From assembly GCF_022701255.1 (NCBI RefSeq), contig NZ_CP031705.1, positions 6,448,001 to 6,512,000 on the forward strand: 64,000 nucleotides of DNA, given 5' to 3'. The stretch is from Microcoleus vaginatus HSN003 (GTDB lineage Bacteria > Cyanobacteriota > Cyanobacteriia > Cyanobacteriales > Microcoleaceae). Shown piece by piece: positions 1 through 64,000 of the stretch. A program made the position numbers and the translations under genes. Position 1 is the first letter of the stretch. Every line of letters starts with the position of its first letter. The notes beneath the pieces were generated by a model. It was not told the origin of the DNA and ran no database searches. It worked only from the letters and a program-made list of their open reading frames with translations.

Positions 1-1
1 C

Positions 2-3000
2 GATAGCATCTACGGTGGCAAAGACAACGACGATTGCGAGGGCGGCGAAGGCAACGATAACGTCCGGGGCGATCGGGGCAACGATACCGTAAATGGCGGC
101 GAAGGCAATGATACCGTTAACGGCGGCAAAGATAACGATATCGTGGGCGGCGATGCCGGCAGCGACGTTTGCAGCGGCGACGACGGCGACGACAGCGTTA
201 GCGGCGGCATCGGCAACGATACCGTGGGCGGCGATGCCGGCAGCGACGTTTGCAGTGGCGACGACGGCGACGACAGCGTTAGCGGCGGCACCGGTAACGA
301 TACCGTGATGGGTGGCGACGGCAGCGACGTTTGCAGTGGCGACGACGGCGACGACAGCGTTAGTGGCGGCATCGGCGACGATACCGTGATGGGCGGCGAC
401 GGCAGCGACCTTTGCAGTGGCGACGACGGCGACGACAGCGTGATGGGCGGTGCCGGCGACGACAGTGTGATGGGCGGTGGCGGCAACGATACCCTCGTCA
501 CTGGCGACGGCAATGACATGGCAGACGGCGGCGACGGCGACGACAGCGTTAGCGGCGGCGGCGACGGCGAGGATACGTTGATGGGCGGCGACGGCAACGA
601 TACGCTGATGGGCGGTACTGGCAACCATACCTGTATCGGCGGTGCTGGAAATGACGTTTTTGCCATGAGTAACGAGTCTGACGCAGGAAGTGCAGTCATC
701 ACTGACTACGAAGACGGCCAAGACAAGTTTATGCTGGCTGGCGACTTGAACTTTAACAGCTTGAGCTTTGTACAAGTCGAGGCCAATACCGAAATTCGGG
801 TCAATAACAGGACGCTGGTGCGATTGTCGAATGTCAACGCAACGCAGATCGATGCTGGCGACTTTTTAGGAGTTGATCCTCAAACTCAAACTCCAAATCA
901 AACTCCAACTCAAACTCCAACTCCAACTGCGAACCCGATTTTTAACCCTCCGCGAGTCGGAGCTAATAAGAACGGCGTTGCTGGTTCCAGCGGCGGCGAG
1001 CAAAAAATTAATCGTGAGTCGTTGGAGTATGTCGATGACCAGCAAGGTCCTGGCGGCATAGTCTACACGGTAACCGAGCTGCCCGATCCTACAACCGGCC
1101 AACTATTCTTTAAGGGAGCCCCCGTACAACCCGGTTCGACCTTCACTCAAGCAGACATTAACGAAGGCTTTGTAAGTTTCAAAGCGACAGTAGGTTATAA
1201 GGGTGAGGCTGGTTTTGGTTTTAAAGTTACCAACGGCAGAAGAGAGTTCCTCGGCCAGCGTTTTAGCTTGATAGTCGAGCAAAATGTCTTTAACTTTGCT
1301 GGCACTCAACAAGCTCAAGTTATTGTCGGTTCTGCGACGCTGGATAACGACATCGAAGGCGGCGATGGTGACGATAACATTACAGCCGGCAAAGGCAAAG
1401 ATAAAATCATCGGCGGCAAAGGCAAGGACACAATTAAAGGCGGCGATGGCGATGACGATATCGACAGCGGCGATGACGATGATGATATCGAAGTTAGCCT
1501 AGGCAAAAACAAAATAAAAGCAGGCAAAGGCAACGACAAAGTTAAAGGCGGCGGTGGCGATGACGATATCGACGGCGGCGATGAGGATGACGATATCGAC
1601 GGTGGCATGGGCGATGACACAGTAATAGGCGGTGCTGGGAATGACCTATTAACCGGAAATGAGGGCAATGACACGATCGAAGGCGGCCTAGGAACCAATA
1701 CTCTAATTGGGGGTGGTGGAAACGATCGCTTTCTTTACCGCACTTCCCGCCAAGATATTACAACAGTTGCAGAAGCTGACTTTATTACTGACTTTAATGT
1801 CACTGAGGATGTTTTAGAGTTTTCTAACGCAGCTTTTAGTCTCAACGCTTCTATCTTGACCAAAGTGGATATTACTGCTAATTCTACTTTTGGGGCGATC
1901 GGTGGCGCTAATTTCCTCGACTTCACCACGGATATCACTGTTAACAGCATCGCGAGTTTGCAAGCGCGGTTTGCACAGTTGGGCGGCAACCCAGACGTGC
2001 CTGTTTTCTGTCAGTTTATAGATGCCGAGACCGGCCGTTTGGTGGTGGTATATGGTTTTGGGGCGCGCTTGGACATTGTGGCCAGTTTCTCGGCGAGCAT
2101 TCGCCTGGATGTCGGTAACTTTGTCTTCACGGGCGAGCCACTAAGTATTCCTGTCGGTACTGCTGGTGCTGACAATGTGGATTTCACCACTTCTCCGGCC
2201 GCAGTTAATTACGATGGTTTAGCAGGCGATGACAACATTGTCGGCAGCAATTATAACGATAGCCTCAAGGGTGGCGACGGCAACGATATCATCACCGGCG
2301 GCCTCGGTTTGGATATCATAAGCGGCGGCAGTGGTGCGGATCTCTTTGTTTACAGGGGAACTAAAGAAGGTGGCGATAAAATTGCCGACTTTACCTTTGG
2401 AACTGACAAATTCCAGTTTACCGCGAGCGCTTTCGGCAATTTGACTACGACTAACTTTGACGGTGTTAGCGGGGTTTCTCCTGACATTACTGGCAAAGAA
2501 TTCGTGATTTTCACTGGCGGAAGTTATGCCTCTTTGGAAGCTGCACAAGCTACAGCCCTGGGGAATTCTACAACTGCTGGTTTCTTCGCATTTACGAATG
2601 CCTCGAACGAAACGGTGTTGTATTTTGACTCGAACGGTACCGTAGCCGGTGGTTCTACCTTGATTGCGAATCTGGGTACTGCTGCTAGCAATCTGGGAAC
2701 GGCGGACTTTGTATTTACAGGTACGATCGCCTCTTCTGATACTGGTACTACTACTACCAACTCAGGCAGCATTGTTGATTTAACTGCTGCTGGGAACACT
2801 TTCCCGAGCGACTTTAACAATTTCGGTTCAGGTGCTGGCGGCTACAACTTCACCACTCCTGTCTTATTTACCGGAGATGCTAATGTTAACAGCGTCACTG
2901 GTACTGAGTTTGCTGACATCTTCAGCGGCGGTTCTGGTGCAGATGTTGTGACTGGCGGTGCTGGTGCGGATCTGTTTGTTTTCAAAGCAACAGCCGAAGG

Positions 3001-5371
3001 CGGTGATACAATTACCGACTTTACCTCTGGAAGTGACAAATTCGAGTTTAGCGCGAGCGAATTCGGTAATTTGACTACGACTAACTTTGACGGTGTGACG
3101 GGTTCAAATCCTGACATTACTGGCCAAGAGTTAGTGATTTTCAGCGGCGGCAGTTATGCCTCTTTAGAAGATGCACAAGCTACAGCCCTGGGCAATTCTA
3201 CAACTGCTGGTTTCTTCGCCTTTACGAATGCGTCGAACGAAACAGTGTTGTATTTTGACTCGAACGGTACCGAAGCGGCTGGTTCTACCTTGATTGCGAA
3301 TCTGGGTACTGCTGCTAGCAATCTGGGAACGGCGGACTTTGTATTCACAGGTACCATCGCCTCTTCTGAGACTGACACTCCTGATACTGGTACTACTACC
3401 AACTCAGGCAGCGTTGCCGATTTAACTGCTGCTGGGAACACTTTCCCAACCGACTTTAACAATTTCGGTTCAGGTGCTGGCGGCTACAACTTCACCACTC
3501 CTGTCTTATTTACCGGAGATGCTAATGTTAACAGCGTCACTGGTACTGAGTTTGCTGACATCTTCAGCGGCGGTTCTGGTGCAGATGTTGTGACTGGCGG
3601 TGCTGGTGCGGATCTGTTTGTTTTCAAAGCAACAGCCGAAGGCGGTGATACAATTACCGACTTTACCTCTGGAAGTGACAAATTCGAGTTTAGCGCGAGC
3701 GAATTCGGCAATTTGACTACGACTAACTTTGACGGTGTGACGGGTTCAAATCCTGACATTACTGGCCAAGAGTTAGTGATTTTCAGCGGCGGCAGTTATG
3801 CCTCTTTAGAAGATGCACAAGCTACAGCCCTGGGCAATTCTACAACTGCTGGTTTCTTCGCCTTTACGAATGCGTCGAACGAAACAGTGTTGTATTTTGA
3901 CTCGAACGGTACCGCAGCGGCTGGTTCTACCTTGATTGCGAATCTGGGTACGGCTGCTACCAATCTGGGAACGGCGGACTTTGTATTCACAGGTACGATC
4001 GCCTCTTCTGAGACTGACACTCCTGATACTGGTACTACTACCAACTCAGGCAGCGTTGCTGATTTAACTGCTGCTGGGAATACTTTCCCAACCGACTTTA
4101 ACAATTTCGGTTCAGGTGCTGGCGGTTACAACTTCACCACTCCTGTCTTATTTACCGGAGATGCTAATGCTAACAGCGTCACTGGTACTGAGTTTGCTGA
4201 CATCTTCAGCGGCGGTTCTGGTGCAGATGTTGTGACTGGCGGTGCTGGTGCGGATCTGTTTGTTTTCAAAGCAACAGCCGAAGGCGGTGATACAATTACC
4301 GACTTTACCTCTGGAAGTGACAAATTCGAGTTTAGCGCGAGCGAATTCGGCAATTTGACTACGACTAACTTTGACGGTGTGACGGGTTCAAATCCTGACA
4401 TTACTGGCCAAGAGTTAGTGATTTTCAGCGGCGGCAGTTATGCCTCTTTAGAAGATGCACAAGCTACAGCCCTGGGCAATTCTACAACTGCTGGTTTCTT
4501 CGCCTTTACGAATGCGTCGAACGAAACAGTGTTGTATTTTGACTCGAACGGTACCGAAGCGGCTGGTTCTACCTTGATTGCGAATCTGGGTACTGCTGCT
4601 AGCAATCTGGGAACGGCGGACTTTGTATTCACAGGTACCATCGCCTCTTCTGATACTGACACTCCTGATACTGGTACTACTACCAACTCAGGTAGCGTTG
4701 CTGATTTAACTGCTGCTGGGAATACTTTCCCAACCGACTTTAACAATTTCGGTTCAGGTGCTGGCGGTTACAACTTCACCTCTCCTGTCTTATTTACCGG
4801 AGATGCGACTGATAACAGCGTCACTGGTACTGAGTTTGCTGACATCTTCAGCGGCGGTTCTGGTGCCGACATTTTCGACGGCGGTTTGGGTAACGACAGC
4901 ATTTCCGGCGACGATGGTAATGACAGCCTCTTCGGCGGTGGCGGTAGCGATACTCTCAACGGTGGCATCGGGAATGACACTTTAATCGGTGGTGTCGGAA
5001 CCAATGCTCTCAACGGCGGTGATGGTTTGGATGTGTTTGTGTTCAGCGGAACTACTGCTGACGGCGGGGACTTCATTACCAATTACAGCATTACTGATGA
5101 TGTAATTAACCTCGACAGCACTGGGTTTGCAGCCTTTACAACCGGATCTGGGCCTTTGGGTTCGAGTTTCTACGCTTACAGCAGCACAGTGTCTGATGTA
5201 ACTGTGTTTGAAGCAACTTTAACCGGGCCGTCCATCATGGCTATCTACGACGGTTTGTCTACTAAACTGTATTACGATAGCAACGGTTCTACGGTTGGTG
5301 GTAACAGTTTGTTTGCCACTGTCGATGTGAATTTGGGACCGACCGGTAATACTGAATTGTTCTTGTTCTAA
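2..5371 (+). CDS. RTX/hemolysin-type calcium-binding giant protein, 5' truncated
   Basis: The reading frame is open from the first bases, so the gene begins upstream; about 1,790 residues are visible. It starts with many GGxGxD nonapeptides (calcium-binding beta-roll), then a Thr/Pro/Gln linker near base 890, then a segment around bases 960-1290 resembling a cadherin-like/CSPG repeat (D-x-Q..IVYTV..FTQADI). A second RTX block at 1350-1730 alternates Asp-rich and Lys-rich repeats. From about 2160 come repeated modules, each with an RTX hairpin (GGSGADVVTGGAGADLF) and a segment ending in FVFTGTIAS; three are near-identical 642-bp copies (2770-4695). A last RTX block precedes the TAA stop. Such proteins are usually exported unfolded by type I secretion and fold on external Ca2+; no secretion genes are visible here. 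Adhesin, S-layer-like or motility roles are all possible and cannot be separated from sequence. Confidence 0.9.
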   Translation, partial: DSIYGGKDNDDCEGGEGNDNVRGDRGNDTVNGGEGNDTVNGGKDNDIVGGDAGSDVCSGDDGDDSVSGGIGNDTVGGDAGSDVCSGDDGDDSVSGGTGNDTVMGGDGSDVCSGDDGDDSVSGGIGDDTVMGGDGSDLCSGDDGDDSVMGGAGDDSVMGGGGNDTLVTGDGNDMADGGDGDDSVSGGGDGEDTLMGGDGNDTLMGGTGNHTCIGGAGNDVFAMSNESDAGSAVITDYEDGQDKFMLAGDLNFNSLSFVQVEANTEIRVNNRTLVRLSNVNATQIDAGDFLGVDPQTQTPNQTPTQTPTPTANPIFNPPRVGANKNGVAGSSGGEQKINRESLEYVDDQQGPGGIVYTVTELPDPTTGQLFFKGAPVQPGSTFTQADINEGFVSFKATVGYKGEAGFGFKVTNGRREFLGQRFSLIVEQNVFNFAGTQQAQVIVGSATLDNDIEGGDGDDNITAGKGKDKIIGGKGKDTIKGGDGDDDIDSGDDDDDIEVSLGKNKIKAGKGNDKVKGGGGDDDIDGGDEDDDIDGGMGDDTVIGGAGNDLLTGNEGNDTIEGGLGTNTLIGGGGNDRFLYRTSRQDITTVAEADFITDFNVTEDVLEFSNAAFSLNASILTKVDITANSTFGAIGGANFLDFTTDITVNSIASLQARFAQLGGNPDVPVFCQFIDAETGRLVVVYGFGARLDIVASFSASIRLDVGNFVFTGEPLSIPVGTAGADNVDFTTSPAAVNYDGLAGDDNIVGSNYNDSLKGGDGNDIITGGLGLDIISGGSGADLFVYRGTKEGGDKIADFTFGTDKFQFTASAFGNLTTTNFDGVSGVSPDITGKEFVIFTGGSYASLEAAQATALGNSTTAGFFAFTNASNETVLYFDSNGTVAGGSTLIANLGTAASNLGTADFVFTGTIASSDTGTTTTNSGSIVDLTAAGNTFPSDFNNFGSGAGGYNFTTPVLFTGDANVNSVTGTEFADIFSGGSGADVVTGGAGADLFVFKATAEGGDTITDFTSGSDKFEFSASEFGNLTTTNFDGVTGSNPDITGQELVIFSGGSYASLEDAQATALGNSTTAGFFAFTNASNETVLYFDSNGTEAAGSTLIANLGTAASNLGTADFVFTGTIASSETDTPDTGTTTNSGSVADLTAAGNTFPTDFNNFGSGAGGYNFTTPVLFTGDANVNSVTGTEFADIFSGGSGADVVTGGAGADLFVFKATAEGGDTITDFTSGSDKFEFSASEFGNLTTTNFDGVTGSNPDITGQELVIFSGGSYASLEDAQATALGNSTTAGFFAFTNASNETVLYFDSNGTAAAGSTLIANLGTAATNLGTADFVFTGTIASSETDTPDTGTTTNSGSVADLTAAGNTFPTDFNNFGSGAGGYNFTTPVLFTGDANANSVTGTEFADIFSGGSGADVVTGGAGADLFVFKATAEGGDTITDFTSGSDKFEFSASEFGNLTTTNFDGVTGSNPDITGQELVIFSGGSYASLEDAQATALGNSTTAGFFAFTNASNETVLYFDSNGTEAAGSTLIANLGTAASNLGTADFVFTGTIASSDTDTPDTGTTTNSGSVADLTAAGNTFPTDFNNFGSGAGGYNFTSPVLFTGDATDNSVTGTEFADIFSGGSGADIFDGGLGNDSISGDDGNDSLFGGGGSDTLNGGIGNDTLIGGVGTNALNGGDGLDVFVFSGTTADGGDFITNYSITDDVINLDSTGFAAFTTGSGPLGSSFYAYSSTVSDVTVFEATLTGPSIMAIYDGLSTKLYYDSNGSTVGGNSLFATVDVNLGPTGNTELFLF
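2770..4695 (+). repeat. Three tandem 642-bp in-frame repeats in the RTX gene
   Basis: Units begin at about 2770, 3412 and 4054, each 214 codons long and nearly identical at the DNA level, differing at scattered positions (for example GTEAAG versus GTAAAG, and Val/Ala after GDAN). A diverged copy precedes them and a partial copy (to about 4870) follows. The near-identity suggests recent duplication or gene conversion. Confidence 0.9.
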
Positions 5372-5448
5372 ACGGCAAGAATCCTAATCGGGATATCGGG
5401 GGTACGGTTAGGGACACGGCAAGCCGTGTTCCTACAATAAATAGGTAA

Positions 5449-5477
5449 GGACACAGTAATACTGTGTCCTTTTTTTT
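5449..5477 (+). terminator. Rho-independent terminator of the RTX gene
   Basis: A perfect 10-bp stem (GGACACAGTA, one-base loop, TACTGTGTCC) is followed directly by eight T residues, 78 bases after the RTX stop codon. The hairpin also belongs to the local family of short GGACACGGC-type palindromes. Confidence 0.75.
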
Positions 5478-6105
5478 GGTAATTGTTAAACACTTTAGTT
5501 GCTATTTTTTGGGTAGGGGAACGGCAATGCCGTTTCCTCTTTTGCGGTTGTCGATGGTTGGAGTCGATCGCACTCGCGAGGGCAATTTCACCATCCAATC
5601 CGGTTGATTTTACCCGTTATATCGATTCCGGTTGTATCGGAATGATTAAACCGCAGAGGGCACAGAGGGTACAGAGAAAGGGAAGAGAGAGATGAATAAT
5701 TCCGATGCCAACGGATTTGATATTACCTGAGATATTGCACCATTCTCGCTTAACAGGCAAGATGCCTGTTCCACAAGAAAATTCACTCTTTGTGGAACAG
5801 GCATCTTGCCTGTTCCTAAAAAGCTTATTGAGAATGGTGCAACATTTCAGATATTACCCAAAATCAAGACAGGGCACGGCGCCGTTTCCCTACAATTAAT
5901 CGGCGGTGGTTAAATTTGTATTCATTAATCGGAAACGCTCCTTTACTTTTTGATAGTAAATTGTCATAACTTTGATTTTAGTCAACAGCTTTTTTAACAA
6001 TTAAGCGCAACAGCTTATGATAATAATTTATAGTTTAATGGTACGAGTGAAGCGGGCAATGCCCACCCTACAAATAGAGTTCTCGATCGCCCAAATCTAA
6101 AATCT
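5478..6105. other. Intergenic region, 628 bp, repeat-rich
   Basis: No convincing gene. It holds short palindromes of the type GGAACGGCAATGCCGTTTCC (5514-5540, 5877-5902) and a nested inverted-repeat element at 5723-5861. Short open frames here translate repeat sequence and have no recognisable product. Confidence 0.6.
5723..5861. repeat. Nested palindromic (MITE-like) element, copy 1
   Basis: Outer arms (GAGATATTGCACCATTCTC at the left, its near-complement ending CATTTCAGATATT at the right) enclose an inner hairpin built on AACAGGCAAGATGCCTGTTCC. A related element lies at 20004-20120. It carries no transposase, so it is a non-autonomous or purely structural repeat. Confidence 0.65.
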
Positions 6106-7113
6106 ATGAGTGCCGACTTCTGTGCCCAAAATTCCTTGTCAGTAAGTTTCGCGGATGTAGAGGCGGCGGCAAATCGCTTGCAGGGCAAAACTTTCAAGAC
6201 GCCGGTGCTGACTTCGGAAACTTTCAACAAACAGACGAATTCTCAGGTATTTTTCAAGTGCGAGAACTTTCAGCGCACGGGTTCATTTAAATTTCGGGGT
6301 GCTTGCAATGCTTTGATGCAGCTATCTGAAGCGGAAAAACAGCGGGGAGTGCTGACTTTTTCTTCGGGAAATCACGCGCAGGCGATCGCCCTTGCCGCCC
6401 AGTTGTTACAGATTCCTGCTACTGTTGTCATGCCTGCAGATGCGCCCAAAGTCAAGCAAGAAGCGACTCGCGGCTACGGTGCAGAGATTATTTTGTACGA
6501 TCGCACTCAAGTTTCCCGCGAAGAGTTAGCGGCTAAAATTGGCGCAGAACGGCACTTGACAATTATTCCTCCTTATGACCATGCGTGGGTGATTGCGGGA
6601 CAAGGTACGGCGGCGCTGGAATTAATCGCAGAAGTTGGGGAGTTAGATTTGCTGCTGGTTTGCTGCGGTGGCGGGGGTTTGCTGTCGGGATGCGCGATCG
6701 CGACAAAAACTTTGTCTCCGCAGTGTAAAGTAATAGGAGTAGAACCCGAGCAAGCAGATGATGCGGCGCGATCGTTCCGCACGAAAACGCTGCACACAGT
6801 GACTAACCCGGATACGATTGCTGATGGTGCGCGCACACCATCTTTGGGGAAATTAACCTTTCCTTTGGTGCTGCATTATGTGGACGATATGGCAACAGTT
6901 TCCGAAGACGCAATTCGCCAGACAATGTTTTTTATGTGGGAACGCATGAAGATAGTTGTGGAACCGACGGGAGTGTTAGCGGCGGCGGCTTTGTTGTCAG
7001 GTGTTGTGCAGGCTGAAAATGCGCGGATTGGCGTGATTGTTAGCGGCGGAAATGTGGATTTTAATCATTTACCCAACACCAAAGGATCGTTAGATGCTGC
7101 CATTAATCTTTGA
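6106..7113 (+). CDS. PLP-dependent threonine/serine dehydratase or serine racemase-like enzyme
   Basis: This 335-residue fold-type II PLP enzyme would convert threonine or serine to the 2-oxo acid plus ammonia, or racemise serine. Visible features are the PLP-lysine segment TGSFKFRGACNAL (Lys about residue 62), the SSGNHAQAIALAA substrate loop and the phosphate-binding CCGGGGLLSG. It is about 335 residues with no C-terminal ACT-like regulatory domain, so it matches the short catabolic/racemase type rather than long biosynthetic IlvA. Its last 20 bases overlap the start of the DUF499 gene in another frame, so the two are probably cotranscribed and translationally coupled. No functional link to the downstream defence genes is known to me; the overlap may be chance. 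Dehydratase versus racemase cannot be decided here. Confidence 0.88.
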   Translation: MSADFCAQNSLSVSFADVEAAANRLQGKTFKTPVLTSETFNKQTNSQVFFKCENFQRTGSFKFRGACNALMQLSEAEKQRGVLTFSSGNHAQAIALAAQLLQIPATVVMPADAPKVKQEATRGYGAEIILYDRTQVSREELAAKIGAERHLTIIPPYDHAWVIAGQGTAALELIAEVGELDLLLVCCGGGGLLSGCAIATKTLSPQCKVIGVEPEQADDAARSFRTKTLHTVTNPDTIADGARTPSLGKLTFPLVLHYVDDMATVSEDAIRQTMFFMWERMKIVVEPTGVLAAAALLSGVVQAENARIGVIVSGGNVDFNHLPNTKGSLDAAINL

Positions 7114-10100
7114 TACCTGCGTGCCCAGAGATGAGATTTTATCGGGAGACTTGTCTCTAGATTTATTTGCAGCAAAATTGCGGCTGGTAGTCGAAGGAAC
7201 TGCACCTCAAGTTTATCAAGATGCTAATAAATTTTTTGCCAATACCTTCGCAACTGATGGCATTAAAACCCTAATTCGGGAAGTTTTCAGCCGCTTGATG
7301 AAGCAAAGCGCTGGGGCTGGGGTGGTTCGTTTGGAAACGAGTTTTGGGGGCGGCAAAACTCACGATGAAATTGCACTCTGGCATATCTGCAAGCAAGGGC
7401 GAGAAATTGTCGGATTGGAACGCTTTACAGATATTAGCCTGATTCCCGATCGCCCTTTACAAGTTGCAGCGATCGACGGTCGGGATTTAGACCCAGAACA
7501 AGGAGTTTATCACTCGGACAGCGGCTTGACAACCTATACTCTTTGGGGCGAAATTGCTTACCAAATTGGCGGGATTGCAGGCTATCAGTTACTGCAAGGC
7601 AGCGATAAAAGCGGTGTCAGCCCCGGTACTTCGGTGTTAGAACGGTTGACGGGGGGACAGCCGACTGTGATTATTTTAGATGAAATTGCGCGGTATTTGC
7701 GATCGGCAAAAGCGAAACAAATTGGCAGAAGCGATTTAGCCAAACAAGTGGTAGCTTTTCTATTTTCCCTGATGGATTTGGCGGCAGCCTGCGATAATTT
7801 AGTATTGGTTTATTCCCTCGCCTCGACAGCAGATACTTTTGCGGAAGAAACGGCAGAATTGCAAGAAACGATGCGCGCTTCCGCAAGACAAGAAAGGGTG
7901 TTGAGTCCTTCTACAGATATCGAAATTTACAACATCGTTAAACAGCGCGTGTTTGCCAGAGTTAGCGAGGAAGCGGCGCAAAAAGCGGCATCGGAATATT
8001 TGGTGGCTTATCGCAATTGCCGCGTTAATTTGCCCGATGGGTGCAAAGATGCGTCATACTCAGAAGCGATCGCCCAAAGTTATCCGTTTCACCCGGAATT
8101 GTTCAATCTTTTAACTAAAAAAATTGCTTCTATTCCCGAATTCCAGAAGACGCGGGGGGCTTTGCGATTGTTCGCGCAAGTCGTGCGGCATTTGTGGGAA
8201 AATCGCGATGGTTGGGTGCCGATGATTCACACGCATCATATTCCGGTGGGGATGGATGGCGAAATTACTAACGATCTGACTTCTCGGTTGCAGCGATCGC
8301 CCTTGCGGAATGCGATCGGCGCTGATATCTACAATCCCGATGGTAGGCCGGCTTACGCACAATTGCAAGATGGGGAATGGATAGCAGCGGGAAAACCGCC
8401 GTTTTCTACTTGGGTAAGCAGAACAATATTTTTGCATTCTTTGACTCAGGGAAATTCTTCGGGAATTCGGCTGGCGGAGTTGAATTTGTCGCTGCTGACT
8501 CCGGGGGTTGACAGCGGTTTTGTCGATCGCGCTTTAGAAAGATTAACTAAGGTAGCCTGGTATTTAGACTCCGATCCGGTAACATCTTTAGCGAGGTTTA
8601 AAGAAGAACCTTCGATTAATAAAATCATTACCGAAGAGAAAGAACAAGTCGGGGTAGTATTGGCCAAAGAAGATTTGCGAACTCGCCGGGATAGCATTTT
8701 TGCCACCAGATTATTTACCTTAGTTTCTAATATCGAAAGTCCCGGAGATGTAGACGACAACCCGGATGAGGTGGCGTTGTGCGCGATCGACTTTGACGAA
8801 GCGATGGTGAATGCTTCTACCGACGCAGCCCCGGAATTAATCGAGAGAATTTTCAACAATAGCGGCGAATCGGGGAAGTTTCGCACCTACCGGAATCGGT
8901 TGTTATTTTTGGTGGCAAATCGGCTAGAATTAGAAACGGCGATCGACAATGCCAGAGAATATAAAGCTATTCAAAATATTCTCAAAAGTCAGAACCGACT
9001 GGCAGATTTATCGGGAAGCCAGCAGAAGCAATTGAAGGAACGGCAAGGCGCGAAAGATATAGCTGTGAGAGTATCTTTGACTAATGCTTACCGCCATTTA
9101 TTTTATCCCTCAAATGACCAAGTAAAAGCACCGAAAGGATTGATGCACTACACTCTTACGGCGCAGGATGCGAGTATGGTGAAAGGCAAAAACCACCAGC
9201 AAGATGTAATTCTCAAAGCCCTCAAAGATTGCGGCAAGATTCGCGCCGAAGAAGCTAAACCTTTCGCCCCGGCTTTTATCCTGCAAAAAGTTTGGCCTGC
9301 GGGGTTGGATAGTTGGACAACGAAGGCGCTGCGCGATGCTTTTGCTAAGGATTTGAGTTTGAATATTCTCCTTGATGCGGAAGTTTCGATGCTGCGGGAG
9401 ACGATTCGCGAAGGTTTGAAAATGGGCAATTGGGATATGAAAGTCGGGGAGAGACTGTTTATCAAAACTGATGATAGCGTGTTGGCGCTGCCGGAGACGA
9501 TCGAATTTAGCGATCGCGCCTCCCTCTACAGACGCGGCATTCTCGAACCTCCAGCGCCCAAAGAAGTGGAACTCAGCGCTCAATTGATGCCCAGTACAGA
9601 AGCGGCAAAGCCCGTGCGCGTCAGGTGGAAAGCGAAAGGAGCACTGACGGTTAGTTTGTATCAAGATAATATTTTAGTGCCGGGAAATTTCCGCCCTTCC
9701 GATGAGTGTGAAATCACCATTGTTAATAACACTATTTTTCGTGTCGTGGCCGATTACGGTAACGGTGATACAGCAGAAAAAGCAACCAATGTCAATCTAA
9801 ATCCTCAAGTTTCTAGCGTTCGAGATAGTGGCAATTCTGCTTATGTTGTGGAAACGCTACAGCCGAGTTTGTGGGAGGCGAAACCGCCGATTATCGAAAT
9901 TGACGGCACGATTAATGCGGTATTTGCGGGATTGGGCGATCGCATTAGCGACTACAAAGTGCAAGGCATCGAAGTGCTAGAATTGTCTGTGAGTCAAGTA
10001 ATAGATTATCGCAAATTGGGAACAGCAATTGCCCTATTGCAGCGGTGGCAACCGCAAATCGACCAAACCGCAACCATTCAAACCGGCGACCAATTTGTGC

Positions 10101-10321
10101 GGCTGGAATATCAAGGGGCGTTGCGGGGATTTCAGAGCTTTTTCTCGACTCTCAACAGTTTGTTGAACAGTCCCGACGCGCAAGCTGATGTTAGTTTGAA
10201 AATCACCTTAGAATTCAAGCCAGCTTTGTCGGCAAATGCCTCGGATATTAGCAGTATAAAACAAACGCTCGATCGCAATCCAGTAGAACGTTTAAATTTA
10301 ATGGCAAGAGTAGTATATTAA
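7094..10321 (+). CDS. DUF499-family AAA+-type ATPase, predicted defence component
   Basis: A 1,075-residue protein. Near residues 80-95 it has TSFGGGKTHDEIALWH, the atypical Walker A region of DUF499 (COG1483) ATPases, and near residue 192 a Walker B-like VIILDEIARYL. The C-terminal third has no motif I recognise. The start is supported by AAAGGA seven bases upstream of the ATG. The family is repeatedly found beside DUF1156 DNA methylases and helicases in defence islands, and that is exactly the neighbourhood here (methylase at 11742, PLD-helicase at 14774). The likely role is an energy-coupled motor or regulator of a restriction-like complex; biochemical function is inference. The gene overlaps the upstream dehydratase by 20 bp. 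Confidence 0.85.
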   Translation: MLPLIFDTCVPRDEILSGDLSLDLFAAKLRLVVEGTAPQVYQDANKFFANTFATDGIKTLIREVFSRLMKQSAGAGVVRLETSFGGGKTHDEIALWHICKQGREIVGLERFTDISLIPDRPLQVAAIDGRDLDPEQGVYHSDSGLTTYTLWGEIAYQIGGIAGYQLLQGSDKSGVSPGTSVLERLTGGQPTVIILDEIARYLRSAKAKQIGRSDLAKQVVAFLFSLMDLAAACDNLVLVYSLASTADTFAEETAELQETMRASARQERVLSPSTDIEIYNIVKQRVFARVSEEAAQKAASEYLVAYRNCRVNLPDGCKDASYSEAIAQSYPFHPELFNLLTKKIASIPEFQKTRGALRLFAQVVRHLWENRDGWVPMIHTHHIPVGMDGEITNDLTSRLQRSPLRNAIGADIYNPDGRPAYAQLQDGEWIAAGKPPFSTWVSRTIFLHSLTQGNSSGIRLAELNLSLLTPGVDSGFVDRALERLTKVAWYLDSDPVTSLARFKEEPSINKIITEEKEQVGVVLAKEDLRTRRDSIFATRLFTLVSNIESPGDVDDNPDEVALCAIDFDEAMVNASTDAAPELIERIFNNSGESGKFRTYRNRLLFLVANRLELETAIDNAREYKAIQNILKSQNRLADLSGSQQKQLKERQGAKDIAVRVSLTNAYRHLFYPSNDQVKAPKGLMHYTLTAQDASMVKGKNHQQDVILKALKDCGKIRAEEAKPFAPAFILQKVWPAGLDSWTTKALRDAFAKDLSLNILLDAEVSMLRETIREGLKMGNWDMKVGERLFIKTDDSVLALPETIEFSDRASLYRRGILEPPAPKEVELSAQLMPSTEAAKPVRVRWKAKGALTVSLYQDNILVPGNFRPSDECEITIVNNTIFRVVADYGNGDTAEKATNVNLNPQVSSVRDSGNSAYVVETLQPSLWEAKPPIIEIDGTINAVFAGLGDRISDYKVQGIEVLELSVSQVIDYRKLGTAIALLQRWQPQIDQTATIQTGDQFVRLEYQGALRGFQSFFSTLNSLLNSPDAQADVSLKITLEFKPALSANASDISSIKQTLDRNPVERLNLMARVVY

Positions 10322-10341
10322 AATGTAGGGGCGGGTTTTAC

Positions 10342-10449
10342 TGAGAAATCTCGCTTTTACCCCAGTCTAGATCCCCCTAAATCCCCCTTAAGAAGGGGGA
10401 CTTTGAGAAGACTCCTGTCCCCCCCTTCTTAAGGGGGGCTAGGGGGGAT
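10342..10449. repeat. Palindromic CCCCCTAAATCCCCC element, copy 1
   Basis: It begins with the small palindrome GAGAAATCTC, then GATCCCCCTAAATCCCCC TTAAGAAGGGGG, a spacer, and a complementary arm ending GGGGGGATC. Two further copies lie at 10989-11096 (same orientation, sharing the GAGAAATCTC head) and 11591-11682 (inverted). It can form a long stem and may terminate or stabilise transcripts within the locus. Confidence 0.8.
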
Positions 10450-10537
10450 CGAACCCTAATCGTTAGACAGCAAACCGGTACTACGTTTAACGTGTTTGTT
10501 GACACCAATCCTCATAAACCCGCCCCGCCCATAGACC

Positions 10538-10966
10538 ATGCAAGAATTTCAGTTACGAGTTTTGCCTTTAGATCATAACAATTTTGCATTAGAACTCTAC
10601 CAATGTGCTTACAAAAAAGCCGGAGAGAAAAAACGTCCTGCTGCTAAAAAATTGGGGCGACTCAAAGGAAATGCCCTGGTTTTGGCGAGACAGACAATTT
10701 ATGCAACTCTCAAAGCGAATAATTACGACCCTAAAAGTTTATCTCAGCAGCGACAAACTCCTTATATTTTATCAGAAGAATCTGGCGTAAGTTTGGCGAT
10801 TTTATTTCAATCGCTGCAACCGCTATCGAAAACTGAACGAATTGCGAATATTGCCGAGGGGATTATGGCGATGAGTAATGAAGAGGCACATTATTGGTTT
10901 GGTAAAATTGCCAATGGCAATCGTTCAAATGCTTTGAAAGCTTTGCGAATTTTATTGGGAGATTAA
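10538..10966 (+). CDS. Small unknown protein within the DUF499/DUF1156 locus
   Basis: A 142-residue, basic, probably helical soluble protein with no signal peptide or membrane segment. I do not recognise the family with certainty. It has an N-terminal LRVLPLDHNNFALELYQ segment, a Lys-rich stretch (KKAGEKKRPAAKKLGRLKG) that could bind nucleic acid, and a C-terminal helix with ALKALRILLGD. It lies between the ATPase and methylase genes on the same strand, so a role as an accessory subunit is plausible from position only. Palindromic elements flank it on both sides, which may separate its expression from its neighbours. Confidence 0.7.
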   Translation: MQEFQLRVLPLDHNNFALELYQCAYKKAGEKKRPAAKKLGRLKGNALVLARQTIYATLKANNYDPKSLSQQRQTPYILSEESGVSLAILFQSLQPLSKTERIANIAEGIMAMSNEEAHYWFGKIANGNRSNALKALRILLGD

Positions 10967-10988
10967 TTCGATTTGACTAAAATCCTTG

Positions 10989-11096
10989 AGAAATCTCGTT
11001 TTTACGCTAAGTCTAGATCCCCCTAAATCCCCCTTAAGAAGGGGGACTTTGACTGCTTCCGGTTCCCCCCTTCTTAAGGGGGCTAGGGGGGATCTA
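10989..11096. repeat. Palindromic CCCCCTAAATCCCCC element, copy 2
   Basis: Same head (GAGAAATCTCG) and arms as copy 1 with a different loop. It overlaps an upstream in-frame extension of the next gene, so codons before 11124 in that frame translate this repeat and are not real protein. Confidence 0.8.
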
Positions 11097-11129
11097 GAGC
11101 CAAATGTGACAATTGCGCGAGGAATGTGT

Positions 11130-11513
11130 ATGCAAATAGCTGATTTGTCAAACGAAACTTTAGCCAAGATTAAAACAGTGCGGTGGGATCGAATTATTGA
11201 GAAGCATGAAGGGCCGGAGACATGGGAGTCTGAGTTTAGATACGGCGAACCGGAATTTATCGAAATTGAGGGGCGGTGGGTGTTATTGCCAGTTGAAGCA
11301 TCTCGTCACCAAAATATCACGATTTTGCGGACAATTTGGAGTGCGGATGGTAACTCGCTGACTCTGTTTCTTAAGGATACAACTTTTGACGATGATATGT
11401 TTGTATCGGGATATATGGCTGTGTGCGATCGCCCAAAAGGACAAGAGTTTTTCTTAGCAGTATTGTACCACGAATGGTTTATCATTGAAAAGACGGAGGT
11501 ATTTGAAGATTGA
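11130..11513 (+). CDS. Small unknown acidic protein within the defence locus
   Basis: A 127-residue protein beginning MQIADLSNETLAKIK. I chose the ATG at 11130 because GAGGA lies six bases upstream; an ATG at 11124 is too close to that site, and earlier codons fall in a repeat. The sequence is rich in aromatic and acidic residues (WESEFRYGEPEFIEIEGRW; FLAVLYHEWFIIEKTE), suggesting a small mixed alpha/beta fold. I do not recognise it. It is codirectional with the ATPase and methylase genes, but a palindromic element lies on each side, so membership of the system is an inference; a passenger gene is equally possible. Confidence 0.65.
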   Translation: MQIADLSNETLAKIKTVRWDRIIEKHEGPETWESEFRYGEPEFIEIEGRWVLLPVEASRHQNITILRTIWSADGNSLTLFLKDTTFDDDMFVSGYMAVCDRPKGQEFFLAVLYHEWFIIEKTEVFED

Positions 11514-11590
11514 GCGAGAAGTTTTTGGGATAATACCAATGCAAATTGCAGTTTGCAATCCCTTTAGAGGCGGGCTAGAAGCAACAACCC

Positions 11591-11682
11591 GGAGATCCCC
11601 CCTAGCCCCCCTTAAGAAGGGGGGGACTGGAAGCGTTCAAAGTCCCCCTTCTTAAGGGGGATTTAGTTAGGGGGATCTAGAA
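11591..11682. repeat. Palindromic CCCCCTAAATCCCCC element, copy 3 (inverted)
   Basis: Reverse orientation relative to the two upstream copies: arms GATCCCCCCTAGCCCCCC and CCCCCTTCTTAAGGGGGATT. It ends about 60 bases before the methylase start and just upstream of an AACAAATAACCA-type short-repeat tract. Confidence 0.75.
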
Positions 11683-11741
11683 TTGTGGCACATAACAAAT
11701 AACCAATAACAAATAACCAACAACCACCAACCAACAAAATC

Positions 11742-14510
11742 ATGCGCCCCCAACTCTTCATCGAGAAAATCATGCCGGTGAATCTGCTAAACCAGCAGGT
11801 TTATTACGAACACGGCGGCAATCCCTTTAAAGGATTGCATCGCTGGTATTCGCGCAAACCATTATCGTTTTCTCGCGCTTCGGTGTTGGGGTCGATTTTA
11901 CCCGCAGATATCTCTTTAGAAGAGTTTGAATATTTGCTGGGATTGGAACCGGGGAAGGAAATTAAACTCTACAAAACTCCCCCGTCTTCGGTGCGAATTA
12001 AAAAGGTTCACGACTATTGCGAGAAGGTGTGGGGGAATCGCACGCCGACGATTTTAGATGCGTTTGCGGGTGGGGGAAGCATTCCGTTTGAGGCGGCGCG
12101 GTACGGGTTGAATGTGTTGGCGTCGGATCTCAATCCCGTGGCGGTGGTGACGATGAAGGCGGCTATGGAATATCCGCTGAAGTTTGGCCCGGATTTGCAG
12201 GAGGATATTGATAAATGGGTGAAATGGGTGGGGGATGAAGCTGAGAAAAGATTAGCTGAGTTTTTCCCTTCTTTACCGGGGGAAACTGTGCAGAATTATT
12301 TGTGGGCGCATACGGTGGTTTGTCCGAGTTGTCAGTCGGTTGTGCCTTTGAGTCCGAATTGGTGGTTGTACAAGCGCCCGGAACAGCGAAATTTACACAA
12401 GTGGTGTGCGGTGAAACCGATTCCTAACTTGAAACAGAAGCGGGTTGATTTTGAGTTGGTGAAGGGGAAGAAAGGCAAGGAATCGACGATTAAAACGGAT
12501 GCGGGGGAGTACGATCCGAGTGATACAGTTACTCTAAGTCGAGGTGTTGGTAAATGTCCGAATTGTAGTAGTGTGATTGAAGATGAAATTATCAAGGCTC
12601 AAGCTCAATCTGGACTTTTAGATCATCAATTGTATGCAGTCGCTTATAAAAAAGGGAAAGGAAGTTTAGAATTTAGAATTCCCGAAACATTGGATTTAAA
12701 AGGATGGGAGTTAAGCCAAGAGTATTTAAAGAACAATTACTATGAGTTGCAAATAAAAAATTTCATCCCCATTGAACATATTATTAACGATCACGGTCAA
12801 ATTCTTAACTATTGTCAGCAATGGTTTCAACTATTTAATCCTCGTCAGTTGCTAACACTTGTTACTTATATAGAAATTATCAACGAAGCTAAGGCGCTGC
12901 TCAAGGCTGAGTACGAATTGGAGAAACTAGAGGCGATTGCAACTTATTTAGCTTTAGTATTAGATAGATGTGCTGATGCAAATTGTAGGCTAGTTATTTA
13001 TAACGCGGCTAGAGCTTGTATTCAAAAAGCTTCTACACAACACTCATTAAATTTAATGTGGAATTATCCAGAAGTAAATGGGGCTACAGAACTCTGGAGT
13101 GCTTGTCAAGAAGAAAGTGCTAGAGACTATACACCACTTTGTACTTTATTCGGCACAAAACCCCACTCAACAGGCTTACCCGGTATCGAACAATACGACC
13201 CGAAAAGCATCCAAATTAATGCCGCATCCGCCGATAGCCTCTACCACATTCCCGACAAATGCGTCGATGCTATTGTCACCGATCCGCCTTATTATGGAAC
13301 CGTTCCTTATGCAGATTTAGCAGACTTTTTTTATGTCTTCCAAAAACGAACTTTAGGCGATATTTTTCCCGAACTATTTGTTAATGAAATTTGCGATAGA
13401 GACAGAGAAGCGGTGGCCAATCCGTCGCGCTTCCGCAACATGGGCACATCCCCCGACGAACTCGCCAAACAAGACTACGAAGCAAAAATGGCGCTAGCTT
13501 TTAGCGAATATTACCGAGTTTTGCGCGATGACGGCGTGATGACAGTCCAATTCAACCACAAAGAATCGGGGGCGTGGGACGTGCTCACAAAATCTCTCAT
13601 CGATGCCGGTTTCGAGATTACCGCATCTTGGGCTGTCAGTACCGAAAGCCCGCAAAACTTGCACCAAGCCCAGAAAAACTCGGTTTCCAGTACAGTGCTC
13701 CTCGTCTGTCGCAAACGTGATCCTAACGCCGCCCAAGCTTGGTGGGACGATTTGCGCCCGGAAGTCGCCAACCTCGTAGAACTTCGCGCCCCGGAATTTG
13801 AAGCCAACGACATCAAAGGAATCGACCTTTATTTAAGCGCCTTTGGCCCGGCTTTAAATGTGTTCAGCCGTTCCTATCCCATCCTCAACAGCAGCGGCGA
13901 AGAAGTGCGCCCGGAAGTTGCTTTTGCTGAAGCCAGAAAAGCGATTGCAAACTACCGATTCCGCAAACTTGCACAAACCGATACCGCCGGATTTGACGCC
14001 CTGACTCAATGGTATTTCCTCGCGTGGGATGCCTTTGGCGCTGTCGAGTTCCCCTTCGATGAAGCGCGACAACTCGCCCTCGCCGTCGGCGGTTTCGATG
14101 TCGTTGATTTAGCAAAAAAATACAAACTGATTGACTCGGTTAGCGGCACTTGCAAATTTTTGACACCAAAACAGCGGCTGAAAAAATCAGCTTTTTCGGC
14201 CAATCCGCAAGATTTTTCGATGACATATTTAGTGGATGGATTGCACGCGATTATCGCTTTGTATCAAGAGGATGGAGATATTCAAATCGTGCGCGAGTTT
14301 ATGAAAAAAACCGCTTTGACGGATCACGATAATTTCATGCGGGCGATAGAGGTGGCGCTGAAAGTTATTCCCCGGATTGGGGATGAGAAGAAACGCATCC
14401 CGGAGGAGAAGGCTTTGTTGGATTTGTGGTTGGCGATGGATGAGATTAAGGCGAAGGTTGTTTATCAACAGATGGATATTCCGTTTGAAGGGCAGTTGAG
14501 TTTGTTTTAA
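11742..14510 (+). CDS. DUF1156-family adenine-specific DNA methylase with Zn ribbon
   Basis: A 922-residue predicted N6-adenine DNA methyltransferase (COG1743-like). The N-terminus (LLNQQVYYEHGGNPFKGLHRWYSRKP) is typical of DUF1156. The SAM-binding motif ILDAFAGGGSIPFEA is at about residues 103-118 and the catalytic DPPYYG at about 513-518. Cys pairs CPSC (about 193) and CPNC (about 271) suggest an inserted zinc ribbon. A long helical segment separates the two catalytic motifs, so motif spacing is unusually wide, as in this family. Flanking genes (DUF499 ATPase, PLD-SNF2 protein) make a defence-modification role likely: host DNA marking, or a step in the effector pathway. Target sequence unknown. 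Upstream is an AACAAATAACCAACA short-repeat tract with no clear ribosome-binding site. Confidence 0.9.
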   Translation: MRPQLFIEKIMPVNLLNQQVYYEHGGNPFKGLHRWYSRKPLSFSRASVLGSILPADISLEEFEYLLGLEPGKEIKLYKTPPSSVRIKKVHDYCEKVWGNRTPTILDAFAGGGSIPFEAARYGLNVLASDLNPVAVVTMKAAMEYPLKFGPDLQEDIDKWVKWVGDEAEKRLAEFFPSLPGETVQNYLWAHTVVCPSCQSVVPLSPNWWLYKRPEQRNLHKWCAVKPIPNLKQKRVDFELVKGKKGKESTIKTDAGEYDPSDTVTLSRGVGKCPNCSSVIEDEIIKAQAQSGLLDHQLYAVAYKKGKGSLEFRIPETLDLKGWELSQEYLKNNYYELQIKNFIPIEHIINDHGQILNYCQQWFQLFNPRQLLTLVTYIEIINEAKALLKAEYELEKLEAIATYLALVLDRCADANCRLVIYNAARACIQKASTQHSLNLMWNYPEVNGATELWSACQEESARDYTPLCTLFGTKPHSTGLPGIEQYDPKSIQINAASADSLYHIPDKCVDAIVTDPPYYGTVPYADLADFFYVFQKRTLGDIFPELFVNEICDRDREAVANPSRFRNMGTSPDELAKQDYEAKMALAFSEYYRVLRDDGVMTVQFNHKESGAWDVLTKSLIDAGFEITASWAVSTESPQNLHQAQKNSVSSTVLLVCRKRDPNAAQAWWDDLRPEVANLVELRAPEFEANDIKGIDLYLSAFGPALNVFSRSYPILNSSGEEVRPEVAFAEARKAIANYRFRKLAQTDTAGFDALTQWYFLAWDAFGAVEFPFDEARQLALAVGGFDVVDLAKKYKLIDSVSGTCKFLTPKQRLKKSAFSANPQDFSMTYLVDGLHAIIALYQEDGDIQIVREFMKKTALTDHDNFMRAIEVALKVIPRIGDEKKRIPEEKALLDLWLAMDEIKAKVVYQQMDIPFEGQLSLF

Positions 14511-14534
14511 GGGATTTACGCGCGGGTGGTCAGG

Positions 14535-14710
14535 TTTTTTTGAGGACACGGCAGTGCCGTTTCCATACAATTAATCGGGCAATTGTTACGTTTATAATCC
14601 AGGAATATTGATTGTTTTGCGGTAGGGAAACGGCACTGCCGTGTCCTCTGCTGCCCTGGATCAATGATTGTTTTGAAGTAGGGAAACGGCACTGCCGTAT
14701 CCTCCGTTGC
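14535..14710. repeat. Cluster of three GGAAACGGCACTGCCGT palindromes
   Basis: Three copies of a short palindrome (GGACACGGCAGTGCCGTTTCC and the reverse, flanked by ACAATTAATCGG or GTAGGGAAACGG) fill the gap between the methylase and helicase genes. The same family occurs at 5409-5540 and 5877-5902. Interspersed repeat of unknown origin. Confidence 0.7.
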
Positions 14711-14773
14711 CGTGTTATAAAGGGTTATAACAAATAACCAATAACAAACAACCAATAACCAATAACCCATAAC

Positions 14774-17700
14774 ATGAATTTACAAAATTATCCCTGGCGG
14801 ATTAGCTATTCTAGCAACGAAAATAACCCGATCGCCGATTTCTACATTCCCGCGCTAGAATGTGCTCTACAGTACGATCGTAAATCCGGCTTTTTCAACA
14901 GCGCCATCCTCAGTAAAGTAGCGCAGGGATTGGGCGCGATGCTGCACAATCAAGGGCGGATGCGCTTAATCATGGGCTGTCAATTCAGCCCGCAAGATTT
15001 GCAAGCCATCCAACAAGGTTACGCCCTGCGAGATGCAGTTACTATCCGCCTCGATACCGATTTACAGCCGCCCAAAACCTTCGCCCAACTCAAACATTTT
15101 GAAATCCTCAGTTGGCTGATTCAAAACAGTTATCTCGATATTAAAATTGCCGTTCCCCTCAAATCTAATGGCTTACCAGTAGATACTGAAAGTTTACTCG
15201 ATCGGCAGCATATTTTTCATGAAAAAGTCGGCATTTTTACCGACAGCAAGGGCGCACAATTAGCTTTTAGCGGTTCCAATAACGAATCTCTCAGCGGTTG
15301 GGAAAGTAACGTTGAATCTTTCCACGTTTATTGTGCTTGGGAAGGCGGCAGAGATGCGGAACGAGTTTTTGAAGAGATTTTTCGGTTTGAACAGTTGTGG
15401 AACAATTTATCGCCGAATGTGCGCGTTTTTGAAGTGCCGGAAGCGGTGAAAAATAAGTTGCTCAGCTATGCGCCTAGCAGTAAACCTGTGTGGAATCGGG
15501 AGGAAGGTTCGGCAACGGATTTTGTAACGGATGTAACGGATGAGGAAGGTTCGGCAACGGATTTTGTAACGGATGTAGCGGATGTAACGGATGTTAGGAG
15601 TCGGGATTTAGGAGGAGTAGTTGGGGATTTTGAGTTATCTCAAGATTATGCTAAATTTGAACCGCTTCTCAATTTGTACGCTTCGCCAAGTTGTCTCGAT
15701 TATTGTTTGAAATCTATTCCGATCGCACCTTGGCCACATCAGATTAAGATATTGCGTAGAGTGGCGGCAAATTTCCCGAAAAGTTTCTTAATTGCGGATG
15801 AGGTTGGATTGGGGAAAACTATCGAAACTGGGTTGATTCTGCGTTACTTGCTTGTCAGTAAAAAAGTCAAACGTGTGTTAATTTTAGCACCCGCCAGCAT
15901 TCAGCCGCAATGGCACGAAGAGTTGCGCGAAAAATTCAATTTGCACTTTTGGAGTTACAACAAAGGTGAATTAAAGAATCCGTATGGGGAGAAAAGTCAG
16001 TCAGGCGAAGAAAATATTTGGAATTCCCAAAATCTGATTTTAGCATCATCTCATTTAGTCCGTCGGAGCGATCGTACCACAGAACTCCTAGACGCCAAAC
16101 CGTGGGATTTGGTGATTCTGGATGAAGCGCATCACGCCCGCCGCCAAAGCCCGCAAAACCGCAAGGAAACTCCGAACCGCTTGCTACAGTTAATGCAGCA
16201 GTTGCGAGAAAAAAGTCGATCGCTCTTATTATTATCCGCCACGCCGATGCAGATTGACGCGATCGAAGTTTTCGATTTATTGCACCTTCTCGGACTGCGG
16301 GGACATTGGTCTTATGGTGAGAATTTCTGCAATTATTTTAGCACATTGTCCGACAAACCCGATCGCCAAACCTTAAATTTTTGGCAGCAGATGTCTGTGG
16401 ATTACTTCCAGCAAGGGGGTTCGCCCTGTTTGCGATTGCAGGAATATTTACAGAAGGGCGATCGGCTACTATATTATAAGTTGCGCGATGTCTGGGAAAA
16501 AAACCAGCGAGTCAACCCAAAACAAGTTGCTGAAGACACGGATTTTATCGCCGCTTCCCGCCAATATTTGACAGTGAATACTCCCCTCAAAGATTTGATG
16601 TTTCGCCACACCCGCGACACCTTGCGCCAATACTATCAGCGGGGATTGTTGGATCGCGATATTCCCCACCGCGCCGTCAGAGATAATGCGATTACTTTAG
16701 AAAATAACCGGGAAGTGCCGCTTTATCTCGCCGTCAGCAATTACGTGCGCCACTTTTACAATCTAGCGCAAAAAGACAACCGCAAAGCGTTAGGTTTTTT
16801 GATGACTCTTTACCGCAAACGCCTGACAAGTTCGTTTTATGCCATCCGCGAATCCTTACAGCGTCGCCTCGAAGGAATTAGCATTACTGAAGATGACTTT
16901 CAGGATTTAGATGAGGCGGATGATGTGATTTTGGAAGGGATGGAATCTTATTTTGAACCCGCCGATCCTGAAGAGATTAAATATTTAGAAGATTTACTGT
17001 ATCAGTTCGAGAATACAGGCGAAGATAGCAAGCTTTCGCATTTTATCACAATTTTGCGTCAAGAACTAATCCAGCGCGAAAGTGCGATCGTCTTCACGCA
17101 GTACACCGACACAATGGATTATCTCAGAACTGCTTTACAACAATTATATGGTGCTCAGATTGCTTGCTATTCCGGGCGCGGGGGAGAATTGTATCAAAAT
17201 GGTCAATGGCGAACTTTTCCGAAAGAACAAATCAAAACCCAATTCCGACAAGGAATCATCAAAATTTTACTTTGTACTGAATCCGCATCGGAAGGACTAA
17301 ATTTGCAAACTTGCGGCGTTTTAATCAACTATGATATGCCTTGGAATCCGATGCGGGTGGAACAGCGAATCGGCAGACTCGATCGCATCGGACAGATTTA
17401 TGATACCGTCAGAATACACAATTTTTACTATGACGGAACGGTAGAGGCGAAGGTTTACAAGAAATTGCGCGATCGCATCGATGCTTTTCAAACCGTAGTC
17501 GGCAATTTGCAACCGATTCTCGCAACAGTTCCCACTTTCATCGAAAAGGCTGTGATGAGTGCAGATCCCGAAGAAGAGGGCGTTTTGTTGGGAGAGTTCG
17601 ATCGCATTTTAGACGCCCCGCCTTTGCGCCTTGCCCTCGATGAAATGGTAGCGATGGATGTAGAATCAGACTTGCAAGAAATCCGTCAACCTTTGCCGCC

Positions 17701-17947
17701 GACTTCTCTGTTTCCTGAAACCATCGAAAATTTGTTTGTCAATTCTTTGAGTTTAAAGCAGATTGGCGCTATCTTCGATCGAGCCGAAAATCGCACTTGG
17801 CAGCTTAACTATAAAAGTCGCGGTTATTATATCACATTTTACCCGGATATCTTTGAGGAAAATGCTTCACTGCAATTGATGAGTTTTGGCAATCCGTTGT
17901 TTGAAGAAATGCTCAATGATCTCGCCCTTATGCCAAACTGTGCTTAA
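14774..17947 (+). CDS. PLD-like nuclease domain fused to SNF2/DEAD-type helicase
   Basis: A 1,057-residue protein. The N-terminal part (about 1-220) has a phospholipase-D-like active site HEKVGIFTD (His149, Lys151) followed by SGSNNES; only one HKD motif is seen, so a dimer would be needed for catalysis. The C-terminal part is a superfamily 2 helicase: ADEVGLGKTIETG (about 341), DLVILDEAHHAR (about 446), LLLLSATPMQ, and QRIGRLDRIGQ (about 863). Between them is a low-complexity linker with two 14-residue repeats. This resembles SNF2-type DNA translocases of restriction-like systems. With the upstream methylase and ATPase it would be the unwinding and possible cleavage part. Upstream are palindromes and an ATAACCA repeat tract; no clear Shine-Dalgarno. 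Confidence 0.9.
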   Translation: MNLQNYPWRISYSSNENNPIADFYIPALECALQYDRKSGFFNSAILSKVAQGLGAMLHNQGRMRLIMGCQFSPQDLQAIQQGYALRDAVTIRLDTDLQPPKTFAQLKHFEILSWLIQNSYLDIKIAVPLKSNGLPVDTESLLDRQHIFHEKVGIFTDSKGAQLAFSGSNNESLSGWESNVESFHVYCAWEGGRDAERVFEEIFRFEQLWNNLSPNVRVFEVPEAVKNKLLSYAPSSKPVWNREEGSATDFVTDVTDEEGSATDFVTDVADVTDVRSRDLGGVVGDFELSQDYAKFEPLLNLYASPSCLDYCLKSIPIAPWPHQIKILRRVAANFPKSFLIADEVGLGKTIETGLILRYLLVSKKVKRVLILAPASIQPQWHEELREKFNLHFWSYNKGELKNPYGEKSQSGEENIWNSQNLILASSHLVRRSDRTTELLDAKPWDLVILDEAHHARRQSPQNRKETPNRLLQLMQQLREKSRSLLLLSATPMQIDAIEVFDLLHLLGLRGHWSYGENFCNYFSTLSDKPDRQTLNFWQQMSVDYFQQGGSPCLRLQEYLQKGDRLLYYKLRDVWEKNQRVNPKQVAEDTDFIAASRQYLTVNTPLKDLMFRHTRDTLRQYYQRGLLDRDIPHRAVRDNAITLENNREVPLYLAVSNYVRHFYNLAQKDNRKALGFLMTLYRKRLTSSFYAIRESLQRRLEGISITEDDFQDLDEADDVILEGMESYFEPADPEEIKYLEDLLYQFENTGEDSKLSHFITILRQELIQRESAIVFTQYTDTMDYLRTALQQLYGAQIACYSGRGGELYQNGQWRTFPKEQIKTQFRQGIIKILLCTESASEGLNLQTCGVLINYDMPWNPMRVEQRIGRLDRIGQIYDTVRIHNFYYDGTVEAKVYKKLRDRIDAFQTVVGNLQPILATVPTFIEKAVMSADPEEEGVLLGEFDRILDAPPLRLALDEMVAMDVESDLQEIRQPLPPTSLFPETIENLFVNSLSLKQIGAIFDRAENRTWQLNYKSRGYYITFYPDIFEENASLQLMSFGNPLFEEMLNDLALMPNCA
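15500..15595 (+). repeat. In-frame 42-bp tandem repeat in the PLD-helicase linker
   Basis: Two units start at 15500 and 15542, each encoding EEGSATDFVTDV plus two residues, and inside each the 9-base motif GTAACGGAT (VTD) is iterated. The period is a multiple of three, so frame is kept and linker length can vary. Confidence 0.85.
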
Positions 17948-18042
17948 TCGAATATGTTTAGCCTGTTTCACGAGTTTACGCTATAGCAACCTTCTCGGCC
18001 GTTAAGACATTAATGATTTCTTCCACCCTTAATAGTTAAGCA

Positions 18043-18082
<40 letters not shown>

Positions 18083-18180
18083 CTATACTTTCCGCTGTGC
18101 TAGAGTTTGGTGCTCAACTTTGGCCGTTTTAGGACTAAACTACTTTTTATGACGATCGTCCTTTTTATTTAATTTGCACA

Positions 18181-18486
18181 ATGTCTTCAGAAACAAACTC
18201 AGCGGCTCAATCTACAACTGGTGCAGATGCGATCGATGTGGCGATCGCTTCTGGAATCGACTTTGACGGTACTCCGATTCCCCAAGCAAAATTAGACCTC
18301 TACAAGCAAGTGATGGGATTAGAAGCCGACAGACAGCGCAGTGGCGTGTCAAACACAATGCGATCGCGCATTGTCCGAATCGGTGTCAAACATCTGCCTC
18401 AAAACGAGCTCGATAAAATGCTCGTTGCTGCTGACTTCGCACCACTGAAAGATAAAGAAGTTGCGTTTTATTACGGCGGAAAGTAA
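18181..18486 (+). CDS. Small conserved cyanobacterial protein, possibly DUF4090 type
   Basis: A 101-residue protein with a disordered N-terminus, then GADAIDVAIASGIDFDGTPIP and a conserved-looking C-terminal half (SNTMRSRIVRIGVKHLP... VAFYYGGK). From memory it resembles the small cyanobacteria-restricted DUF4090 family, but I cannot confirm that. No signal peptide or membrane segment. Function unknown. It starts with ATG in an AT-rich context and is codirectional with the next small gene 82 bases downstream. Confidence 0.7.
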   Translation: MSSETNSAAQSTTGADAIDVAIASGIDFDGTPIPQAKLDLYKQVMGLEADRQRSGVSNTMRSRIVRIGVKHLPQNELDKMLVAADFAPLKDKEVAFYYGGK

Positions 18487-18568
18487 AAATTATCTACCCT
18501 TTTAGACAGATGAACAGTCATCCCCAAATCGGTCAAACTTGGGACAAATCCTAGCAGAAGGTCAGTGT

Positions 18569-18799
18569 ATGAATACTAACGGTAGTACAGTCATGAGCAA
18601 CCTCGAGTATGATTTGTTAACAGTTTTGCAAAACAAGTCTGAAGCTTTGAAAGCCTACGAAACTTACATGAAAGATGCTCAGGAAATGGGTTCTCAGCCT
18701 TGTGCTGACCTGTTTCAAAAATTGCAGCAAGCTGACATGGAGCACGCGCAGGAAATTCGGCAGCACCTTCAACAGGTAATGCAACAAGGCAAGATGTAA
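18569..18799 (+). CDS. Small helical protein, function unknown
   Basis: About 76 residues from the ATG at 18569, chosen because AGAAGG lies eight bases upstream; a TTG at 18539 and an ATG at 18593 are alternatives. Almost all of it is predicted helical (LEYDLLTVLQNKSEALKAY; ADLFQKLQQADMEHAQEIRQ), suggesting a helical hairpin. One Cys is present. I do not recognise a family. The C-terminal ADMEHAQEI resembles ferritin-like helices but lacks a full metal site. Confidence 0.6.
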   Translation: MNTNGSTVMSNLEYDLLTVLQNKSEALKAYETYMKDAQEMGSQPCADLFQKLQQADMEHAQEIRQHLQQVMQQGKM

Positions 18800-19067
18800 A
18801 GCTGGTGCAACTCGCTCTACAAGTTATGAGTTAGGAGTTATGAGTTAAGTAGCAGCTATGAGTTAAAGAGTTTTGGATTCACAACTCATCTTCAATTCCT
18901 TAAACTCTTTCTCTACCGAGCGAGCTAAACATCAATCTGACCGCTCAACCAATGTCGCTTACAACTCTTAATTCATAACTAGCAACTGGTGACACCACTT
19001 CTTGAAACTTCAGCTACGGGTAGGGACTTAGGCTTTGCTTAAGTCCTTACCTATTTAGTGGCACAGG

Positions 19068-19985
19068 TTATAAAATCTCCGGTTTCAAAGCTCGTTCCAT
19101 CAGCGATAAAACAGCTTGTTCTGGAGTAATTTCACTATTTAATAAGCGATAAACTTGACGAGAAACAGGGACTTCAATGCCGCGTTGATTAGCCAAATCA
19201 ATCAACACGTTAGTAGTATTAACACCCTCAGCAGTGCTCTGCAATTCCTGCAAAATTTGTTCTAAAGATTTGCCTTCAGCCAATCCGAAACCAACCCGAT
19301 AATTGCGTGATAAAGGACTGTTGCAAGTAGCGAGCAAATCTCCCAAACCAGACAAACCGTAAAAAGTTTCGGCGCGAGCTCCCAAACGAACTCCCACCCG
19401 AATCATTTCCGGCAAAGCGCGAGTCAGCAAAGCAGATTTAGCATTAGTTCCTAATTGTAAACCGTCGCAAACACCAGCGGCGATCGCAAATACATTCTTC
19501 AAAGTTCCCCCTAACTCAGTCCCCAGCGGGTCTTCATTCACATAAACCCGAAAAATATCGGAACTGTAAATATTTTGCACTTGTTTTGCCGCTGCTAAAT
19601 CCGAACTCGCCGCTACCGTTGCAGCCGGCAATCCCTGCTGAATTTCCTCGGAAAGATTGGGGCCGGAAAGTACGACTATTGAATTGTTAGGAAAAGCATT
19701 TTGCCAAATTTGAGACGGAGTTCGCGTACTCGCAGGGTCTAAACCTTTGGTGACAGTAACTATAATTGTACTGGGACTTAACTCTAAAGCCAAAAGTCGA
19801 TCGACTGTTGCTCCAACTCCTTTCATCGAAACTGCGGAAACAACAACATCCGCCCCTGTTATAACTGATTCTAGATTAAAAGAACTGCTGCGCGACCACA
19901 AATTAACTCGATCGCCTTTTTTGCCTCCCAGATTTGCCAAGGCAGAACCCCAAGCACCTCCGCCTAATATTGTCAAAATTGGCAT
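19068..19985 (-). CDS. gpsA: NAD(P)-dependent glycerol-3-phosphate dehydrogenase
   Basis: A 305-residue cytosolic enzyme reducing dihydroxyacetone phosphate to sn-glycerol-3-phosphate for membrane lipid synthesis. The start at 19985 gives MPILTILGGGAWGSALA, the dinucleotide-binding GxGxxG-like motif at the very N-terminus. The frame stays open upstream to 20309, but that extension translates a nested palindromic repeat and is rejected. Further motifs are VLSGPNLSEEI, the catalytic lysine region GGTLKNVFAIAAG, and LSGLGDLLATC. The Nudix gene lies upstream on the same strand, separated by the repeat. Confidence 0.93.
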   Translation of the reverse strand: MPILTILGGGAWGSALANLGGKKGDRVNLWSRSSSFNLESVITGADVVVSAVSMKGVGATVDRLLALELSPSTIIVTVTKGLDPASTRTPSQIWQNAFPNNSIVVLSGPNLSEEIQQGLPAATVAASSDLAAAKQVQNIYSSDIFRVYVNEDPLGTELGGTLKNVFAIAAGVCDGLQLGTNAKSALLTRALPEMIRVGVRLGARAETFYGLSGLGDLLATCNSPLSRNYRVGFGLAEGKSLEQILQELQSTAEGVNTTNVLIDLANQRGIEVPVSRQVYRLLNSEITPEQAVLSLMERALKPEIL

Positions 19986-20003
19986 AGAATTTAGTTTAAT
20001 GAA

Positions 20004-20120
20004 TTCAGATGCTGCAACATTCTCGCTTAACGGGCTAGAAGCCCGTTCCACAAGAACATTGAGTTTTTTTTGTGGAACAGGCATCTTGCCTGTTCGTGAC
20101 ATTGGTGCAATATGTGAGAT
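20004..20120. repeat. Nested palindromic (MITE-like) element, copy 2
   Basis: Outer arms TCAGATGCTGCAACATTCTC and ATTGGTGCAATATGTGAGAT enclose CGCTTAACGGGC...CCCGTTCCACAAGAA and GTGGAACAGGCATCTTGCC. Related to the element at 5723-5861, with the inner hairpin arm swapped (GGGCTAGAAGCCC on one side only). It sits between gpsA and the Nudix gene. Confidence 0.65.
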
Positions 20121-20142
20121 GAACGAAATAAAAACTCCCCTC

Positions 20143-20571
20143 CTACAAACGGGGCCGCAATCCATAATGACGGTAACGCCAATAATCGCGCAAAATGCGA
20201 TCGTGATCGAAACACAATTCACGAGGAATCTGCCAAGGTTCAAAAAATTGTAAATTTTTAGCATCGTCGGCGGCTTGAGGTTCGCCCGTTGCAGAAGCCA
20301 AAAATACAATACTAATAGTGTGTTGGCGGGCGTCGCGATTGGGGTCAGAATAAACGTAAAATTGCTCGATTAATTCTACATTCAAGCTCGTTTCTTCTAA
20401 AGCTTCGCGTTTTGCCGCCGTTTCTACCGATTCCCCGTAATCAACAAAGCCGCCGGGAATTGCCCAGCCGTAGGGAATATTGCGGCGTTCGATGAGTATG
20501 ATTGGGCGATGGGGGCGATCGGCTAATTCGATGATAATATCAACTGTAGGAGCAGGATTTCGGTAAGTCAT
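20143..20571 (-). CDS. NUDIX hydrolase
   Basis: A 142-residue pyrophosphohydrolase acting on a nucleoside diphosphate linked to another moiety; the substrate is unknown. The Nudix box is complete: GGFVDYGE... followed by [11 protein letters not shown]. The start [11 protein letters not shown] at 20571 matches usual family architecture; an upstream ATG at 20619 would add 16 residues with no conserved look. It could be an ADP-ribose or NADH-type hydrolase, but the specificity residues cannot be read safely. It lies upstream of gpsA and downstream of a glycosyltransferase, all on the minus strand. Confidence 0.88.
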
Positions 20572-20661
20572 TTGCAAAGGAAGAAGGAAGGCACGACACG
20601 AATTTTGACACGGATACACGGATTAATTTCAACTGGTTAGGAGTTCCTTCTTCCTGCTGAA

Positions 20662-21888
20662 TCATGCTAAACCGCGAATTGGTACGCGCTGCTTTTGCAA
20701 AACCTCTGAGTACAGCTTTTCCAACTCAGTAATATTCTGACTGAGAGTGTACCGCTCGATCGCCCGTTGGCGTGCTTTTTGACCAAGCAGCATTCCCAAC
20801 TCAGGATGGTCGCAAAACAGCGGCAGCAAGGTTTGCAACTGACTCCGTACCCGCTGAGTATTCAAAACTATCCCCGCGCCTTCCTCCAAGGCCTCGCCGT
20901 CAGCACCGGCATCGGTTGCCAAACAAGCTAAACCGCAGGCCATCGCTTCCAGCAGCGACAGCGACAGTCCCTCCACCAAAGAAGGCAAAATAAATACGTC
21001 TGCACCCCGGAGAATTTCGATCCGGCGTTCCTCCTCGGCGACAAATCCGAGCCACACAATGCCCTCCTCTTCGCCGTAAGACAATTGCAGCGAGGCGGCT
21101 AGGGGCCCATCGCCTACGATCGCCAATACGTTCCCAGGGCCAAAATTGCACTGTTTCCAGGCCTTTAGCAAAGCCTCAACATTCTTTTCCGGGGCAATGC
21201 GGCCTTGGTAAACAAAAAGTCGATCGGCTTTTAATTCCGACTTCAACCCCGAAGGCCCGGGCGAATATTTAACAGCATCCACGCCGTTGGGAATCACTGC
21301 CACCCGTTCTTCCGGCACTCCCAAGCGCACCAAAATATCCCGCTGAATGTAAGAAAATACGATCGTCGAGTCGTAGTTCGCCAAAAACGGAGCGTACAGT
21401 TGATACATCAGGTGTTGGGTGCCTGATGTCAAATTCCGCAATTTGCGATCGAACGGCGGGTGAAAAGTCGCCACCAGAGGCAAATTCAATTCTTGGCAAA
21501 TTTCTGGCAGCAGAAAGTCCAGAGGCGAAAGCGTCAGGGAAGCGTGAACCACATCGGGTTTCAGCCGCCGCAGAGATTTCATCAGCACTGTGCGGGACTT
21601 GAGAGTCGGAATCGTATAAATTTGCGATTTGTAGTGACAGGGTAAAGAGACTTCGTTGCAACTCGCGGGCGAGAGCGAAGTGGTATATGAGGTTTGAGCA
21701 ATTCCCTTGCCCCATGAACCAGTTGCCATACTCCACGCCGTATTATTCCTATCCAGTGGGCCCGCTTCTTGGGCAAAGTGCAGGAAACTGACCTGGTATC
21801 CCCGGTCTAATAGTGCGTTGGTGACTTCCCTGGAGTAAGTGACGTTACCGCAAAAAGGTGATTTTTTTCCTAACCAAGCGATGTGCAT
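20662..21888 (-). CDS. GT4-family glycosyltransferase (GT-B fold)
   Basis: A 408-residue retaining glycosyltransferase. The N-terminal half is the acceptor domain (KKSPFCGNVTYSREVTNALL). The C-terminal half holds the donor site: VYQGRIAPEKNVEALLKAW, AIVGDGPL and the E-x7-E motif EGLSLSLLEAMACG. No signal peptide; probably cytosolic or membrane-associated. The acceptor and sugar are unknown: glycolipid or polysaccharide synthesis is likely. The gene is followed at 27 bases on the other side by the MFS transporter stop, same strand. Confidence 0.9.
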   Translation of the reverse strand: MHIAWLGKKSPFCGNVTYSREVTNALLDRGYQVSFLHFAQEAGPLDRNNTAWSMATGSWGKGIAQTSYTTSLSPASCNEVSLPCHYKSQIYTIPTLKSRTVLMKSLRRLKPDVVHASLTLSPLDFLLPEICQELNLPLVATFHPPFDRKLRNLTSGTQHLMYQLYAPFLANYDSTIVFSYIQRDILVRLGVPEERVAVIPNGVDAVKYSPGPSGLKSELKADRLFVYQGRIAPEKNVEALLKAWKQCNFGPGNVLAIVGDGPLAASLQLSYGEEEGIVWLGFVAEEERRIEILRGADVFILPSLVEGLSLSLLEAMACGLACLATDAGADGEALEEGAGIVLNTQRVRSQLQTLLPLFCDHPELGMLLGQKARQRAIERYTLSQNITELEKLYSEVLQKQRVPIRGLA

Positions 21889-21914
21889 TCCAGTAAATCA
21901 GAGTTTGTTATTTT

Positions 21915-23426
21915 TTAGATTCGATCGACTTTGCTATTAGTGCTACGGGAAATATACCAGGTTAAGACACCGCCCGCGATCGCTAATCCTGCTAAACCCA
22001 AAAATACTGTCGGCAAACCCAGAAAAGTTTCTGCTACCCCGGCCAAAGCCAACGGTAAACTCAAAGCGATATTAGTGGCATTGTTTTGCAGCCCGAAGAC
22101 TTTTCCGCGCATTTCTTCTGGGGTTTCTGCTTGAATTGTAGTCTGCATCGGCACTCCCACCAATGAGGCAAATAAACCCAACAGGGTAATGAACAGCACC
22201 GAGAGCCACAAATGGTGTGTAAATGCAGAAAGGCCCATCAGAGCAAGTGCCATGCCGATCGATCCGATTAAACTCAGTTGGGAGTGAGACAATTTATGGC
22301 CGAGATAGCCGACTGTCGCCGCCCCACCAGCCATTCCGACGCCCACCGCAGCCAGCAAAAAGCCAAATTGCGAGGCTTTCATACCGGGGAGGATTTCTGC
22401 CAGCCGCACCGCTAGAACTGCCAAGGCTGCAAAAATGGAAAATAGAATAATTAGTTGAATTAAAGCATTGCGGACTTTCGGTTGATCGTTGATGTAACGC
22501 AGGCCGTCTTGCAAATCTGCTAAGGGGTGTGGCGCTTCGTGTTCGGCATCGTTTTTTTCGCCTGTTTTCATCGACAGCAACAGCACTCCGGCGAAGGCGT
22601 AACTTCCGCCTACTACTAATTCTTTGCCGATGCCGAGTCCGCCGCCGAGGTTGGAAAATAGGGTGTCGGCTAAAGCTAGTAAGGGTTCTCCGACTGCAAA
22701 GCCAATAATCACCGAACCCATCATGGTTGTGGTGTAGAGGGAGTTTGCCGATAGCAGGTGGCGGCGTTCCACAATTAGAGGAATCACTGACTGTTCTGCT
22801 GGAGCGAAAAATTGAGTTAGGGTCGAGACTAGGAATGTTACTAGCAGCAGCAAGCAGAATCCGAGTGGCAGTTGACCGAGTTCCCACCCATCAGAGAGCC
22901 ACAGCAGTACGGGCAATGTTAAAACGAAGGCTCCCCGCAGCAGGTTTGTGGCTACGAGCACTGCTTTTTTCGACCAGCGATCGACATACACGCCCGCGGC
23001 TGCCCCGAACAGCACTGCGGGAATGGTAAAGGCGATCATGATTGCCGATACCCACCTGCTGATGGTTTGATCTGGCGCTTGAAAGCGGCTGGCCACGAGG
23101 GCGATCGTCAGTACGAGATAAACTTTATCTGCTAGTTGGGAAAAAACTTGCCCGCTCCACAGTGCTAGAAAATTTGGGTTTTTGAGCACTGGCAGAAATC
23201 CCGTTTCTTTTTCGGGAGTTTCGGCTACTGCTTCGGAGAGTTCTGCTGCTGGCTCTGGTGTGGGAACCGGGGGGATTGCTTCGGGTTGTTGGCTTTTGCC
23301 GTTGCTTGACTCTGTTTCGGGAGTTGTGGGATATTTATCCATTTCTGGGCGTTGGACGTTGCTCCATTGTCGATCGGCTAAGATGGGCTCGGAGCGAAAA
23401 TCGGGAAAATTTTCTCGTTCTTCCAT
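21915..23426 (-). CDS. MFS transporter
   Basis: An integral membrane protein of roughly 503 residues with a hydrophilic N-terminal tail (about 80-100 residues, rich in Pro, Glu and Ser) and about 12 hydrophobic segments, the first near NFLALWSGQVFSQLADKVYL. The VYVDRWSKKAVL loop between helices 2 and 3 is the MFS signature. It looks closest to drug- or siderophore-efflux-type permeases, but the substrate is unknown. Start is uncertain: MEERENF (23426) is used; MDKYPTT (23342) is a shorter option, and the open frame extends to 23615. No clear ribosome-binding site distinguishes them. Confidence 0.82.
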   Translation of the reverse strand: MEERENFPDFRSEPILADRQWSNVQRPEMDKYPTTPETESSNGKSQQPEAIPPVPTPEPAAELSEAVAETPEKETGFLPVLKNPNFLALWSGQVFSQLADKVYLVLTIALVASRFQAPDQTISRWVSAIMIAFTIPAVLFGAAAGVYVDRWSKKAVLVATNLLRGAFVLTLPVLLWLSDGWELGQLPLGFCLLLLVTFLVSTLTQFFAPAEQSVIPLIVERRHLLSANSLYTTTMMGSVIIGFAVGEPLLALADTLFSNLGGGLGIGKELVVGGSYAFAGVLLLSMKTGEKNDAEHEAPHPLADLQDGLRYINDQPKVRNALIQLIILFSIFAALAVLAVRLAEILPGMKASQFGFLLAAVGVGMAGGAATVGYLGHKLSHSQLSLIGSIGMALALMGLSAFTHHLWLSVLFITLLGLFASLVGVPMQTTIQAETPEEMRGKVFGLQNNATNIALSLPLALAGVAETFLGLPTVFLGLAGLAIAGGVLTWYISRSTNSKVDRI

Positions 23427-23717
23427 CTTGTGGTGGGTCACAGCTAAGACAGATAGTCTCAAATCAGAATCGGACAGTCGCATCATAGGATTTGGGGTGG
23501 ATGGCCTGGGATGGTGGAGGTTGGGGGGATGGAAATTTAAAATTGAGGTGTTAACCCCTAAGTTTATTAATAATCTCGTAACTTTATCTCTATCTATTAT
23601 CTGATGTCGCAACAACCTTGAGAATTTACCTGAAGTGGTCGGCTGGTTCGGGTATCCCCCAGGCTGGGGGTGCGATGTACGATCGTTCGTTCACCTATTT
23701 AACTCAACACTCAAAAT

Positions 23718-24593
23718 TTAAAACTCAAAACTCTCTAAGTAGGTGTCGATCGAGCTTCCAGAGCGAATCGTGCAACCTAAATGATACTGGGCATATTGTC
23801 GCAAAATATTTTCTACTGATACCCAAGTTGTTCGATCGGCAATCCCCTCTCCTAGTTCTGGACTAGCCAACTGTTGCAGCGCTGCTAATTCCTTAGCATT
23901 AATCTCGAAATTTGTCAAGTGTTTGCTGCTATTCATTTGGCGGGAACGGGAGGGGGATTTGTACAAGCTACCGGTTTGTGAAGAGAGTTCTGCCTCTAGG
24001 TTAGCTAGCTCGGACAAGGTGAAGGTTCCCCCAGAGGGTATACTAAACCCGGTTTGCCAGTTCGGATCGGTGAAATTTGGGTTCAGGGGGCGTCTGGTGG
24101 CGCAGCAGACTTGGACTTGGGGCGCGACGCCTGCTAAGGCTAGCAGGTGAAAAATGCCGTGGCTGAGGTGGGCGACCAGCACGGCGGCGGATTGGATTTC
24201 TGTGCGATCGGACAAACGCTCCAAACGGCTCAAATGTTCGCCCAACAACCAAAAGAGTTCTTCTTGGGGCTCGTCGGAAAGGGCGGTGGCGATCGCCAAT
24301 TCGGCCAGATATTGGGCGGCTGCGAGTTTCCCGAGGTTGCGGCTCAAACCCGGATGGGATTGTATGGTGTCGGCTTGGGTAATTTTATCGAGCGATCGGC
24401 CTTTGGCAATTAGCAATTCGTTGACCACAAATAATTCGCTTCTACCGCCAATGGTCGATCGCTGTTTGCGAACACCCGGTGCTACGGCTCGAATTAAGCC
24501 GAATTCCCGCGTCAAAATTGTCAGCACTCGATCGGATTCGGCGATGGGTGCACTCTTGAGATTGATTCCAGTTGCTTTGTAAGTTCGAGTCAC
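23718..24593 (-). CDS. recO: DNA repair protein RecO
   Basis: A 291-residue recombination mediator that with RecF/RecR helps load RecA on SSB-coated single-stranded DNA. The N-terminal OB-fold begins MTRTYKATGINLKSAPIAES and contains the family pattern DRVLTILTREFGLIRAVAPG. The C-terminal part is helical. It contains VCCATRRPLN rather than a full CxxC...CxxC zinc site. It lies downstream of deoC on the same strand, an adjacency often seen in cyanobacteria as far as I recall. The 245-bp gap holds short tandem repeats, so cotranscription is possible but not shown. Confidence 0.93.
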   Translation of the reverse strand: MTRTYKATGINLKSAPIAESDRVLTILTREFGLIRAVAPGVRKQRSTIGGRSELFVVNELLIAKGRSLDKITQADTIQSHPGLSRNLGKLAAAQYLAELAIATALSDEPQEELFWLLGEHLSRLERLSDRTEIQSAAVLVAHLSHGIFHLLALAGVAPQVQVCCATRRPLNPNFTDPNWQTGFSIPSGGTFTLSELANLEAELSSQTGSLYKSPSRSRQMNSSKHLTNFEINAKELAALQQLASPELGEGIADRTTWVSVENILRQYAQYHLGCTIRSGSSIDTYLESFEF

Positions 24594-24810
24594 TCGATTT
24601 TAGATTTTAGATTTTAGATTTACTACATTACTTCGGACAGTTTCATTTTCCTCGTTGATCGATCGACCTGGAACAGTCATTCTACTGTTGGCAATCAAAA
24701 ACTGTCCAAAGTATTGTTACTAGACAGTAGCAAAAACAGTCCAGCAGGCAGAAATTTTAGTTGTAGGGTGCGTAAGGGCGCACCAATTCCCCATTAGCCA
24801 TTGCTAATAA

Positions 24811-24847
24811 CTAATGACTAATGACTACTGACTAATGACTAATGACT
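24811..24847. repeat. Heptamer tandem repeat (TAATGAC)n
   Basis: Imperfect copies of CTAATGA/CTACTGA heptamers immediately after, and overlapping, the deoC stop codon. Another STRR-type tract; ATTTTAG repeats lie nearby at 24600-24620. Confidence 0.75.
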
Positions 24848-25519
24848 TTTATCTAAATTATCTCGCTGGCGGAGTAATTCCGGGCCGCGAGAAGTCCCCA
24901 AACGAGTTGCCCCAGCTACTACCAAATCTAGAGCTTGTTCGTGAGTACGAATTCCTCCGGCCGCTTTAATCCCAATGCGTCCCTTCGTAACTTCCTTCAG
25001 CAGTCGCACATCGTCAACTTTCGCCGGGCCAAAAAAGCCTGTGTTGGTTTTGATATAAGCCACACCAGCTTCCATACAAATCTCAGCCGCTAATTGTTTT
25101 TCGGCATCGGAAAGGAGCGAACTTTCGATAATTGCTTTGATGGTGAGATTAGTTTCTTCGCAAATTTGGGCTAATTCCCGGTGGAATTCGTCGATTTTTC
25201 CGGCTTTCAACAATCCTAAGTTAACGGAGACATCTAACTCTACGGCTCCATTATCAGCAGCTTCTAGAGCCTCGTAAACTTTCACCGTTGAAGTCGAAGC
25301 ACCGGTGGGAAAACCTATAACTGTACAGACTTTGGGACGTTTGCCGTGCAGCAGCTCAACTGCTTGTCTGACGTAGGCGGGATACACGCAAACTGTGACA
25401 AAGCCAAATCTCTCTGCTTGTTGGCAACAGTTTTCTACTTGCTCTGGCGTAGCGGTGGGGTCGATCAGGCCGTAGTCGATCAAGGGGGCAATATCTATGT
25501 CTGCCTGGTTTGCAGCCAT
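24839..25519 (-). CDS. deoC: Deoxyribose-phosphate aldolase
   Basis: A 226-residue class I aldolase interconverting 2-deoxyribose-5-phosphate with glyceraldehyde-3-phosphate and acetaldehyde in deoxynucleoside catabolism. Visible motifs are [26 protein letters not shown], the Schiff-base lysine in AYIKTNTGF (about residue 155) and the [10 protein letters not shown] phosphate-binding loop. Length is typical. Start chosen at [15 protein letters not shown]. The upstream region is AT-rich with no clear Shine-Dalgarno. recO follows downstream on the same strand. Confidence 0.95.
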
Positions 25520-25908
25520 TGTTTTTTTCTCTCTGAGGTAACTACTTCCTTATTATGTAGCGAATTTACCAATCTTCGAGGGAAAGCAGCCCGGGTACAA
25601 CTCCTCTGAATTCATCAGTGAGGTCGCTTTCTCCAATTCTCCAATCGATTGACTTTACTCCGATCGCGACTGAGTACAAATACTCGATGGGCTGGTAAAA
25701 ACTCTGGTGGGAATTGGTTGGTCAATTAATTTCAATAAAATAATATTTTGGTATCTGTCTTTAGATACATTTTGGCTCTTTCTTTAGGTATACTTTGTTA
25801 AAAAGAGTTGCGGTAGAGCCTGCGTCAGCTACGCTATGGCAGAGCCTGGTAGCGTCTACTGTTTTTACTCTTAGTAGTGCTTTAAAAACATAAAAGCCAG
25901 TGCCAAGC
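25520..25908. other. Intergenic region between divergent genes
   Basis: 389 bp separating deoC (minus) from the small gene at 25909 (plus); promoters for both are expected here. It includes a repeat-like stretch AGAGCCTGCGTCAGCTACGC at about 25814-25835 and direct repeats of TGGCAGAGCCTGGTAGCG type. No gene seen. Confidence 0.5.
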
Positions 25909-26271
25909 ATGAATCATTTAGAACTCGAACAAGAAATTGGGAAAATGGCTATAGCGATGATGAGTCGCAATAGTTTAATTGGTAAAGATTTGATTGCGGA
26001 TCTCAGAGGGCGGCTGTCGGTTGACAGTTTAGCTGCTTTGATGATTGTCAGTATGGAGCGTTTGATTTGGTCTGACTGCGAGTCCGTGATCTGGAGTTTG
26101 AGTTATTTGATTCCTGCTGACGTGATGGAAGAAATTCGCCGAATTACTGCGCTGGTTGTTTGCCAACGGTTGATGGGCAAGGGTTTTGTGCTGGGGAAAG
26201 ATTTTAGTATTGATGGAACAGGCCAGTTGATGTTGAGTGAGAATGCTAAAACAGCGGTTGTGATTGCTTGA
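25909..26271 (+). CDS. Unknown 120-residue protein
   Basis: Begins MNHLELEQEIGKMAIAMMSRN at the ATG 25909 (a GTG nine bases upstream is an alternative). Predicted largely helical with LSVDSLAALMIVSMERLIWSD and LIPADVMEEIRRITALVV, and a hydrophobic C-terminus. No signal peptide; the hydrophobic stretches are amphipathic rather than membrane spans. I do not recognise the family. It stands alone between deoC and the TPR gene. Confidence 0.6.
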   Translation: MNHLELEQEIGKMAIAMMSRNSLIGKDLIADLRGRLSVDSLAALMIVSMERLIWSDCESVIWSLSYLIPADVMEEIRRITALVVCQRLMGKGFVLGKDFSIDGTGQLMLSENAKTAVVIA

Positions 26272-26621
26272 ATTAGGCAAGTAGAAGTTGGATCTATTAG
26301 CACTATGAGATTTGCAGTTGGACTTTGGGCGCTCTAGCACTCTTTGTGTGACTGCAAGCCTAATTTGGGATGCGCTAATAGTGGCGTGATTCAGGCTGAT
26401 TTGAGATTCGCAGCAGCTTCAATAAGCGATGAGTGCGGTTAGCTAAAAAACATTTTTTGAGAGAAAAATAGTTAGTATCAACGGCTAATTGTTGAGGTTG
26501 TTAGTGGCAGTTTGTACCGGCGATCGCCCTGTATCAAAAGTTTCCGATTTTTAGTGGAATTACCGTTTTACTCCTAGGAGGATTTCAGGTAGAATCATCC
26601 TTAAGATAGATACGAAATATT
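26272..26621. other. Intergenic region, nothing recognised
   Basis: 350 bp of AT-rich sequence upstream of the TPR gene. ACTCCTAGGAGGATTTCAGG at 26571-26590 contains an AGGAGG-type site but is about 35 bases from the ATG. No RNA gene or repeat was recognised. Confidence 0.4.
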
Positions 26622-27644
26622 ATGAACTTAATTCAAAACTTGGAAGCGGCTTGGTACTACCACCTGGGTTCGCGCCACCTCGAAGCTAACGATGATCATG
26701 GTGCTCTGGCGAACTTTAACAGAGCTTTGAAGTTGCAATCAGATCATTATAAGGCTTGGTTCGGCCGAGGTATGGCTCTAGGGAAATTAGAACGGCACTT
26801 AGAGGCGCTGAAGAGTTTTGATGAAGCCTTGGCGGTGGAGCCGAATGCGAGCTTTGGCTGGCACAACCGGGCTATTGCTTTAGGAAAGTTGGGCCAGTGG
26901 TTGGAGGCTCTCAATAGTTTTGACCGGGCTCTGGAGTTCAGTCCGTGCGCGGCGAGTATTTGGCACAACCGGGGACTGACGCTGATCGATATGGGACTTT
27001 ACGAGAAGGCGGTTCTGAGTTTTGATCGCTCTTTAAATTTCCACCCGGAGGCTGCTTGGGCGTGGTACAACCGAGGTAATGCTCTGTTGGAACTCAAGCT
27101 TTACTATCAGGCGCTCAACAGTTTTGAGCGGGCGATCGAGTTTAACCCTGACGACGCGAAGGCTTGGTACAATCGCGGTATAGCTGCAAACTCTATGGGA
27201 CTTTATAAACAAGCAGTGGCTAGTTTTAGCCGATCGATCGCTCTACAACCGGGCAGATCCGAAGCTGTCGGTGAACGGAGAGTTGCTTTGGAGAAATTAA
27301 TAGGTTTAAATCAGAAAAACGCCAAGTTTACTCCCACATCTGAGCGTCCCTTTGAAGACTATTTGATTTGGTACAACCGGGGTGTTGAATTGGCGCGAAA
27401 AGGCTGCTACTCTGAGGCGATTGCTTGCTACGAAACAGTTTTAGAAATCAATCCTGATTTTGCTAACGCTTTTTACAATAAAGCTTGCTGTTATGCGTTA
27501 TTGGGATTTGCTGATTTGGCCCTTGACAATTTGCAGCGGGCTGTGGAGTTGATCCCTAATTTATACCGAGAGCTAGCTTTAGCTGACTCGGATTTAAGCT
27601 GCATTTGGAAACAAGAACGTTTTGAAGCGCTGATCCAAGGTTGA
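26622..27644 (+). CDS. TPR repeat protein
   Basis: A 340-residue soluble protein with about six consecutive TPR units (pattern W-x2-G-x2-Y/L...A-x3-F-x-A-x2-x-P; for example AWYNRGNALLELKLYYQALN) up to residue about 225, a short linker, then two more repeats (DYLIWYNRGVELARKGCYSE). TPRs scaffold protein-protein contacts; the partner is unknown. No signal peptide or catalytic domain. It stands alone and is followed by a strong terminator. Confidence 0.9.
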   Translation: MNLIQNLEAAWYYHLGSRHLEANDDHGALANFNRALKLQSDHYKAWFGRGMALGKLERHLEALKSFDEALAVEPNASFGWHNRAIALGKLGQWLEALNSFDRALEFSPCAASIWHNRGLTLIDMGLYEKAVLSFDRSLNFHPEAAWAWYNRGNALLELKLYYQALNSFERAIEFNPDDAKAWYNRGIAANSMGLYKQAVASFSRSIALQPGRSEAVGERRVALEKLIGLNQKNAKFTPTSERPFEDYLIWYNRGVELARKGCYSEAIACYETVLEINPDFANAFYNKACCYALLGFADLALDNLQRAVELIPNLYRELALADSDLSCIWKQERFEALIQG

Positions 27645-27652
27645 TGTTACGC

Positions 27653-27688
27653 AAAAAACAGCTCGCCAATTAGGCGAGCTGTTTTTTT
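27653..27688 (+). terminator. Bidirectional rho-independent terminator
   Basis: The arm AAAAAACAGCTCGCC, a five-base loop AATTA and the arm GGCGAGCTGTTTTTTT. It has a U-run on either strand, so it can end both the TPR gene and the convergent secreted-protein gene at 27734. Confidence 0.9.
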
Positions 27689-27733
27689 GGGTGGCGCAAA
27701 TTCGATCGCCCGACAGTATTTCTGCCATCTTTG

Positions 27734-28480
27734 CTATTGCACAGAAACTCGGATTGAGGGCTTGACCGGCCTCTTGGCAACTACGATTACCCGGTAGGTG
27801 CCGGACTCGGGGAGTTGAGCAAAAGTTTGACCTTCGCCTTGATCCAGAAGTTGTCCCGACGGAGATTCGATCGCCAGATCTAGATTTTTGTTGCTAGCTG
27901 TCACCCTCATTGTCTGTCCCTGCTTGCCTTGAACCGTGATGGGCTGGATTTGGTAGCCGGACATTTTGAGTTTGACTGTGGCTGGTTTTTCCTTGAATGC
28001 TTTGGGAATTGCGCGATCGGGCCTATAAGTCCACTTGGCGTTAAAGTCGCGTCCGAGTACGAAGCTGGTGGTTTCACCTTTCGGGGTAACTCGCACGCGA
28101 TAGATGCCTGACTCTGGCAACTGGCCAATCCACTGATTGTCTGCTTTTTCAATAACCCCCATATTTTCACCATTGGGACTGTACAGTTCGGCTGTCAGTT
28201 GTCCCGCCCACAGGGAGAGAGTCAGTTCCCGCCCTTTGACGCCTTCAAAAATATAGGTGGTTGGTTGGTTGATGGTTTCTCGGATTTCCGAGGTTGACAT
28301 TCGCTTAATCGGTTCGAGGTTTGAAACTGATCCAGAGGTAACGGGTTTGTTAAGGGTTTCTGTAATTTCCGAAGCAGCCATCAGCTCGCTCGGTGCAATT
28401 TTGGGGGCTACTGGGCTGGCAAATACTGATTTTGCCGTCATCATGAGTAGCATTCCAGTCAGTAAAATTAGTTTTTTCAT
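27734..28480 (-). CDS. Secreted protein with two PPC-like beta domains
   Basis: A 248-residue exported protein. The N-terminus is a signal peptide (MKKLILLTGMLLMMTAKSVFA, cleavage near ASP). A short duplicated segment follows (SEITETLNKPVTS; SEIRETINQPTTY). Then come two beta-sandwich-like modules with the same ending, LPESGIYRVRVTPKG and LPESGTYRVIVVAKR, resembling bacterial pre-peptidase C-terminal (PPC) domains. No peptidase domain is present, so it may be a carbohydrate- or surface-binding accessory protein. Function unknown. Confidence 0.8.
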   Translation of the reverse strand: MKKLILLTGMLLMMTAKSVFASPVAPKIAPSELMAASEITETLNKPVTSGSVSNLEPIKRMSTSEIRETINQPTTYIFEGVKGRELTLSLWAGQLTAELYSPNGENMGVIEKADNQWIGQLPESGIYRVRVTPKGETTSFVLGRDFNAKWTYRPDRAIPKAFKEKPATVKLKMSGYQIQPITVQGKQGQTMRVTASNKNLDLAIESPSGQLLDQGEGQTFAQLPESGTYRVIVVAKRPVKPSIRVSVQ

Positions 28481-29240
28481 GTCGCACTTCCGAGGGGGGG
28501 TAAGGAGTTGTATATGGTTACTTGTGTTTGCCTGTTTTCACCGGATTAAATCTGGCGATCGCACAGAGGCTACAGCAGCATATAGGATACACGTAAATAT
28601 CCCGTACTTGCACAAAACTGCTGGTAGCAAATTGGCAGTGCGGGAGCTAAGTAGTAGCCTCAGTTTGTCGGGACATTTCAATGATACTACCTACGCATAA
28701 TATCATCAGAGAATATTATTCATTGGGTCGAGGAAAATTAAAGCTGTTTCCGAGGAGCTGGCTTAAAAAATGCTCCCACCCAAAAAATGCAGTATTTTGG
28801 ATTCTGGCTCTTCCTTGCTACTAGAAAACGGCTCGTACCCCCACTGGGTGACAGCCCGTAGTGTTACCGAAGCAGAATTCAGAATTCAAAAGCCATAATT
28901 CATTATGGATTCTGTGCGACAGGATAGAGAATCGAGGTTTAAAGCCCCCGATTTTAATCGTGGAGTACAAACAATTCTTGCCGTGACCGTTACCCCTGAC
29001 TTCAAGCATGGGGTATTCTGAATTCTGAATTCGGTCTTCCGACTCCTTCTCATTTCGTTTTTGGCGATCGTCTAATTATGTAGGACGCTGCAAACCGCAC
29101 CTTACCATATTTGTAGCGCGTCCAACCATCGTTTTCGTAAGTTGTGAGCCTGTATTTTTGTAGGGCAGATTTAGTCAGACTCTCTGATACAAACGAGTTT
29201 ATCACTGCCAAATCTGCCCTACACCGGAGGTTAATTTGTA
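28481..29240. other. Large intergenic region, 760 bp, no gene recognised
   Basis: Both neighbours are on the minus strand. It contains GAATTC-based direct repeats (28873-28890, 29010-29035), and a palindrome-like pair TAGGGCAGATTT (29162-29173) with AAATCTGCCCTA (29209-29220) that could form a hairpin with a loop of about 35 bases. No RNA gene recognised. Confidence 0.5.
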
Positions 29241-29963
29241 TTACGAATCTGCCAAAATTTTTAGGTAAGCTTCTACTGTTTTGGACAAGCCCATTTCTAG
29301 CGCTTCCGTAATTAAAGCATGACCGATCGATACTTCTAGTATATCAGGAATCGAGCAAAATTTAGCTAAGTTTTGCAAATTTAAATCATGTCCGGCATTG
29401 ACTCCTAAACCTACTGATTGAGCGGCTTGAGCTGCTAAGACATATTGTTGAAAAACAAATTCTACTCTACCTTCGCGAAAAGCAGTCGCGTAGGGTTCCG
29501 TGTACAGTTCCACTCTGTGTGCTCCAACTTCTTTTGCTAGCGGCATGAGAGCAGCATCTGCGTCCATAAACAAGCTGACTCTGATGCCGTTGTCTTTTAA
29601 TTTTTCAATGATTGGTAAGAGCCGAGCGCGATTTTCCGGAATATTCCAACCGCTATCCGATGTTAGCACGTCTGGAGCGTCCGGGACTAAGGTACACTGA
29701 GCCGGTTTTACGTCGCAAACTATATCCATAAAGGGCGGCTGAAACGGATTTCCTTCGATGTTGAACTCAACCGTTAACATTTTGGCTAATTCGTAAACAT
29801 CGGCAGCTTTGATGTGCCTTTCGTCCGGGCGGGGATGGACTGTAACGCCATGAGCTCCGGCAGCAATTACTGTTTTTGCGGCTTCCGTAACGCTGGGAAT
29901 GCCGATGTTTCGAGAGTTTCTGAGGAGGGCGATTCTGTTGATGTTAACGCTGAGTTTAGTCAT
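29241..29963 (-). CDS. pdxJ: Pyridoxine 5'-phosphate synthase
   Basis: A 240-residue TIM-barrel enzyme condensing 3-amino-2-oxopropyl phosphate with deoxyxylulose-5-phosphate to give pyridoxine 5'-phosphate, the last step of the DXP-dependent vitamin B6 pathway. Motifs are LSVNINRIALLRNSR, GVTVHPRPDERHI (substrate-binding His/Arg), FNIEGNPFQPP, VELYTEPYA and LGVNAGHDLN. Length and start are typical. The nucleotidyltransferase gene lies 62 bases upstream on the same strand. Confidence 0.96.
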   Translation of the reverse strand: MTKLSVNINRIALLRNSRNIGIPSVTEAAKTVIAAGAHGVTVHPRPDERHIKAADVYELAKMLTVEFNIEGNPFQPPFMDIVCDVKPAQCTLVPDAPDVLTSDSGWNIPENRARLLPIIEKLKDNGIRVSLFMDADAALMPLAKEVGAHRVELYTEPYATAFREGRVEFVFQQYVLAAQAAQSVGLGVNAGHDLNLQNLAKFCSIPDILEVSIGHALITEALEMGLSKTVEAYLKILADS

Positions 29964-30025
29964 GGGATGTTACTCTTTAAGGTTGATGCTACTATATTAA
30001 TCGCTTTCGGTACGAAGCCTTGAGC

Positions 30026-30811
30026 CTATTGCGGTAGTGTTAGGGTGTTATCACAGTAAAAATTAGCTTCTGCAATCGGTAAAGTTTCTGCAAAAAAAGC
30101 TTCTGCTATTTGCTGTTTTGCCGCCAAATCTTCAAGGTTGGCAATGCAGAAAAGTGGTGCGAGGCGCTCGACTATTTCGGGCGGAAAATCTCGGGTAAAA
30201 TATTTTAGTTCAAAGTCGTATCTGTGCGGACGGTAAATCATGCCCAGCAGTTCGACTAATGGTAGAAGCGTCCAGTTGTGATAGTTGCCGATCGCATCTA
30301 CTAAATGTTCACGATAAATCTCTTTTTTTACCAGAGGTTGCAGCAAATCGAAACGGATTTTAATTTCGTTGAATCGGGTTTGCATTTGGGATAAATGCTG
30401 GTTTTTATCCAAAGGAGGCGGTACAATTAGATTAGCTTTATCAAAGGCGATCGGGACTTGTCCGTGTCTCTCTATTTCCAGAAAATCGTTGCGGCTGCTG
30501 CGCCGAAAAACGGCAAAATCAATTAGCAAAAACGGTGGGGTTTCTTTGACCCGCCAGAAGCACTGCGATTGACCGTGCCAAGCGGGTTCGGGAACTCGAT
30601 ATTTGAGTTCGATTTCGGCAATTTCTGCGAGGGCTTTTTCAACAATCTCAAAGGTTTCTTCCACGCAGTTATCTTCAACCACAACCGCAATATCGAGGTC
30701 TGACCACTCGTCGGTGTACCCGTGGGCTGCTGAACCTCCTTGCCACAAAGCGAGAACAAAATCTAAAGGTTGTAAGGTAGAAACAATCTTTTCGAGAAGG
30801 ATTTGTCTCAT
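30026..30811 (-). CDS. Nucleotidyltransferase-fold protein, aminoglycoside-adenylyltransferase-like
   Basis: A 261-residue protein with the polymerase-beta-like signature WQGGSAAHGYTDEWSDLDIAVVV (about residues 24-45): GGS and D-x-D metal ligands, plus a third acidic residue in LLIDFAVF. The C-terminal half is helical, as in stand-alone nucleotidyltransferases that modify small molecules or proteins. The target is unknown; no resistance role can be claimed. No antitoxin partner or HEPN gene is next to it. Upstream of pdxJ on the same strand. Confidence 0.8.
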   Translation of the reverse strand: MRQILLEKIVSTLQPLDFVLALWQGGSAAHGYTDEWSDLDIAVVVEDNCVEETFEIVEKALAEIAEIELKYRVPEPAWHGQSQCFWRVKETPPFLLIDFAVFRRSSRNDFLEIERHGQVPIAFDKANLIVPPPLDKNQHLSQMQTRFNEIKIRFDLLQPLVKKEIYREHLVDAIGNYHNWTLLPLVELLGMIYRPHRYDFELKYFTRDFPPEIVERLAPLFCIANLEDLAAKQQIAEAFFAETLPIAEANFYCDNTLTLPQ

Positions 30812-31126
30812 GGAATCAAGCTACACTGTTGGTTTTCCCTGGCTTGCACAAGTTTAACAAACGATCGCGGGTTGAGATTGCTGCGGGATTGTTCTCCGAG
30901 GAATTGCTAATGCCTCCGGCTGTACACTGCTGCCGAAAATTACATGAGAAGCTGCAAGGGAAAGCCGCAATCTTTGGGAAAGTGCGATCGCCCCAGAGTT
31001 GACACAGGCATAATTAGTTGGGTTAATCCGATCGCCCGCGATTGAAAATCAGCCTTATATTGTCAGAATCAGAAACTTGCCCGCTGTCCGGTAACATGAG
31101 AAAGGATTAATTTTTAACAGCGCGGC
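30812..31126. other. Intergenic region between divergent genes
   Basis: 315 bp between the nucleotidyltransferase (minus) and the Tab2-like gene (plus); it must carry promoters for both. HIP1-like GCGATCGC motifs are present; no gene or repeat recognised. Confidence 0.4.
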
Positions 31127-31987
31127 ATGGCTACTACTTGGGAACTCGACTTTTACAGCCGTCCAATCCTAGACGAGCGAGAGAAAAAAAAATGGGAAGT
31201 GTTGATCTGTGAAAGCCCGCTGAATGTAGGCGACAAAGCCGAATCTCTGTTTCGCTACTCGCAATTCTGCTCCAGTTCTACCGTGAATTCCCTGTGGCTG
31301 GCGGGTGCAATTAAAGAGGCGATCGCCGCAGCACCGAAACGACCTGAAAAAATTCGCTTTTTCCGTCGCCAAATGGCGAACATGATTACCAAAGCCTGCG
31401 AGGACTTGGACATTCCCGCCGCCTGCAGCCGCCGCACCCTCGCCCTCAGCCTGTGGCTGGAAGAACGGATGCAAGACGTTTATCCCGGGGAACCGGGCTA
31501 TCAAGCGGTTGTGAACCCGAGCGTTCAATTTATACCCGAAACGCCTGTGGCGCTGCCGGATGCTTTAATCGGCGAAAAATGGTCGTTTGTGAGTTTGCCG
31601 ATCGCAGCTTTTGATGAAATGTCCGAGTGGGATATCGGATTTGGCGAAGCTTTCGGGCTACCGATGACAGGCCTGGCCCCAGAAACGCAAATTCCGGGAC
31701 TCATTATCTACTCGTCGAGAGCAACAGCCCTGGCAGGTTGGATGTCGGGTTTGGAGTTGGCCTTTCTGAAATTTGAGAGCGGCCCACCCGCTAGGCTGGT
31801 ATTAGATACCGGAGCTAACGATCGCTGGATTTTAGCTAATCTCAGAGACGCAGCAACTGAGAGAGAAGCGAAAGGATTTGAAGCCGCGAAAAAACAAGCA
31901 AAACAAGTACATTTCTTAGCAATTCAGTCGAATCCCGAATCGGAATCTTTTGCAGGATTCTGGCTGCTGCACGAACTAAATATTTAG
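31127..31987 (+). CDS. Tab2/Atab2-family RNA-binding protein
   Basis: A 286-residue protein of the Tab2/Atab2 family (DUF1092), whose plant and algal members bind psaB mRNA and support translation of photosystem I subunits. Typical features: the N-terminal TWELDFYSRPILDEREKKKWE, the internal KKIRFFRR-like KIRFFRRQMANMITKACEDL, and the C-terminal LDTGANDRWILANLRD. The cyanobacterial role is inferred from the plastid homologues. It starts at ATG 31127; upstream is a short-spaced AT-rich region without a clear ribosome-binding site. Confidence 0.9.
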   Translation: MATTWELDFYSRPILDEREKKKWEVLICESPLNVGDKAESLFRYSQFCSSSTVNSLWLAGAIKEAIAAAPKRPEKIRFFRRQMANMITKACEDLDIPAACSRRTLALSLWLEERMQDVYPGEPGYQAVVNPSVQFIPETPVALPDALIGEKWSFVSLPIAAFDEMSEWDIGFGEAFGLPMTGLAPETQIPGLIIYSSRATALAGWMSGLELAFLKFESGPPARLVLDTGANDRWILANLRDAATEREAKGFEAAKKQAKQVHFLAIQSNPESESFAGFWLLHELNI

Positions 31988-32448
31988 TTGATCGCTTGGC
32001 AATAACTGATATCGGGCAGCATTCTCCCTCAGATTTAAGCAACCGGGTTTTTTCAGGAAAATCTCGGCTTTTAGATCTGAACCGCAGCAAAAAAGTCGGT
32101 TTCTGACCACAGCCAAAAACAGATACCGTCCCACGTACTCCTGTGGTGGAGATATCAAAATTTTAGATTCTAGTTCAAGTTCCCCGATTCATCTGTGGAG
32201 TAAATCTAAAACCTAAAATCTAAAAGCTAAAATCGACGCTAAGCGGTTGGCAAGATGCAAACAATCACAAATGCGTACAATCTTGTGATCGCGCATTCCA
32301 CCAGTTTCCCCAAAGCATCTAAATGTAGGCCCGTGTTCCAAACCCATATCCAGTAAGTCCTTGCCAATTCTTTAATCGAAAATCGAAGATCGAAAATCGA
32401 AAATCGAAAATGGTATTACCGATCGCCCATTACCAACCACCGAGAACA
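31988..32448. other. Intergenic region with heptamer repeat
   Basis: Noncoding stretch with AAATCTAAAATCTAAAAGC-like direct repeats (32206-32232) and an AAAATCG tract at 32373-32409 just before the TldE-like gene. Nothing else recognised. Confidence 0.5.
32373..32409. repeat. Short tandem repeat (AAAATCG)n
   Basis: About five AATCGAA/AATCGAG units in a row. The ATG at 32410 that follows extends the next gene upstream but lies in repeat-adjacent sequence. Confidence 0.8.
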
Positions 32449-33744
32449 ATGACCAATCAGCAATCAGCAGAACAACTGTTAGAACTAGCCACCAAAGCAG
32501 GTGCAGAAGCTGCTGAGGTATTGGAATCGCAATCGCTCTCACGGCCGGTCTTTTTTGAAGCAAACCGCCTCAAACAGCTAGAAACGGCCCAAGCAGAAGG
32601 CATTGCACTGCGGCTGTGGCGGGATGGGCGGCCGGGTTTGGCGGTGGCCTACGGGCCAGTGGAACTGCAAATTTTGGTGGACAGGGCGATCGCGCTTTCG
32701 CAACTCAACGAACCGGAAACCATCGAACTCGGCACCGGTGAGAAAGTTGTTTATCCCGATCGCGGAGTGTCAGTGTCGGCCGAACAGCTAGTAAACTGGG
32801 GCAAAGAGGCGATCGCGATCGTCCGCGAAGCCTATCCCGAAAGCCTCTGCACCGCCGAACTCGACTGCGAAATCGAGAGCACCCGCTTGGTGAACACCAG
32901 GGGCTTGGATTCCAGTCACACCGACACCACCCTCAGCGGTTACTTATCAGCAGAATTAGTGCGGGGAGAAGATTTCCTCAACATTTGGGAAGGCGAAACC
33001 GAACGCGGCACCCTCGACTTAAACACCAGCGCCAAGCGGGTTTTGCAGCGTTTAGAATGGGCGAAAGATAATGTTGCTCCCGCCACGGGCCGCGTGCCGG
33101 TGCTATTTACAGCCAAAGCAGCCGACTTGCTGTGGGGGACTGTCTGTGCGGCGTTGAACGGCAAACAGGTACTCGAAGGCGCTTCGCCTTGGAACGATCG
33201 ATTAGGCCAACAAGTGACATCGCCCCTTGTCACTCTCTCGCAGCAGCCGGATATCGGGCCCTATAGCTGTCCCTTTGACGACGAAGGTACTCCCACTCGG
33301 GCGATCGTCTTTATCAACAGCGGAGTGTTGCAGCTATTTTATACCGATCGCACCACCGGTCGAGCCTTGGGCAGTGGCACCACCGGCAACGGATTTCGCC
33401 CCGGTTTAGGCAGCTATCCGACGCCGAGTTTATTCAATGTTTTAATTAAACCAGGTTCGCTTTCGCTAATCGATTTAATCGCTCAATTAGACGACGGAAT
33501 TGTAGTCGATCAAATGCTCGGCGGCAGTGCCGGAATTTCCGGCGATTTTTCAATTAACGTGGATCTCGGCTACCGAGTCAAAAAAGGTCAAATAGTCGGC
33601 AGAATCAAAGACACAATGGTAGCTGGCAACGTCTATAGTGTCCTCAAACAATTAGTAGAATTGGGAGGAGACTCTGAGTGGAATGGTTCTTGCCACACAC
33701 CGTCTGTAATTGTAGAGGGATTGTCAGTCATCGGCAAGAATTAA
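32449..33744 (+). CDS. TldE/PmbA-like member of the TldD/PmbA metallopeptidase family
   Basis: A 431-residue protein. The N-terminal part contains LATKAGAEAAEVLESQSLSR and GIALRLWRDGRPGLAV, the family pattern; later come GTTGNGFRPGLGSYPTPS and DLGYRVKKGQIVGRIKD. No HExxxH zinc motif is visible, so it matches the non-catalytic TldE/PmbA partner rather than TldD. The TldD/TldE pair cleaves peptides in bacteriocin and modified-peptide maturation, and may be needed with a TldD elsewhere. The start MTNQQSAEQ (32449) is preferred; an ATG at 32410 follows directly on the heptamer repeat and would add 13 residues. Confidence 0.9.
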   Translation: MTNQQSAEQLLELATKAGAEAAEVLESQSLSRPVFFEANRLKQLETAQAEGIALRLWRDGRPGLAVAYGPVELQILVDRAIALSQLNEPETIELGTGEKVVYPDRGVSVSAEQLVNWGKEAIAIVREAYPESLCTAELDCEIESTRLVNTRGLDSSHTDTTLSGYLSAELVRGEDFLNIWEGETERGTLDLNTSAKRVLQRLEWAKDNVAPATGRVPVLFTAKAADLLWGTVCAALNGKQVLEGASPWNDRLGQQVTSPLVTLSQQPDIGPYSCPFDDEGTPTRAIVFINSGVLQLFYTDRTTGRALGSGTTGNGFRPGLGSYPTPSLFNVLIKPGSLSLIDLIAQLDDGIVVDQMLGGSAGISGDFSINVDLGYRVKKGQIVGRIKDTMVAGNVYSVLKQLVELGGDSEWNGSCHTPSVIVEGLSVIGKN

Positions 33745-33786
33745 AGTTTGTTGGCAGTTGACTGTTGTTAGTAGTTAGTAGTTAAT

Positions 33787-33843
33787 AGTCAACAGTCAAC
33801 AGTCAACAGTCAACAGTCAACAGTCAACAGTCAACAGTCAACA
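33787..33843. repeat. Heptamer tandem repeat (AGTCAAC)n
   Basis: Eight AGTCAAC units in a row, last one degenerate, between the TldE-like and SGNH-hydrolase genes. STRR type. Confidence 0.9.
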
Positions 33844-33879
33844 CTCACCCATTCCCAATTCCCAATCCCCCCACATAAT

Positions 33880-34836
33880 ATGCGTATTTGTTTTATCGGC
33901 GATTCTTTTGTAAACGGTACTTGCGATCCCAAATGTCTCGGTTGGACAGGACGGATTTGCGCGGCTGCTTGCGGACAAGGATACGATATTACCTACTACA
34001 ATTTAGGAATAAGGGGAGAAACCAGTGCCGATATAGAAACTCGTTGGTTCAACGAAGTTTCTAGCCGCTTACCTCACTACACCGACGGCAGAATAGTATT
34101 TTCCTTTGGTGTCAACGACACTTACCTAGAAAACGAAAAAATTCGCATAGAAGTTGAGAAATCAATTGAAAATGCGCGCTCTATTCTCACGTCAGCCCAA
34201 AATATATTTCCAGTATTAATGGTAGGGCCACCGCCAGTTATCGATGCCGATCGCACAATGCGGATTGCCAACTTATCCGAACAGTTTGCCCAAGTTTGCA
34301 ACGAGTTAAATGTGCCTTATTTAGATGTTTGCACCCCGCTGCAAAACTCGGAAACTTGGCATAAAGAACTTACCGAAAATGACCTTTCCCATCCCCGCGC
34401 CGCCGGTTACGCTGAATTGGCTAAAATAGTTCACAATTGGGACGGTTGGAAAGCGTGGTTTAAAAATATCAATATATCAGATCAAGAGACAGTCACGCTG
34501 TTCCGAGCCGTAGGCAAAAAAGAAATGGAACTGATTAAAGAAAGCGATTTTCTGGAATTTCCCCCACGCTTATCCTTTCAGCCTACTTTTTATCCCGTAG
34601 TTCACAAAGCCTATGCCATACAAATCGCGCGAGATTGGAATACAAGAGATGCAGCATCGGGATATTTTGGCTATGTCACTCGCTTTCGGGTTGCGGCTGA
34701 ATTCTTAAAAAAATATCCGGTTCAAAATGTGGGCAGTTCGATTCACCAAGAATATTGGATTCCCGCAGAAGAATTGGCTCAATTCAATCAAAACATTGTC
34801 GGGAAAATTGAAATTTTTGCGGAATATCAACCCTAA
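33880..34836 (+). CDS. SGNH/GDSL hydrolase with extra C-terminal domain
   Basis: A 318-residue protein. The N-terminal 190 residues are an SGNH esterase/lipase domain: FIGDSFVNG (catalytic Ser), LGIRGETS, FGVNDTY (Gly/Asn oxyanion residues) and ENDLSHPRAAGY (Asp-x-x-His). The C-terminal 120 residues are an additional domain: TVTLFRAVGKKEMELI, then SGYFGYVTRFRVAAEFLKKY and SSIHQEYWIPAEEL. The R...S/F...E layout is reminiscent of compact ADP-ribosyltransferase-like folds, but this is a weak pattern impression. No signal peptide, so cytosolic. The substrate is unknown. Confidence 0.78.
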   Translation: MRICFIGDSFVNGTCDPKCLGWTGRICAAACGQGYDITYYNLGIRGETSADIETRWFNEVSSRLPHYTDGRIVFSFGVNDTYLENEKIRIEVEKSIENARSILTSAQNIFPVLMVGPPPVIDADRTMRIANLSEQFAQVCNELNVPYLDVCTPLQNSETWHKELTENDLSHPRAAGYAELAKIVHNWDGWKAWFKNINISDQETVTLFRAVGKKEMELIKESDFLEFPPRLSFQPTFYPVVHKAYAIQIARDWNTRDAASGYFGYVTRFRVAAEFLKKYPVQNVGSSIHQEYWIPAEELAQFNQNIVGKIEIFAEYQP

Positions 34837-34850
34837 ACTAGGAGCGAAGT

Positions 34851-35081
34851 ATGCTGGAATTCAATCAATTTGAAGTTGTGGATTTTAAGTGCTACGGTAC
34901 TCTGATAGATTGGGAAAGGGGGATATTGCCCGCCTTGCAACAATTGCTGTCAAGTCGCGCGAGATAGATTTGGGTAAATCGCAGACACGAGAAAACAGGA
35001 TTTGGGGTCACACTTCCGGCCAGCGGCCAGCCTGATTTAGAAGTGCCGGATTTGAAAACACGGGTGCAGGCTATAGGGTGA
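34851..35081 (+). pseudogene. Collapsed haloacid dehalogenase type II gene
   Basis: The first 38 codons read like the family N-terminus (VVDFKCYGTLIDWERGI) preceded by a good ribosome site (AGGAG), then stop with TAG at 34965. The same frame continues with the family C-terminus (WVNRRHEKTGFGV, QPDLEVPDLKT) up to TGA at 35079. About 150 internal codons are missing. The nucleophile Asp of the FDxYGTL motif is Lys here (DFKCYGTL). So this is a deleted, inactivated remnant. It lies 14 bases after the SGNH gene, as if once cotranscribed with it. Confidence 0.85.
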
Positions 35082-35204
35082 AAAAATCGCAGATTGATAT
35101 CAAATCCGGTAGCATCGGAATTACAGCAGATTTCAGGTAAGTATCGAAGGATTTTTCGCTAAAGTGCGATCGAGCAGACAATTCTCAGGTCATCTACGCT
35201 ATTT

Positions 35205-38018
35205 ATGCCGTACATAACTATCCCTAAACAATTTAGCGAACCTTCCAGGGTCATCAAATCTCAACTGTTTTTACGACCGAAACGCCTCGCTATTTTTGAA
35301 GCTTGTCTGATCGGCTTAGTGGCCGGACTGGCCGGTGTTTTGCTAAAGTCAGGAGTCGGATGGCTCGGCAGTTGGCGAGTTGCTACCTCGACATTAATTC
35401 CAGCTTGGATATTACTGCCCAGCGTCGGTTTATGCGGCGGGTTGCTGACAGGTTTCTTGGTTGAGCGTTTTGCTCCCGAAACTGCAGGCAGCGGCATTCC
35501 TCACGTCAAAGCTGCTCTCGGCGGAGTCAATCTTTCCTTAGATTTGCGAGTAGCTGTCGCCAAACTTCTGACCACTATTTTAGCAGTTGGTTCCGGTTTA
35601 ACTTTAGGCAGGCAAGGCCCTACTGTCCAAATAGGAGCATCTTTGGCTGGCTGGATAGGTCACTTGATGCCCACTTCCCCAGATTACCGCCGACAATTGA
35701 TTGCTTGCGGTGCTGCTGCCGGATTGGCTGCGGGTTTCAATGCTCCCATTGCAGGAGTTTTGTTTGTAGTTGAAGAACTGCTGCACGACGTTTCGGGATT
35801 GACTTTAGGGACTGCAATTATCGCTTCATTTATCGGTGCAGTTGTCTCGCAGCTTTTGGGCGGCGATAGTTTAAGTTTGAACCTTCGCGAGTACCGAAGC
35901 AGTTTTGAGGCTCAGGAAATCCCGTTTTACATACTGTTAGGAGTTTTAGCGGGATTGCTGGGAGCTTTGTTCACGAAAGGGATTATGGCTAGCTTGCAAT
36001 TTAACAGGCGATCGCTCAAATTAGCGTTGCCGGCGCGAATGGCTCTAGCTGGCATAATCTGCGGGTCAGTAATAGCTTTTCTCCCAGAAACTTTCCGCAA
36101 CAATACGGGTTTGCGGGAGTTTCTGCTGACGGGCGAAGCAAGCGGCATAACGAGTTTAATTGCTTTTGTAGCTCACTTTTTTCTAACAATTATTTCTGCT
36201 GCTTCTGGAGCTCCGGGAGGATTGTTCTCCCCTTCCCTAGTTATGGGTTCTGCACTCGGTCACATGGTGGGCATTGTGCAGGCAGATTTCCTGGGCGTTG
36301 GTTCGCCCGTAACTTACGCTTTGGCGGGAATGGGAGCGTTTTTTTGCGCGGTTACTAGAGCGCCGATTACTTCGGTAGTAATTGTGTTTGAAATTACGGC
36401 GGATTTCAAATTAGTGCTGCCTTTGATGATCTGTTCTGTAGTTGCTTATTTAATGGCAGAAAAGGTAGAGAGCGGCTCGCTGTACAATCGCCTTTTGGAG
36501 TTTAACGGCATTCAACTGACGAAGGCAAAAGCTGCGAGCAATACTTTGAGCGACTTGCACGCACATGACGTGATGCAGTGCCGAGTTGAAACTCTTTCAA
36601 GTCTGCTGACTTTCGATGAAGTGATGCAGGCATTTTCGCGATCGCACCACCGAGGATTTCCAGTAGTTGAAGATGGCAAATTAGTCGGAATTGTCAGTCA
36701 AACCGATTTGGCAAATGCCAGCGAGCGCAATTTATCCGGCAACTCGCTGCTCAAAGAATTTATGACGGTACAGCCGATCGCCGTCAAAGCAAAGGATACT
36801 TTAAGCGAGGTATTGTACAGGCTCAACAACTACAATATCAGCCGCTTGCCAGTCGTAGAAGGCCGGCGTTTGGTGGGAATTATTACCCGCAGCGACATTA
36901 TCCGAGTTGAATCCGATCGCCTCAGCGGAGAAACAACCCAGGGCCCGCATCCAGAACCTTCCTATGTTGTCTATCAAACCAAAGCTCCGCAAGTCGGAAA
37001 CGGCCGCTTATTAGTGCCACTTTCCAATCCCCAAACAGCACCCGCTTTGCTGCGGCTGGCGGCAGCGATCGCGCGCGATCGCAATTACGAATTAGAATGC
37101 CTGCAAATCATCTTAGTACCGCGCAACAGTTCCCCCTCAGAAAGCGCAGTGCGGACAACCAAAAGCCGCCGCCTTTTGCAACAAGCCGAACGAATTATTC
37201 GCAATTGGAATTTGCCCGTACACACCCAAATACGGGTAGCTCATGACGTGCCTAACGCGATTTTAGAGACAATAAAGGAGCGACATATCGATTTAATTTT
37301 GATGGGCTGGCAAGGCGAATTTTCCACAAAAGGACGCATTTTTGGCGATGTGGTTGATACCGTAATTCGGCAAGCAGGCTGCGAGGTGATTTTGGTTAAA
37401 TGGAGCGAAAAACTATTAGCAACACGCAAGAAAAACGAGTTTTCCCCCACTTTTAGCGGGCGGAAATATGCGTCTATAGAATGGGAATTGAACGCCGAAG
37501 GAGTTGATGGTGCAGATAATCCCGCATTGGCGAGATCCTCAGATTTATCAGCGACTCCTGAGAGTGAATTTACCCCGCAGAATTCAGACATTCCAGCCCC
37601 AGAATTGGGGCTGCACACGCTGATGGGTTTACACCGTTGGTTGGTGCCTATTCGCGGCGGTTACAAGCAAGCTGCGGCTTTGCGGCTGCTACCTGCTTTG
37701 GTAGCTGCGAGTGCTGTACCGGAGATTAAATTGTGTCAGGTTCATCAGCCTTCTGTTGCAGAACCCGATCGCGGAGAATTAAAGCAAGCGGCGGAGTTTA
37801 TCAAGCGCAGGGTTAGCTGTTCGATAATAGCGACTTCGGTTTGCGCTAAATCGGTTTCTGATGCTTTAATTGATTTGGCTCAGAACGATCAGTGCGATGC
37901 GATCGTCCTGGGAGCGAGCCGTGAAGGGCTGCTGAAGCAGGTGATTCACGGGAACATCCCGGAAGCTGTGGCGCGCGGGTGCGACTGTACAGTCATTTTA
38001 GTGCGATCGGCCTCTTAG
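35205..38018 (+). CDS. ClC chloride channel/transporter with CBS and USP domains
   Basis: A 937-residue membrane protein. Residues about 20-440 form a ClC core: AGSGIPHVKAAL, LGRQGPTVQIGASLAGW and FNAPIAGVLFVVEEL. CBS domain pairs occupy about 455-575 (HDVMQCRVETLSS; KEFMTVQPIAVKA), and two USP-like domains about 600-740 and 810-937. The external gating glutamate of antiporters (GREGP) is Gln here (Gln137 in GRQGP), while the inner EE pair is retained. In E. coli ClC the same substitution breaks H+ coupling, so channel-like or altered transport is expected. It is long for a bacterial ClC because of the USP part. It starts at ATG 35205, right after the pseudogene region. Confidence 0.93.
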   Translation: MPYITIPKQFSEPSRVIKSQLFLRPKRLAIFEACLIGLVAGLAGVLLKSGVGWLGSWRVATSTLIPAWILLPSVGLCGGLLTGFLVERFAPETAGSGIPHVKAALGGVNLSLDLRVAVAKLLTTILAVGSGLTLGRQGPTVQIGASLAGWIGHLMPTSPDYRRQLIACGAAAGLAAGFNAPIAGVLFVVEELLHDVSGLTLGTAIIASFIGAVVSQLLGGDSLSLNLREYRSSFEAQEIPFYILLGVLAGLLGALFTKGIMASLQFNRRSLKLALPARMALAGIICGSVIAFLPETFRNNTGLREFLLTGEASGITSLIAFVAHFFLTIISAASGAPGGLFSPSLVMGSALGHMVGIVQADFLGVGSPVTYALAGMGAFFCAVTRAPITSVVIVFEITADFKLVLPLMICSVVAYLMAEKVESGSLYNRLLEFNGIQLTKAKAASNTLSDLHAHDVMQCRVETLSSLLTFDEVMQAFSRSHHRGFPVVEDGKLVGIVSQTDLANASERNLSGNSLLKEFMTVQPIAVKAKDTLSEVLYRLNNYNISRLPVVEGRRLVGIITRSDIIRVESDRLSGETTQGPHPEPSYVVYQTKAPQVGNGRLLVPLSNPQTAPALLRLAAAIARDRNYELECLQIILVPRNSSPSESAVRTTKSRRLLQQAERIIRNWNLPVHTQIRVAHDVPNAILETIKERHIDLILMGWQGEFSTKGRIFGDVVDTVIRQAGCEVILVKWSEKLLATRKKNEFSPTFSGRKYASIEWELNAEGVDGADNPALARSSDLSATPESEFTPQNSDIPAPELGLHTLMGLHRWLVPIRGGYKQAAALRLLPALVAASAVPEIKLCQVHQPSVAEPDRGELKQAAEFIKRRVSCSIIATSVCAKSVSDALIDLAQNDQCDAIVLGASREGLLKQVIHGNIPEAVARGCDCTVILVRSAS

Positions 38019-38097
38019 CAAATTTATACCATTTTATTCTTCTTCCTAGGCAGAGCCGGGGAATACATACCCGGAGGCTCTGTCTCCCATCACTAAT

Positions 38098-38162
38098 ACA
38101 GCGTATTCCAGATTTATGAAGTGTAGAGACAAAGACTTTCGCCGTGTCTTTGCAGGGGTCGA
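38098..38162 (-). repeat. Interspersed repeat, copy 1
   Basis: Read on the minus strand it contains ACGGCGAAAGTCTTTGTCTC and ends CTGGAATACGCTGTA. A second copy lies on the plus strand at 60113-60169 (GGGCGAAAGCCTTTGTCCC ... CTGGAATACGCTGTA). Function unknown. Confidence 0.75.
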
Positions 38163-38227
38163 AGTATCTGGAGTATGTTTTATAAACTAATACGGTTCTG
38201 TTAAGGCTTAAATAGTAGACAGATGTG

Positions 38228-38311
38228 ATTTTACTGTTTCAGCCTGCCTCTAGTCCGCAAGTAAACCCAATAGAAAGACTGTGGGGGTATATAAAAAAAC
38301 GGCTTTGCTGA
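38228..38311 (+). pseudogene. IS630-family transposase C-terminal fragment
   Basis: In one frame it reads SSPQVNPIERLWGYIKKRLC then stop. This matches the DDE-transposase C-terminal motif SP..NPIE.LW..K, including the third acidic residue. Nothing upstream continues the gene, so it is a decayed insertion sequence. It differs from the complete IS630-type copy at 51020, so it belongs to another subgroup. Confidence 0.75.
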
Positions 38312-38661
38312 TTTACGGTATGAAATTCTAAAGAGGCCAATTAGAGAAACCAGTATTCATAAAACTTCTGGATTTTCCAATTATTTTTTTCATACCCTGA
38401 TTAAGCATCGCCCAAAATTTTAAGGGTTCCCCGCAACGCCGTCTTACCTCAGCTTTTGACCTGGTATTTTACCAGGTGGGTACCGTTGGCTCGGACTTAA
38501 AGTTTCTGGGTACAAGCCCAGTTTACTGCTGTCCAAACATCTTGATTCCCGAGAGTTAAGAGTTATAGATCAAAAAAACATTATTGGCAGTCACCAACGT
38601 CGCAGTAGAACCTTTATTTAATATATACCAACTAACCCGATTTTGGCAAGCTGCGAGCAAT

Positions 38662-39924
38662 TTAACCTGCATACCAGATAGATTCAACGGTTTGAGCGAG
38701 ATCCTCTGCTGACGATCGCCCCTGAGCCAACTTGTCTGCGTCGAGCACAACTGTAACGTGACCTAGTTTGCGGCCGGGACGCGATTCTTTCTTACCATAC
38801 CAATGGACAAAAGCACCGCTAATTTGTGCCAGTTGTTGTCTTTTTGCTAAATAATCGGACTGGCCTGACTCGTAGCCGAGCAAATTTACCATGACAGCGC
38901 CTGCACATTTCAGAGCCGAATTACCTAAAGGCAGTTGACAAACTGCGCGCAAATGCTGTTCAAATTGTGAAGTTTCACAGGCATCAATGGTAAAATGTCC
39001 CGAGTTGTGGGTACGGGGTGCAATTTCATTGACTAACAGCTTATTATCGGCGGTTAAAAATAATTCAATGCCGAATACGCCGACAGCTTGCAAACTGTTG
39101 AGGAGAGTGCGGGCGATCGCACAAGCTTCAGTTTTCACATCTAAGCTAATATCAGCGGGCGCAATCACCAGATGACAAACCTGATTTTGCTGCTGAGTTT
39201 CTACGATCGGATAAATCGCAATTTCGCCAGTTGCCGATCGAGCCGCAATCACTGCCAACTCGCGATCGAACGGCACAAACTCTTCCACCAGCAAAGACTG
39301 ACCTTGGAGTTTAGCACGAATTGACTCCAAACTCCCTCGATCATTAACAATAAAAGTACCTTGGCCGTCATAACCGTGGCGGCGAACTTTGACGACAAAG
39401 GGAAAGTCGATCGATCCAGCATCCGAGTCTCCTGCAATCTGCACGCTGTCGGAAACAGAAATTGCCGGAAAGTCGATCGCCACCGCCTTAAACAATTCTG
39501 GGGGCAAATCTGCGCTGCAATCCCATTCCCAAAACCTGGGAGTTGGCAAACCCAAACCTTGTAAATAACAGCGCTGAACGTACTTATCCAACAAAGGAGA
39601 AAGCGACGACAAACTCGGCTGAAATAACACACCTTGCTCTTCTAGCGGTCGCAAACTATCCAAATCCACAAACTCATTTTCAAAAGTAATAACACCGCAG
39701 CCAGCCGCCAATTGAGCCGTAGCTAAAACATCATCCACAGCAGCCAAAACAGCACCAGCAGCAACAGAAACTGCCGGGTCAGTAGCATGGGGAGTTTGTA
39801 CTACCAATTCAATACCCAGCGCACTCGCAGCATCTCCCATCATCGAAGCTAGCTGGCCGCCGCCGACAACGCCCACCCGCTTAAATTTTGCAGACGAACT
39901 CGCAGCGGTTTGATTTGATTTCAT
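38662..39924 (-). CDS. purK: N5-carboxyaminoimidazole ribonucleotide synthase
   Basis: A 420-residue ATP-grasp enzyme making N5-CAIR from AIR, ATP and bicarbonate in purine synthesis. Motifs: RVGVVGGGQLASMMGDAA (N-terminal glycine loop), CGVITFENEFVD, KVRRHGYDGQGTF, LVEEFVPFDRE and NEIAPRTHNSGHFTIDAC. The start at MKSNQTA (39924) replaces a longer frame extending to 40011 that adds non-conserved residues. An inserted segment around residues 160-190 (before FPFVVKV) lengthens the middle. It is divergent to purD, with a 337-bp gap. Confidence 0.93.
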   Translation of the reverse strand: MKSNQTAASSSAKFKRVGVVGGGQLASMMGDAASALGIELVVQTPHATDPAVSVAAGAVLAAVDDVLATAQLAAGCGVITFENEFVDLDSLRPLEEQGVLFQPSLSSLSPLLDKYVQRCYLQGLGLPTPRFWEWDCSADLPPELFKAVAIDFPAISVSDSVQIAGDSDAGSIDFPFVVKVRRHGYDGQGTFIVNDRGSLESIRAKLQGQSLLVEEFVPFDRELAVIAARSATGEIAIYPIVETQQQNQVCHLVIAPADISLDVKTEACAIARTLLNSLQAVGVFGIELFLTADNKLLVNEIAPRTHNSGHFTIDACETSQFEQHLRAVCQLPLGNSALKCAGAVMVNLLGYESGQSDYLAKRQQLAQISGAFVHWYGKKESRPGRKLGHVTVVLDADKLAQGRSSAEDLAQTVESIWYAG

Positions 39925-40261
39925 TTGAGTAAAATTCCCCAGAGTCAACCTGCCTATCTTATCGCTATTTGCCCCCGGATGAATTATAGTAATTGCAGAG
40001 TTAAAAGCCAAAAAATAGTTTTAATTGCTTGATTAAATCGAGGCAGAACCTAGAAAAATTGCGCGGCTAAAGTCTTTAATTATTGCACCCTCCCAGCCAT
40101 TGAGAAACAGCCGTCGAACGCCACTCCTCCAGAAAAGTGCCACATCTAGCAATTCCCTAGCGCCAAGCATGGCATAATTGACAGCACTGCAAAAAGTAGA
40201 TAGACAGTGCAAACACTGAAAATCAGACATTCAGAGAACAAAATTTATAGGTGAGGATACT
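39925..40261. other. Intergenic region between purK and purD
   Basis: 337 bp between divergent purine genes; promoters for both are expected. No riboswitch or repeat was recognised. A ribosome-binding-like GTGAGGA lies five bases before the purD GTG start. Confidence 0.5.
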
Positions 40262-41542
40262 GTGAAAGTTTTAGTTGTGGGGAACGGAGGTCGCGAACAC
40301 GCGATCGCAAAAAAACTGCTAGAATCTACGCGGATTAAACAAGTATTCTGCGTACCGGGCAACGGCGGCACAGCTACCACCCAAGGCTGTCAAAATCTGT
40401 CGCTCAACATCGACGACTTCCAAGGCATCGAACGCTTTGTGATGGTCAACAACATCGGATTAGTCATCGTCGGCCCCGAATTGCCCCTATCGCTAGGCAT
40501 CGCCGACTATTTCCAACAGAAAAGACTCATGATTTTCGGGCCCACCAAAGCCGGTGCCCAAATTGAATCCAGCAAATCCTGGGCCAAAGAATTGATGCTT
40601 CAAGCAGGCATCCCAACACCCAAAGCTGCCGTATTTACAGACGCAGAAGCAGCCAAAGCATACGTTCTGGAACAAGGAATCCCGATAGTCATCAAAGCAG
40701 ACGGACTCGCATCAGGCAAAGGAGTCACCGTTGCCACCACCGTCAAAATGGCTCACAGCGCCATCAACACCATTTTCCGAGGCGAATTCGGCACCGACAA
40801 CATCCGAGTAGTCGTCGAAGAATTCTTAACAGGTCAAGAAGTCTCGATTCTTGCCCTCACCGACGGCATCACAGTGGAACCGTTGTTGCCCGCCCAAGAC
40901 CACAAAGCTATCGGCGAAGGCGACAAGGGAGCCAACACCGGCGGTATGGGAGCCTACGCCCCAGCGCCCATTGTCACCCCGGAACTCATGGAAAGGATTC
41001 AAGAAGAAATTCTCGAACCCACTCTCGCAGCATTGCAAAAACGCAAAATCGACTACCGGGGTGTACTCTACGCAGGTTTAATGATTACCCCCGACGGAGA
41101 ACCCAAAGTCTTAGAATTCAACTGCCGTTTCGGAGATCCCGAAACTCAAGCGGTTTTGTCACTGCTGGAAACTCCTTTAGAAGATTTGGTGCTGGCCTGC
41201 TGTCAGCAGCGTCTCGGTGAATCTTCTATTCGCTGGAAGTCGGGGGCCTCTGTTTGCGTAGTTTTGGCTTCTGGCGGCTATCCCGGAAGTTATCAAAAAG
41301 GCAAAGTTATTACAGGTATCGAGGAAGCTGAAGCCCAAGGAGCAGAAGTGTTTCACGCCGGCACCCAGTTAAAGCAGCAGCAGTTGGTGAGCGACGGCGG
41401 CCGGGTTTTGGGCGTCACTGCGACGGGAGAAACTTTGGAACAAGCTATTTCCAAGGCTTATGCAGCAGTTGATTGCATCCAATTTGAAGGCGTCTACTGT
41501 CGCCGGGACATCGGCCGCCGAGCTCTGGGTGATAAAAATTAG
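40262..41542 (+). CDS. purD: Phosphoribosylamine-glycine ligase
   Basis: A 426-residue ATP-grasp ligase making GAR from phosphoribosylamine, glycine and ATP. It starts at GTG (MKVLVVGNGGREHAIAKKL), supported by GTGAGGA five bases upstream. Further motifs: IVIKADGLASGKGV, ANTGGMGAYAPAP and VLEFNCRFGDPETQAVL. The gene precedes nblS by 170 bases on the same strand, an arrangement I recall from other cyanobacteria. Confidence 0.96.
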   Translation: MKVLVVGNGGREHAIAKKLLESTRIKQVFCVPGNGGTATTQGCQNLSLNIDDFQGIERFVMVNNIGLVIVGPELPLSLGIADYFQQKRLMIFGPTKAGAQIESSKSWAKELMLQAGIPTPKAAVFTDAEAAKAYVLEQGIPIVIKADGLASGKGVTVATTVKMAHSAINTIFRGEFGTDNIRVVVEEFLTGQEVSILALTDGITVEPLLPAQDHKAIGEGDKGANTGGMGAYAPAPIVTPELMERIQEEILEPTLAALQKRKIDYRGVLYAGLMITPDGEPKVLEFNCRFGDPETQAVLSLLETPLEDLVLACCQQRLGESSIRWKSGASVCVVLASGGYPGSYQKGKVITGIEEAEAQGAEVFHAGTQLKQQQLVSDGGRVLGVTATGETLEQAISKAYAAVDCIQFEGVYCRRDIGRRALGDKN

Positions 41543-41712
41543 GAATTGCGACATCGGCCGCCATCCGAAAGCCAAGCAATCTCAATGTAGAAATGTAACA
41601 ATGAAGTTTGGTATCTATGCGGTGGCGGTAGCGGACAAGTCGCAGCAGAAAATTCGATCGGGAGCCAACTGAATTGATCTTGCTTTTAATATTGAACTGG
41701 TGAACTGGTGAA

Positions 41713-43878
41713 ATGCTGGCCATACTAAACAAAATCGGAGAAATTATTGCCCGCTGGTGGTCGGATTTTACCCTCCAGACCCGCCTGATGGCCGCTGCTA
41801 CCCTCGTAGTGTCGTTAATTATGAGTGGCCTCACATTCTGGGCCGTGAATACTATCCAGCAAGACGCCCGACTTAACGATACTCGCTACGGTCGCGACCT
41901 CGGCCTGCTGTTGGCGGCAAATGTGGCGCCGCTGATTGCCAATAACGATCGCTCCGAAGTCGCCCGCTTTTCCCGCCAATTTTACAGCAGCACCTCCAGC
42001 GTCCGCTATATGCTTTATGCAGACGAAGCGGGGGATATTTTTTTGGGGATACCTTTCTCGGAATCGGAGGTGGAAACTTCCCTGACGCTGCGTCGCCAAA
42101 TTAAACTTCCGGATAATTTTATCGCCGACATTGAGGCGAGAAATTTAACTTCTTTGCCTTTGGTGCGGCAGCATTTGACGCCAGATGGAGAAGTTACTGA
42201 TGTATTTGTGCCGTTAATTCATGAAGACAAATATTTGGGAGTTTTGGCGATCGGCATTAACCCAAATCCCGCCGCAGTTATCTCTTCAAATCTGACTAGG
42301 GATGTCACTTTAGCAGTATTTGTCACCATTTGGGTGATGGTAATTTTGGGGGCTGTATTTAATGCCCTGACAATTACTCAGCCGATCAAACAATTAGTCT
42401 TTGGGGTGAAAAATATTGCCAGCGGGAATTTTAAGCAGCGAGTTGACCTGCCTTTAGGGGGAGAATTGGGCGAGTTGATCGGCAGTTTTAATGAAATGGC
42501 CCAGAAACTCGAAAGTTATGAAGAACAAAATATTGAAGAGCTGACAGCGGAAAAAGCTAAGTTACAAACTTTGGTATCAACGATTGCTGATGGCGCGCTT
42601 TTATTAGACGCAAATTTGCAGGTGATTTTAGTTAATCCGACGGGGAAGCGGATTTTTGGATGGGAAGGCAAAAAGGCGATCGGAGTAAATGTTCTTAACA
42701 TTTTGCCTTCGGAAGTGCAGCAGGACTTGGCGAGACCTTTGCAGGAAATAGCTGCGGGCGATCGCGAAGGCGGCGAATTTCGCATCTCTATGAGCGAACC
42801 CGTTAACCGTACAATTCGGATTGTTTTAACTACAGTCATTCTGCACAAAGCGCCCGGTGCAGAACCGCTGTGCAAAAGCTGCATCCGCCATGAGGAAGAT
42901 ACCTGTACCGAACCACAACACCCGATAGCTGTAGAGTGTACTTTCTACGAGCAAACCTCCAAGCATCAAGGTTCCGGAAATTACCGAGAAAGTCTCAAAG
43001 GCATTGCAATGACAGTGCAGGACATTACTCGCGAAGTAGAGCTTAATGAGGCTAAAAGCAATTTTATCAGCAATGTTTCTCACGAATTGAGAACACCTTT
43101 ATTTAATATCAAATCTTTTATCGAGACTCTCCACGAGTACGGAGAAGACCTTCTAGAAAGCGAGCGCAGGGAATTCCTAGAAATTGCCAATCGAGAAACC
43201 GATCGACTAACTCGTTTAGTTAACGACGTGTTAGACTTATCGCGACTGGAATCCTGCCGAGTTTATCACTTGGAAGCTGTTGACCTCCCGCAAGCTGTGG
43301 AACAAACCCTGCGGACTTATCAGTTAAATGCTAAGGATAAAGGCATTGAATTAGAGCAAGAAGTTGACCCGTATTTGCCGCCTGCTTTAGGTCATTACGA
43401 TTTGTTACTGCAAGTATTTGCAAATTTAGTAGGAAATGCCTTAAAATTTACCCAGTCCGGCGGCAAGGTGGCAATTCGAGCGTATTTGCTAGAGCCGGAG
43501 GCGCCCACCCACAAAGATGGTCAATCCGTCAACCACAACTTGTCACCGGATGCCCAACATTTTCCGGTAGTGCGGATCGAAATTTCTGATACTGGAATTG
43601 GCATCGATCCCGAAGATCAACAAGCCATCTTCGATCGCTTTTTCCGGGTAGAAAACCGAGTACACACTTTAGAAGGAACGGGATTGGGTCTTTCTATTGT
43701 TAGAAACATTATTGACAAGCACCACACTAAAATTAATTTAGTTAGCGAAGTTAATGTGGGTACGACTTTCTGGTTCGACTTGGCAGTTTATCACCCGAAA
43801 CAAACAGTAGATGTGGAAAATTCTTGGCCAGTGGAAGTAACGGTGGAGAGTGAAACAATTGCGAGTCATGTTAAGTAA
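41713..43878 (+). CDS. nblS: NblS/Hik33-like sensor histidine kinase
   Basis: A 721-residue membrane kinase; homologues control photosynthetic-gene and stress responses (high light, nutrient limitation, cold) with RpaB-type regulators. Order: TM1 (about 22-44), extracytoplasmic region, TM2 (about 199-222), HAMP (ITQPIKQLVFGVKNI), PAS (about 290-440), HisKA with NVSHELRTPLFN (His457) and HATPase with GTGLGLSIVRNIID. In the PAS region a Cys cluster is seen: Cys387, Cys390, Cys398 and Cys409 (CKSC, then spaced Cys), which could bind metal or sense redox state. The gene follows purD. Confidence 0.9.
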   Translation: MLAILNKIGEIIARWWSDFTLQTRLMAAATLVVSLIMSGLTFWAVNTIQQDARLNDTRYGRDLGLLLAANVAPLIANNDRSEVARFSRQFYSSTSSVRYMLYADEAGDIFLGIPFSESEVETSLTLRRQIKLPDNFIADIEARNLTSLPLVRQHLTPDGEVTDVFVPLIHEDKYLGVLAIGINPNPAAVISSNLTRDVTLAVFVTIWVMVILGAVFNALTITQPIKQLVFGVKNIASGNFKQRVDLPLGGELGELIGSFNEMAQKLESYEEQNIEELTAEKAKLQTLVSTIADGALLLDANLQVILVNPTGKRIFGWEGKKAIGVNVLNILPSEVQQDLARPLQEIAAGDREGGEFRISMSEPVNRTIRIVLTTVILHKAPGAEPLCKSCIRHEEDTCTEPQHPIAVECTFYEQTSKHQGSGNYRESLKGIAMTVQDITREVELNEAKSNFISNVSHELRTPLFNIKSFIETLHEYGEDLLESERREFLEIANRETDRLTRLVNDVLDLSRLESCRVYHLEAVDLPQAVEQTLRTYQLNAKDKGIELEQEVDPYLPPALGHYDLLLQVFANLVGNALKFTQSGGKVAIRAYLLEPEAPTHKDGQSVNHNLSPDAQHFPVVRIEISDTGIGIDPEDQQAIFDRFFRVENRVHTLEGTGLGLSIVRNIIDKHHTKINLVSEVNVGTTFWFDLAVYHPKQTVDVENSWPVEVTVESETIASHVK

Positions 43879-43890
43879 GCCCGCTTAATT

Positions 43891-43945
43891 AAACGTAAAA
43901 CGCGATCGGTCTTAAAGCCCCGACTTCTTAAAGAAGTCGGGGTTC
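43891..43945. terminator. Hairpin CCCCGACTTC/GAAGTCGGGG, copy 1
   Basis: A 10-bp stem with a TTAAA loop downstream of nblS. The same hairpin, with similar left flank (AACGTAAAACG..GATCG), recurs at 49384-49440, so it may be a mobile repeat used as a terminator. The U-run is weak (TTCTGCTTATTTTG). Confidence 0.6.
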
Positions 43946-43998
43946 TGCTTATTTTGTTTAAAGATTCTCCTAATAAGCCTGACCAAATGCTGACATCA

Positions 43999-45354
43999 TC
44001 AGTATGGATTATCCTTAGCTGTCCTATCTAAGCTCAATTTTACCGATAAAACTACATACCAACACCAATAAGTACCAGTCCCAAATAATCCCCCCTCGGT
44101 CAAATTAGTCATGAGGATAAATGTTAATAAATACAAAGGCAAACCTGACTCCGGAAAACTGCCTTTAACTAGGTATTTTATACCTCTAAATATATTGTTT
44201 AAAAATGACCCAATAAACAACAAGAATCCGGCCCAACCCAGTTCGCAAAGTATATCAAGAAAACCATTGTGAGAGTGGGGTGGCACAAAACCAGTTTTAG
44301 CTACTATAATTCCGTAAGCGGGGTTCTCCAAGCCACGCCAAGGCTGCCAAAATCCTCGCATTCCATAACCAAATATAGGATTATTTTCATTAACTCGATC
44401 AATAATTAAAGGCCAAAAATCGGTTCTGCCTGTTAAAGTCATATCTTTTTTCAAACCATCTACAATAATAGTCTCTAAATTATTTAACACCAAAATACTT
44501 ATACCTATACTACCGACCAAAAATAAGATAAAGCAGAGAAAAGCCCATTTTATTGGTAATCTTTTTAAAAGGGCTAAATAACTCCACAAACTGATTAATA
44601 CCACGGTCAAAATCCGACTAGCACCACTACAACCTTTTTGCAATCCTACTAAAGCTATTAAAATGATAAATAATGATAAATAGCGAGACTTGCGATCTTT
44701 GAAAGCATATAAAATCCATAAAGAAGCTGTATTAGCCATTTGAAAAGAAAAAGGGTTTTTATGACCTAAAACTCCTGTCCAACAACCGTCCGGCGCTGCA
44801 TTTGTTTTCACAAGTAACCATAAAGCTAATAAACCAGTTAGCCATCTCAATAATCCATAAATTTCTAACCAACTATAAACTTTCCCTACATAAATAGAAA
44901 CCAGTGTTATTGCCCACATAGCCAAAATAGCCCTAAAAGTAACTTCAGGAGTTTGTGACCACAAGCTCGATAAAGTCATGATCAATAAAAACAAACCTAA
45001 AAAAATGTCTCCTGCTATCCATTTAATGCACATAGAAACAGTTTTTTGGGTGGTTTTAGTTAACCGGGGAAAAAGCATTAATATCATTGCCCCATAAATG
45101 CAAACTTGAGCAATCATCGTTGGGGGTGTAGTTTCTAAGTTGTAGAAAACATTAGGATGGAGTTTGGGGAAGGGCATGGCTATGATCCCTGACCCACCAG
45201 TCATGGTAAAAAAAAGTATCCCCACAAAAATCTTTTCTAATCTGGCACCCAATTTGGGATGGCGTGCGACTAAGATATAAATAGTCACAAAGACGACCAG
45301 CGTTAAACACAATAGCATCAACGCAAACATCGGCACCGTTAAAATATCTTTCAT
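43999..45354 (-). CDS. O-antigen-ligase-like (Wzy/WaaL) membrane protein
   Basis: A 451-residue polytopic membrane protein of about 12 hydrophobic segments. The long loop carries WTGVLGHKNPFSFQMAN and FGYGMRGFWQPW...PHSHNGFLDILCELGW, typical of the O-antigen ligase/polymerase family. It probably polymerises or ligates polysaccharide repeats at the outer face of the membrane. It is divergent, 33 bases from the Wza-like gene, in an exopolysaccharide block. Confidence 0.88.
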   Translation of the reverse strand: MKDILTVPMFALMLLCLTLVVFVTIYILVARHPKLGARLEKIFVGILFFTMTGGSGIIAMPFPKLHPNVFYNLETTPPTMIAQVCIYGAMILMLFPRLTKTTQKTVSMCIKWIAGDIFLGLFLLIMTLSSLWSQTPEVTFRAILAMWAITLVSIYVGKVYSWLEIYGLLRWLTGLLALWLLVKTNAAPDGCWTGVLGHKNPFSFQMANTASLWILYAFKDRKSRYLSLFIILIALVGLQKGCSGASRILTVVLISLWSYLALLKRLPIKWAFLCFILFLVGSIGISILVLNNLETIIVDGLKKDMTLTGRTDFWPLIIDRVNENNPIFGYGMRGFWQPWRGLENPAYGIIVAKTGFVPPHSHNGFLDILCELGWAGFLLFIGSFLNNIFRGIKYLVKGSFPESGLPLYLLTFILMTNLTEGGLFGTGTYWCWYVVLSVKLSLDRTAKDNPY

Positions 45355-45387
45355 GGCTTTACCTCTATCATAATTTTTTTATTACCT

Positions 45388-46818
45388 ATGAAATGGCTTA
45401 CTCTCCCTGCTTTTCAACTGCCACTGCTGGCGCTGGTACTCACTTTCTCCTACCCTCAAATCAACCTCGCTCAGTCGCCTGCCCCCGCAACAAGTATTAA
45501 TACTGACTACTATCTAGGTGGTGGAGACAATATTAGAATTGATATCTACGATCTGCCCCAGCTTAGTGGGGAGTATCAAATTCCCGCTGGGGGAGCTATT
45601 CAAATCCCCATTATTGGTAGTATTTCCCTTCAAGGATTAACTTTAGAACAGGCAGCCCAAGTTATTACTAGAGCTTATGGTAAGGTCGTAAAAAGACCTT
45701 TAGTTACAATCAGCTTACAAGCAGCCCGCCCGCTTAATATTTGGTTATCGGGTGAAATAAGTCGTCCCGGCTCCTACTTATTGCCCCTAGCTAATGGAGG
45801 TGGAACTAGACCATCAATTCAGTTTCCCACGCTTCCTCAAGCTTTAGAAAAAGCTGGGGGTATTCGAGCTAGCGCTGATATTCGACGAGTAATTGTGCGG
45901 CGTCGGATCACGGCTAACAAAGAAATAACTATCACTTATAATCTGTGGGATTATTTACAAACTGGTCAGACCAGCCAAGATATCACCTTGCGAGATGGAG
46001 ATCAAATTTTGGTTCCCCCTCAAGAAACAATTAATTTAGCCGAAACAAATCAACTTAGTGAATCTAATTTTTCTATACCAGCAGAGCAACCCCGTACTGT
46101 CTCAGTATTCGGAGAGGTGAAGCGTCCCGGTAGATATGTAGCGATCGGTGGTGATACCCGAAATGGTGAAAGAACTAGCGGACAACCGACCATCATTCGA
46201 GCTCTACAACTAGCTGGTGGCATCACATCAATCGCTGATATTAGGCAAATCCAACTCCAACGTTATACTAGAAGTGGCAAACAACAAATTAGAACTATTA
46301 ACCTCTGGCAATATTTGCAAGAACAAGATACCTCTCAAGATACTATACTACAAGAAGGGGATATCATCTTTGTCCCGACAGCGACGGCGATCGACCCAGG
46401 AGAAGTTTCTGTTCTAGCTACTGCTAGCTTTGCTCCGGCGACTTTGCAAGTGAGTGTTGTCGGAGAAGTCAATGCTCCGGGTGGACTCAAATTACCTCCT
46501 AATACTACCTTAAATCAAGCAATTATGAGTGCGGGGGGTTTCCGACTAACTCGCGCTAACTCTAGATCCGTGGAACTGATCAGGCTGAATCCTAATGGAA
46601 CTATATCCCGATCGGAAGTAGCAATTAATTTGAATCAAGGAATCGATGCTCAAACAAACCCACTTATTCAAGATAATGACATAATTATAGTGGGACGTTC
46701 GAGGACTGCTACCTTGGTAGACACCATTAACACTGTTCTCACACCAGCTAGTAATATTATTGGTGGAATTCTCGTTCCCACCCGACTGATAGAGCTACTC
46801 AGACTATTGGGAAATTAG
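45388..46818 (+). CDS. Polysaccharide export outer-membrane protein, Wza-like
   Basis: A 476-residue exporter subunit. Signal peptide (first 29 residues, ending NLAQS), then the poly-export domain (DYYLGGGDNIRIDIYDLPQL...GLTLEQAAQVI), then three SLBB-like repeats (IWLSGEISRPGSYLL; VSVFGEVKRPGRYVA; VSVVGEVNAPGGLKL). No lipobox Cys is seen. It would form the outer-membrane channel for exopolysaccharide export. The BY-kinase/chain-length gene follows 25 bases downstream. Confidence 0.92.
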   Translation: MKWLTLPAFQLPLLALVLTFSYPQINLAQSPAPATSINTDYYLGGGDNIRIDIYDLPQLSGEYQIPAGGAIQIPIIGSISLQGLTLEQAAQVITRAYGKVVKRPLVTISLQAARPLNIWLSGEISRPGSYLLPLANGGGTRPSIQFPTLPQALEKAGGIRASADIRRVIVRRRITANKEITITYNLWDYLQTGQTSQDITLRDGDQILVPPQETINLAETNQLSESNFSIPAEQPRTVSVFGEVKRPGRYVAIGGDTRNGERTSGQPTIIRALQLAGGITSIADIRQIQLQRYTRSGKQQIRTINLWQYLQEQDTSQDTILQEGDIIFVPTATAIDPGEVSVLATASFAPATLQVSVVGEVNAPGGLKLPPNTTLNQAIMSAGGFRLTRANSRSVELIRLNPNGTISRSEVAINLNQGIDAQTNPLIQDNDIIIVGRSRTATLVDTINTVLTPASNIIGGILVPTRLIELLRLLGN

Positions 46819-46843
46819 GAATTAAATAACATACATTTTTGCT

Positions 46844-49075
46844 ATGGATAAAAAACTGTTGTCTTCCCTCAAGAATGACCTTAATGGTCAATATTTGTCT
46901 GTTCCCTCCGCTAATTACCTAGCTAGTACCCCAGCAGAGGATGACCAAGTTCTTGATATGAATTGGGTACTAGCTGTCGTCAAACGTCGCCTTCTGGTGA
47001 TGGGCATAGTAGCTGTCAGTATAGCTACTTTAAGCGGTAGTTTCGTGCTCAGGGCTGCCAAAAAATCTATTACCGAGTATGAAGGAAAATTTACAGTTTT
47101 AGCAGAACCCATTACGGCTGACGATCGGCTATCAAAGCTATTTGTCCAATCTCAAAATAACAGTTTAGGCATCACAGACTTGAACAAAATTAAATCATCA
47201 GCCGAAGAAGGTTCTTCGGTGGATTATCAAAGTTTATCGCGGGTTTTAAAAAGCCCAGAAGTTTTACTACCATTAGTTAAAAACTTACAGAAAAAATATC
47301 CAAACTTTGACTATAAAAATCTCAACAACCGCTTGATTATCCAACGTGTTACTTTCTTGCGAGATGGGAAGCAGGGTGGTACTAAACTCGTAGATATTAG
47401 CTACCGCGATCGAGATCCCAAGCGCATCCAATATGTGCTGGATGAAACTGCCAAATATTACCTAGAATATATTGACAAAGAGCGTTTAAGAGTTAGCAAA
47501 CAAAGTATTGATTTTATCGCTCGACAAATGCCACCACTCCAGCAGAAAGTAGATAACTTGCAACAAGAGTTACAAATTTTAAGAGTTCAGTATAACTTTA
47601 ATCAACCAGAACTACGCAGCCGCAGCCTATCAGATCAGATAGATAGTGTAGCTAATCGTCGCCTAGAAGTGCAAGGCCAACTGGCAGAAAGTAGGCTTCA
47701 ATATGAAAGCTACAAAAAAAGATCGTTAACAGGCGATTATCGTTGGATTGTTGATATTAGCCCCAAGTCTTATGAAAATTTAATTGGCAAAGTAAATGAA
47801 ATAGAGTCGCAAGTAGCTTTAAGCTCTACTCAATTTTATGAAAATAGCCTTCCCATTCAATCTTTGCGGGAAAAGCAGCAAAGTTTGCGTGATTTAATGA
47901 AAAGAGAATCTGATACTGTCCTGTTGCAGATGCAATCACAACTAAAACAGTTGGAAGCTCGCGAGCAAGTGATAACTAATAGCCAAAATTCACTGCAAGC
48001 AAAAATCACTCAAATGCCCCAAGCTCAACGGCGCTATGATGACATCCAATTGCAACTAGAACTAGCTAAAGATACTCTCAAACTGTTCATCGAAAAACAA
48101 AAAACTTTACAACTAGATGCTGGTCAAATTGATGGCTCTTGGCAAATTATATCTAAGCCACAGTTAATCACAAACGAAAATGGTGATCTCTACCCAGTAA
48201 CAGAAAAACCAACCCGTCGCCACCTAGCGATCGCGATCGTTATTAGCACTTTACTAGGCATTGCTATAGGTTTCCTAGTAGAAGTTTTAAATACTGTTTT
48301 CCATACTCCCGAAGAAATTAAATCAGCAACTAAACGCCCTCTTTTGGGAGTCATTCCGATCGCCAAAGCGATGAAAATCAAATCTCGTAGAGGTGAAAGG
48401 GTTCCCGCTCAATTCACTAGCGTAACTTCAAATACTAACAGTGCAAGCTTAAAACGAATAATAGTTTCAAATTCCAAAGATTTTCCTGTGATCGAGGCCT
48501 TTCACTACTTATACACAAATATTCAATTATTAAATGCTGAACACCCAATAAGTTCTTTAACCATCACTTCAACCCTTAAAGGTGAGGGTAAGTCAACTGT
48601 AGCACTTTATTTAGCTAAAACTGCTTCTGCTGTTGGTAAACGAGTATTATTAGTGGATGCTAATATGCGTGTGCCTCAACTGCACACATACCTTGGCTTA
48701 TCAAATATGAAAGGTTTAAGTAATGTTTTAAGTTCTGATTTAAGCTTAAATGAGGCTATTCAGCGATTACCCGACGATGAGAATCTTTTTGTCCTAACTG
48801 CCGGTACTATTCCCCCTGATCCAATTAAGTTACTTTCTTCTAAAAAGATGCACTATTTAATGGAGCAATTCCTAGCTTTATTTGATTTAGTCATTTACGA
48901 CACACCACCTTTAATGGGTTTAGCAGATGGTCATTTACTAGCCTCTCAAACTGATGGTACAGTGCTGATAGTAAAAATAGAAAAAACCGATCGCGGTCTG
49001 GTAAACAAAGCTTTAGATCAACTAAATGTAGCCGATTTTAATGTATTGGGAGTAGTAGCTAATGGGGTTAAATGA
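46844..49075 (+). CDS. Wzc-like chain-length determinant with BY-kinase/ParA-type ATPase domain
   Basis: A 743-residue inner-membrane protein. TM1 at about 50-69, a long coiled-coil periplasmic part (GNRRLEVQGQLAESR-like region), TM2 at about 460-482. The cytosolic part has Walker A TLKGEGKSTVAL (about 576), the Walker A'-like VDANMR (about 602) and Walker B LVIYDTPP (about 682). The C-terminus ends GVVANGVK without the Tyr cluster seen in Escherichia Wzc, so tyrosine autophosphorylation there is doubtful. Acts with the Wza-like protein to control polysaccharide length and export. Confidence 0.9.
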   Translation: MDKKLLSSLKNDLNGQYLSVPSANYLASTPAEDDQVLDMNWVLAVVKRRLLVMGIVAVSIATLSGSFVLRAAKKSITEYEGKFTVLAEPITADDRLSKLFVQSQNNSLGITDLNKIKSSAEEGSSVDYQSLSRVLKSPEVLLPLVKNLQKKYPNFDYKNLNNRLIIQRVTFLRDGKQGGTKLVDISYRDRDPKRIQYVLDETAKYYLEYIDKERLRVSKQSIDFIARQMPPLQQKVDNLQQELQILRVQYNFNQPELRSRSLSDQIDSVANRRLEVQGQLAESRLQYESYKKRSLTGDYRWIVDISPKSYENLIGKVNEIESQVALSSTQFYENSLPIQSLREKQQSLRDLMKRESDTVLLQMQSQLKQLEAREQVITNSQNSLQAKITQMPQAQRRYDDIQLQLELAKDTLKLFIEKQKTLQLDAGQIDGSWQIISKPQLITNENGDLYPVTEKPTRRHLAIAIVISTLLGIAIGFLVEVLNTVFHTPEEIKSATKRPLLGVIPIAKAMKIKSRRGERVPAQFTSVTSNTNSASLKRIIVSNSKDFPVIEAFHYLYTNIQLLNAEHPISSLTITSTLKGEGKSTVALYLAKTASAVGKRVLLVDANMRVPQLHTYLGLSNMKGLSNVLSSDLSLNEAIQRLPDDENLFVLTAGTIPPDPIKLLSSKKMHYLMEQFLALFDLVIYDTPPLMGLADGHLLASQTDGTVLIVKIEKTDRGLVNKALDQLNVADFNVLGVVANGVK

Positions 49076-49158
49076 TGTTCAAATCGAGTTAGAGATGAGA
49101 AGGAAGAAGTAAGACTATTTTCGATTGGTTTTAGGTTGTCGAGAGGTGATTATTTGGC

Positions 49159-49274
49159 GTTGCACAATTTGAGGAGGATTGTTTTGTGGGATGTCCCGCC
49201 TGCTTTGACACTACACCGGACGGGCGGGACGCCCATCCCACAAAACAATCAAAATCATCCTGGAATTATGCAAC
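49159..49274. repeat. Long palindromic (MITE-like) element
   Basis: Outer arms GTTGCACAATTTGAGGAG and the near-complement ending CCTGGAATTATGCAAC enclose inner arms GATTGTTTTGTGGGAT and ATCCCACAAAACAATC. No coding capacity. Confidence 0.65.
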
Positions 49275-49383
49275 ACCGATTATTTACTGGATCTGGGTTG
49301 GGAGTTGGCCTATAGTTGGATTTTTTCGGGAAACTGGTATAAAAAGTTGATGTAAAATGCAAAATAAGTAAATCAACCTAATT

Positions 49384-49440
49384 CAACGTAAAACGATCGC
49401 GCTCTTACAGTCCCGACTTCTTAAAGAAGTCGGGATTGTA
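49384..49440. terminator. Hairpin CCCGACTTC/GAAGTCGGG, copy 2
   Basis: Same hairpin as at 43891-43945 with related left flank. It sits just after the S1-domain gene stop (the S1 gene is on the minus strand), so it could end that transcript. Confidence 0.6.
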
Positions 49441-49453
49441 ATTACGTCAAGAC

Positions 49454-50353
49454 TTAAGAAAGAGTCTTTCGAGCACGTTCCGATCGCTCTTCTGCGGTAT
49501 CCATAACATCCGCCATTTTATCCACCATTTCCCCGGGGTAATTTTCTAGTACCCGAGTAGAAAGCGAAATCCGGCCACGACTTTCATCGAGGTCAAGCAC
49601 GATCGCTTTCAGGGGTTGACCGGGAGCAAACACCTTTCCAAGGTTATCAATATATTTTTGGCTAACTTGCTTGATGTGCAGCAAACCGCTAACTCCTTCC
49701 AAGTCCACAAACACGCCAAAAGGCTTGATGCTGCTGACTTTTCCTTCCACCAACTGACCAATTTGCAAATCCTTGAAAGCATTCGATTGAGTGGCCATCC
49801 GCTGGGAAAGTACGAGTTTTTCTCGTTCGCGATCGACCTCCAAAAAATTAACGCTCAAAGATTGACCGATCAGCGATTCTAGATTATCGCGTTCCACTAA
49901 GTGCGATCGGGGAATAAAACCGCGCATTCCCTGAACATCTACTGTCACGCCGCCCTTATTCGCCCCAGAAACCCGCACCTGAAGAACTTTACCGGTTTCC
50001 TGCAATTCCACTAAATCTTCCCAAGCTTGCTGAATTTGTAACTGCCGCAGGGACAAAGTAACTTGGCCATCTGCATCTTGTTCGCGGATAATCAAAAAGT
50101 CCCGTTCCTCGTCCAGCGGAACCACTTCCGACAAATCCGTTATTGTTCTCAAAGCAGCCTCTTCGATCGGCAAAAAAGCCGAAGACTTGCCGCCGATATC
50201 AACATACGCGCCGTTTGAGTCGTACTCGAACACTTTGCCGCGCACTACTTGTCCCTTCTGGAACTCGTAATTGTGCTGTTCGAGGGCTTTAGCAAAATCA
50301 TCCATTGAAAAGGATGCTTTTGCGCTTTGAGAACCTGTAGATTTGGAATTCAT
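49454..50353 (-). CDS. S1 RNA-binding domain protein, ribosomal protein S1-like
   Basis: A 299-residue protein with three S1 (OB-fold) domains: GQVVRGKVFEYDSNGAYVDI (about 33), an internal divergent one (GKVLQVRVSGANKGGVTVDV) and GQLVEGKVSSIKPFGVFVDL (about 195). It resembles the three-domain S1 homologues of cyanobacteria and chloroplasts, which act in mRNA binding. It may be a ribosomal S1 paralogue or an RNA chaperone; I cannot choose. Confidence 0.85.
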   Translation of the reverse strand: MNSKSTGSQSAKASFSMDDFAKALEQHNYEFQKGQVVRGKVFEYDSNGAYVDIGGKSSAFLPIEEAALRTITDLSEVVPLDEERDFLIIREQDADGQVTLSLRQLQIQQAWEDLVELQETGKVLQVRVSGANKGGVTVDVQGMRGFIPRSHLVERDNLESLIGQSLSVNFLEVDREREKLVLSQRMATQSNAFKDLQIGQLVEGKVSSIKPFGVFVDLEGVSGLLHIKQVSQKYIDNLGKVFAPGQPLKAIVLDLDESRGRISLSTRVLENYPGEMVDKMADVMDTAEERSERARKTLS

Positions 50354-51019
50354 GTCAGTTTAGTTGTCAGTTGTCAGTAATTTAGTTGGCAGTCGTCAGT
50401 AGAAAAAATTTTCCCACTCTCCCCATCTCCCTATCTCCCCATCTCCCACTCTCTAAGCTGGTTGAAGTTGCTGATGAAATAGCTCCTTCACCTGCACCCA
50501 CGAGTCGGCTGCTGCCGTAGCGTCGTAACTGCCGCGGTGGTCGCAGAAGAAGCCGTGATCGGCATTGTAGCTGAAAATTTGGTGAGAAATACTGTGTTTT
50601 TGCAATTCTGCGGCGATTTGGTCAACTTGTTCTAAGGGAATGCTGGGGTCTTGAGTGCCAAAAAAGGCGTAGAGAGTGCCTTTAATGTCTGCTGTGCGGG
50701 CGATCGTCGGGGTTCCGCCGCCGGGGGTTTGGGTGGCGATACCGGCGCCGTAGAACGACGCTGTAGCCTTGATTTCGGGCAAAGTAGCGGCAAGGTAGGC
50801 GACGTGTCCTCCAAAGCAGAAACCAATGCAACCAAAACCTTCTGGTTTGACAGAGGGTAGAGTTTTGAGGTAATCGATGGTGGCTTGGATATCGCCGAGA
50901 AGTTCGGAAGCTGTGGTTTTTTCTTTGTATTCTCTGCCGATTTGGATGGCTTCGGGGGTGTAGCCGGTTTCAAAGCCGGGGGCTTGACGCTGGTAAATGG
51001 CTGGGGCGATCGCCACATA

Positions 51020-52168
51020 TAGCATTTCTTAGAAAGATGAGGTATAATATAACTGACTTAAACGGAGTGAAAAATATAGAACTTCAAAATGTTATACAGC
51101 TCTAATTAAATAGGGCGATCTTCGAGCAGTAGTCCCTCGACCCGCAGCAGTCACTAGAATGACAACTATCTCAAATTTTAGCAAGGATCACGCATTAGTA
51201 AAAATGAAAACTTATTCGATTGATTTTAGACAAAAAATTATGGATGTGTACCATAATGAACCGCTGTCACAAAGAGCAATAGCTAACCGTTTTTGTGTAG
51301 CCCTAAGTTTTGTCCAAAAATTGGTTAAACAGTATCGTGACACCCAAAACATTGCTCCTCGCACTGAGCGATGTGGAGTCAAATTAAAACTGAATGCAGA
51401 ACAACTGCTAATTTTAGCGGAATTGATTGAAGCAAACAATGATGCAACTCTCGAAGAACTCCGTTATTTACTGTACCAAAAAATTGGTTTTACCATCAGC
51501 GTAGCAACGATGGGAAGAATGGCAAAACTCTTAAACATGACTTTGAAAAAAAAACTCTTTTCCCGTCAGACAAAGGCACTGACAGGGTTCAGAACCTGCG
51601 ATACGAGTTCTGGCAAAAAATTAGAGAAGTTTGTTTCAAAGACTTAATATTCATTGATGAATGTGGAGTAAACTTGGCAATGGTTAGGTTATATGCTCGA
51701 TCTCTAAAAGGTTCAAGAGCCAAGGGATCAAAACCGAATAAACGCGGAAGAAATGTCTCAATAATTGGAGCTATATCGGTCAAAGAAGTCCTAACATCAG
51801 TTAATTTAATAGGTACAACTGATGCAATTACATTTGAGGCTTTTATTATCCGAAAATTAGTGCCAAAGTTATGGAAAGGTGCTTGTGTAGTCATGGATAA
51901 TTGTACTATTCATACCGGAGAAGAAGTAGAAAAAGCCATCCAAAAAAAAGGGGCTAAATTAATATACTTGTCGCCCTATTCGCCGGATTTCTCCCCAATT
52001 GAAAATTTATGGTCAAAACTTAAAAATATTCTCCGTTCTATCAAGACACCTAATTATAAAGAGTTAGCAAAAGCCATAGAGTTTGCATTTAGTGAAGTTA
52101 CATCAGCAAATATTTGGAATTGGTTTACTCACTGCTGTTATTGTACCTCACCTTTGTAAGAAATGCTA
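51020..52168 (+). mobile_element. Complete IS630-type insertion sequence
   Basis: 1,149 bp with imperfect terminal inverted repeats: TAGCATTTCTTAGAAAGATG at the left and the complement of CTTTGTAAGAAATGCTA at the right. It is flanked by TA on both sides (51018-51019 and 52169-52170), the target duplication expected for IS630/Tc1-mariner elements. It carries a split transposase with a frameshift site. Confidence 0.93.
51204..52159 (+). CDS. IS630-family DDE transposase, two frames joined by -1 frameshift
   Basis: OrfA runs 51204-51647 (ATG MKTYSIDFRQKIMDVY; an in-frame ATG at 51159 is an alternative) and holds helix-turn-helix parts (AIANRFCVALSFVQKL). OrfB continues to 52159, ending in the DDE domain: FIDECG, VVMDNCTIHTG and SPDFSPIENLWSKLK. 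At 51546-51554 there is a run of nine A residues where a -1 slip joins LKKK to TLFPSDKG in orfB. Programmed frameshifting at A-runs is known for IS630 elements; whether it occurs here is inference. If slippage does not occur, the protein is truncated. Confidence 0.85.
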
Positions 52169-52374
52169 TATCCTTCTTTTGCTATTCTTTCAGTAACTTC
52201 GCGGATGTGCGAGTTGACGCCAAAGATTTCTTGAATTACGATAACTGCGGGAAATTGTCCTGGGGAGGCTGGTTGGGCTAGGTATGCAGCTATTTGCAAA
52301 TCCCCGTTAGGAACTGTGATGTTTTTGGTGCTAATTTCGGCTTTTGTCATAGGTAGTTTTAAGGTAAATGCCAC

Positions 52375-52892
52375 TCTACTGATTTTAAGTTAATTTGGGG
52401 ATTTTTTAGGCAATTCGCCAATAATATTTTTCGGAACCGCGAAGCGCAAATACCGCAAATATGGCAGGTAAAAATTCGCTATTTATTGAAGGTTTAGGTT
52501 TTGCTGAATAAGTCGGGGTCGATCGCTCCTAGCAATTAATTGGGGTTAACTCCCGGTAAAATATACGTTTTGGTCTGTGATTTTCTCAAATATAGATTTT
52601 GATAAGCCTAGGGTTGAGAATATTTTATCTGGCTTGTTCGTGAGATTTTTTAGATAAGTGTCTAACTCGATTAGCTGTTAAAGATGAGCTAATTATTTTT
52701 ACTATATCGGAGTATTTTTTAAATTTCTTTGCTTTTTTGTGGGCGGAATCGTTGTGTGTTTTGTGCTAATTTTAAGTAGTTTTTTAGGGCTATATTGCGG
52801 TGGGTTGTTGGTTTTTCCTTGAGCTTCCCTTTATGGGCAGTGGATGTAGTACAGTGTGTTTGAGTGTGCTGAATTGAGTGAGACTGAGTATG
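52375..52892. other. AT-rich noncoding region
   Basis: Upstream of the interrupted hydrolase and ahead of the CRISPR-like repeats. I see no gene, RNA or repeat. Confidence 0.4.
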
Positions 52893-53053
52893 CTAAGTTA
52901 CGATCGCCACGCCGAACAAAGTCATCCAACCAGTTGAGGAGATGGATGCAGGCTAGGACTCAAGTCTAAGTTACGATCGCCATTTTGCTTTTTCTATTGC
53001 CTTCGTCAATTGATTGCATGCAGGCTAGGACTCAAGTCTAAGTTACGATCGCC
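52893..53053. repeat. CRISPR-like direct repeats, 36-bp unit with 36-37 bp spacing
   Basis: A 36-bp sequence beginning ATGCAGGCTAGGACT and ending AAGTTACGATCGCC occurs at 52946-52981 and 53018-53053, and its last 16 bases also at 52893-52908. The intervening segments are 37 and 36 bp, and the region after the third copy shares CGCCGAACAAAGTCATC with the first segment. The period resembles a CRISPR, but the end lacks the usual GAAAC and the spacer-like segments are partly repeated, so a simple duplication is possible. Confidence 0.55.
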
Positions 53054-53434
53054 ACGCCGAACAAAGTCATCAAACCCAAGGAAGACAGTATTTGGTTTTT
53101 TCCGCTGTGCGCTTGCAGTCACGCTAAGATCGAACGTATTGGTGGCGTAGATCCCGTTGAGCGCACAATATTTTTTGCTTAGTTTGCGTCAATGGGTAGG
53201 TGTTAAAATCGGGCTATCAAATTTTTCGGCTCAAACTCATGTGCAGCAAGAGTTTGATGCCCCTAGTGTAAAAAAAAGATTGACGGAAAGTCTGAAAGCT
53301 TTACAGGATAAGGTTTTGGAGTGAGTAGGGAAACTCGGGTATTGACAAGCCGAAGGCTGGAAGGGTACTTTATGTTTTAGATGGACGCAACTGCACCTTG
53401 AAAACCAAATACACCCTAGCTTCTGGAACGGGCG
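53054..53434 (+). promoter_or_regulatory. Candidate CRISPR leader
   Basis: Lies directly upstream of the array, on the side opposite the degenerate repeat, as expected for a leader. It contains a short open frame ending at 53323 with no recognised product (QEFDAPSVKKRLTESLKAL). No clear promoter consensus found, so the assignment rests on position. Confidence 0.45.
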
Positions 53435-54908
53435 CCGGAAAATACCTAAAACCCTATCAGGGATTGAAACCTCTTTCTCGCAATCTTGCCAGAGGATCAG
53501 TGATCCGGAAAATACCTAAAACCCTATCAGGGATTGAAACTTTTTAATGGTATTGACATCGGCGGCAACTAAATCAACCGGAAAATACCTAAAACCCTAT
53601 CAGGGATTGAAACCCCGATCTTAGCAATCGTGAATGGGAGAAGCGATGGGCATCCGGAAAATACCTAAAACCCTATCAGGGATTGAAACTGATATCAAGC
53701 AAGATGCTCAGGAAGCTACTGCGTCCGGAAAATACCTAAAACCCTATCAGGGATTGAAACGCACCCAATCGAGACTTCGCCAGCAAGTCCTCGCCCGGAA
53801 AATACCTAAAACCCTATCAGGGATTGAAACTGGGAATGTGGAGGAAGAACAGAAACAGCTTGCGCCGGAAAATACCTAAAACCCTATCAGGGATTGAAAC
53901 CTATCTGCGTGTCTACAATCTCAGGCGTCATTGTAGCCGGAAAATACCTAAAACCCTATCAGGGATTGAAACTTTCGCGATCGGGGAAAACAAACTGGGG
54001 AGTCATGCCGGAAAATACCTAAAACCCTATCAGGGATTGAAACGGGATTTGATTCCATCGCTGCGGTTCGGGCACTGCCGCTGCGCCGGAAAATACCTAA
54101 AACCCTATCAGGGATTGAAACGCACACATGGGATTCAAACAACTTAAAGAAACGCCGGAAAATACCTAAAACCCTATCAGGGATTGAAACCATCTCTCGC
54201 CGCTAACCCGCAAGAAAGATACCGCCGGAAAATACCTAAAACCCTATCAGGGATTGAAACATCCACTGGCCGCGCTGTTTGTAGCTGCGAATGCCGGAAA
54301 ATACCTAAAACCCTATCAGGGATTGAAACTGTAGTAAGAATTCCGAATTTACTCCTCCTTTAGCCGGAAAATACCTAAAACCCTATCAGGGATTGAAACA
54401 TTTCATATTTCAGAACCAAGTGTTGGGAGGAATTGCCGGAAAATACCTAAAACCCTATCAGGGATTGAAACATCGCCAGCAAATCTCAGGATGCAGTTAT
54501 TGTGCGCCGGAAAATACCTAAAACCCTATCAGGGATTGAAACCCACCACTAATCCCACCGTGCCAGATGCCCATAACGCCGGAAAATACCTAAAACCCTA
54601 TCAGGGATTGAAACTTTGGTTAGTTGTCGGCGCAGTGCTAATTGTGCGATCTCACGCCGGAAAATACCTAAAACCCTATCAGGGATTGAAACTGCAAGAG
54701 GTGGAGAATTTACGACCCCTTTTAAAAGCCGGAAAATACCTAAAACCCTATCAGGGATTGAAACCTACTCTAAATTGCATTAGAATTGCTCCTAGTGCCG
54801 GAAAATACCTAAAACCCTATCAGGGATTGAAACTTGCTGTTGCTAAACCCAACCGCGACATCTTCTTAAAGCCGGAAAATACCTATTTCCCCATCTAGGG
54901 CTTGAAAC
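53435..54908 (+). CRISPR. CRISPR array, 21 repeats and 20 spacers, no cas genes nearby
   Basis: The 36-bp repeat begins CCGGAAAATACC and ends AGGGATTGAAAC, with an internal CCCT...AGGG palindrome. Twenty copies are identical; the last (54872-54908) is degenerate and 37 bp, marking the leader-distal end, so crRNA is read on the plus strand. Spacers are 33-42 bp (mostly 33-37, longest 42). The ATTGAAAC tail would be the 5' handle of the crRNA. Type I-D or III subtypes are consistent with such repeats, but no cas gene is in this window, so effectors must act from elsewhere. It ends seven bases before the stop of a glycosyltransferase gene. Confidence 0.98.
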
Positions 54909-54915
54909 CTCCAAA

Positions 54916-56118
54916 CTACAAAATTATTGGCTCAAAAATAGACCTCTCCTCTCTCTTTTTATCTCCTCCCATAACCTCAAGCAATCGATCGACTACACGC
55001 CTCCAAGTAAAATTTTCAGCCACAAAAGCCGGGCCTGCAACCCTAGCTTTCGCAGCGATTCCCGGCTGTTCGATCGCCCTGCACATCAACTCAATCAAAT
55101 GTTCCCCCTCTGGAGCTAAGATAAATAAGGTTTCCCCGTCACTCACCACAGCCGTAAATTTACTTTCAATCCGCAGTGCAAAGTTCGATCGCGTAAAATC
55201 ATCCGTAGGGCCGCCCGCAGTGCAAATAACCGGCAAACCGCAAGCAGCAGCTTCCAACACCGGCAGATTAAAACCTTCTGCCAAATAGGGAGAAACATAA
55301 GCATCTGCAGCTTGGTAAAACTCAGCTATTTGAGCAAAAGATAGCTGGGCACCAGTATAAATTAATCTTGGTAAAACCCTCGCTCTTTCCGTATCGTTGA
55401 GCATAACTCGGCTGGCTTCAGCAATCTCGTCTCTGGACGGATAAAGCAGTTCAGAACCTTTTAAAACTAATCTGGCATGGGGATATTTGTCAACTACCGC
55501 AGCGAAGGCTTTTAATAAAGGGCGAATACCTTTGCGATCGGTTTGTCCTCCGATGTTTAAAAATATAAAATAGTTTGACCAGCCGAAGCTTTGGCGCAGC
55601 GATTGACGCCGATCGCCCGAGACAGGATAATAAATTTTAGGATCGACTCCCAAAGGTACAACCGCAATGCGATCGGCCTCAACACCGCTGCGAATTAAGC
55701 CGGCTTTTGACCAAGCCGACGGTGTAATAATTTTTACTTCTGAGTTAATCTGAGTTTCTGCGATCGACTTAACCCCGATCGCCTTGAATCCTCTACGGGT
55801 AATAATCCCCCATTCTGTGGCTGCAAATACCCAAGTTTCGGCGCTGCTGGATGCCCAGAAGTTCCACGGGCAGTACATTCGCAGCGTAACATCGGCTGAC
55901 TGATTTACCGCAGGGCTCTTAATGCTGCGAAGTAAGGTTTCATTTGGGCGATCGAACAAACTAATTTTCGTCTCCCAAGCTGCGTCAATGTAGGGCATAT
56001 CGCGGTGGAAAAGCTCAATTTGTCCTCGCGGGCGATCGAGCATTTCCAGCAGTTGAAATTGATTGACTACGCAATAGGAATGATAAATAAAACGCCAGCC
56101 TTCAACAATAATCTGCAA
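54916..56118 (-). CDS. GT4-family glycosyltransferase
   Basis: A 400-residue GT-B enzyme. Motifs: AVVPLGVDPKIYYP (hinge), FIFLNIGGQTDRKGIRPLLKAF and EGFNLPVLEAAACGLPVICT (E-x7-E). The N-terminus MQIIVEGWRFIYHSY is not a signal peptide. Acceptor unknown; cell-surface glycan synthesis is plausible. Its stop lies seven bases from the end of the CRISPR array, so the two are convergent and the array could be read into the gene antisense. Confidence 0.88.
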   Translation of the reverse strand: MQIIVEGWRFIYHSYCVVNQFQLLEMLDRPRGQIELFHRDMPYIDAAWETKISLFDRPNETLLRSIKSPAVNQSADVTLRMYCPWNFWASSSAETWVFAATEWGIITRRGFKAIGVKSIAETQINSEVKIITPSAWSKAGLIRSGVEADRIAVVPLGVDPKIYYPVSGDRRQSLRQSFGWSNYFIFLNIGGQTDRKGIRPLLKAFAAVVDKYPHARLVLKGSELLYPSRDEIAEASRVMLNDTERARVLPRLIYTGAQLSFAQIAEFYQAADAYVSPYLAEGFNLPVLEAAACGLPVICTAGGPTDDFTRSNFALRIESKFTAVVSDGETLFILAPEGEHLIELMCRAIEQPGIAAKARVAGPAFVAENFTWRRVVDRLLEVMGGDKKREERSIFEPIIL

Positions 56119-56226
56119 TTTACAACTCCCGCTTTTGGAATTAAAAATTCACCTAATAATCAGAAATTGGTAATTAGTAATTAGCCCGAATAAATTACCA
56201 CTTACCAATTACTAATTACCAATTCC

Positions 56227-58545
56227 TTACTTAATCACTTGCCAATCCATAATCCGCCACTGTCCCTCTTGACGGATCAAGTCGTAGCGCACCCGCAGGT
56301 TTTCATTGCGGGAAGAAACAAGCTGAGAACGATCGAACACTTCGGCTTTTTCCGCGACTTGGGCTTCTACTTGAGCGCGATCGGGATTAGTCGGGTTCGG
56401 CTTAACTCCATTAACTTGCAGCTTGTGTACATAACGCTGGTGCGCGTTGTTTCGCTGTTGAGCTTCTGCCATCAATTGCCAGCGAGACAAAGCCGGTTCT
56501 GTCAGAACTTGCTTTAATTCTTCGACAGCGTGATTGGGGCCCAAAGCCGCTGCTTTCGCCGACAGCCAGCTTTGAACTATTTGTCCGGCTGATTCCTCAG
56601 TGATTTCTCCCGACACTGGGCCCGTGGCGCTTGGCTCTGGGGCCGCGGCCAAGGCAGGGATTTCTAGGGGCGGTTCTTCCAGGCGGACAAGGGCTTGCTC
56701 TCCTCGAAGGGGGCCCGATAGGGCTTGCATCGCGTTAGCCAACAGACTGAGTATTAACCACAGGAATAACAGGCTCAGGAGACCTGCGGCTAGAAACAAA
56801 GCCAGCCTTTTTGGAGGCATGGACTTGACTTGGGCAGTAATTTCTGCTGCCTTGGTGCGCGCCCGATCGGCAAAATCGCCCTTTAGCCCATTGCCACTTG
56901 CTCCGCTGCGCCCTGAGTGTTGGCGTCTGCGTTGTTTGGAATTCGAGTCTGCAGGGTGTGGCACGGTAGCTATCGGGAGAGAGACGGGGGCAACAGCGCT
57001 CGGCGCCGCCACAGTTGCCTGAGATTTTGCGCCCGAGGCTGGGGTGGAAGTGGCGCCCGGTACGGGGCTCAAGGTGACGGTACTGGCTCCCTGCTTCGCT
57101 GTGGGTGGCTGTGCGGGTATGGCAGCGGGCGATCGGCCTGCGGTCGGTTGCAGTCGCCCTGGGGGCTTGCCGGAGCGGGGCTGCACGACGACCCATTCGT
57201 TGGCGGTTTCCGCGTCCTGTGGCAAAGCTTCTAGGTAAGCTTGTACTTTCGGGTCAGCAAAGTAGTCTTTCAAGGAGACTGACTCGTTGGCCAAGTCGCG
57301 GAAGTGGGGAAACACTTCTTCTTGTAGCCAGTGTTCGGCGTACAAGCACAGTCCGGGCAACAAATCCGGTGAATCTTGGGAATGTTCGCGAATGAAGGCC
57401 AGGGGTTCTTTTTCCGAACTGAGTTCGAGGGAGCGGCTGGCTTCTTCTGTCTGGCCCAGCAGCAGGGAACAAACGGCTTTTTCTAGGTGAACGTCTTGGC
57501 GGCGACCGAGCTGCATCAGCATCAGCTTGGCGCGACGGATCATCGATGGCTGTCTGGCGGCAAATCCTTGGGCTAACAGGGTGTAGACCGAGAGGTAAGT
57601 GGCGACTGCAGAGGGGCGGCCGGCTTCGGCTTCAAATAGCGCCTGCTGCTCGCTGCTGGTTAGGTGTTTACGCATTTGCTGGACGAACCGGAGGAAGTCT
57701 TCTATTCCTAAACCCGATCGATCGTCTCCCGAACCGTCGATACCGCCTCGTTCTTGAAGCATTTCTCGCAGGATTTCCAGTCCCCGGCGACGCTCAGCGA
57801 CTTTTTCTTCCGGGAGTGATAATAGCTCTAAAATGTTGTACGGACGGAGTTTGTATATGTCGGCTTGCATTTCACCCCTCACGCTTGCAAATAGGCTTTC
57901 GCGCAGCAGCAATTCTTGACCTGCTTCTAATGATTTTGCGGCATTTTCGTACTGACCTTGCTGCCACTGTTCGCGACCGAGTTCTAGACAGGCAAGGCTG
58001 ACGGTTAAAACTATATCTGGCCTCACGAGCTGAGGGTCGCCGAAACGACCTTCTGCGATCGCGATGCTGCCATTGTTAAGATACGGGCGACCCAGCTTCT
58101 GTACGAGTTCGTATTCTCCCAGTTCTTGCAGTATGAGCAGGGCTCCTACGAATTGGTTGTCATCGATTTCAATACTTGGAGTGTGGGGGTCGGGAGCTGC
58201 CTCTAAAGCCTTGGACTCTGCCGGAGCGGTTTCTCCTGCGTCTTGCAGGAATGTGTCCGTGCCTGCTGAGGTTTTTGACCTCTGGTGCTTGGCTTCCTGT
58301 GCGGCTTCCGACTCTCGATCGTAAGTTTTGGCTAAAAAACTGGCATCGTAAGCTTTGCGCCCCTCTGAGTCTGACAGAACGGCGCAGGCTTCATCGAGCA
58401 GTTGTTTGCGGGCGACGATCGCAACTTCGGAATACTCCCTGCGCGGAAGCTGTAAAGTTCGATCGCGGTGAGCCTGCTGCAACTGTTCGGCAGTAGCTTG
58501 AATCGGTAGACCCAAAATCCGGTAGTAATCTAGTGGAATTAACAT
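56227..58545 (-). CDS. ftn2: Ftn2/ZipN/ARC6-type cell division protein
   Basis: A 772-residue protein of the type that anchors FtsZ rings in cyanobacteria and plastids. The N-terminus (LDYYRILGLPIQATAEQLQQ) is a J-like domain in which HPD reads HRD, so it is likely not an Hsp70 co-chaperone. Long helical middle, then disordered Pro/Ala/Ser-rich stretch, a TM segment near 582-604 (ALFLAAGLLSLLFLWLILSL), and a C-terminal IMS-like domain (VHKLQVNGVKP...GQWRIMDWQVIK). Family assignment rests on this layout. Confidence 0.88.
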   Translation of the reverse strand: MLIPLDYYRILGLPIQATAEQLQQAHRDRTLQLPRREYSEVAIVARKQLLDEACAVLSDSEGRKAYDASFLAKTYDRESEAAQEAKHQRSKTSAGTDTFLQDAGETAPAESKALEAAPDPHTPSIEIDDNQFVGALLILQELGEYELVQKLGRPYLNNGSIAIAEGRFGDPQLVRPDIVLTVSLACLELGREQWQQGQYENAAKSLEAGQELLLRESLFASVRGEMQADIYKLRPYNILELLSLPEEKVAERRRGLEILREMLQERGGIDGSGDDRSGLGIEDFLRFVQQMRKHLTSSEQQALFEAEAGRPSAVATYLSVYTLLAQGFAARQPSMIRRAKLMLMQLGRRQDVHLEKAVCSLLLGQTEEASRSLELSSEKEPLAFIREHSQDSPDLLPGLCLYAEHWLQEEVFPHFRDLANESVSLKDYFADPKVQAYLEALPQDAETANEWVVVQPRSGKPPGRLQPTAGRSPAAIPAQPPTAKQGASTVTLSPVPGATSTPASGAKSQATVAAPSAVAPVSLPIATVPHPADSNSKQRRRQHSGRSGASGNGLKGDFADRARTKAAEITAQVKSMPPKRLALFLAAGLLSLLFLWLILSLLANAMQALSGPLRGEQALVRLEEPPLEIPALAAAPEPSATGPVSGEITEESAGQIVQSWLSAKAAALGPNHAVEELKQVLTEPALSRWQLMAEAQQRNNAHQRYVHKLQVNGVKPNPTNPDRAQVEAQVAEKAEVFDRSQLVSSRNENLRVRYDLIRQEGQWRIMDWQVIK

Positions 58546-59002
58546 AAGTTAAAAAACTGTCCACTTCCCCAAAGCGCTAGCAACTGAATTAGCCTATCTT
58601 AAGTGACATACTCCCGCAAACCAAATCAAAAATTCTGGTGTTGGCTTCCAACTGCCCCATTCAGGGTATGTTGGAGTTGCCGTAGAGATACTCTGATTTT
58701 TTCCCTCTACAGCGTTTTACAGTGAGGAAAATGCAAAGGCCCACTTCCCGTCAGCTAAATGAGTTGTTTGACTCTTGAGCATTTTCGGGTTTGAGAGTAA
58801 TGGAATTATATCATTCGTTTGCATGGGGTTTAGATGGGAGTTGGCTCTCCGAGTCCCGGCAATCTGCCCCGCCTGCCAAACTCATTTTAACAATTGGTGA
58901 ACTGTTGCACAGAAAACGTTTGATCGTTTTCTGCTGCGCTTGTGTCCCATCTGGGTTTAAATTTAGATGTCTAGGAAGCCGATCGTCGGGTATTAATTAT
59001 TT
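58546..59002. other. Intergenic region, 457 bp
   Basis: Between divergent ftn2 and pdhA; promoters for both are expected. A short open frame (58791-59048) overlaps the pdhA start and has no support. No repeat or RNA seen. Confidence 0.5.
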
Positions 59003-60040
59003 ATGGTTCAGGAACGGACTTTACCAGTTTTTGACGCGCAAAGCGTAAACATTTCTCGGGATGAGGGCTTGATGCTCTACGAGGATATGGTCTTGGGGCG
59101 CTATTTTGAGGACAAGTGTGCTGAGATGTACTACCGGGGCAAAATGTTTGGTTTTGTCCACTTGTACAACGGTCAAGAAGCTGTCTCTACTGGCGTGATT
59201 CGATCGATGCGTCGGGATGACACTGATTACGTCAGCAGCACCTACCGCGATCACGTTCACGCTTTGAGCGCGGGCGTCCCGGCGCGGGAGGTAATGGCGG
59301 AGTTATTCGGGAAGGAAACTGGTTGCTCGAAGGGCCGCGGCGGTTCGATGCACATGTTTTCGGCCGAACACCGACTGTTGGGAGGTTATGCTTTTGTGGC
59401 TGAGGGAATTCCTGTAGCTACGGGGGCTGCTTTTCAATCGAAGTACCGCCGCGAAGCTTTGGGGGATGAGAGTTCCGATGGCGTGACTGCTTGTTTTTTT
59501 GGCGATGGTGCTGCAAATAACGGGCAGTTTTTTGAGTGTTTGAATATGGCGGCTTTGTGGAAGTTGCCGATTATTTATGTTGTGGAAAACAACAAATGGG
59601 CGATCGGGATGGCCCACGAGCGAGCTACTTCTGATCCGCTGATTTACAAGAAAGCTCATGCTTTTGGCATGGCTGGTTTTGAGGTTGACGGGATGGATGT
59701 TTTGGCGGTGCGGGAAGTGGCGAAAGAAGCTGTAGCGCGGGCGCGAGCCGGCGAGGGGCCGACTTTGATTGAGGCTTTGACTTATCGCTTTCGCGGGCAT
59801 TCTTTGGCCGATCCTGATGAATTGCGCTCTAAGGAAGAGAAGGAATATTGGTTCCCTCGCGATCCGATTAAGAAGTTGGCTGCTGATTTGATCGATCGAA
59901 CTTTGGCAACTGCTGAAGAATTGAAAGAGATCGATAATAAAATTCAAGCAGTAATTGATGATGCAGTCGATTTTGCTGAGAAAAGCGCTGAGCCAGATCC
60001 TAGCGAATTGTATCGGTTTATCTATGCAGAAGATGAGTAA
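59003..60040 (+). CDS. pdhA: Pyruvate dehydrogenase E1 component, alpha subunit
   Basis: A 345-residue thiamine-diphosphate enzyme subunit of the pyruvate dehydrogenase complex, making acetyl-CoA from pyruvate. Motifs: [34 protein letters not shown] and the TPP-binding [20 protein letters not shown] plus [10 protein letters not shown]. Starts [11 protein letters not shown]. The length is that of bacterial/plastid E1-alpha; the beta subunit is not in the window, as usual in cyanobacteria. Stands alone. Confidence 0.95.
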
Positions 60041-60112
60041 GCTGTTGTGCATTTAACTTGTATGTTTAGGGCGGGCAGGAGGCCCACCCCACAAGAGTGA
60101 TAGATCCCCGTA

Positions 60113-60169
60113 GGGACAGGGCGAAAGCCTTTGTCCCTACTGCACTTCCTAAACCTGGAATACGCTGTA
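60113..60169 (+). repeat. Interspersed repeat, copy 2
   Basis: GGACAGGGCGAAAGCCTTTG ... CTGGAATACGCTGTA, same family as 38098-38162 (inverted there). Confidence 0.7.
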
Positions 60170-60274
60170 AGACTTACGTACAAACTCTACTTGTAGGCTG
60201 TGCACTGCGAATCTTACTACCATAAATTGTGGCTAGAATCAAAGGTAGACTTTATAGACGAAAAGAGAGGCGAT

Positions 60275-60727
60275 ATGATAAATCTCGATCGCGATCTAAC
60301 TCAAGCCAGCAAAAATATGGGTGCAGTTCGAGTCAAAGTCAAGCTAACGAATGCCATTGACGAAGCCTTAGTGAGTCGAGGAGTTCTCAATCCAAATCTG
60401 TTGCGCGTGTACGAAGCAGAAGCACTCATAGATACTGGTGCAGTACGCACAGCTATTCCTGTAGAAGTCTGCGAACACCTGGGTTTAAGAATTAGGAGTC
60501 AGGAAATAGCAAAATATGCTGAGGGCCGACAAGAAACAGTGGGGTAGAGTGGACCTATTATCATTGAAATAGAAGGGCGCGAAACGATTGAGGCGGCAAT
60601 GGTTTTAGGCGATATGGTGCTAATCGATCCAACTGTGTTGGAAACTTTAGATTTGCTAGTAGATTGCAAAAATCAGCGTCTAATTCCTAATCCTGAAAAT
60701 CCCGACCGACCTGTATTGAGAGTTTAA
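60275..60727 (+). pseudogene. Retropepsin-like aspartic protease, in-frame amber stop
   Basis: From ATG 60275 (GAGAGG seven bases upstream) the frame reads MINLDRDLTQ..., then EAEALIDTGAVRTAIPVEVC, the DTG catalytic motif, followed by KYAEGRQETVG and a TAG at 60545. The same frame continues with SGPIIIEIEGRETIEAAMVL and LVDCKNQRLIPNPENPD to TAA at 60725. So an otherwise intact 150-codon gene has one nonsense codon. A suppressor could rescue it, but a pseudogene is simpler. Confidence 0.88.
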
Positions 60728-61136
60728 TACTAAATAAAGTAGTTGCCTTTGGGATAGAATCAAGCGGAAGAGCGAGAGGTTCATAAAATTCCCTGAGCTG
60801 GTCAGAACCAAGCTTATCTGCTATTCCTTGATTGAGAGAAAGATAAATGCCATAGAAGTCCGCGCGAAAAAAATAAACACAGTAAAACCCCGACTGGACA
60901 ATCTCAGTTACAAGCTTGTTAAATATTGCTATCCAAGGAACTTTAGCTCAAGAACCATTACCTGGTGAAGCTTTTACACTATAGATTTCTGGTAATTCCA
61001 ATTAAGCACTTATTGATTTCGGCACTACATTTCTGACATAAGTAGCAAATGAATGTCCTTTGATGTTGTCGTTACTGACCAATGGATATTCAAACATGAT
61101 TTTTTCAAGGGACTTTCTAAGCGTCTTAACCAATAA
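60728..61136 (-). pseudogene. McrB N-terminal-domain (DUF3578-like) remnant with two stops
   Basis: On the minus strand one frame reads RKSLEKIMFEYPLVSND, then IKGHSFATYVRNVVPKS, stop (61004-61002), IYSVKASPGNGS, stop (60950-60948), AKVPWIAIFNKLVTE and FYGIYLSLNQGIADKLG. This matches the MrcB_N domain of McrBC-like type IV restriction enzymes (K-GSPG-GxW-x-PWIAI, YLSLNQG). Two nonsense codons and truncation at the neighbouring pseudogene show it is dead. Confidence 0.85.
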
Positions 61137-61401
61137 TTAATGTTGCATATTCAATTTAATTTATAGAGTGCCTCACCAACAGCTTTCAAATATGAACCCT
61201 GCTGATAACCATTAATGATACCGGAACTGCGGTATAACATTTTATACTAGATGTTAACTCCGCAAACAACCGTAAGATTACCCGATCGCGCATCATGTAT
61301 ATTGCCCCAAATACAGCGCTGCCCCCAACCCGCAAATCTCCCTTGCAGAAAGTAGCACAAACGTGATACGGTAGAAGCTTGTGTCCAAATAACACCAGTC
61401 C

Positions 61402-61599
61402 ATGCCAAAACTCAAAACTCGCAAAGCAGCCGCAAAGCGCTTTAGAGCGACCGGCAGCGGTAAGATCGTGCGCCGCAAAGCTTACAAAAGCCACTTGCTA
61501 CAGCACAAAAGTTCAGCTCGCAAAAGCCGTCTCTCTAAGCTGGTCGTCATCGACGAGACCAACGACGCTAACGTGCGGTTAATGCTTCCATACTTGTAA
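61402..61599 (+). CDS. rpmI: Large ribosomal subunit protein bL35
   Basis: 65 residues, [18 protein letters not shown] ... typical length and basic composition. Followed by rplT 19 bases downstream, the usual pair; infC, which often precedes them, is not here. Confidence 0.98.
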
Positions 61600-61618
61600 A
61601 GTTTAACGGAAATTAAAG

Positions 61619-61975
61619 ATGACACGGGTAAAACGCGGTAATGTCGCCAGAGCGCGCCGCAAAAAAATTCTCAAATTAGCCAAGGGTTTCCGAGGCGCAC
61701 AGTCGAAACAGTTCCGCACAGCTAACCAACGGGTGATGCAAGCCCTGCGTAACGGTTATCGCGATCGCAAAAAACGCAAACGCGATTTCCGTCGCCTGTG
61801 GATTGCTCGGATCAATGCCGCATCGCGCCAGCATGGCACGAGCTACAGCAGACTGATCGGCAACATGAAGAAAGCCAACATCGAAATCAACCGCAAAATG
61901 CTGGCACAAATGGCGATCATTGACCCCGCAACATTCGGTAAAGTCGTGGAAATGGCTAATCGAGCCGGAGGCTGA
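61619..61975 (+). CDS. rplT: Large ribosomal subunit protein bL20
   Basis: 118 residues, [20 protein letters not shown] and [17 protein letters not shown], full typical length. In an operon with rpmI. An L20-binding leader upstream is not evident. Confidence 0.98.
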
Positions 61976-62247
61976 AAGTTCGCTTGATTTTCCGAAGGCA
62001 GAAAGCAGAAGTAAGAAAGATTTAACGGTCTGCCAGAGAAGGAAAACTCCTGATAAATTTAGGAGGTTGAGACAAACTTTCCTTCTTTGTTCTTACTTCT
62101 GGGTTCTTGCTTTTTCAGAAATCGCGATCGGGCCGGTCGATCGCTATTTCCTTGTTTTTTATACAGTTGCAGAGGCAGATCTCAGAGATTGCTATCGCCT
62201 TAAAATAAATAAAACCTTCCACAGACCTACCTAATTTTAAGAAAAAC

Positions 62248-62778
62248 ATGGATAGTAATTTGCTCATTGTTTACCTGTCAGTCCTGCTCGCTATACTCGG
62301 CAGCACTTCCTGGTTTGTGGTGCGCCAGATTCTTAAAACTCGCAAGCTGGAAATGTCTCTGGAACGCTTAGAAAATAAGCTGACAGTAGAGAAAGGAACA
62401 GCACAGGAATACTACGAATTAGGAAGTATCTATGTAGATAAAAAGCTCTACTCCCAGGCGATCGTACTGTTTCAAAAAGCCCTGAAATCCAAAGACTTAG
62501 AAGGCGAAGAAAATCAAGCCGTTATTTACAACGCCCTCGGTTTTGCACACTTCGGCCAAGAACAATACGACATCGCAATCCGCAACTACAAAGAAGCCCT
62601 GAAGTTGCAGCCAGAATACGTTACATCTCTCAATAATCTGGGTCACGCCTACGAGCGCAAAAAATTAACAGCTCAAGCCTTGGAAATGTACGAACAAGCT
62701 CTAGCCTGCGATCCAGACAATGCCACTGCCAAACAGCGAGTAGAGTCCCTCCGGAAGCGCTTGGTAATCTATAATTGA
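62248..62778 (+). CDS. ycf37: Ycf37-like TPR protein, photosystem I assembly
   Basis: 176 residues with one N-terminal TM segment (LLIVYLSVLLAILGSTSWFVV) and about three TPRs (YYELGSIYVDKKLYSQAI; IYNALGFAHFGQEQYDIA; SLNNLGHAYERKKLTAQA). This layout and length fit Ycf37, a thylakoid factor for PSI assembly or stability. The name rests on layout and length, so moderate certainty. It is followed by a strong terminator and preceded by a 272-bp gap after rplT. Confidence 0.78.
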   Translation: MDSNLLIVYLSVLLAILGSTSWFVVRQILKTRKLEMSLERLENKLTVEKGTAQEYYELGSIYVDKKLYSQAIVLFQKALKSKDLEGEENQAVIYNALGFAHFGQEQYDIAIRNYKEALKLQPEYVTSLNNLGHAYERKKLTAQALEMYEQALACDPDNATAKQRVESLRKRLVIYN

Positions 62779-62810
62779 GCCCCGATGTTACGAGCAATAA
62801 AGATCCCGCC

Positions 62811-62841
62811 AACCTGGTTTCATTCCGAAACCGGGTTTTTT
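62811..62841 (+). terminator. Rho-independent terminator after ycf37
   Basis: Stem AACCTGGTTTC / GAAACCGGGTT (one G-T pair), five-base loop ATTCC, then six T residues including stem end. Confidence 0.8.
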
Positions 62842-63014
62842 CTTCACATAGTCCCAGATACTAAACTATCCAACACATTAATGCGTTAGTTTTTAAGAAC
62901 AGGAATTCCGAGTCAAGCTCGATCGCCCCCCGTCCCAGCACTTTAAATTAATGTCAAGATAAAAGCAGTACCTGCAATACCGGTCAGTCCTAACAATAGA
63001 AGGAGAAGAACGTA

Positions 63015-63392
63015 GTGACATCAATTCTCGTTGTCGAAGATTCGTGGTTGACTCGCAGGGTAATCTGCAAAATTCTCCGAGCAGAAGGATACGAGACTTG
63101 GGAAGCATCGAGCGGCCCAGAAGCTCTAGAACTGCTCGGCACTAAAACCCCAAACTGTATGCTCTTAGATCTGCTGATGCCGGAAATGGAGGGTCGGGAA
63201 GTCCTGCAAGCCATGCGCGATCGAGGATATAAAATTCCAGTTATCGTAATTACCGCAGACATCCAAGCAAGCACCCGCTCCGAGTGCATGGAACTCGGAG
63301 CCGTGGCAGTCATTCACAAAATGCCCAACTCAGACGAACTGATCGGATGGATCAAAAAAGCTCTCAGTGTCAGCGAGGAGAGCACCCCATGA
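63015..63392 (+). CDS. CheY-like response regulator
   Basis: 125 residues with a single receiver domain; GTG start with GGAGAAG site about 8 bases upstream. Acid pocket VVEDSW, phosphoacceptor LLDLLMPEMEG, conserved Thr in VIVITADI; the usual conserved Lys is Lys in VIHKMPN. No output domain, so it works by protein contact. Its stop overlaps the next start (ATGA), so the pair is translationally coupled. The partner is a CheC-like phosphatase. Confidence 0.92.
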   Translation: MTSILVVEDSWLTRRVICKILRAEGYETWEASSGPEALELLGTKTPNCMLLDLLMPEMEGREVLQAMRDRGYKIPVIVITADIQASTRSECMELGAVAVIHKMPNSDELIGWIKKALSVSEESTP

Positions 63393-63997
63393 AATTAAGC
63401 ACTCGACAGCTCGATGCTTTGCAGGAACTCGTCAACATCGGGATCGGTCAAGCTGCAGGGGTCTTGAACGACATGATAGACTCCCCGATTCGCTTGCAAA
63501 TCCCCTACCTTCAAATCCTGACTCCCACCGACGTAGAGGAAGAATTAGAGCAGCACCTCAACGGCGAGCAAATCGCCGCCGTCCAGCTCAAATTCACAGG
63601 CTCCTTTGGAGGCATTGCCCAGCTAGTCTTTCCCACCAACAGCGCTGCCCTCCTGGTGACGATGCTCACAGGGGAAGAAGTTGGAACTCACGATCTCGAT
63701 TCAGTCAAAATTGGTACGCTGAGTGAAGTGGGAAATATTGTAATTAATGGGGTCATGGGGGCAATCAGCAACGTACTTCAGCAGCGCCTGAACTACTCAA
63801 TTCCCACTTATAGCGAAGGGACGATTGCTAGTTTGCTGATATCTGGCGGTTTAGCTACTGATACAGTTGTTTTATTAGCCCAGACCAGTTTCATGATTGA
63901 AAGGCTTCACATTGAAGGAGATATCATTCTTATTTTCAATGTTAATTCCTTTGACACCTTGTTGACTGCTATCAATCAACTTGCCGGGGGTCTATGA
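63389..63997 (+). CDS. CheC-like CheY-P phosphatase
   Basis: 202 residues. Two CheC signature regions: LDALQELVNIGIGQAAGVL with D-x3-E-x2-N and a later P, and TLSEVGNIVINGVMGAISN with E-x2-N. CheC-type proteins remove phosphate from CheY, so this one probably acts on the regulator encoded just upstream. At 63994 an ATGATTG overlaps the stop codon, hinting at a third coupled gene beyond the window. Confidence 0.88.
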   Translation: MKLSTRQLDALQELVNIGIGQAAGVLNDMIDSPIRLQIPYLQILTPTDVEEELEQHLNGEQIAAVQLKFTGSFGGIAQLVFPTNSAALLVTMLTGEEVGTHDLDSVKIGTLSEVGNIVINGVMGAISNVLQQRLNYSIPTYSEGTIASLLISGGLATDTVVLLAQTSFMIERLHIEGDIILIFNVNSFDTLLTAINQLAGGL

Positions 63998-64000
63998 TTG

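Follow-up and report, generated by a model that had tools for sequence, protein, structure and literature searches.

A four-gene DUF499 locus of Microcoleus vaginatus as a DUF7680-marked branch of the BREX-related systems

DUF499-centred "BREX-related" (BR) systems have been described, together with their Type-1 and Type-2 naming, by Rakesh & Krishnan (NAR 2026, PMC12839542), and encode the same three enzymes as the locus considered here. As set out there, the DUF3780 gene is standalone in 98% of Type-2 taxa, the DUF3780 domain has four strands and five helices, and the Type-2 ATPases are marked by loss of the TUDOR domain and by a C-terminal RRM, in part with FnIII. According to the same source, the ATPase-methylase-SNF2 helicase trio of Type-3 BREX is homologous to the BR trio, and phage defence by the HmaA helicase was confirmed in an experimental study. 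PLD-helicases of the PbeA type are reported to block virus without detectable DNA cleavage (PMC6459918), although this mode of action has been disputed and self-targeting proposed as an alternative (PMC10853773). Within the literature searched, DUF3780 occurred only in PMC12839542, as did DUF499 and DUF1156 together, no paper combined cyanobacteria, BREX, defense systems and DUF499, and DUF7680 was named in none. The main text of PMC12839542 contains neither DUF7680 nor the string 'cyanobacteri'.

Here we report a computational analysis of a locus in a 64,000-nucleotide stretch of the Microcoleus vaginatus HSN003 genome, hereafter the window. The ORF and translation check found five reading frames open across 7094-17947, all on the plus strand and at the coordinates originally predicted. 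They encode a DUF499 AAA+ ATPase of 1075 aa, the first core gene (7094..10321), a 142-aa DUF7680 protein (10538..10966), a small protein termed ORF3, a DUF1156 adenine methylase of 922 aa (11742..14510), and a PLD(HKD) nuclease-SNF2 helicase fusion of 1057 aa (14774..17947). Eight proteins from the locus and its flanks were run against Pfam, which recovered DUF499, DUF7680, DUF1156 with an N6/N4 methylase domain, and SNF2/Helicase_C; PglZ, the mark of Type-3 BR and BREX, gave no match in these eight. A DUF499 ATPase, a DUF1156 N6-methyltransferase and an SNF2 helicase, the general signature of DUF499-centred BR systems, are thereby encoded together. Judged from its sequence, the locus is a four-gene operon belonging to a branch of the BR systems that is marked by DUF7680, with DUF7680 standing where DUF3780 stands in Type-2 operons. 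The original prediction of a modification-linked defence-type locus, with DUF499, DUF1156 and PLD-SNF2 genes on one strand, agrees with the Pfam, PADLOC and NCBIfam matches and with the conserved catalytic motifs. Its suggestion of an undescribed variant has to be narrowed, since the parent kind is published and the enzymes match the PADLOC Hma and PLD_Helicase models, but the DUF7680 branch is unnamed in the literature searched. For nine of the 23 ORFs of at least 200 aa listed beyond 22 kb of the window, PADLOC gave no match at 1e-10.

The window ATPase matches Pfam DUF499 (PF04465) at 3.4e-34 and has PADLOC HmaC as its nearest model (7.7e-99, 330 bits); its Walker A motif, GGGKTH at residues 85-90, is kept in 24/24 DUF7680-type rows, and Walker B, VIILDE, lies at residues 192-197. 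The methylase is recognized by Pfam DUF1156 (PF06634, 7.6e-8), with HmaB nearest among the PADLOC models (1.8e-74, 249 bits) and DUF1156_MTase matching at 4.6e-44. It carries TDPPYY at residues 513-518, of which DPPY is kept in all 24 rows, and zinc-ribbon cysteines, CPSC (194) and CPNC (272), kept in 22-24 of the 24. In the helicase, Pfam finds Helicase_C (PF00271, 2.2e-18), SNF2 (PF00176, 3.7e-18) and, weakly, PLD (0.017), and PADLOC PbeA, the first-ranking model, spans the N-terminus (5.2e-76, 254.7 bits; best stretch residues 3-243), with PLD_Helicase (251.6 bits) next and then BrxH, DrmD and HmaA (215.8). Its motifs are HEK (149-151), GSNNES (167-172), GLGKT (345-349) and DEAH (450-453), and both the PLD pair HxK and GSxN and the helicase pair GKT and DEAH are present in 20/20 helicase rows. 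Conservation was counted throughout in selected DUF7680-type rows of the tree sets. The motif residues on which ATPase, adenine methylase, HKD nuclease and SNF2 helicase activity depends are conserved, and the PLD-SNF2 protein is probably the effector. The 'anti-phage-associated' family names mentioned in the original prediction are indeed those of NCBIfam DUF499_antiphage (2.5e-61, 207.8 bits, cut-off 1200), DUF1156_antiphage (213.2 bits, cut-off 1000) and phospholipD_antiphage (3.4e-114, 383 bits, cut-off 1100), each of which matches far under its curated cut-off. In PADLOC, one of the profile searches that had been proposed as a check, the three enzymes match Hma or PLD_Helicase models and the two small proteins match no family.

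The 142-aa protein matches Pfam DUF7680 (PF24728) at 2.8e-47 and no PADLOC or NCBIfam family. Among 386 cyanobacterial genomes, DUF7680 was found in 28 (31 matches), DUF499 in 59 and DUF3780 in 5, and DUF499, whole or as a fragment, was present in 23/30 regions around the DUF7680 matches outside the window. A genome scan with one peptide pattern yielded 210 relatives, of which the best 80, nearly all cyanobacterial, were kept. In 70 of these 80 loci a DUF499 match, whole or a piece, lies no more than 1.5 kb upstream in the same orientation, and the other 10 have no DUF499 just upstream; the methylase lies downstream in 59, the helicase in 46, and all three partners occur in 37, in a set where many contigs stop inside the operon and some gene copies are partial. 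None of the three was detected at two scan loci (L168 and L188). Of 45 plasmid records with DUF7680, 14 were examined, and all 14 hold DUF499, DUF7680 and DUF1156, one DUF499 being an annotated ATP-binding protein; the helicase is present in 13, the remaining record stopping right after the methylase. All nine non-cyanobacterial plasmid loci examined (Sinorhizobium, Aminobacter, two Rhodococcus and five haloarchaea) have the order ATPase-DUF7680-methylase-helicase, three of them with an extra gene before the helicase, and in Picosynechococcus sp. PCC 7002 all four genes reside on plasmid pAQ6. DUF7680 had no match among 50,697 phage records, and IMG/VR provided three contigs with it, two of which carry all four genes. 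The predicted co-occurrence of the three large genes in other genomes is thereby upheld, and this linkage indicates that DUF7680 is a core part of the system.

DUF7680 keeps closest to the ATPase gene. DUF499 and DUF7680 are separated by a median of 41 bp in 70 scan-locus pairs (at least 500 bp in 4/70) and of -1 bp in 12 pairs from divergent loci (at least 500 bp in none), with locus L192 counted in both sets. Between DUF7680 and the methylase the scan loci show a median spacing of 1677 bp, and this gap is at least 500 bp in 50/57 pairs, as is the methylase-helicase gap in 32/40; spacers of divergent loci are at most 100 bp in 8/11 and 7/11. L043 and L044, which are near-identical, have a permuted gene order in which DUF499 and DUF7680 are still adjacent, and the two genes stay together in L180, where methylase and helicase are inverted. 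Because of the short gap and the adjacency despite permuted order, we regard the two genes as a pair and DUF7680 as a probable partner of the ATPase. Exceptions are a Euhalothece plasmid with ATPase and DUF7680 8.5 kb apart, L182, whose DUF499 is encoded elsewhere and on the opposite strand, and L116, with no DUF499 within 10 kb upstream.

The original prediction recognized no DUF3780-type gene, and DUF3780 profiles do miss the locus: none matched the two small window proteins in PADLOC, PF12635 found nothing in the own genome, and the locus has no standalone DUF3780 gene. DUF7680, however, shares the predicted fold order and the operon slot of DUF3780. Of 12 DUF3780 loci retrieved from cyanobacterial and plasmid sequences, 11 have DUF3780 flanked by DUF499 on one side and the DUF1156 methylase on the other, and in the twelfth (L077) no methylase was found; the DUF499-DUF3780 gap is likewise tight (median -1 bp, 29 pairs). 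The AF2 model of DUF7680 (pLDDT 92.8) has the elements E3-10, E16-23, E37-42, H44-49, H51-60, E76-78, H80-93, H99-111, H114-125 and H129-141, and that of a DUF3780 protein from a viral contig (pLDDT 81.2) has E20-25, E33-38, E52-57, H59-79, E90-94, H96-109, H114-126, H129-143 and H152-161. In these two models the strand/helix order is identical if the short H44-49 and H51-60 are taken as one helix, and this common order fits the published description of DUF3780. In nine hhalign pairings of DUF7680 with DUF3780 alignments, P ranged from 5.2e-4 to 0.072 with a probability of at most 31%; the two larger alignments of each family scored 26.4-30.4 over at most 138 columns, against at most 21.0 for 37 controls, the best control against DUF3780 profiles reaching 26.2, and with a 5-row DUF3780 alignment the DUF7680 scores (19.6-20.4) lay within the control range. 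When a DUF3780 profile was run with HMMER against 14,062 ORFs, ranks 1-7 among non-DUF3780 proteins were taken by DUF7680, at a non-significant best E of 0.15, and the reverse search placed DUF3780 at ranks 11, 12 and 14. Neither model had a Foldseek match at E<=0.001 in PDB, nor did DUF7680 have one in BFVD, and a PDB sequence search gave a best E of 0.035 for DUF7680 and none for DUF3780. Because of the same strand/helix order, the same slot and the weak, mostly sub-significant profile similarity, DUF7680 is probably a remote DUF3780 homologue, with homology likely rather than proven.

To place the enzymes, we built unrooted trees from 76 ATPase, 66 methylase and 55 helicase sequences by quick IQ-TREE runs with SH-aLRT as the only support measure and with long branches flagged; the loci were hand-chosen, and ATPases below 880 aa, methylases below 820 aa and helicases below 850 aa were omitted. 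DUF499 loci with neither DUF7680 nor DUF3780 were taken as Hma (Type-1 BR), because six proteins from three of these remaining loci had HmaA or HmaC as their best PADLOC match. The DUF7680, DUF3780 and Hma types form separate branches in all three trees, and support for the DUF7680 branch is 96 for the ATPases (24 rows, two of them with DUF7680 on another contig), 94 for the methylases and 61 for the helicases. The 19 DUF3780-type ATPases form a branch, in this unrooted tree, without any of the 24 DUF7680-type rows, and the window ATPase accordingly lies outside the Type-2 clade. Trees with added BrxH or PglXI outgroups used selected subsets of rows. With two BrxH rows, the helicase tree has a branch (support 100) that separates the DUF7680 and DUF3780 types from Hma and BrxH, the two BrxH rows lying among Hma helicases without grouping with each other; a DUF7680-Hma grouping was rejected (p-AU 6e-71). 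Of the DUF3780-type helicases, 16/19 are matched by the N-terminal 300 aa of the window helicase, and of the Hma helicases 0/16. By direct comparison, the window ATPase scores a median of 213 bits against Hma and 125 against DUF3780 types, and the methylase 210 and 132. A mosaic origin, with Hma-like ATPase and methylase and a Type-2 helicase, is hinted at by these bit scores but not supported: with two PglXI as outgroup the methylase tree slightly favours DUF7680 with Hma (support 87), and neither DUF7680 with DUF3780 (p-AU 0.39) nor DUF3780 with Hma (0.44) is rejected. The simplest reading is that the DUF7680 systems would form a deep sister branch of the Type-2 BR systems.

The fifth gene of the locus, ORF3, matches no Pfam, PADLOC, NCBIfam or PHROGs family. 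Three copies of a palindromic MITE-like repeat occupy the intergenic spaces between DUF499 and DUF7680 (10364..10450), between DUF7680 and ORF3 (11010..11098) and between ORF3 and the methylase (11588..11669). The start first assigned to ORF3, 10986, was probably mistaken, its called N-terminus being translated intergenic repeat; relatives start with MKLSDLS or similar, from which a putative start at 11130 is taken (11130..11513, plus strand, about 127 aa). ORF3 was matched in 13 of the best 80 DUF7680 loci, two of the 13 being short pieces, and in the scan loci it recurs on the same strand, adjoining or downstream of DUF7680, with 9 loci in one cluster. It was found in 16/292 cyanobacterial genomes, where nine matches were strong (E <1e-50), three of them beside DUF7680 (own genome, G195 and G203) and 6/9 distant from it, and it is matched full-length in two decayed operon copies (L269 and L274). 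This occurrence in 13/80 loci, mostly elsewhere among strong matches, and its persistence in decayed copies lead us to reject the five-gene system first proposed: the 142-aa gene stands as core, and ORF3 is probably a recurrent passenger or companion outside it.

In other cyanobacterial loci the spaces between core genes encode PemK toxin, DarT, macro-domain proteins, M78 peptidases, a subtilase and a ThiF protein, as seen after clustering the cargo families and running ten representatives by Pfam, three of which had no family. The annotated cargo of PCC 7002 comprises HigB, XisH/XisI, CopG, VapC and PIN genes. The idea that such cargo distinguishes DUF7680 systems is weakened, as Hma loci of the same phylum are also wide-gapped (medians 674 and 640 bp) and divergent DUF7680 loci are mostly tight; because of those wide Hma gaps, it may be a host trait.

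The window operon sits between a gene for a PLP-dependent enzyme and a DUF4090 gene. Twenty genus relatives were searched, and ten of the 13 that, besides the window, have both neighbours on one contig were compared at this site: two (G394 and G386) have the whole operon, two (G395 and G390) a decayed one, and six (G099, G354, G391, G399, G203 and G388) an empty site, G203 carrying the operon elsewhere. DNA comparison with G099 (L270) and the five other empty sites gives an approximate extent of 7062..18167 for the missing segment. A leader of about 97 bp that is present in three relatives is missing from the window, so that the PLP-enzyme frame extends 20 bp into DUF499 and expression of the operon here is uncertain; as the operon has decayed in relatives, it may also not be maintained.

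The observations above on gene content, motifs, linkage across bacteria and archaea, ATPase-DUF7680 coupling, helicase kinship with DUF3780 systems, and site gain and loss lead us to consider it likely that the operon is a restriction-modification-like anti-phage system of methylation-guided restriction, a DUF7680 branch of the DUF499 BR kind. Its steps, methylation, scanning, recruitment, cutting and phage defence, we infer from the protein families. The DUF1156 methylase would mark self by methylating adenine at N6 within a target sequence of the host DNA; the DUF499 ATPase with its small partner DUF7680 would scan incoming DNA and assemble on unmethylated sites; and this assembly would recruit the PLD-SNF2 protein, which would translocate and cut DNA by its HKD nuclease. 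The reported PbeA-type action without cleavage counts against the cutting step.

An ordinary Type-2 BR system with a merely diverged DUF3780, in which DUF7680 would merit no separate rank, is consistent with the shared element order of the two AF2 models, the common slot, a branch of the helicase tree that has both types on the same side, and the top ranks of DUF7680 in the DUF3780 search. We nevertheless consider it unlikely: the two types branch separately in all three enzyme trees, PF12635 has no match in the own genome, and both the ATPase and the methylase of the window give better scores with Hma than with the DUF3780 types.

Even less probable is a suicide mechanism, whereby the PLD-helicase would attack the host's own DNA once an ATPase-DUF7680 sensor detects phage and the methylase would only set the threshold. 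The virus block without detectable cleavage and the self-targeting proposed for PbeA-type effectors (PMC6459918, PMC10853773), as well as the toxin-antitoxin genes between core genes in many cyanobacterial loci, are in its favour, whereas the make-up of methylase plus nuclease speaks for self/non-self discrimination, the single spacer gene of the window, ORF3, matches no toxin or antitoxin family, and spacers are short in most divergent loci. The many plasmid-borne copies could also reflect a housekeeping module or one for mobile-element stability, through epigenetic or plasmid maintenance and with no anti-phage role. This we regard as highly improbable given the patchy presence in cyanobacterial genomes, the gain or decay at one site, and the relationship to systems for which an effect against phage has been reported.

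With methylation-guided restriction by the DUF7680 operon as the preferred reading, the parent kind is already known, and what is new is the DUF7680 branch with its own small partner protein, which in the cyanobacterial sample is commoner than the DUF3780 type (28 versus 5 of 386 genomes). It suggests a likely role for the unnamed domain DUF7680, a marker for spotting such systems in genomes, and PCC 7002 as a testable carrier. As a tentative and rather doubtful extension, the DUF7680 systems of cyanobacteria, alphaproteobacteria, actinobacteria and haloarchaea might constitute a fourth class of DUF499 immunity in which ATPase and DUF7680 act as sensor; DUF7680 and DUF3780 might share a single ancient fold, that of an adaptor gating the ATPase and linking it to the HKD-helicase; and the spaces between cyanobacterial core genes might have become slots for toxin-antitoxin or other defence genes, which may serve as a back-up alarm should the system be blocked or lost.

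Among the described systems, PbeABCD likewise has a PLD-helicase fusion in PbeA, the first PADLOC model for the window helicase, and is marked by a CxC ABC ATPase (PbeC) and the DndE-like PbeD, neither of which is among the PADLOC matches listed for the five proteins; PbeB, PbeC and PbeD have no PADLOC match in the ATPase or the small proteins and none among the first 25 matches listed for methylase and for helicase, on which basis membership is rejected, and in their place the window encodes an AAA+ ATPase of the DUF499 family and an adenine methylase. BrxA, BrxB and BrxC are also absent among the PADLOC matches listed for the five proteins. With Hma the locus shares ATPase and methylase scores (HmaC 330 and HmaB 249 bits) above those of the Type-2 models (142.5 and 148.9). 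The Hma loci examined, however, run helicase-methylase-ATPase as opposed to ATPase-DUF7680-methylase-helicase, and their helicases lack the PLD part; the HKD-type helicase, the gene order and the helicase tree rule out Hma or Type-1 membership. With the Type-2 BR operon, DUF499-DUF3780-DUF1156 methyltransferase-HKD helicase, the window has in common the four-gene order, an N-terminal HKD nuclease on the SNF2 helicase and a small-protein gene coupled to the ATPase gene; it differs in having DUF7680, which DUF3780 profiles do not match, and in an ATPase, a methylase and a helicase that branch separately.

The spacers of the operon, from the DUF499 ATPase gene through to the DUF1156 methylase gene, each carry one copy of a palindromic repeat, GATCCCCC...GGGGGATC, at positions 10364-10450, 11010-11098 and 11588-11669 of the window. 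The called start of ORF3, the small, probably passenger gene between the DUF7680 and methylase genes, is in part translated repeat of this kind. Two relatives in which the operon has decayed retain a full-length match to ORF3 (2234-2611 in locus L269 and 1115-1492 in locus L274), a hint that the gene has its own function.

At the 5' edge of the operon (7050-7113), the position of the stop codon that ends the neighboring PLP-enzyme gene in relatives is gone, together with a spacer of ~97 bp, and in the window this gene now shares 20 bp with the beginning of DUF499. Elsewhere in the window, a 1742-aa ORF (143-5371) consists of GGxGxD-type repeats, of the kind found in RTX-like calcium-binding proteins, and G+C is lower across 43999-49075, which holds O-antigen ligase, polysaccharide export and P-loop NTPase genes.

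Among other carriers of the system, one genome (G233) has three DUF7680 loci, two of them (L043 and L044) near-identical with permuted gene order and the third (L042) divergent. All four core genes are present on two IMG/VR contigs classed as viral (L195 and L196). On plasmid pAQ6 of Picosynechococcus sp. PCC 7002 (L307, 14450-22166), the core genes enclose 11 small genes, many of which are annotated as toxins or antitoxins.
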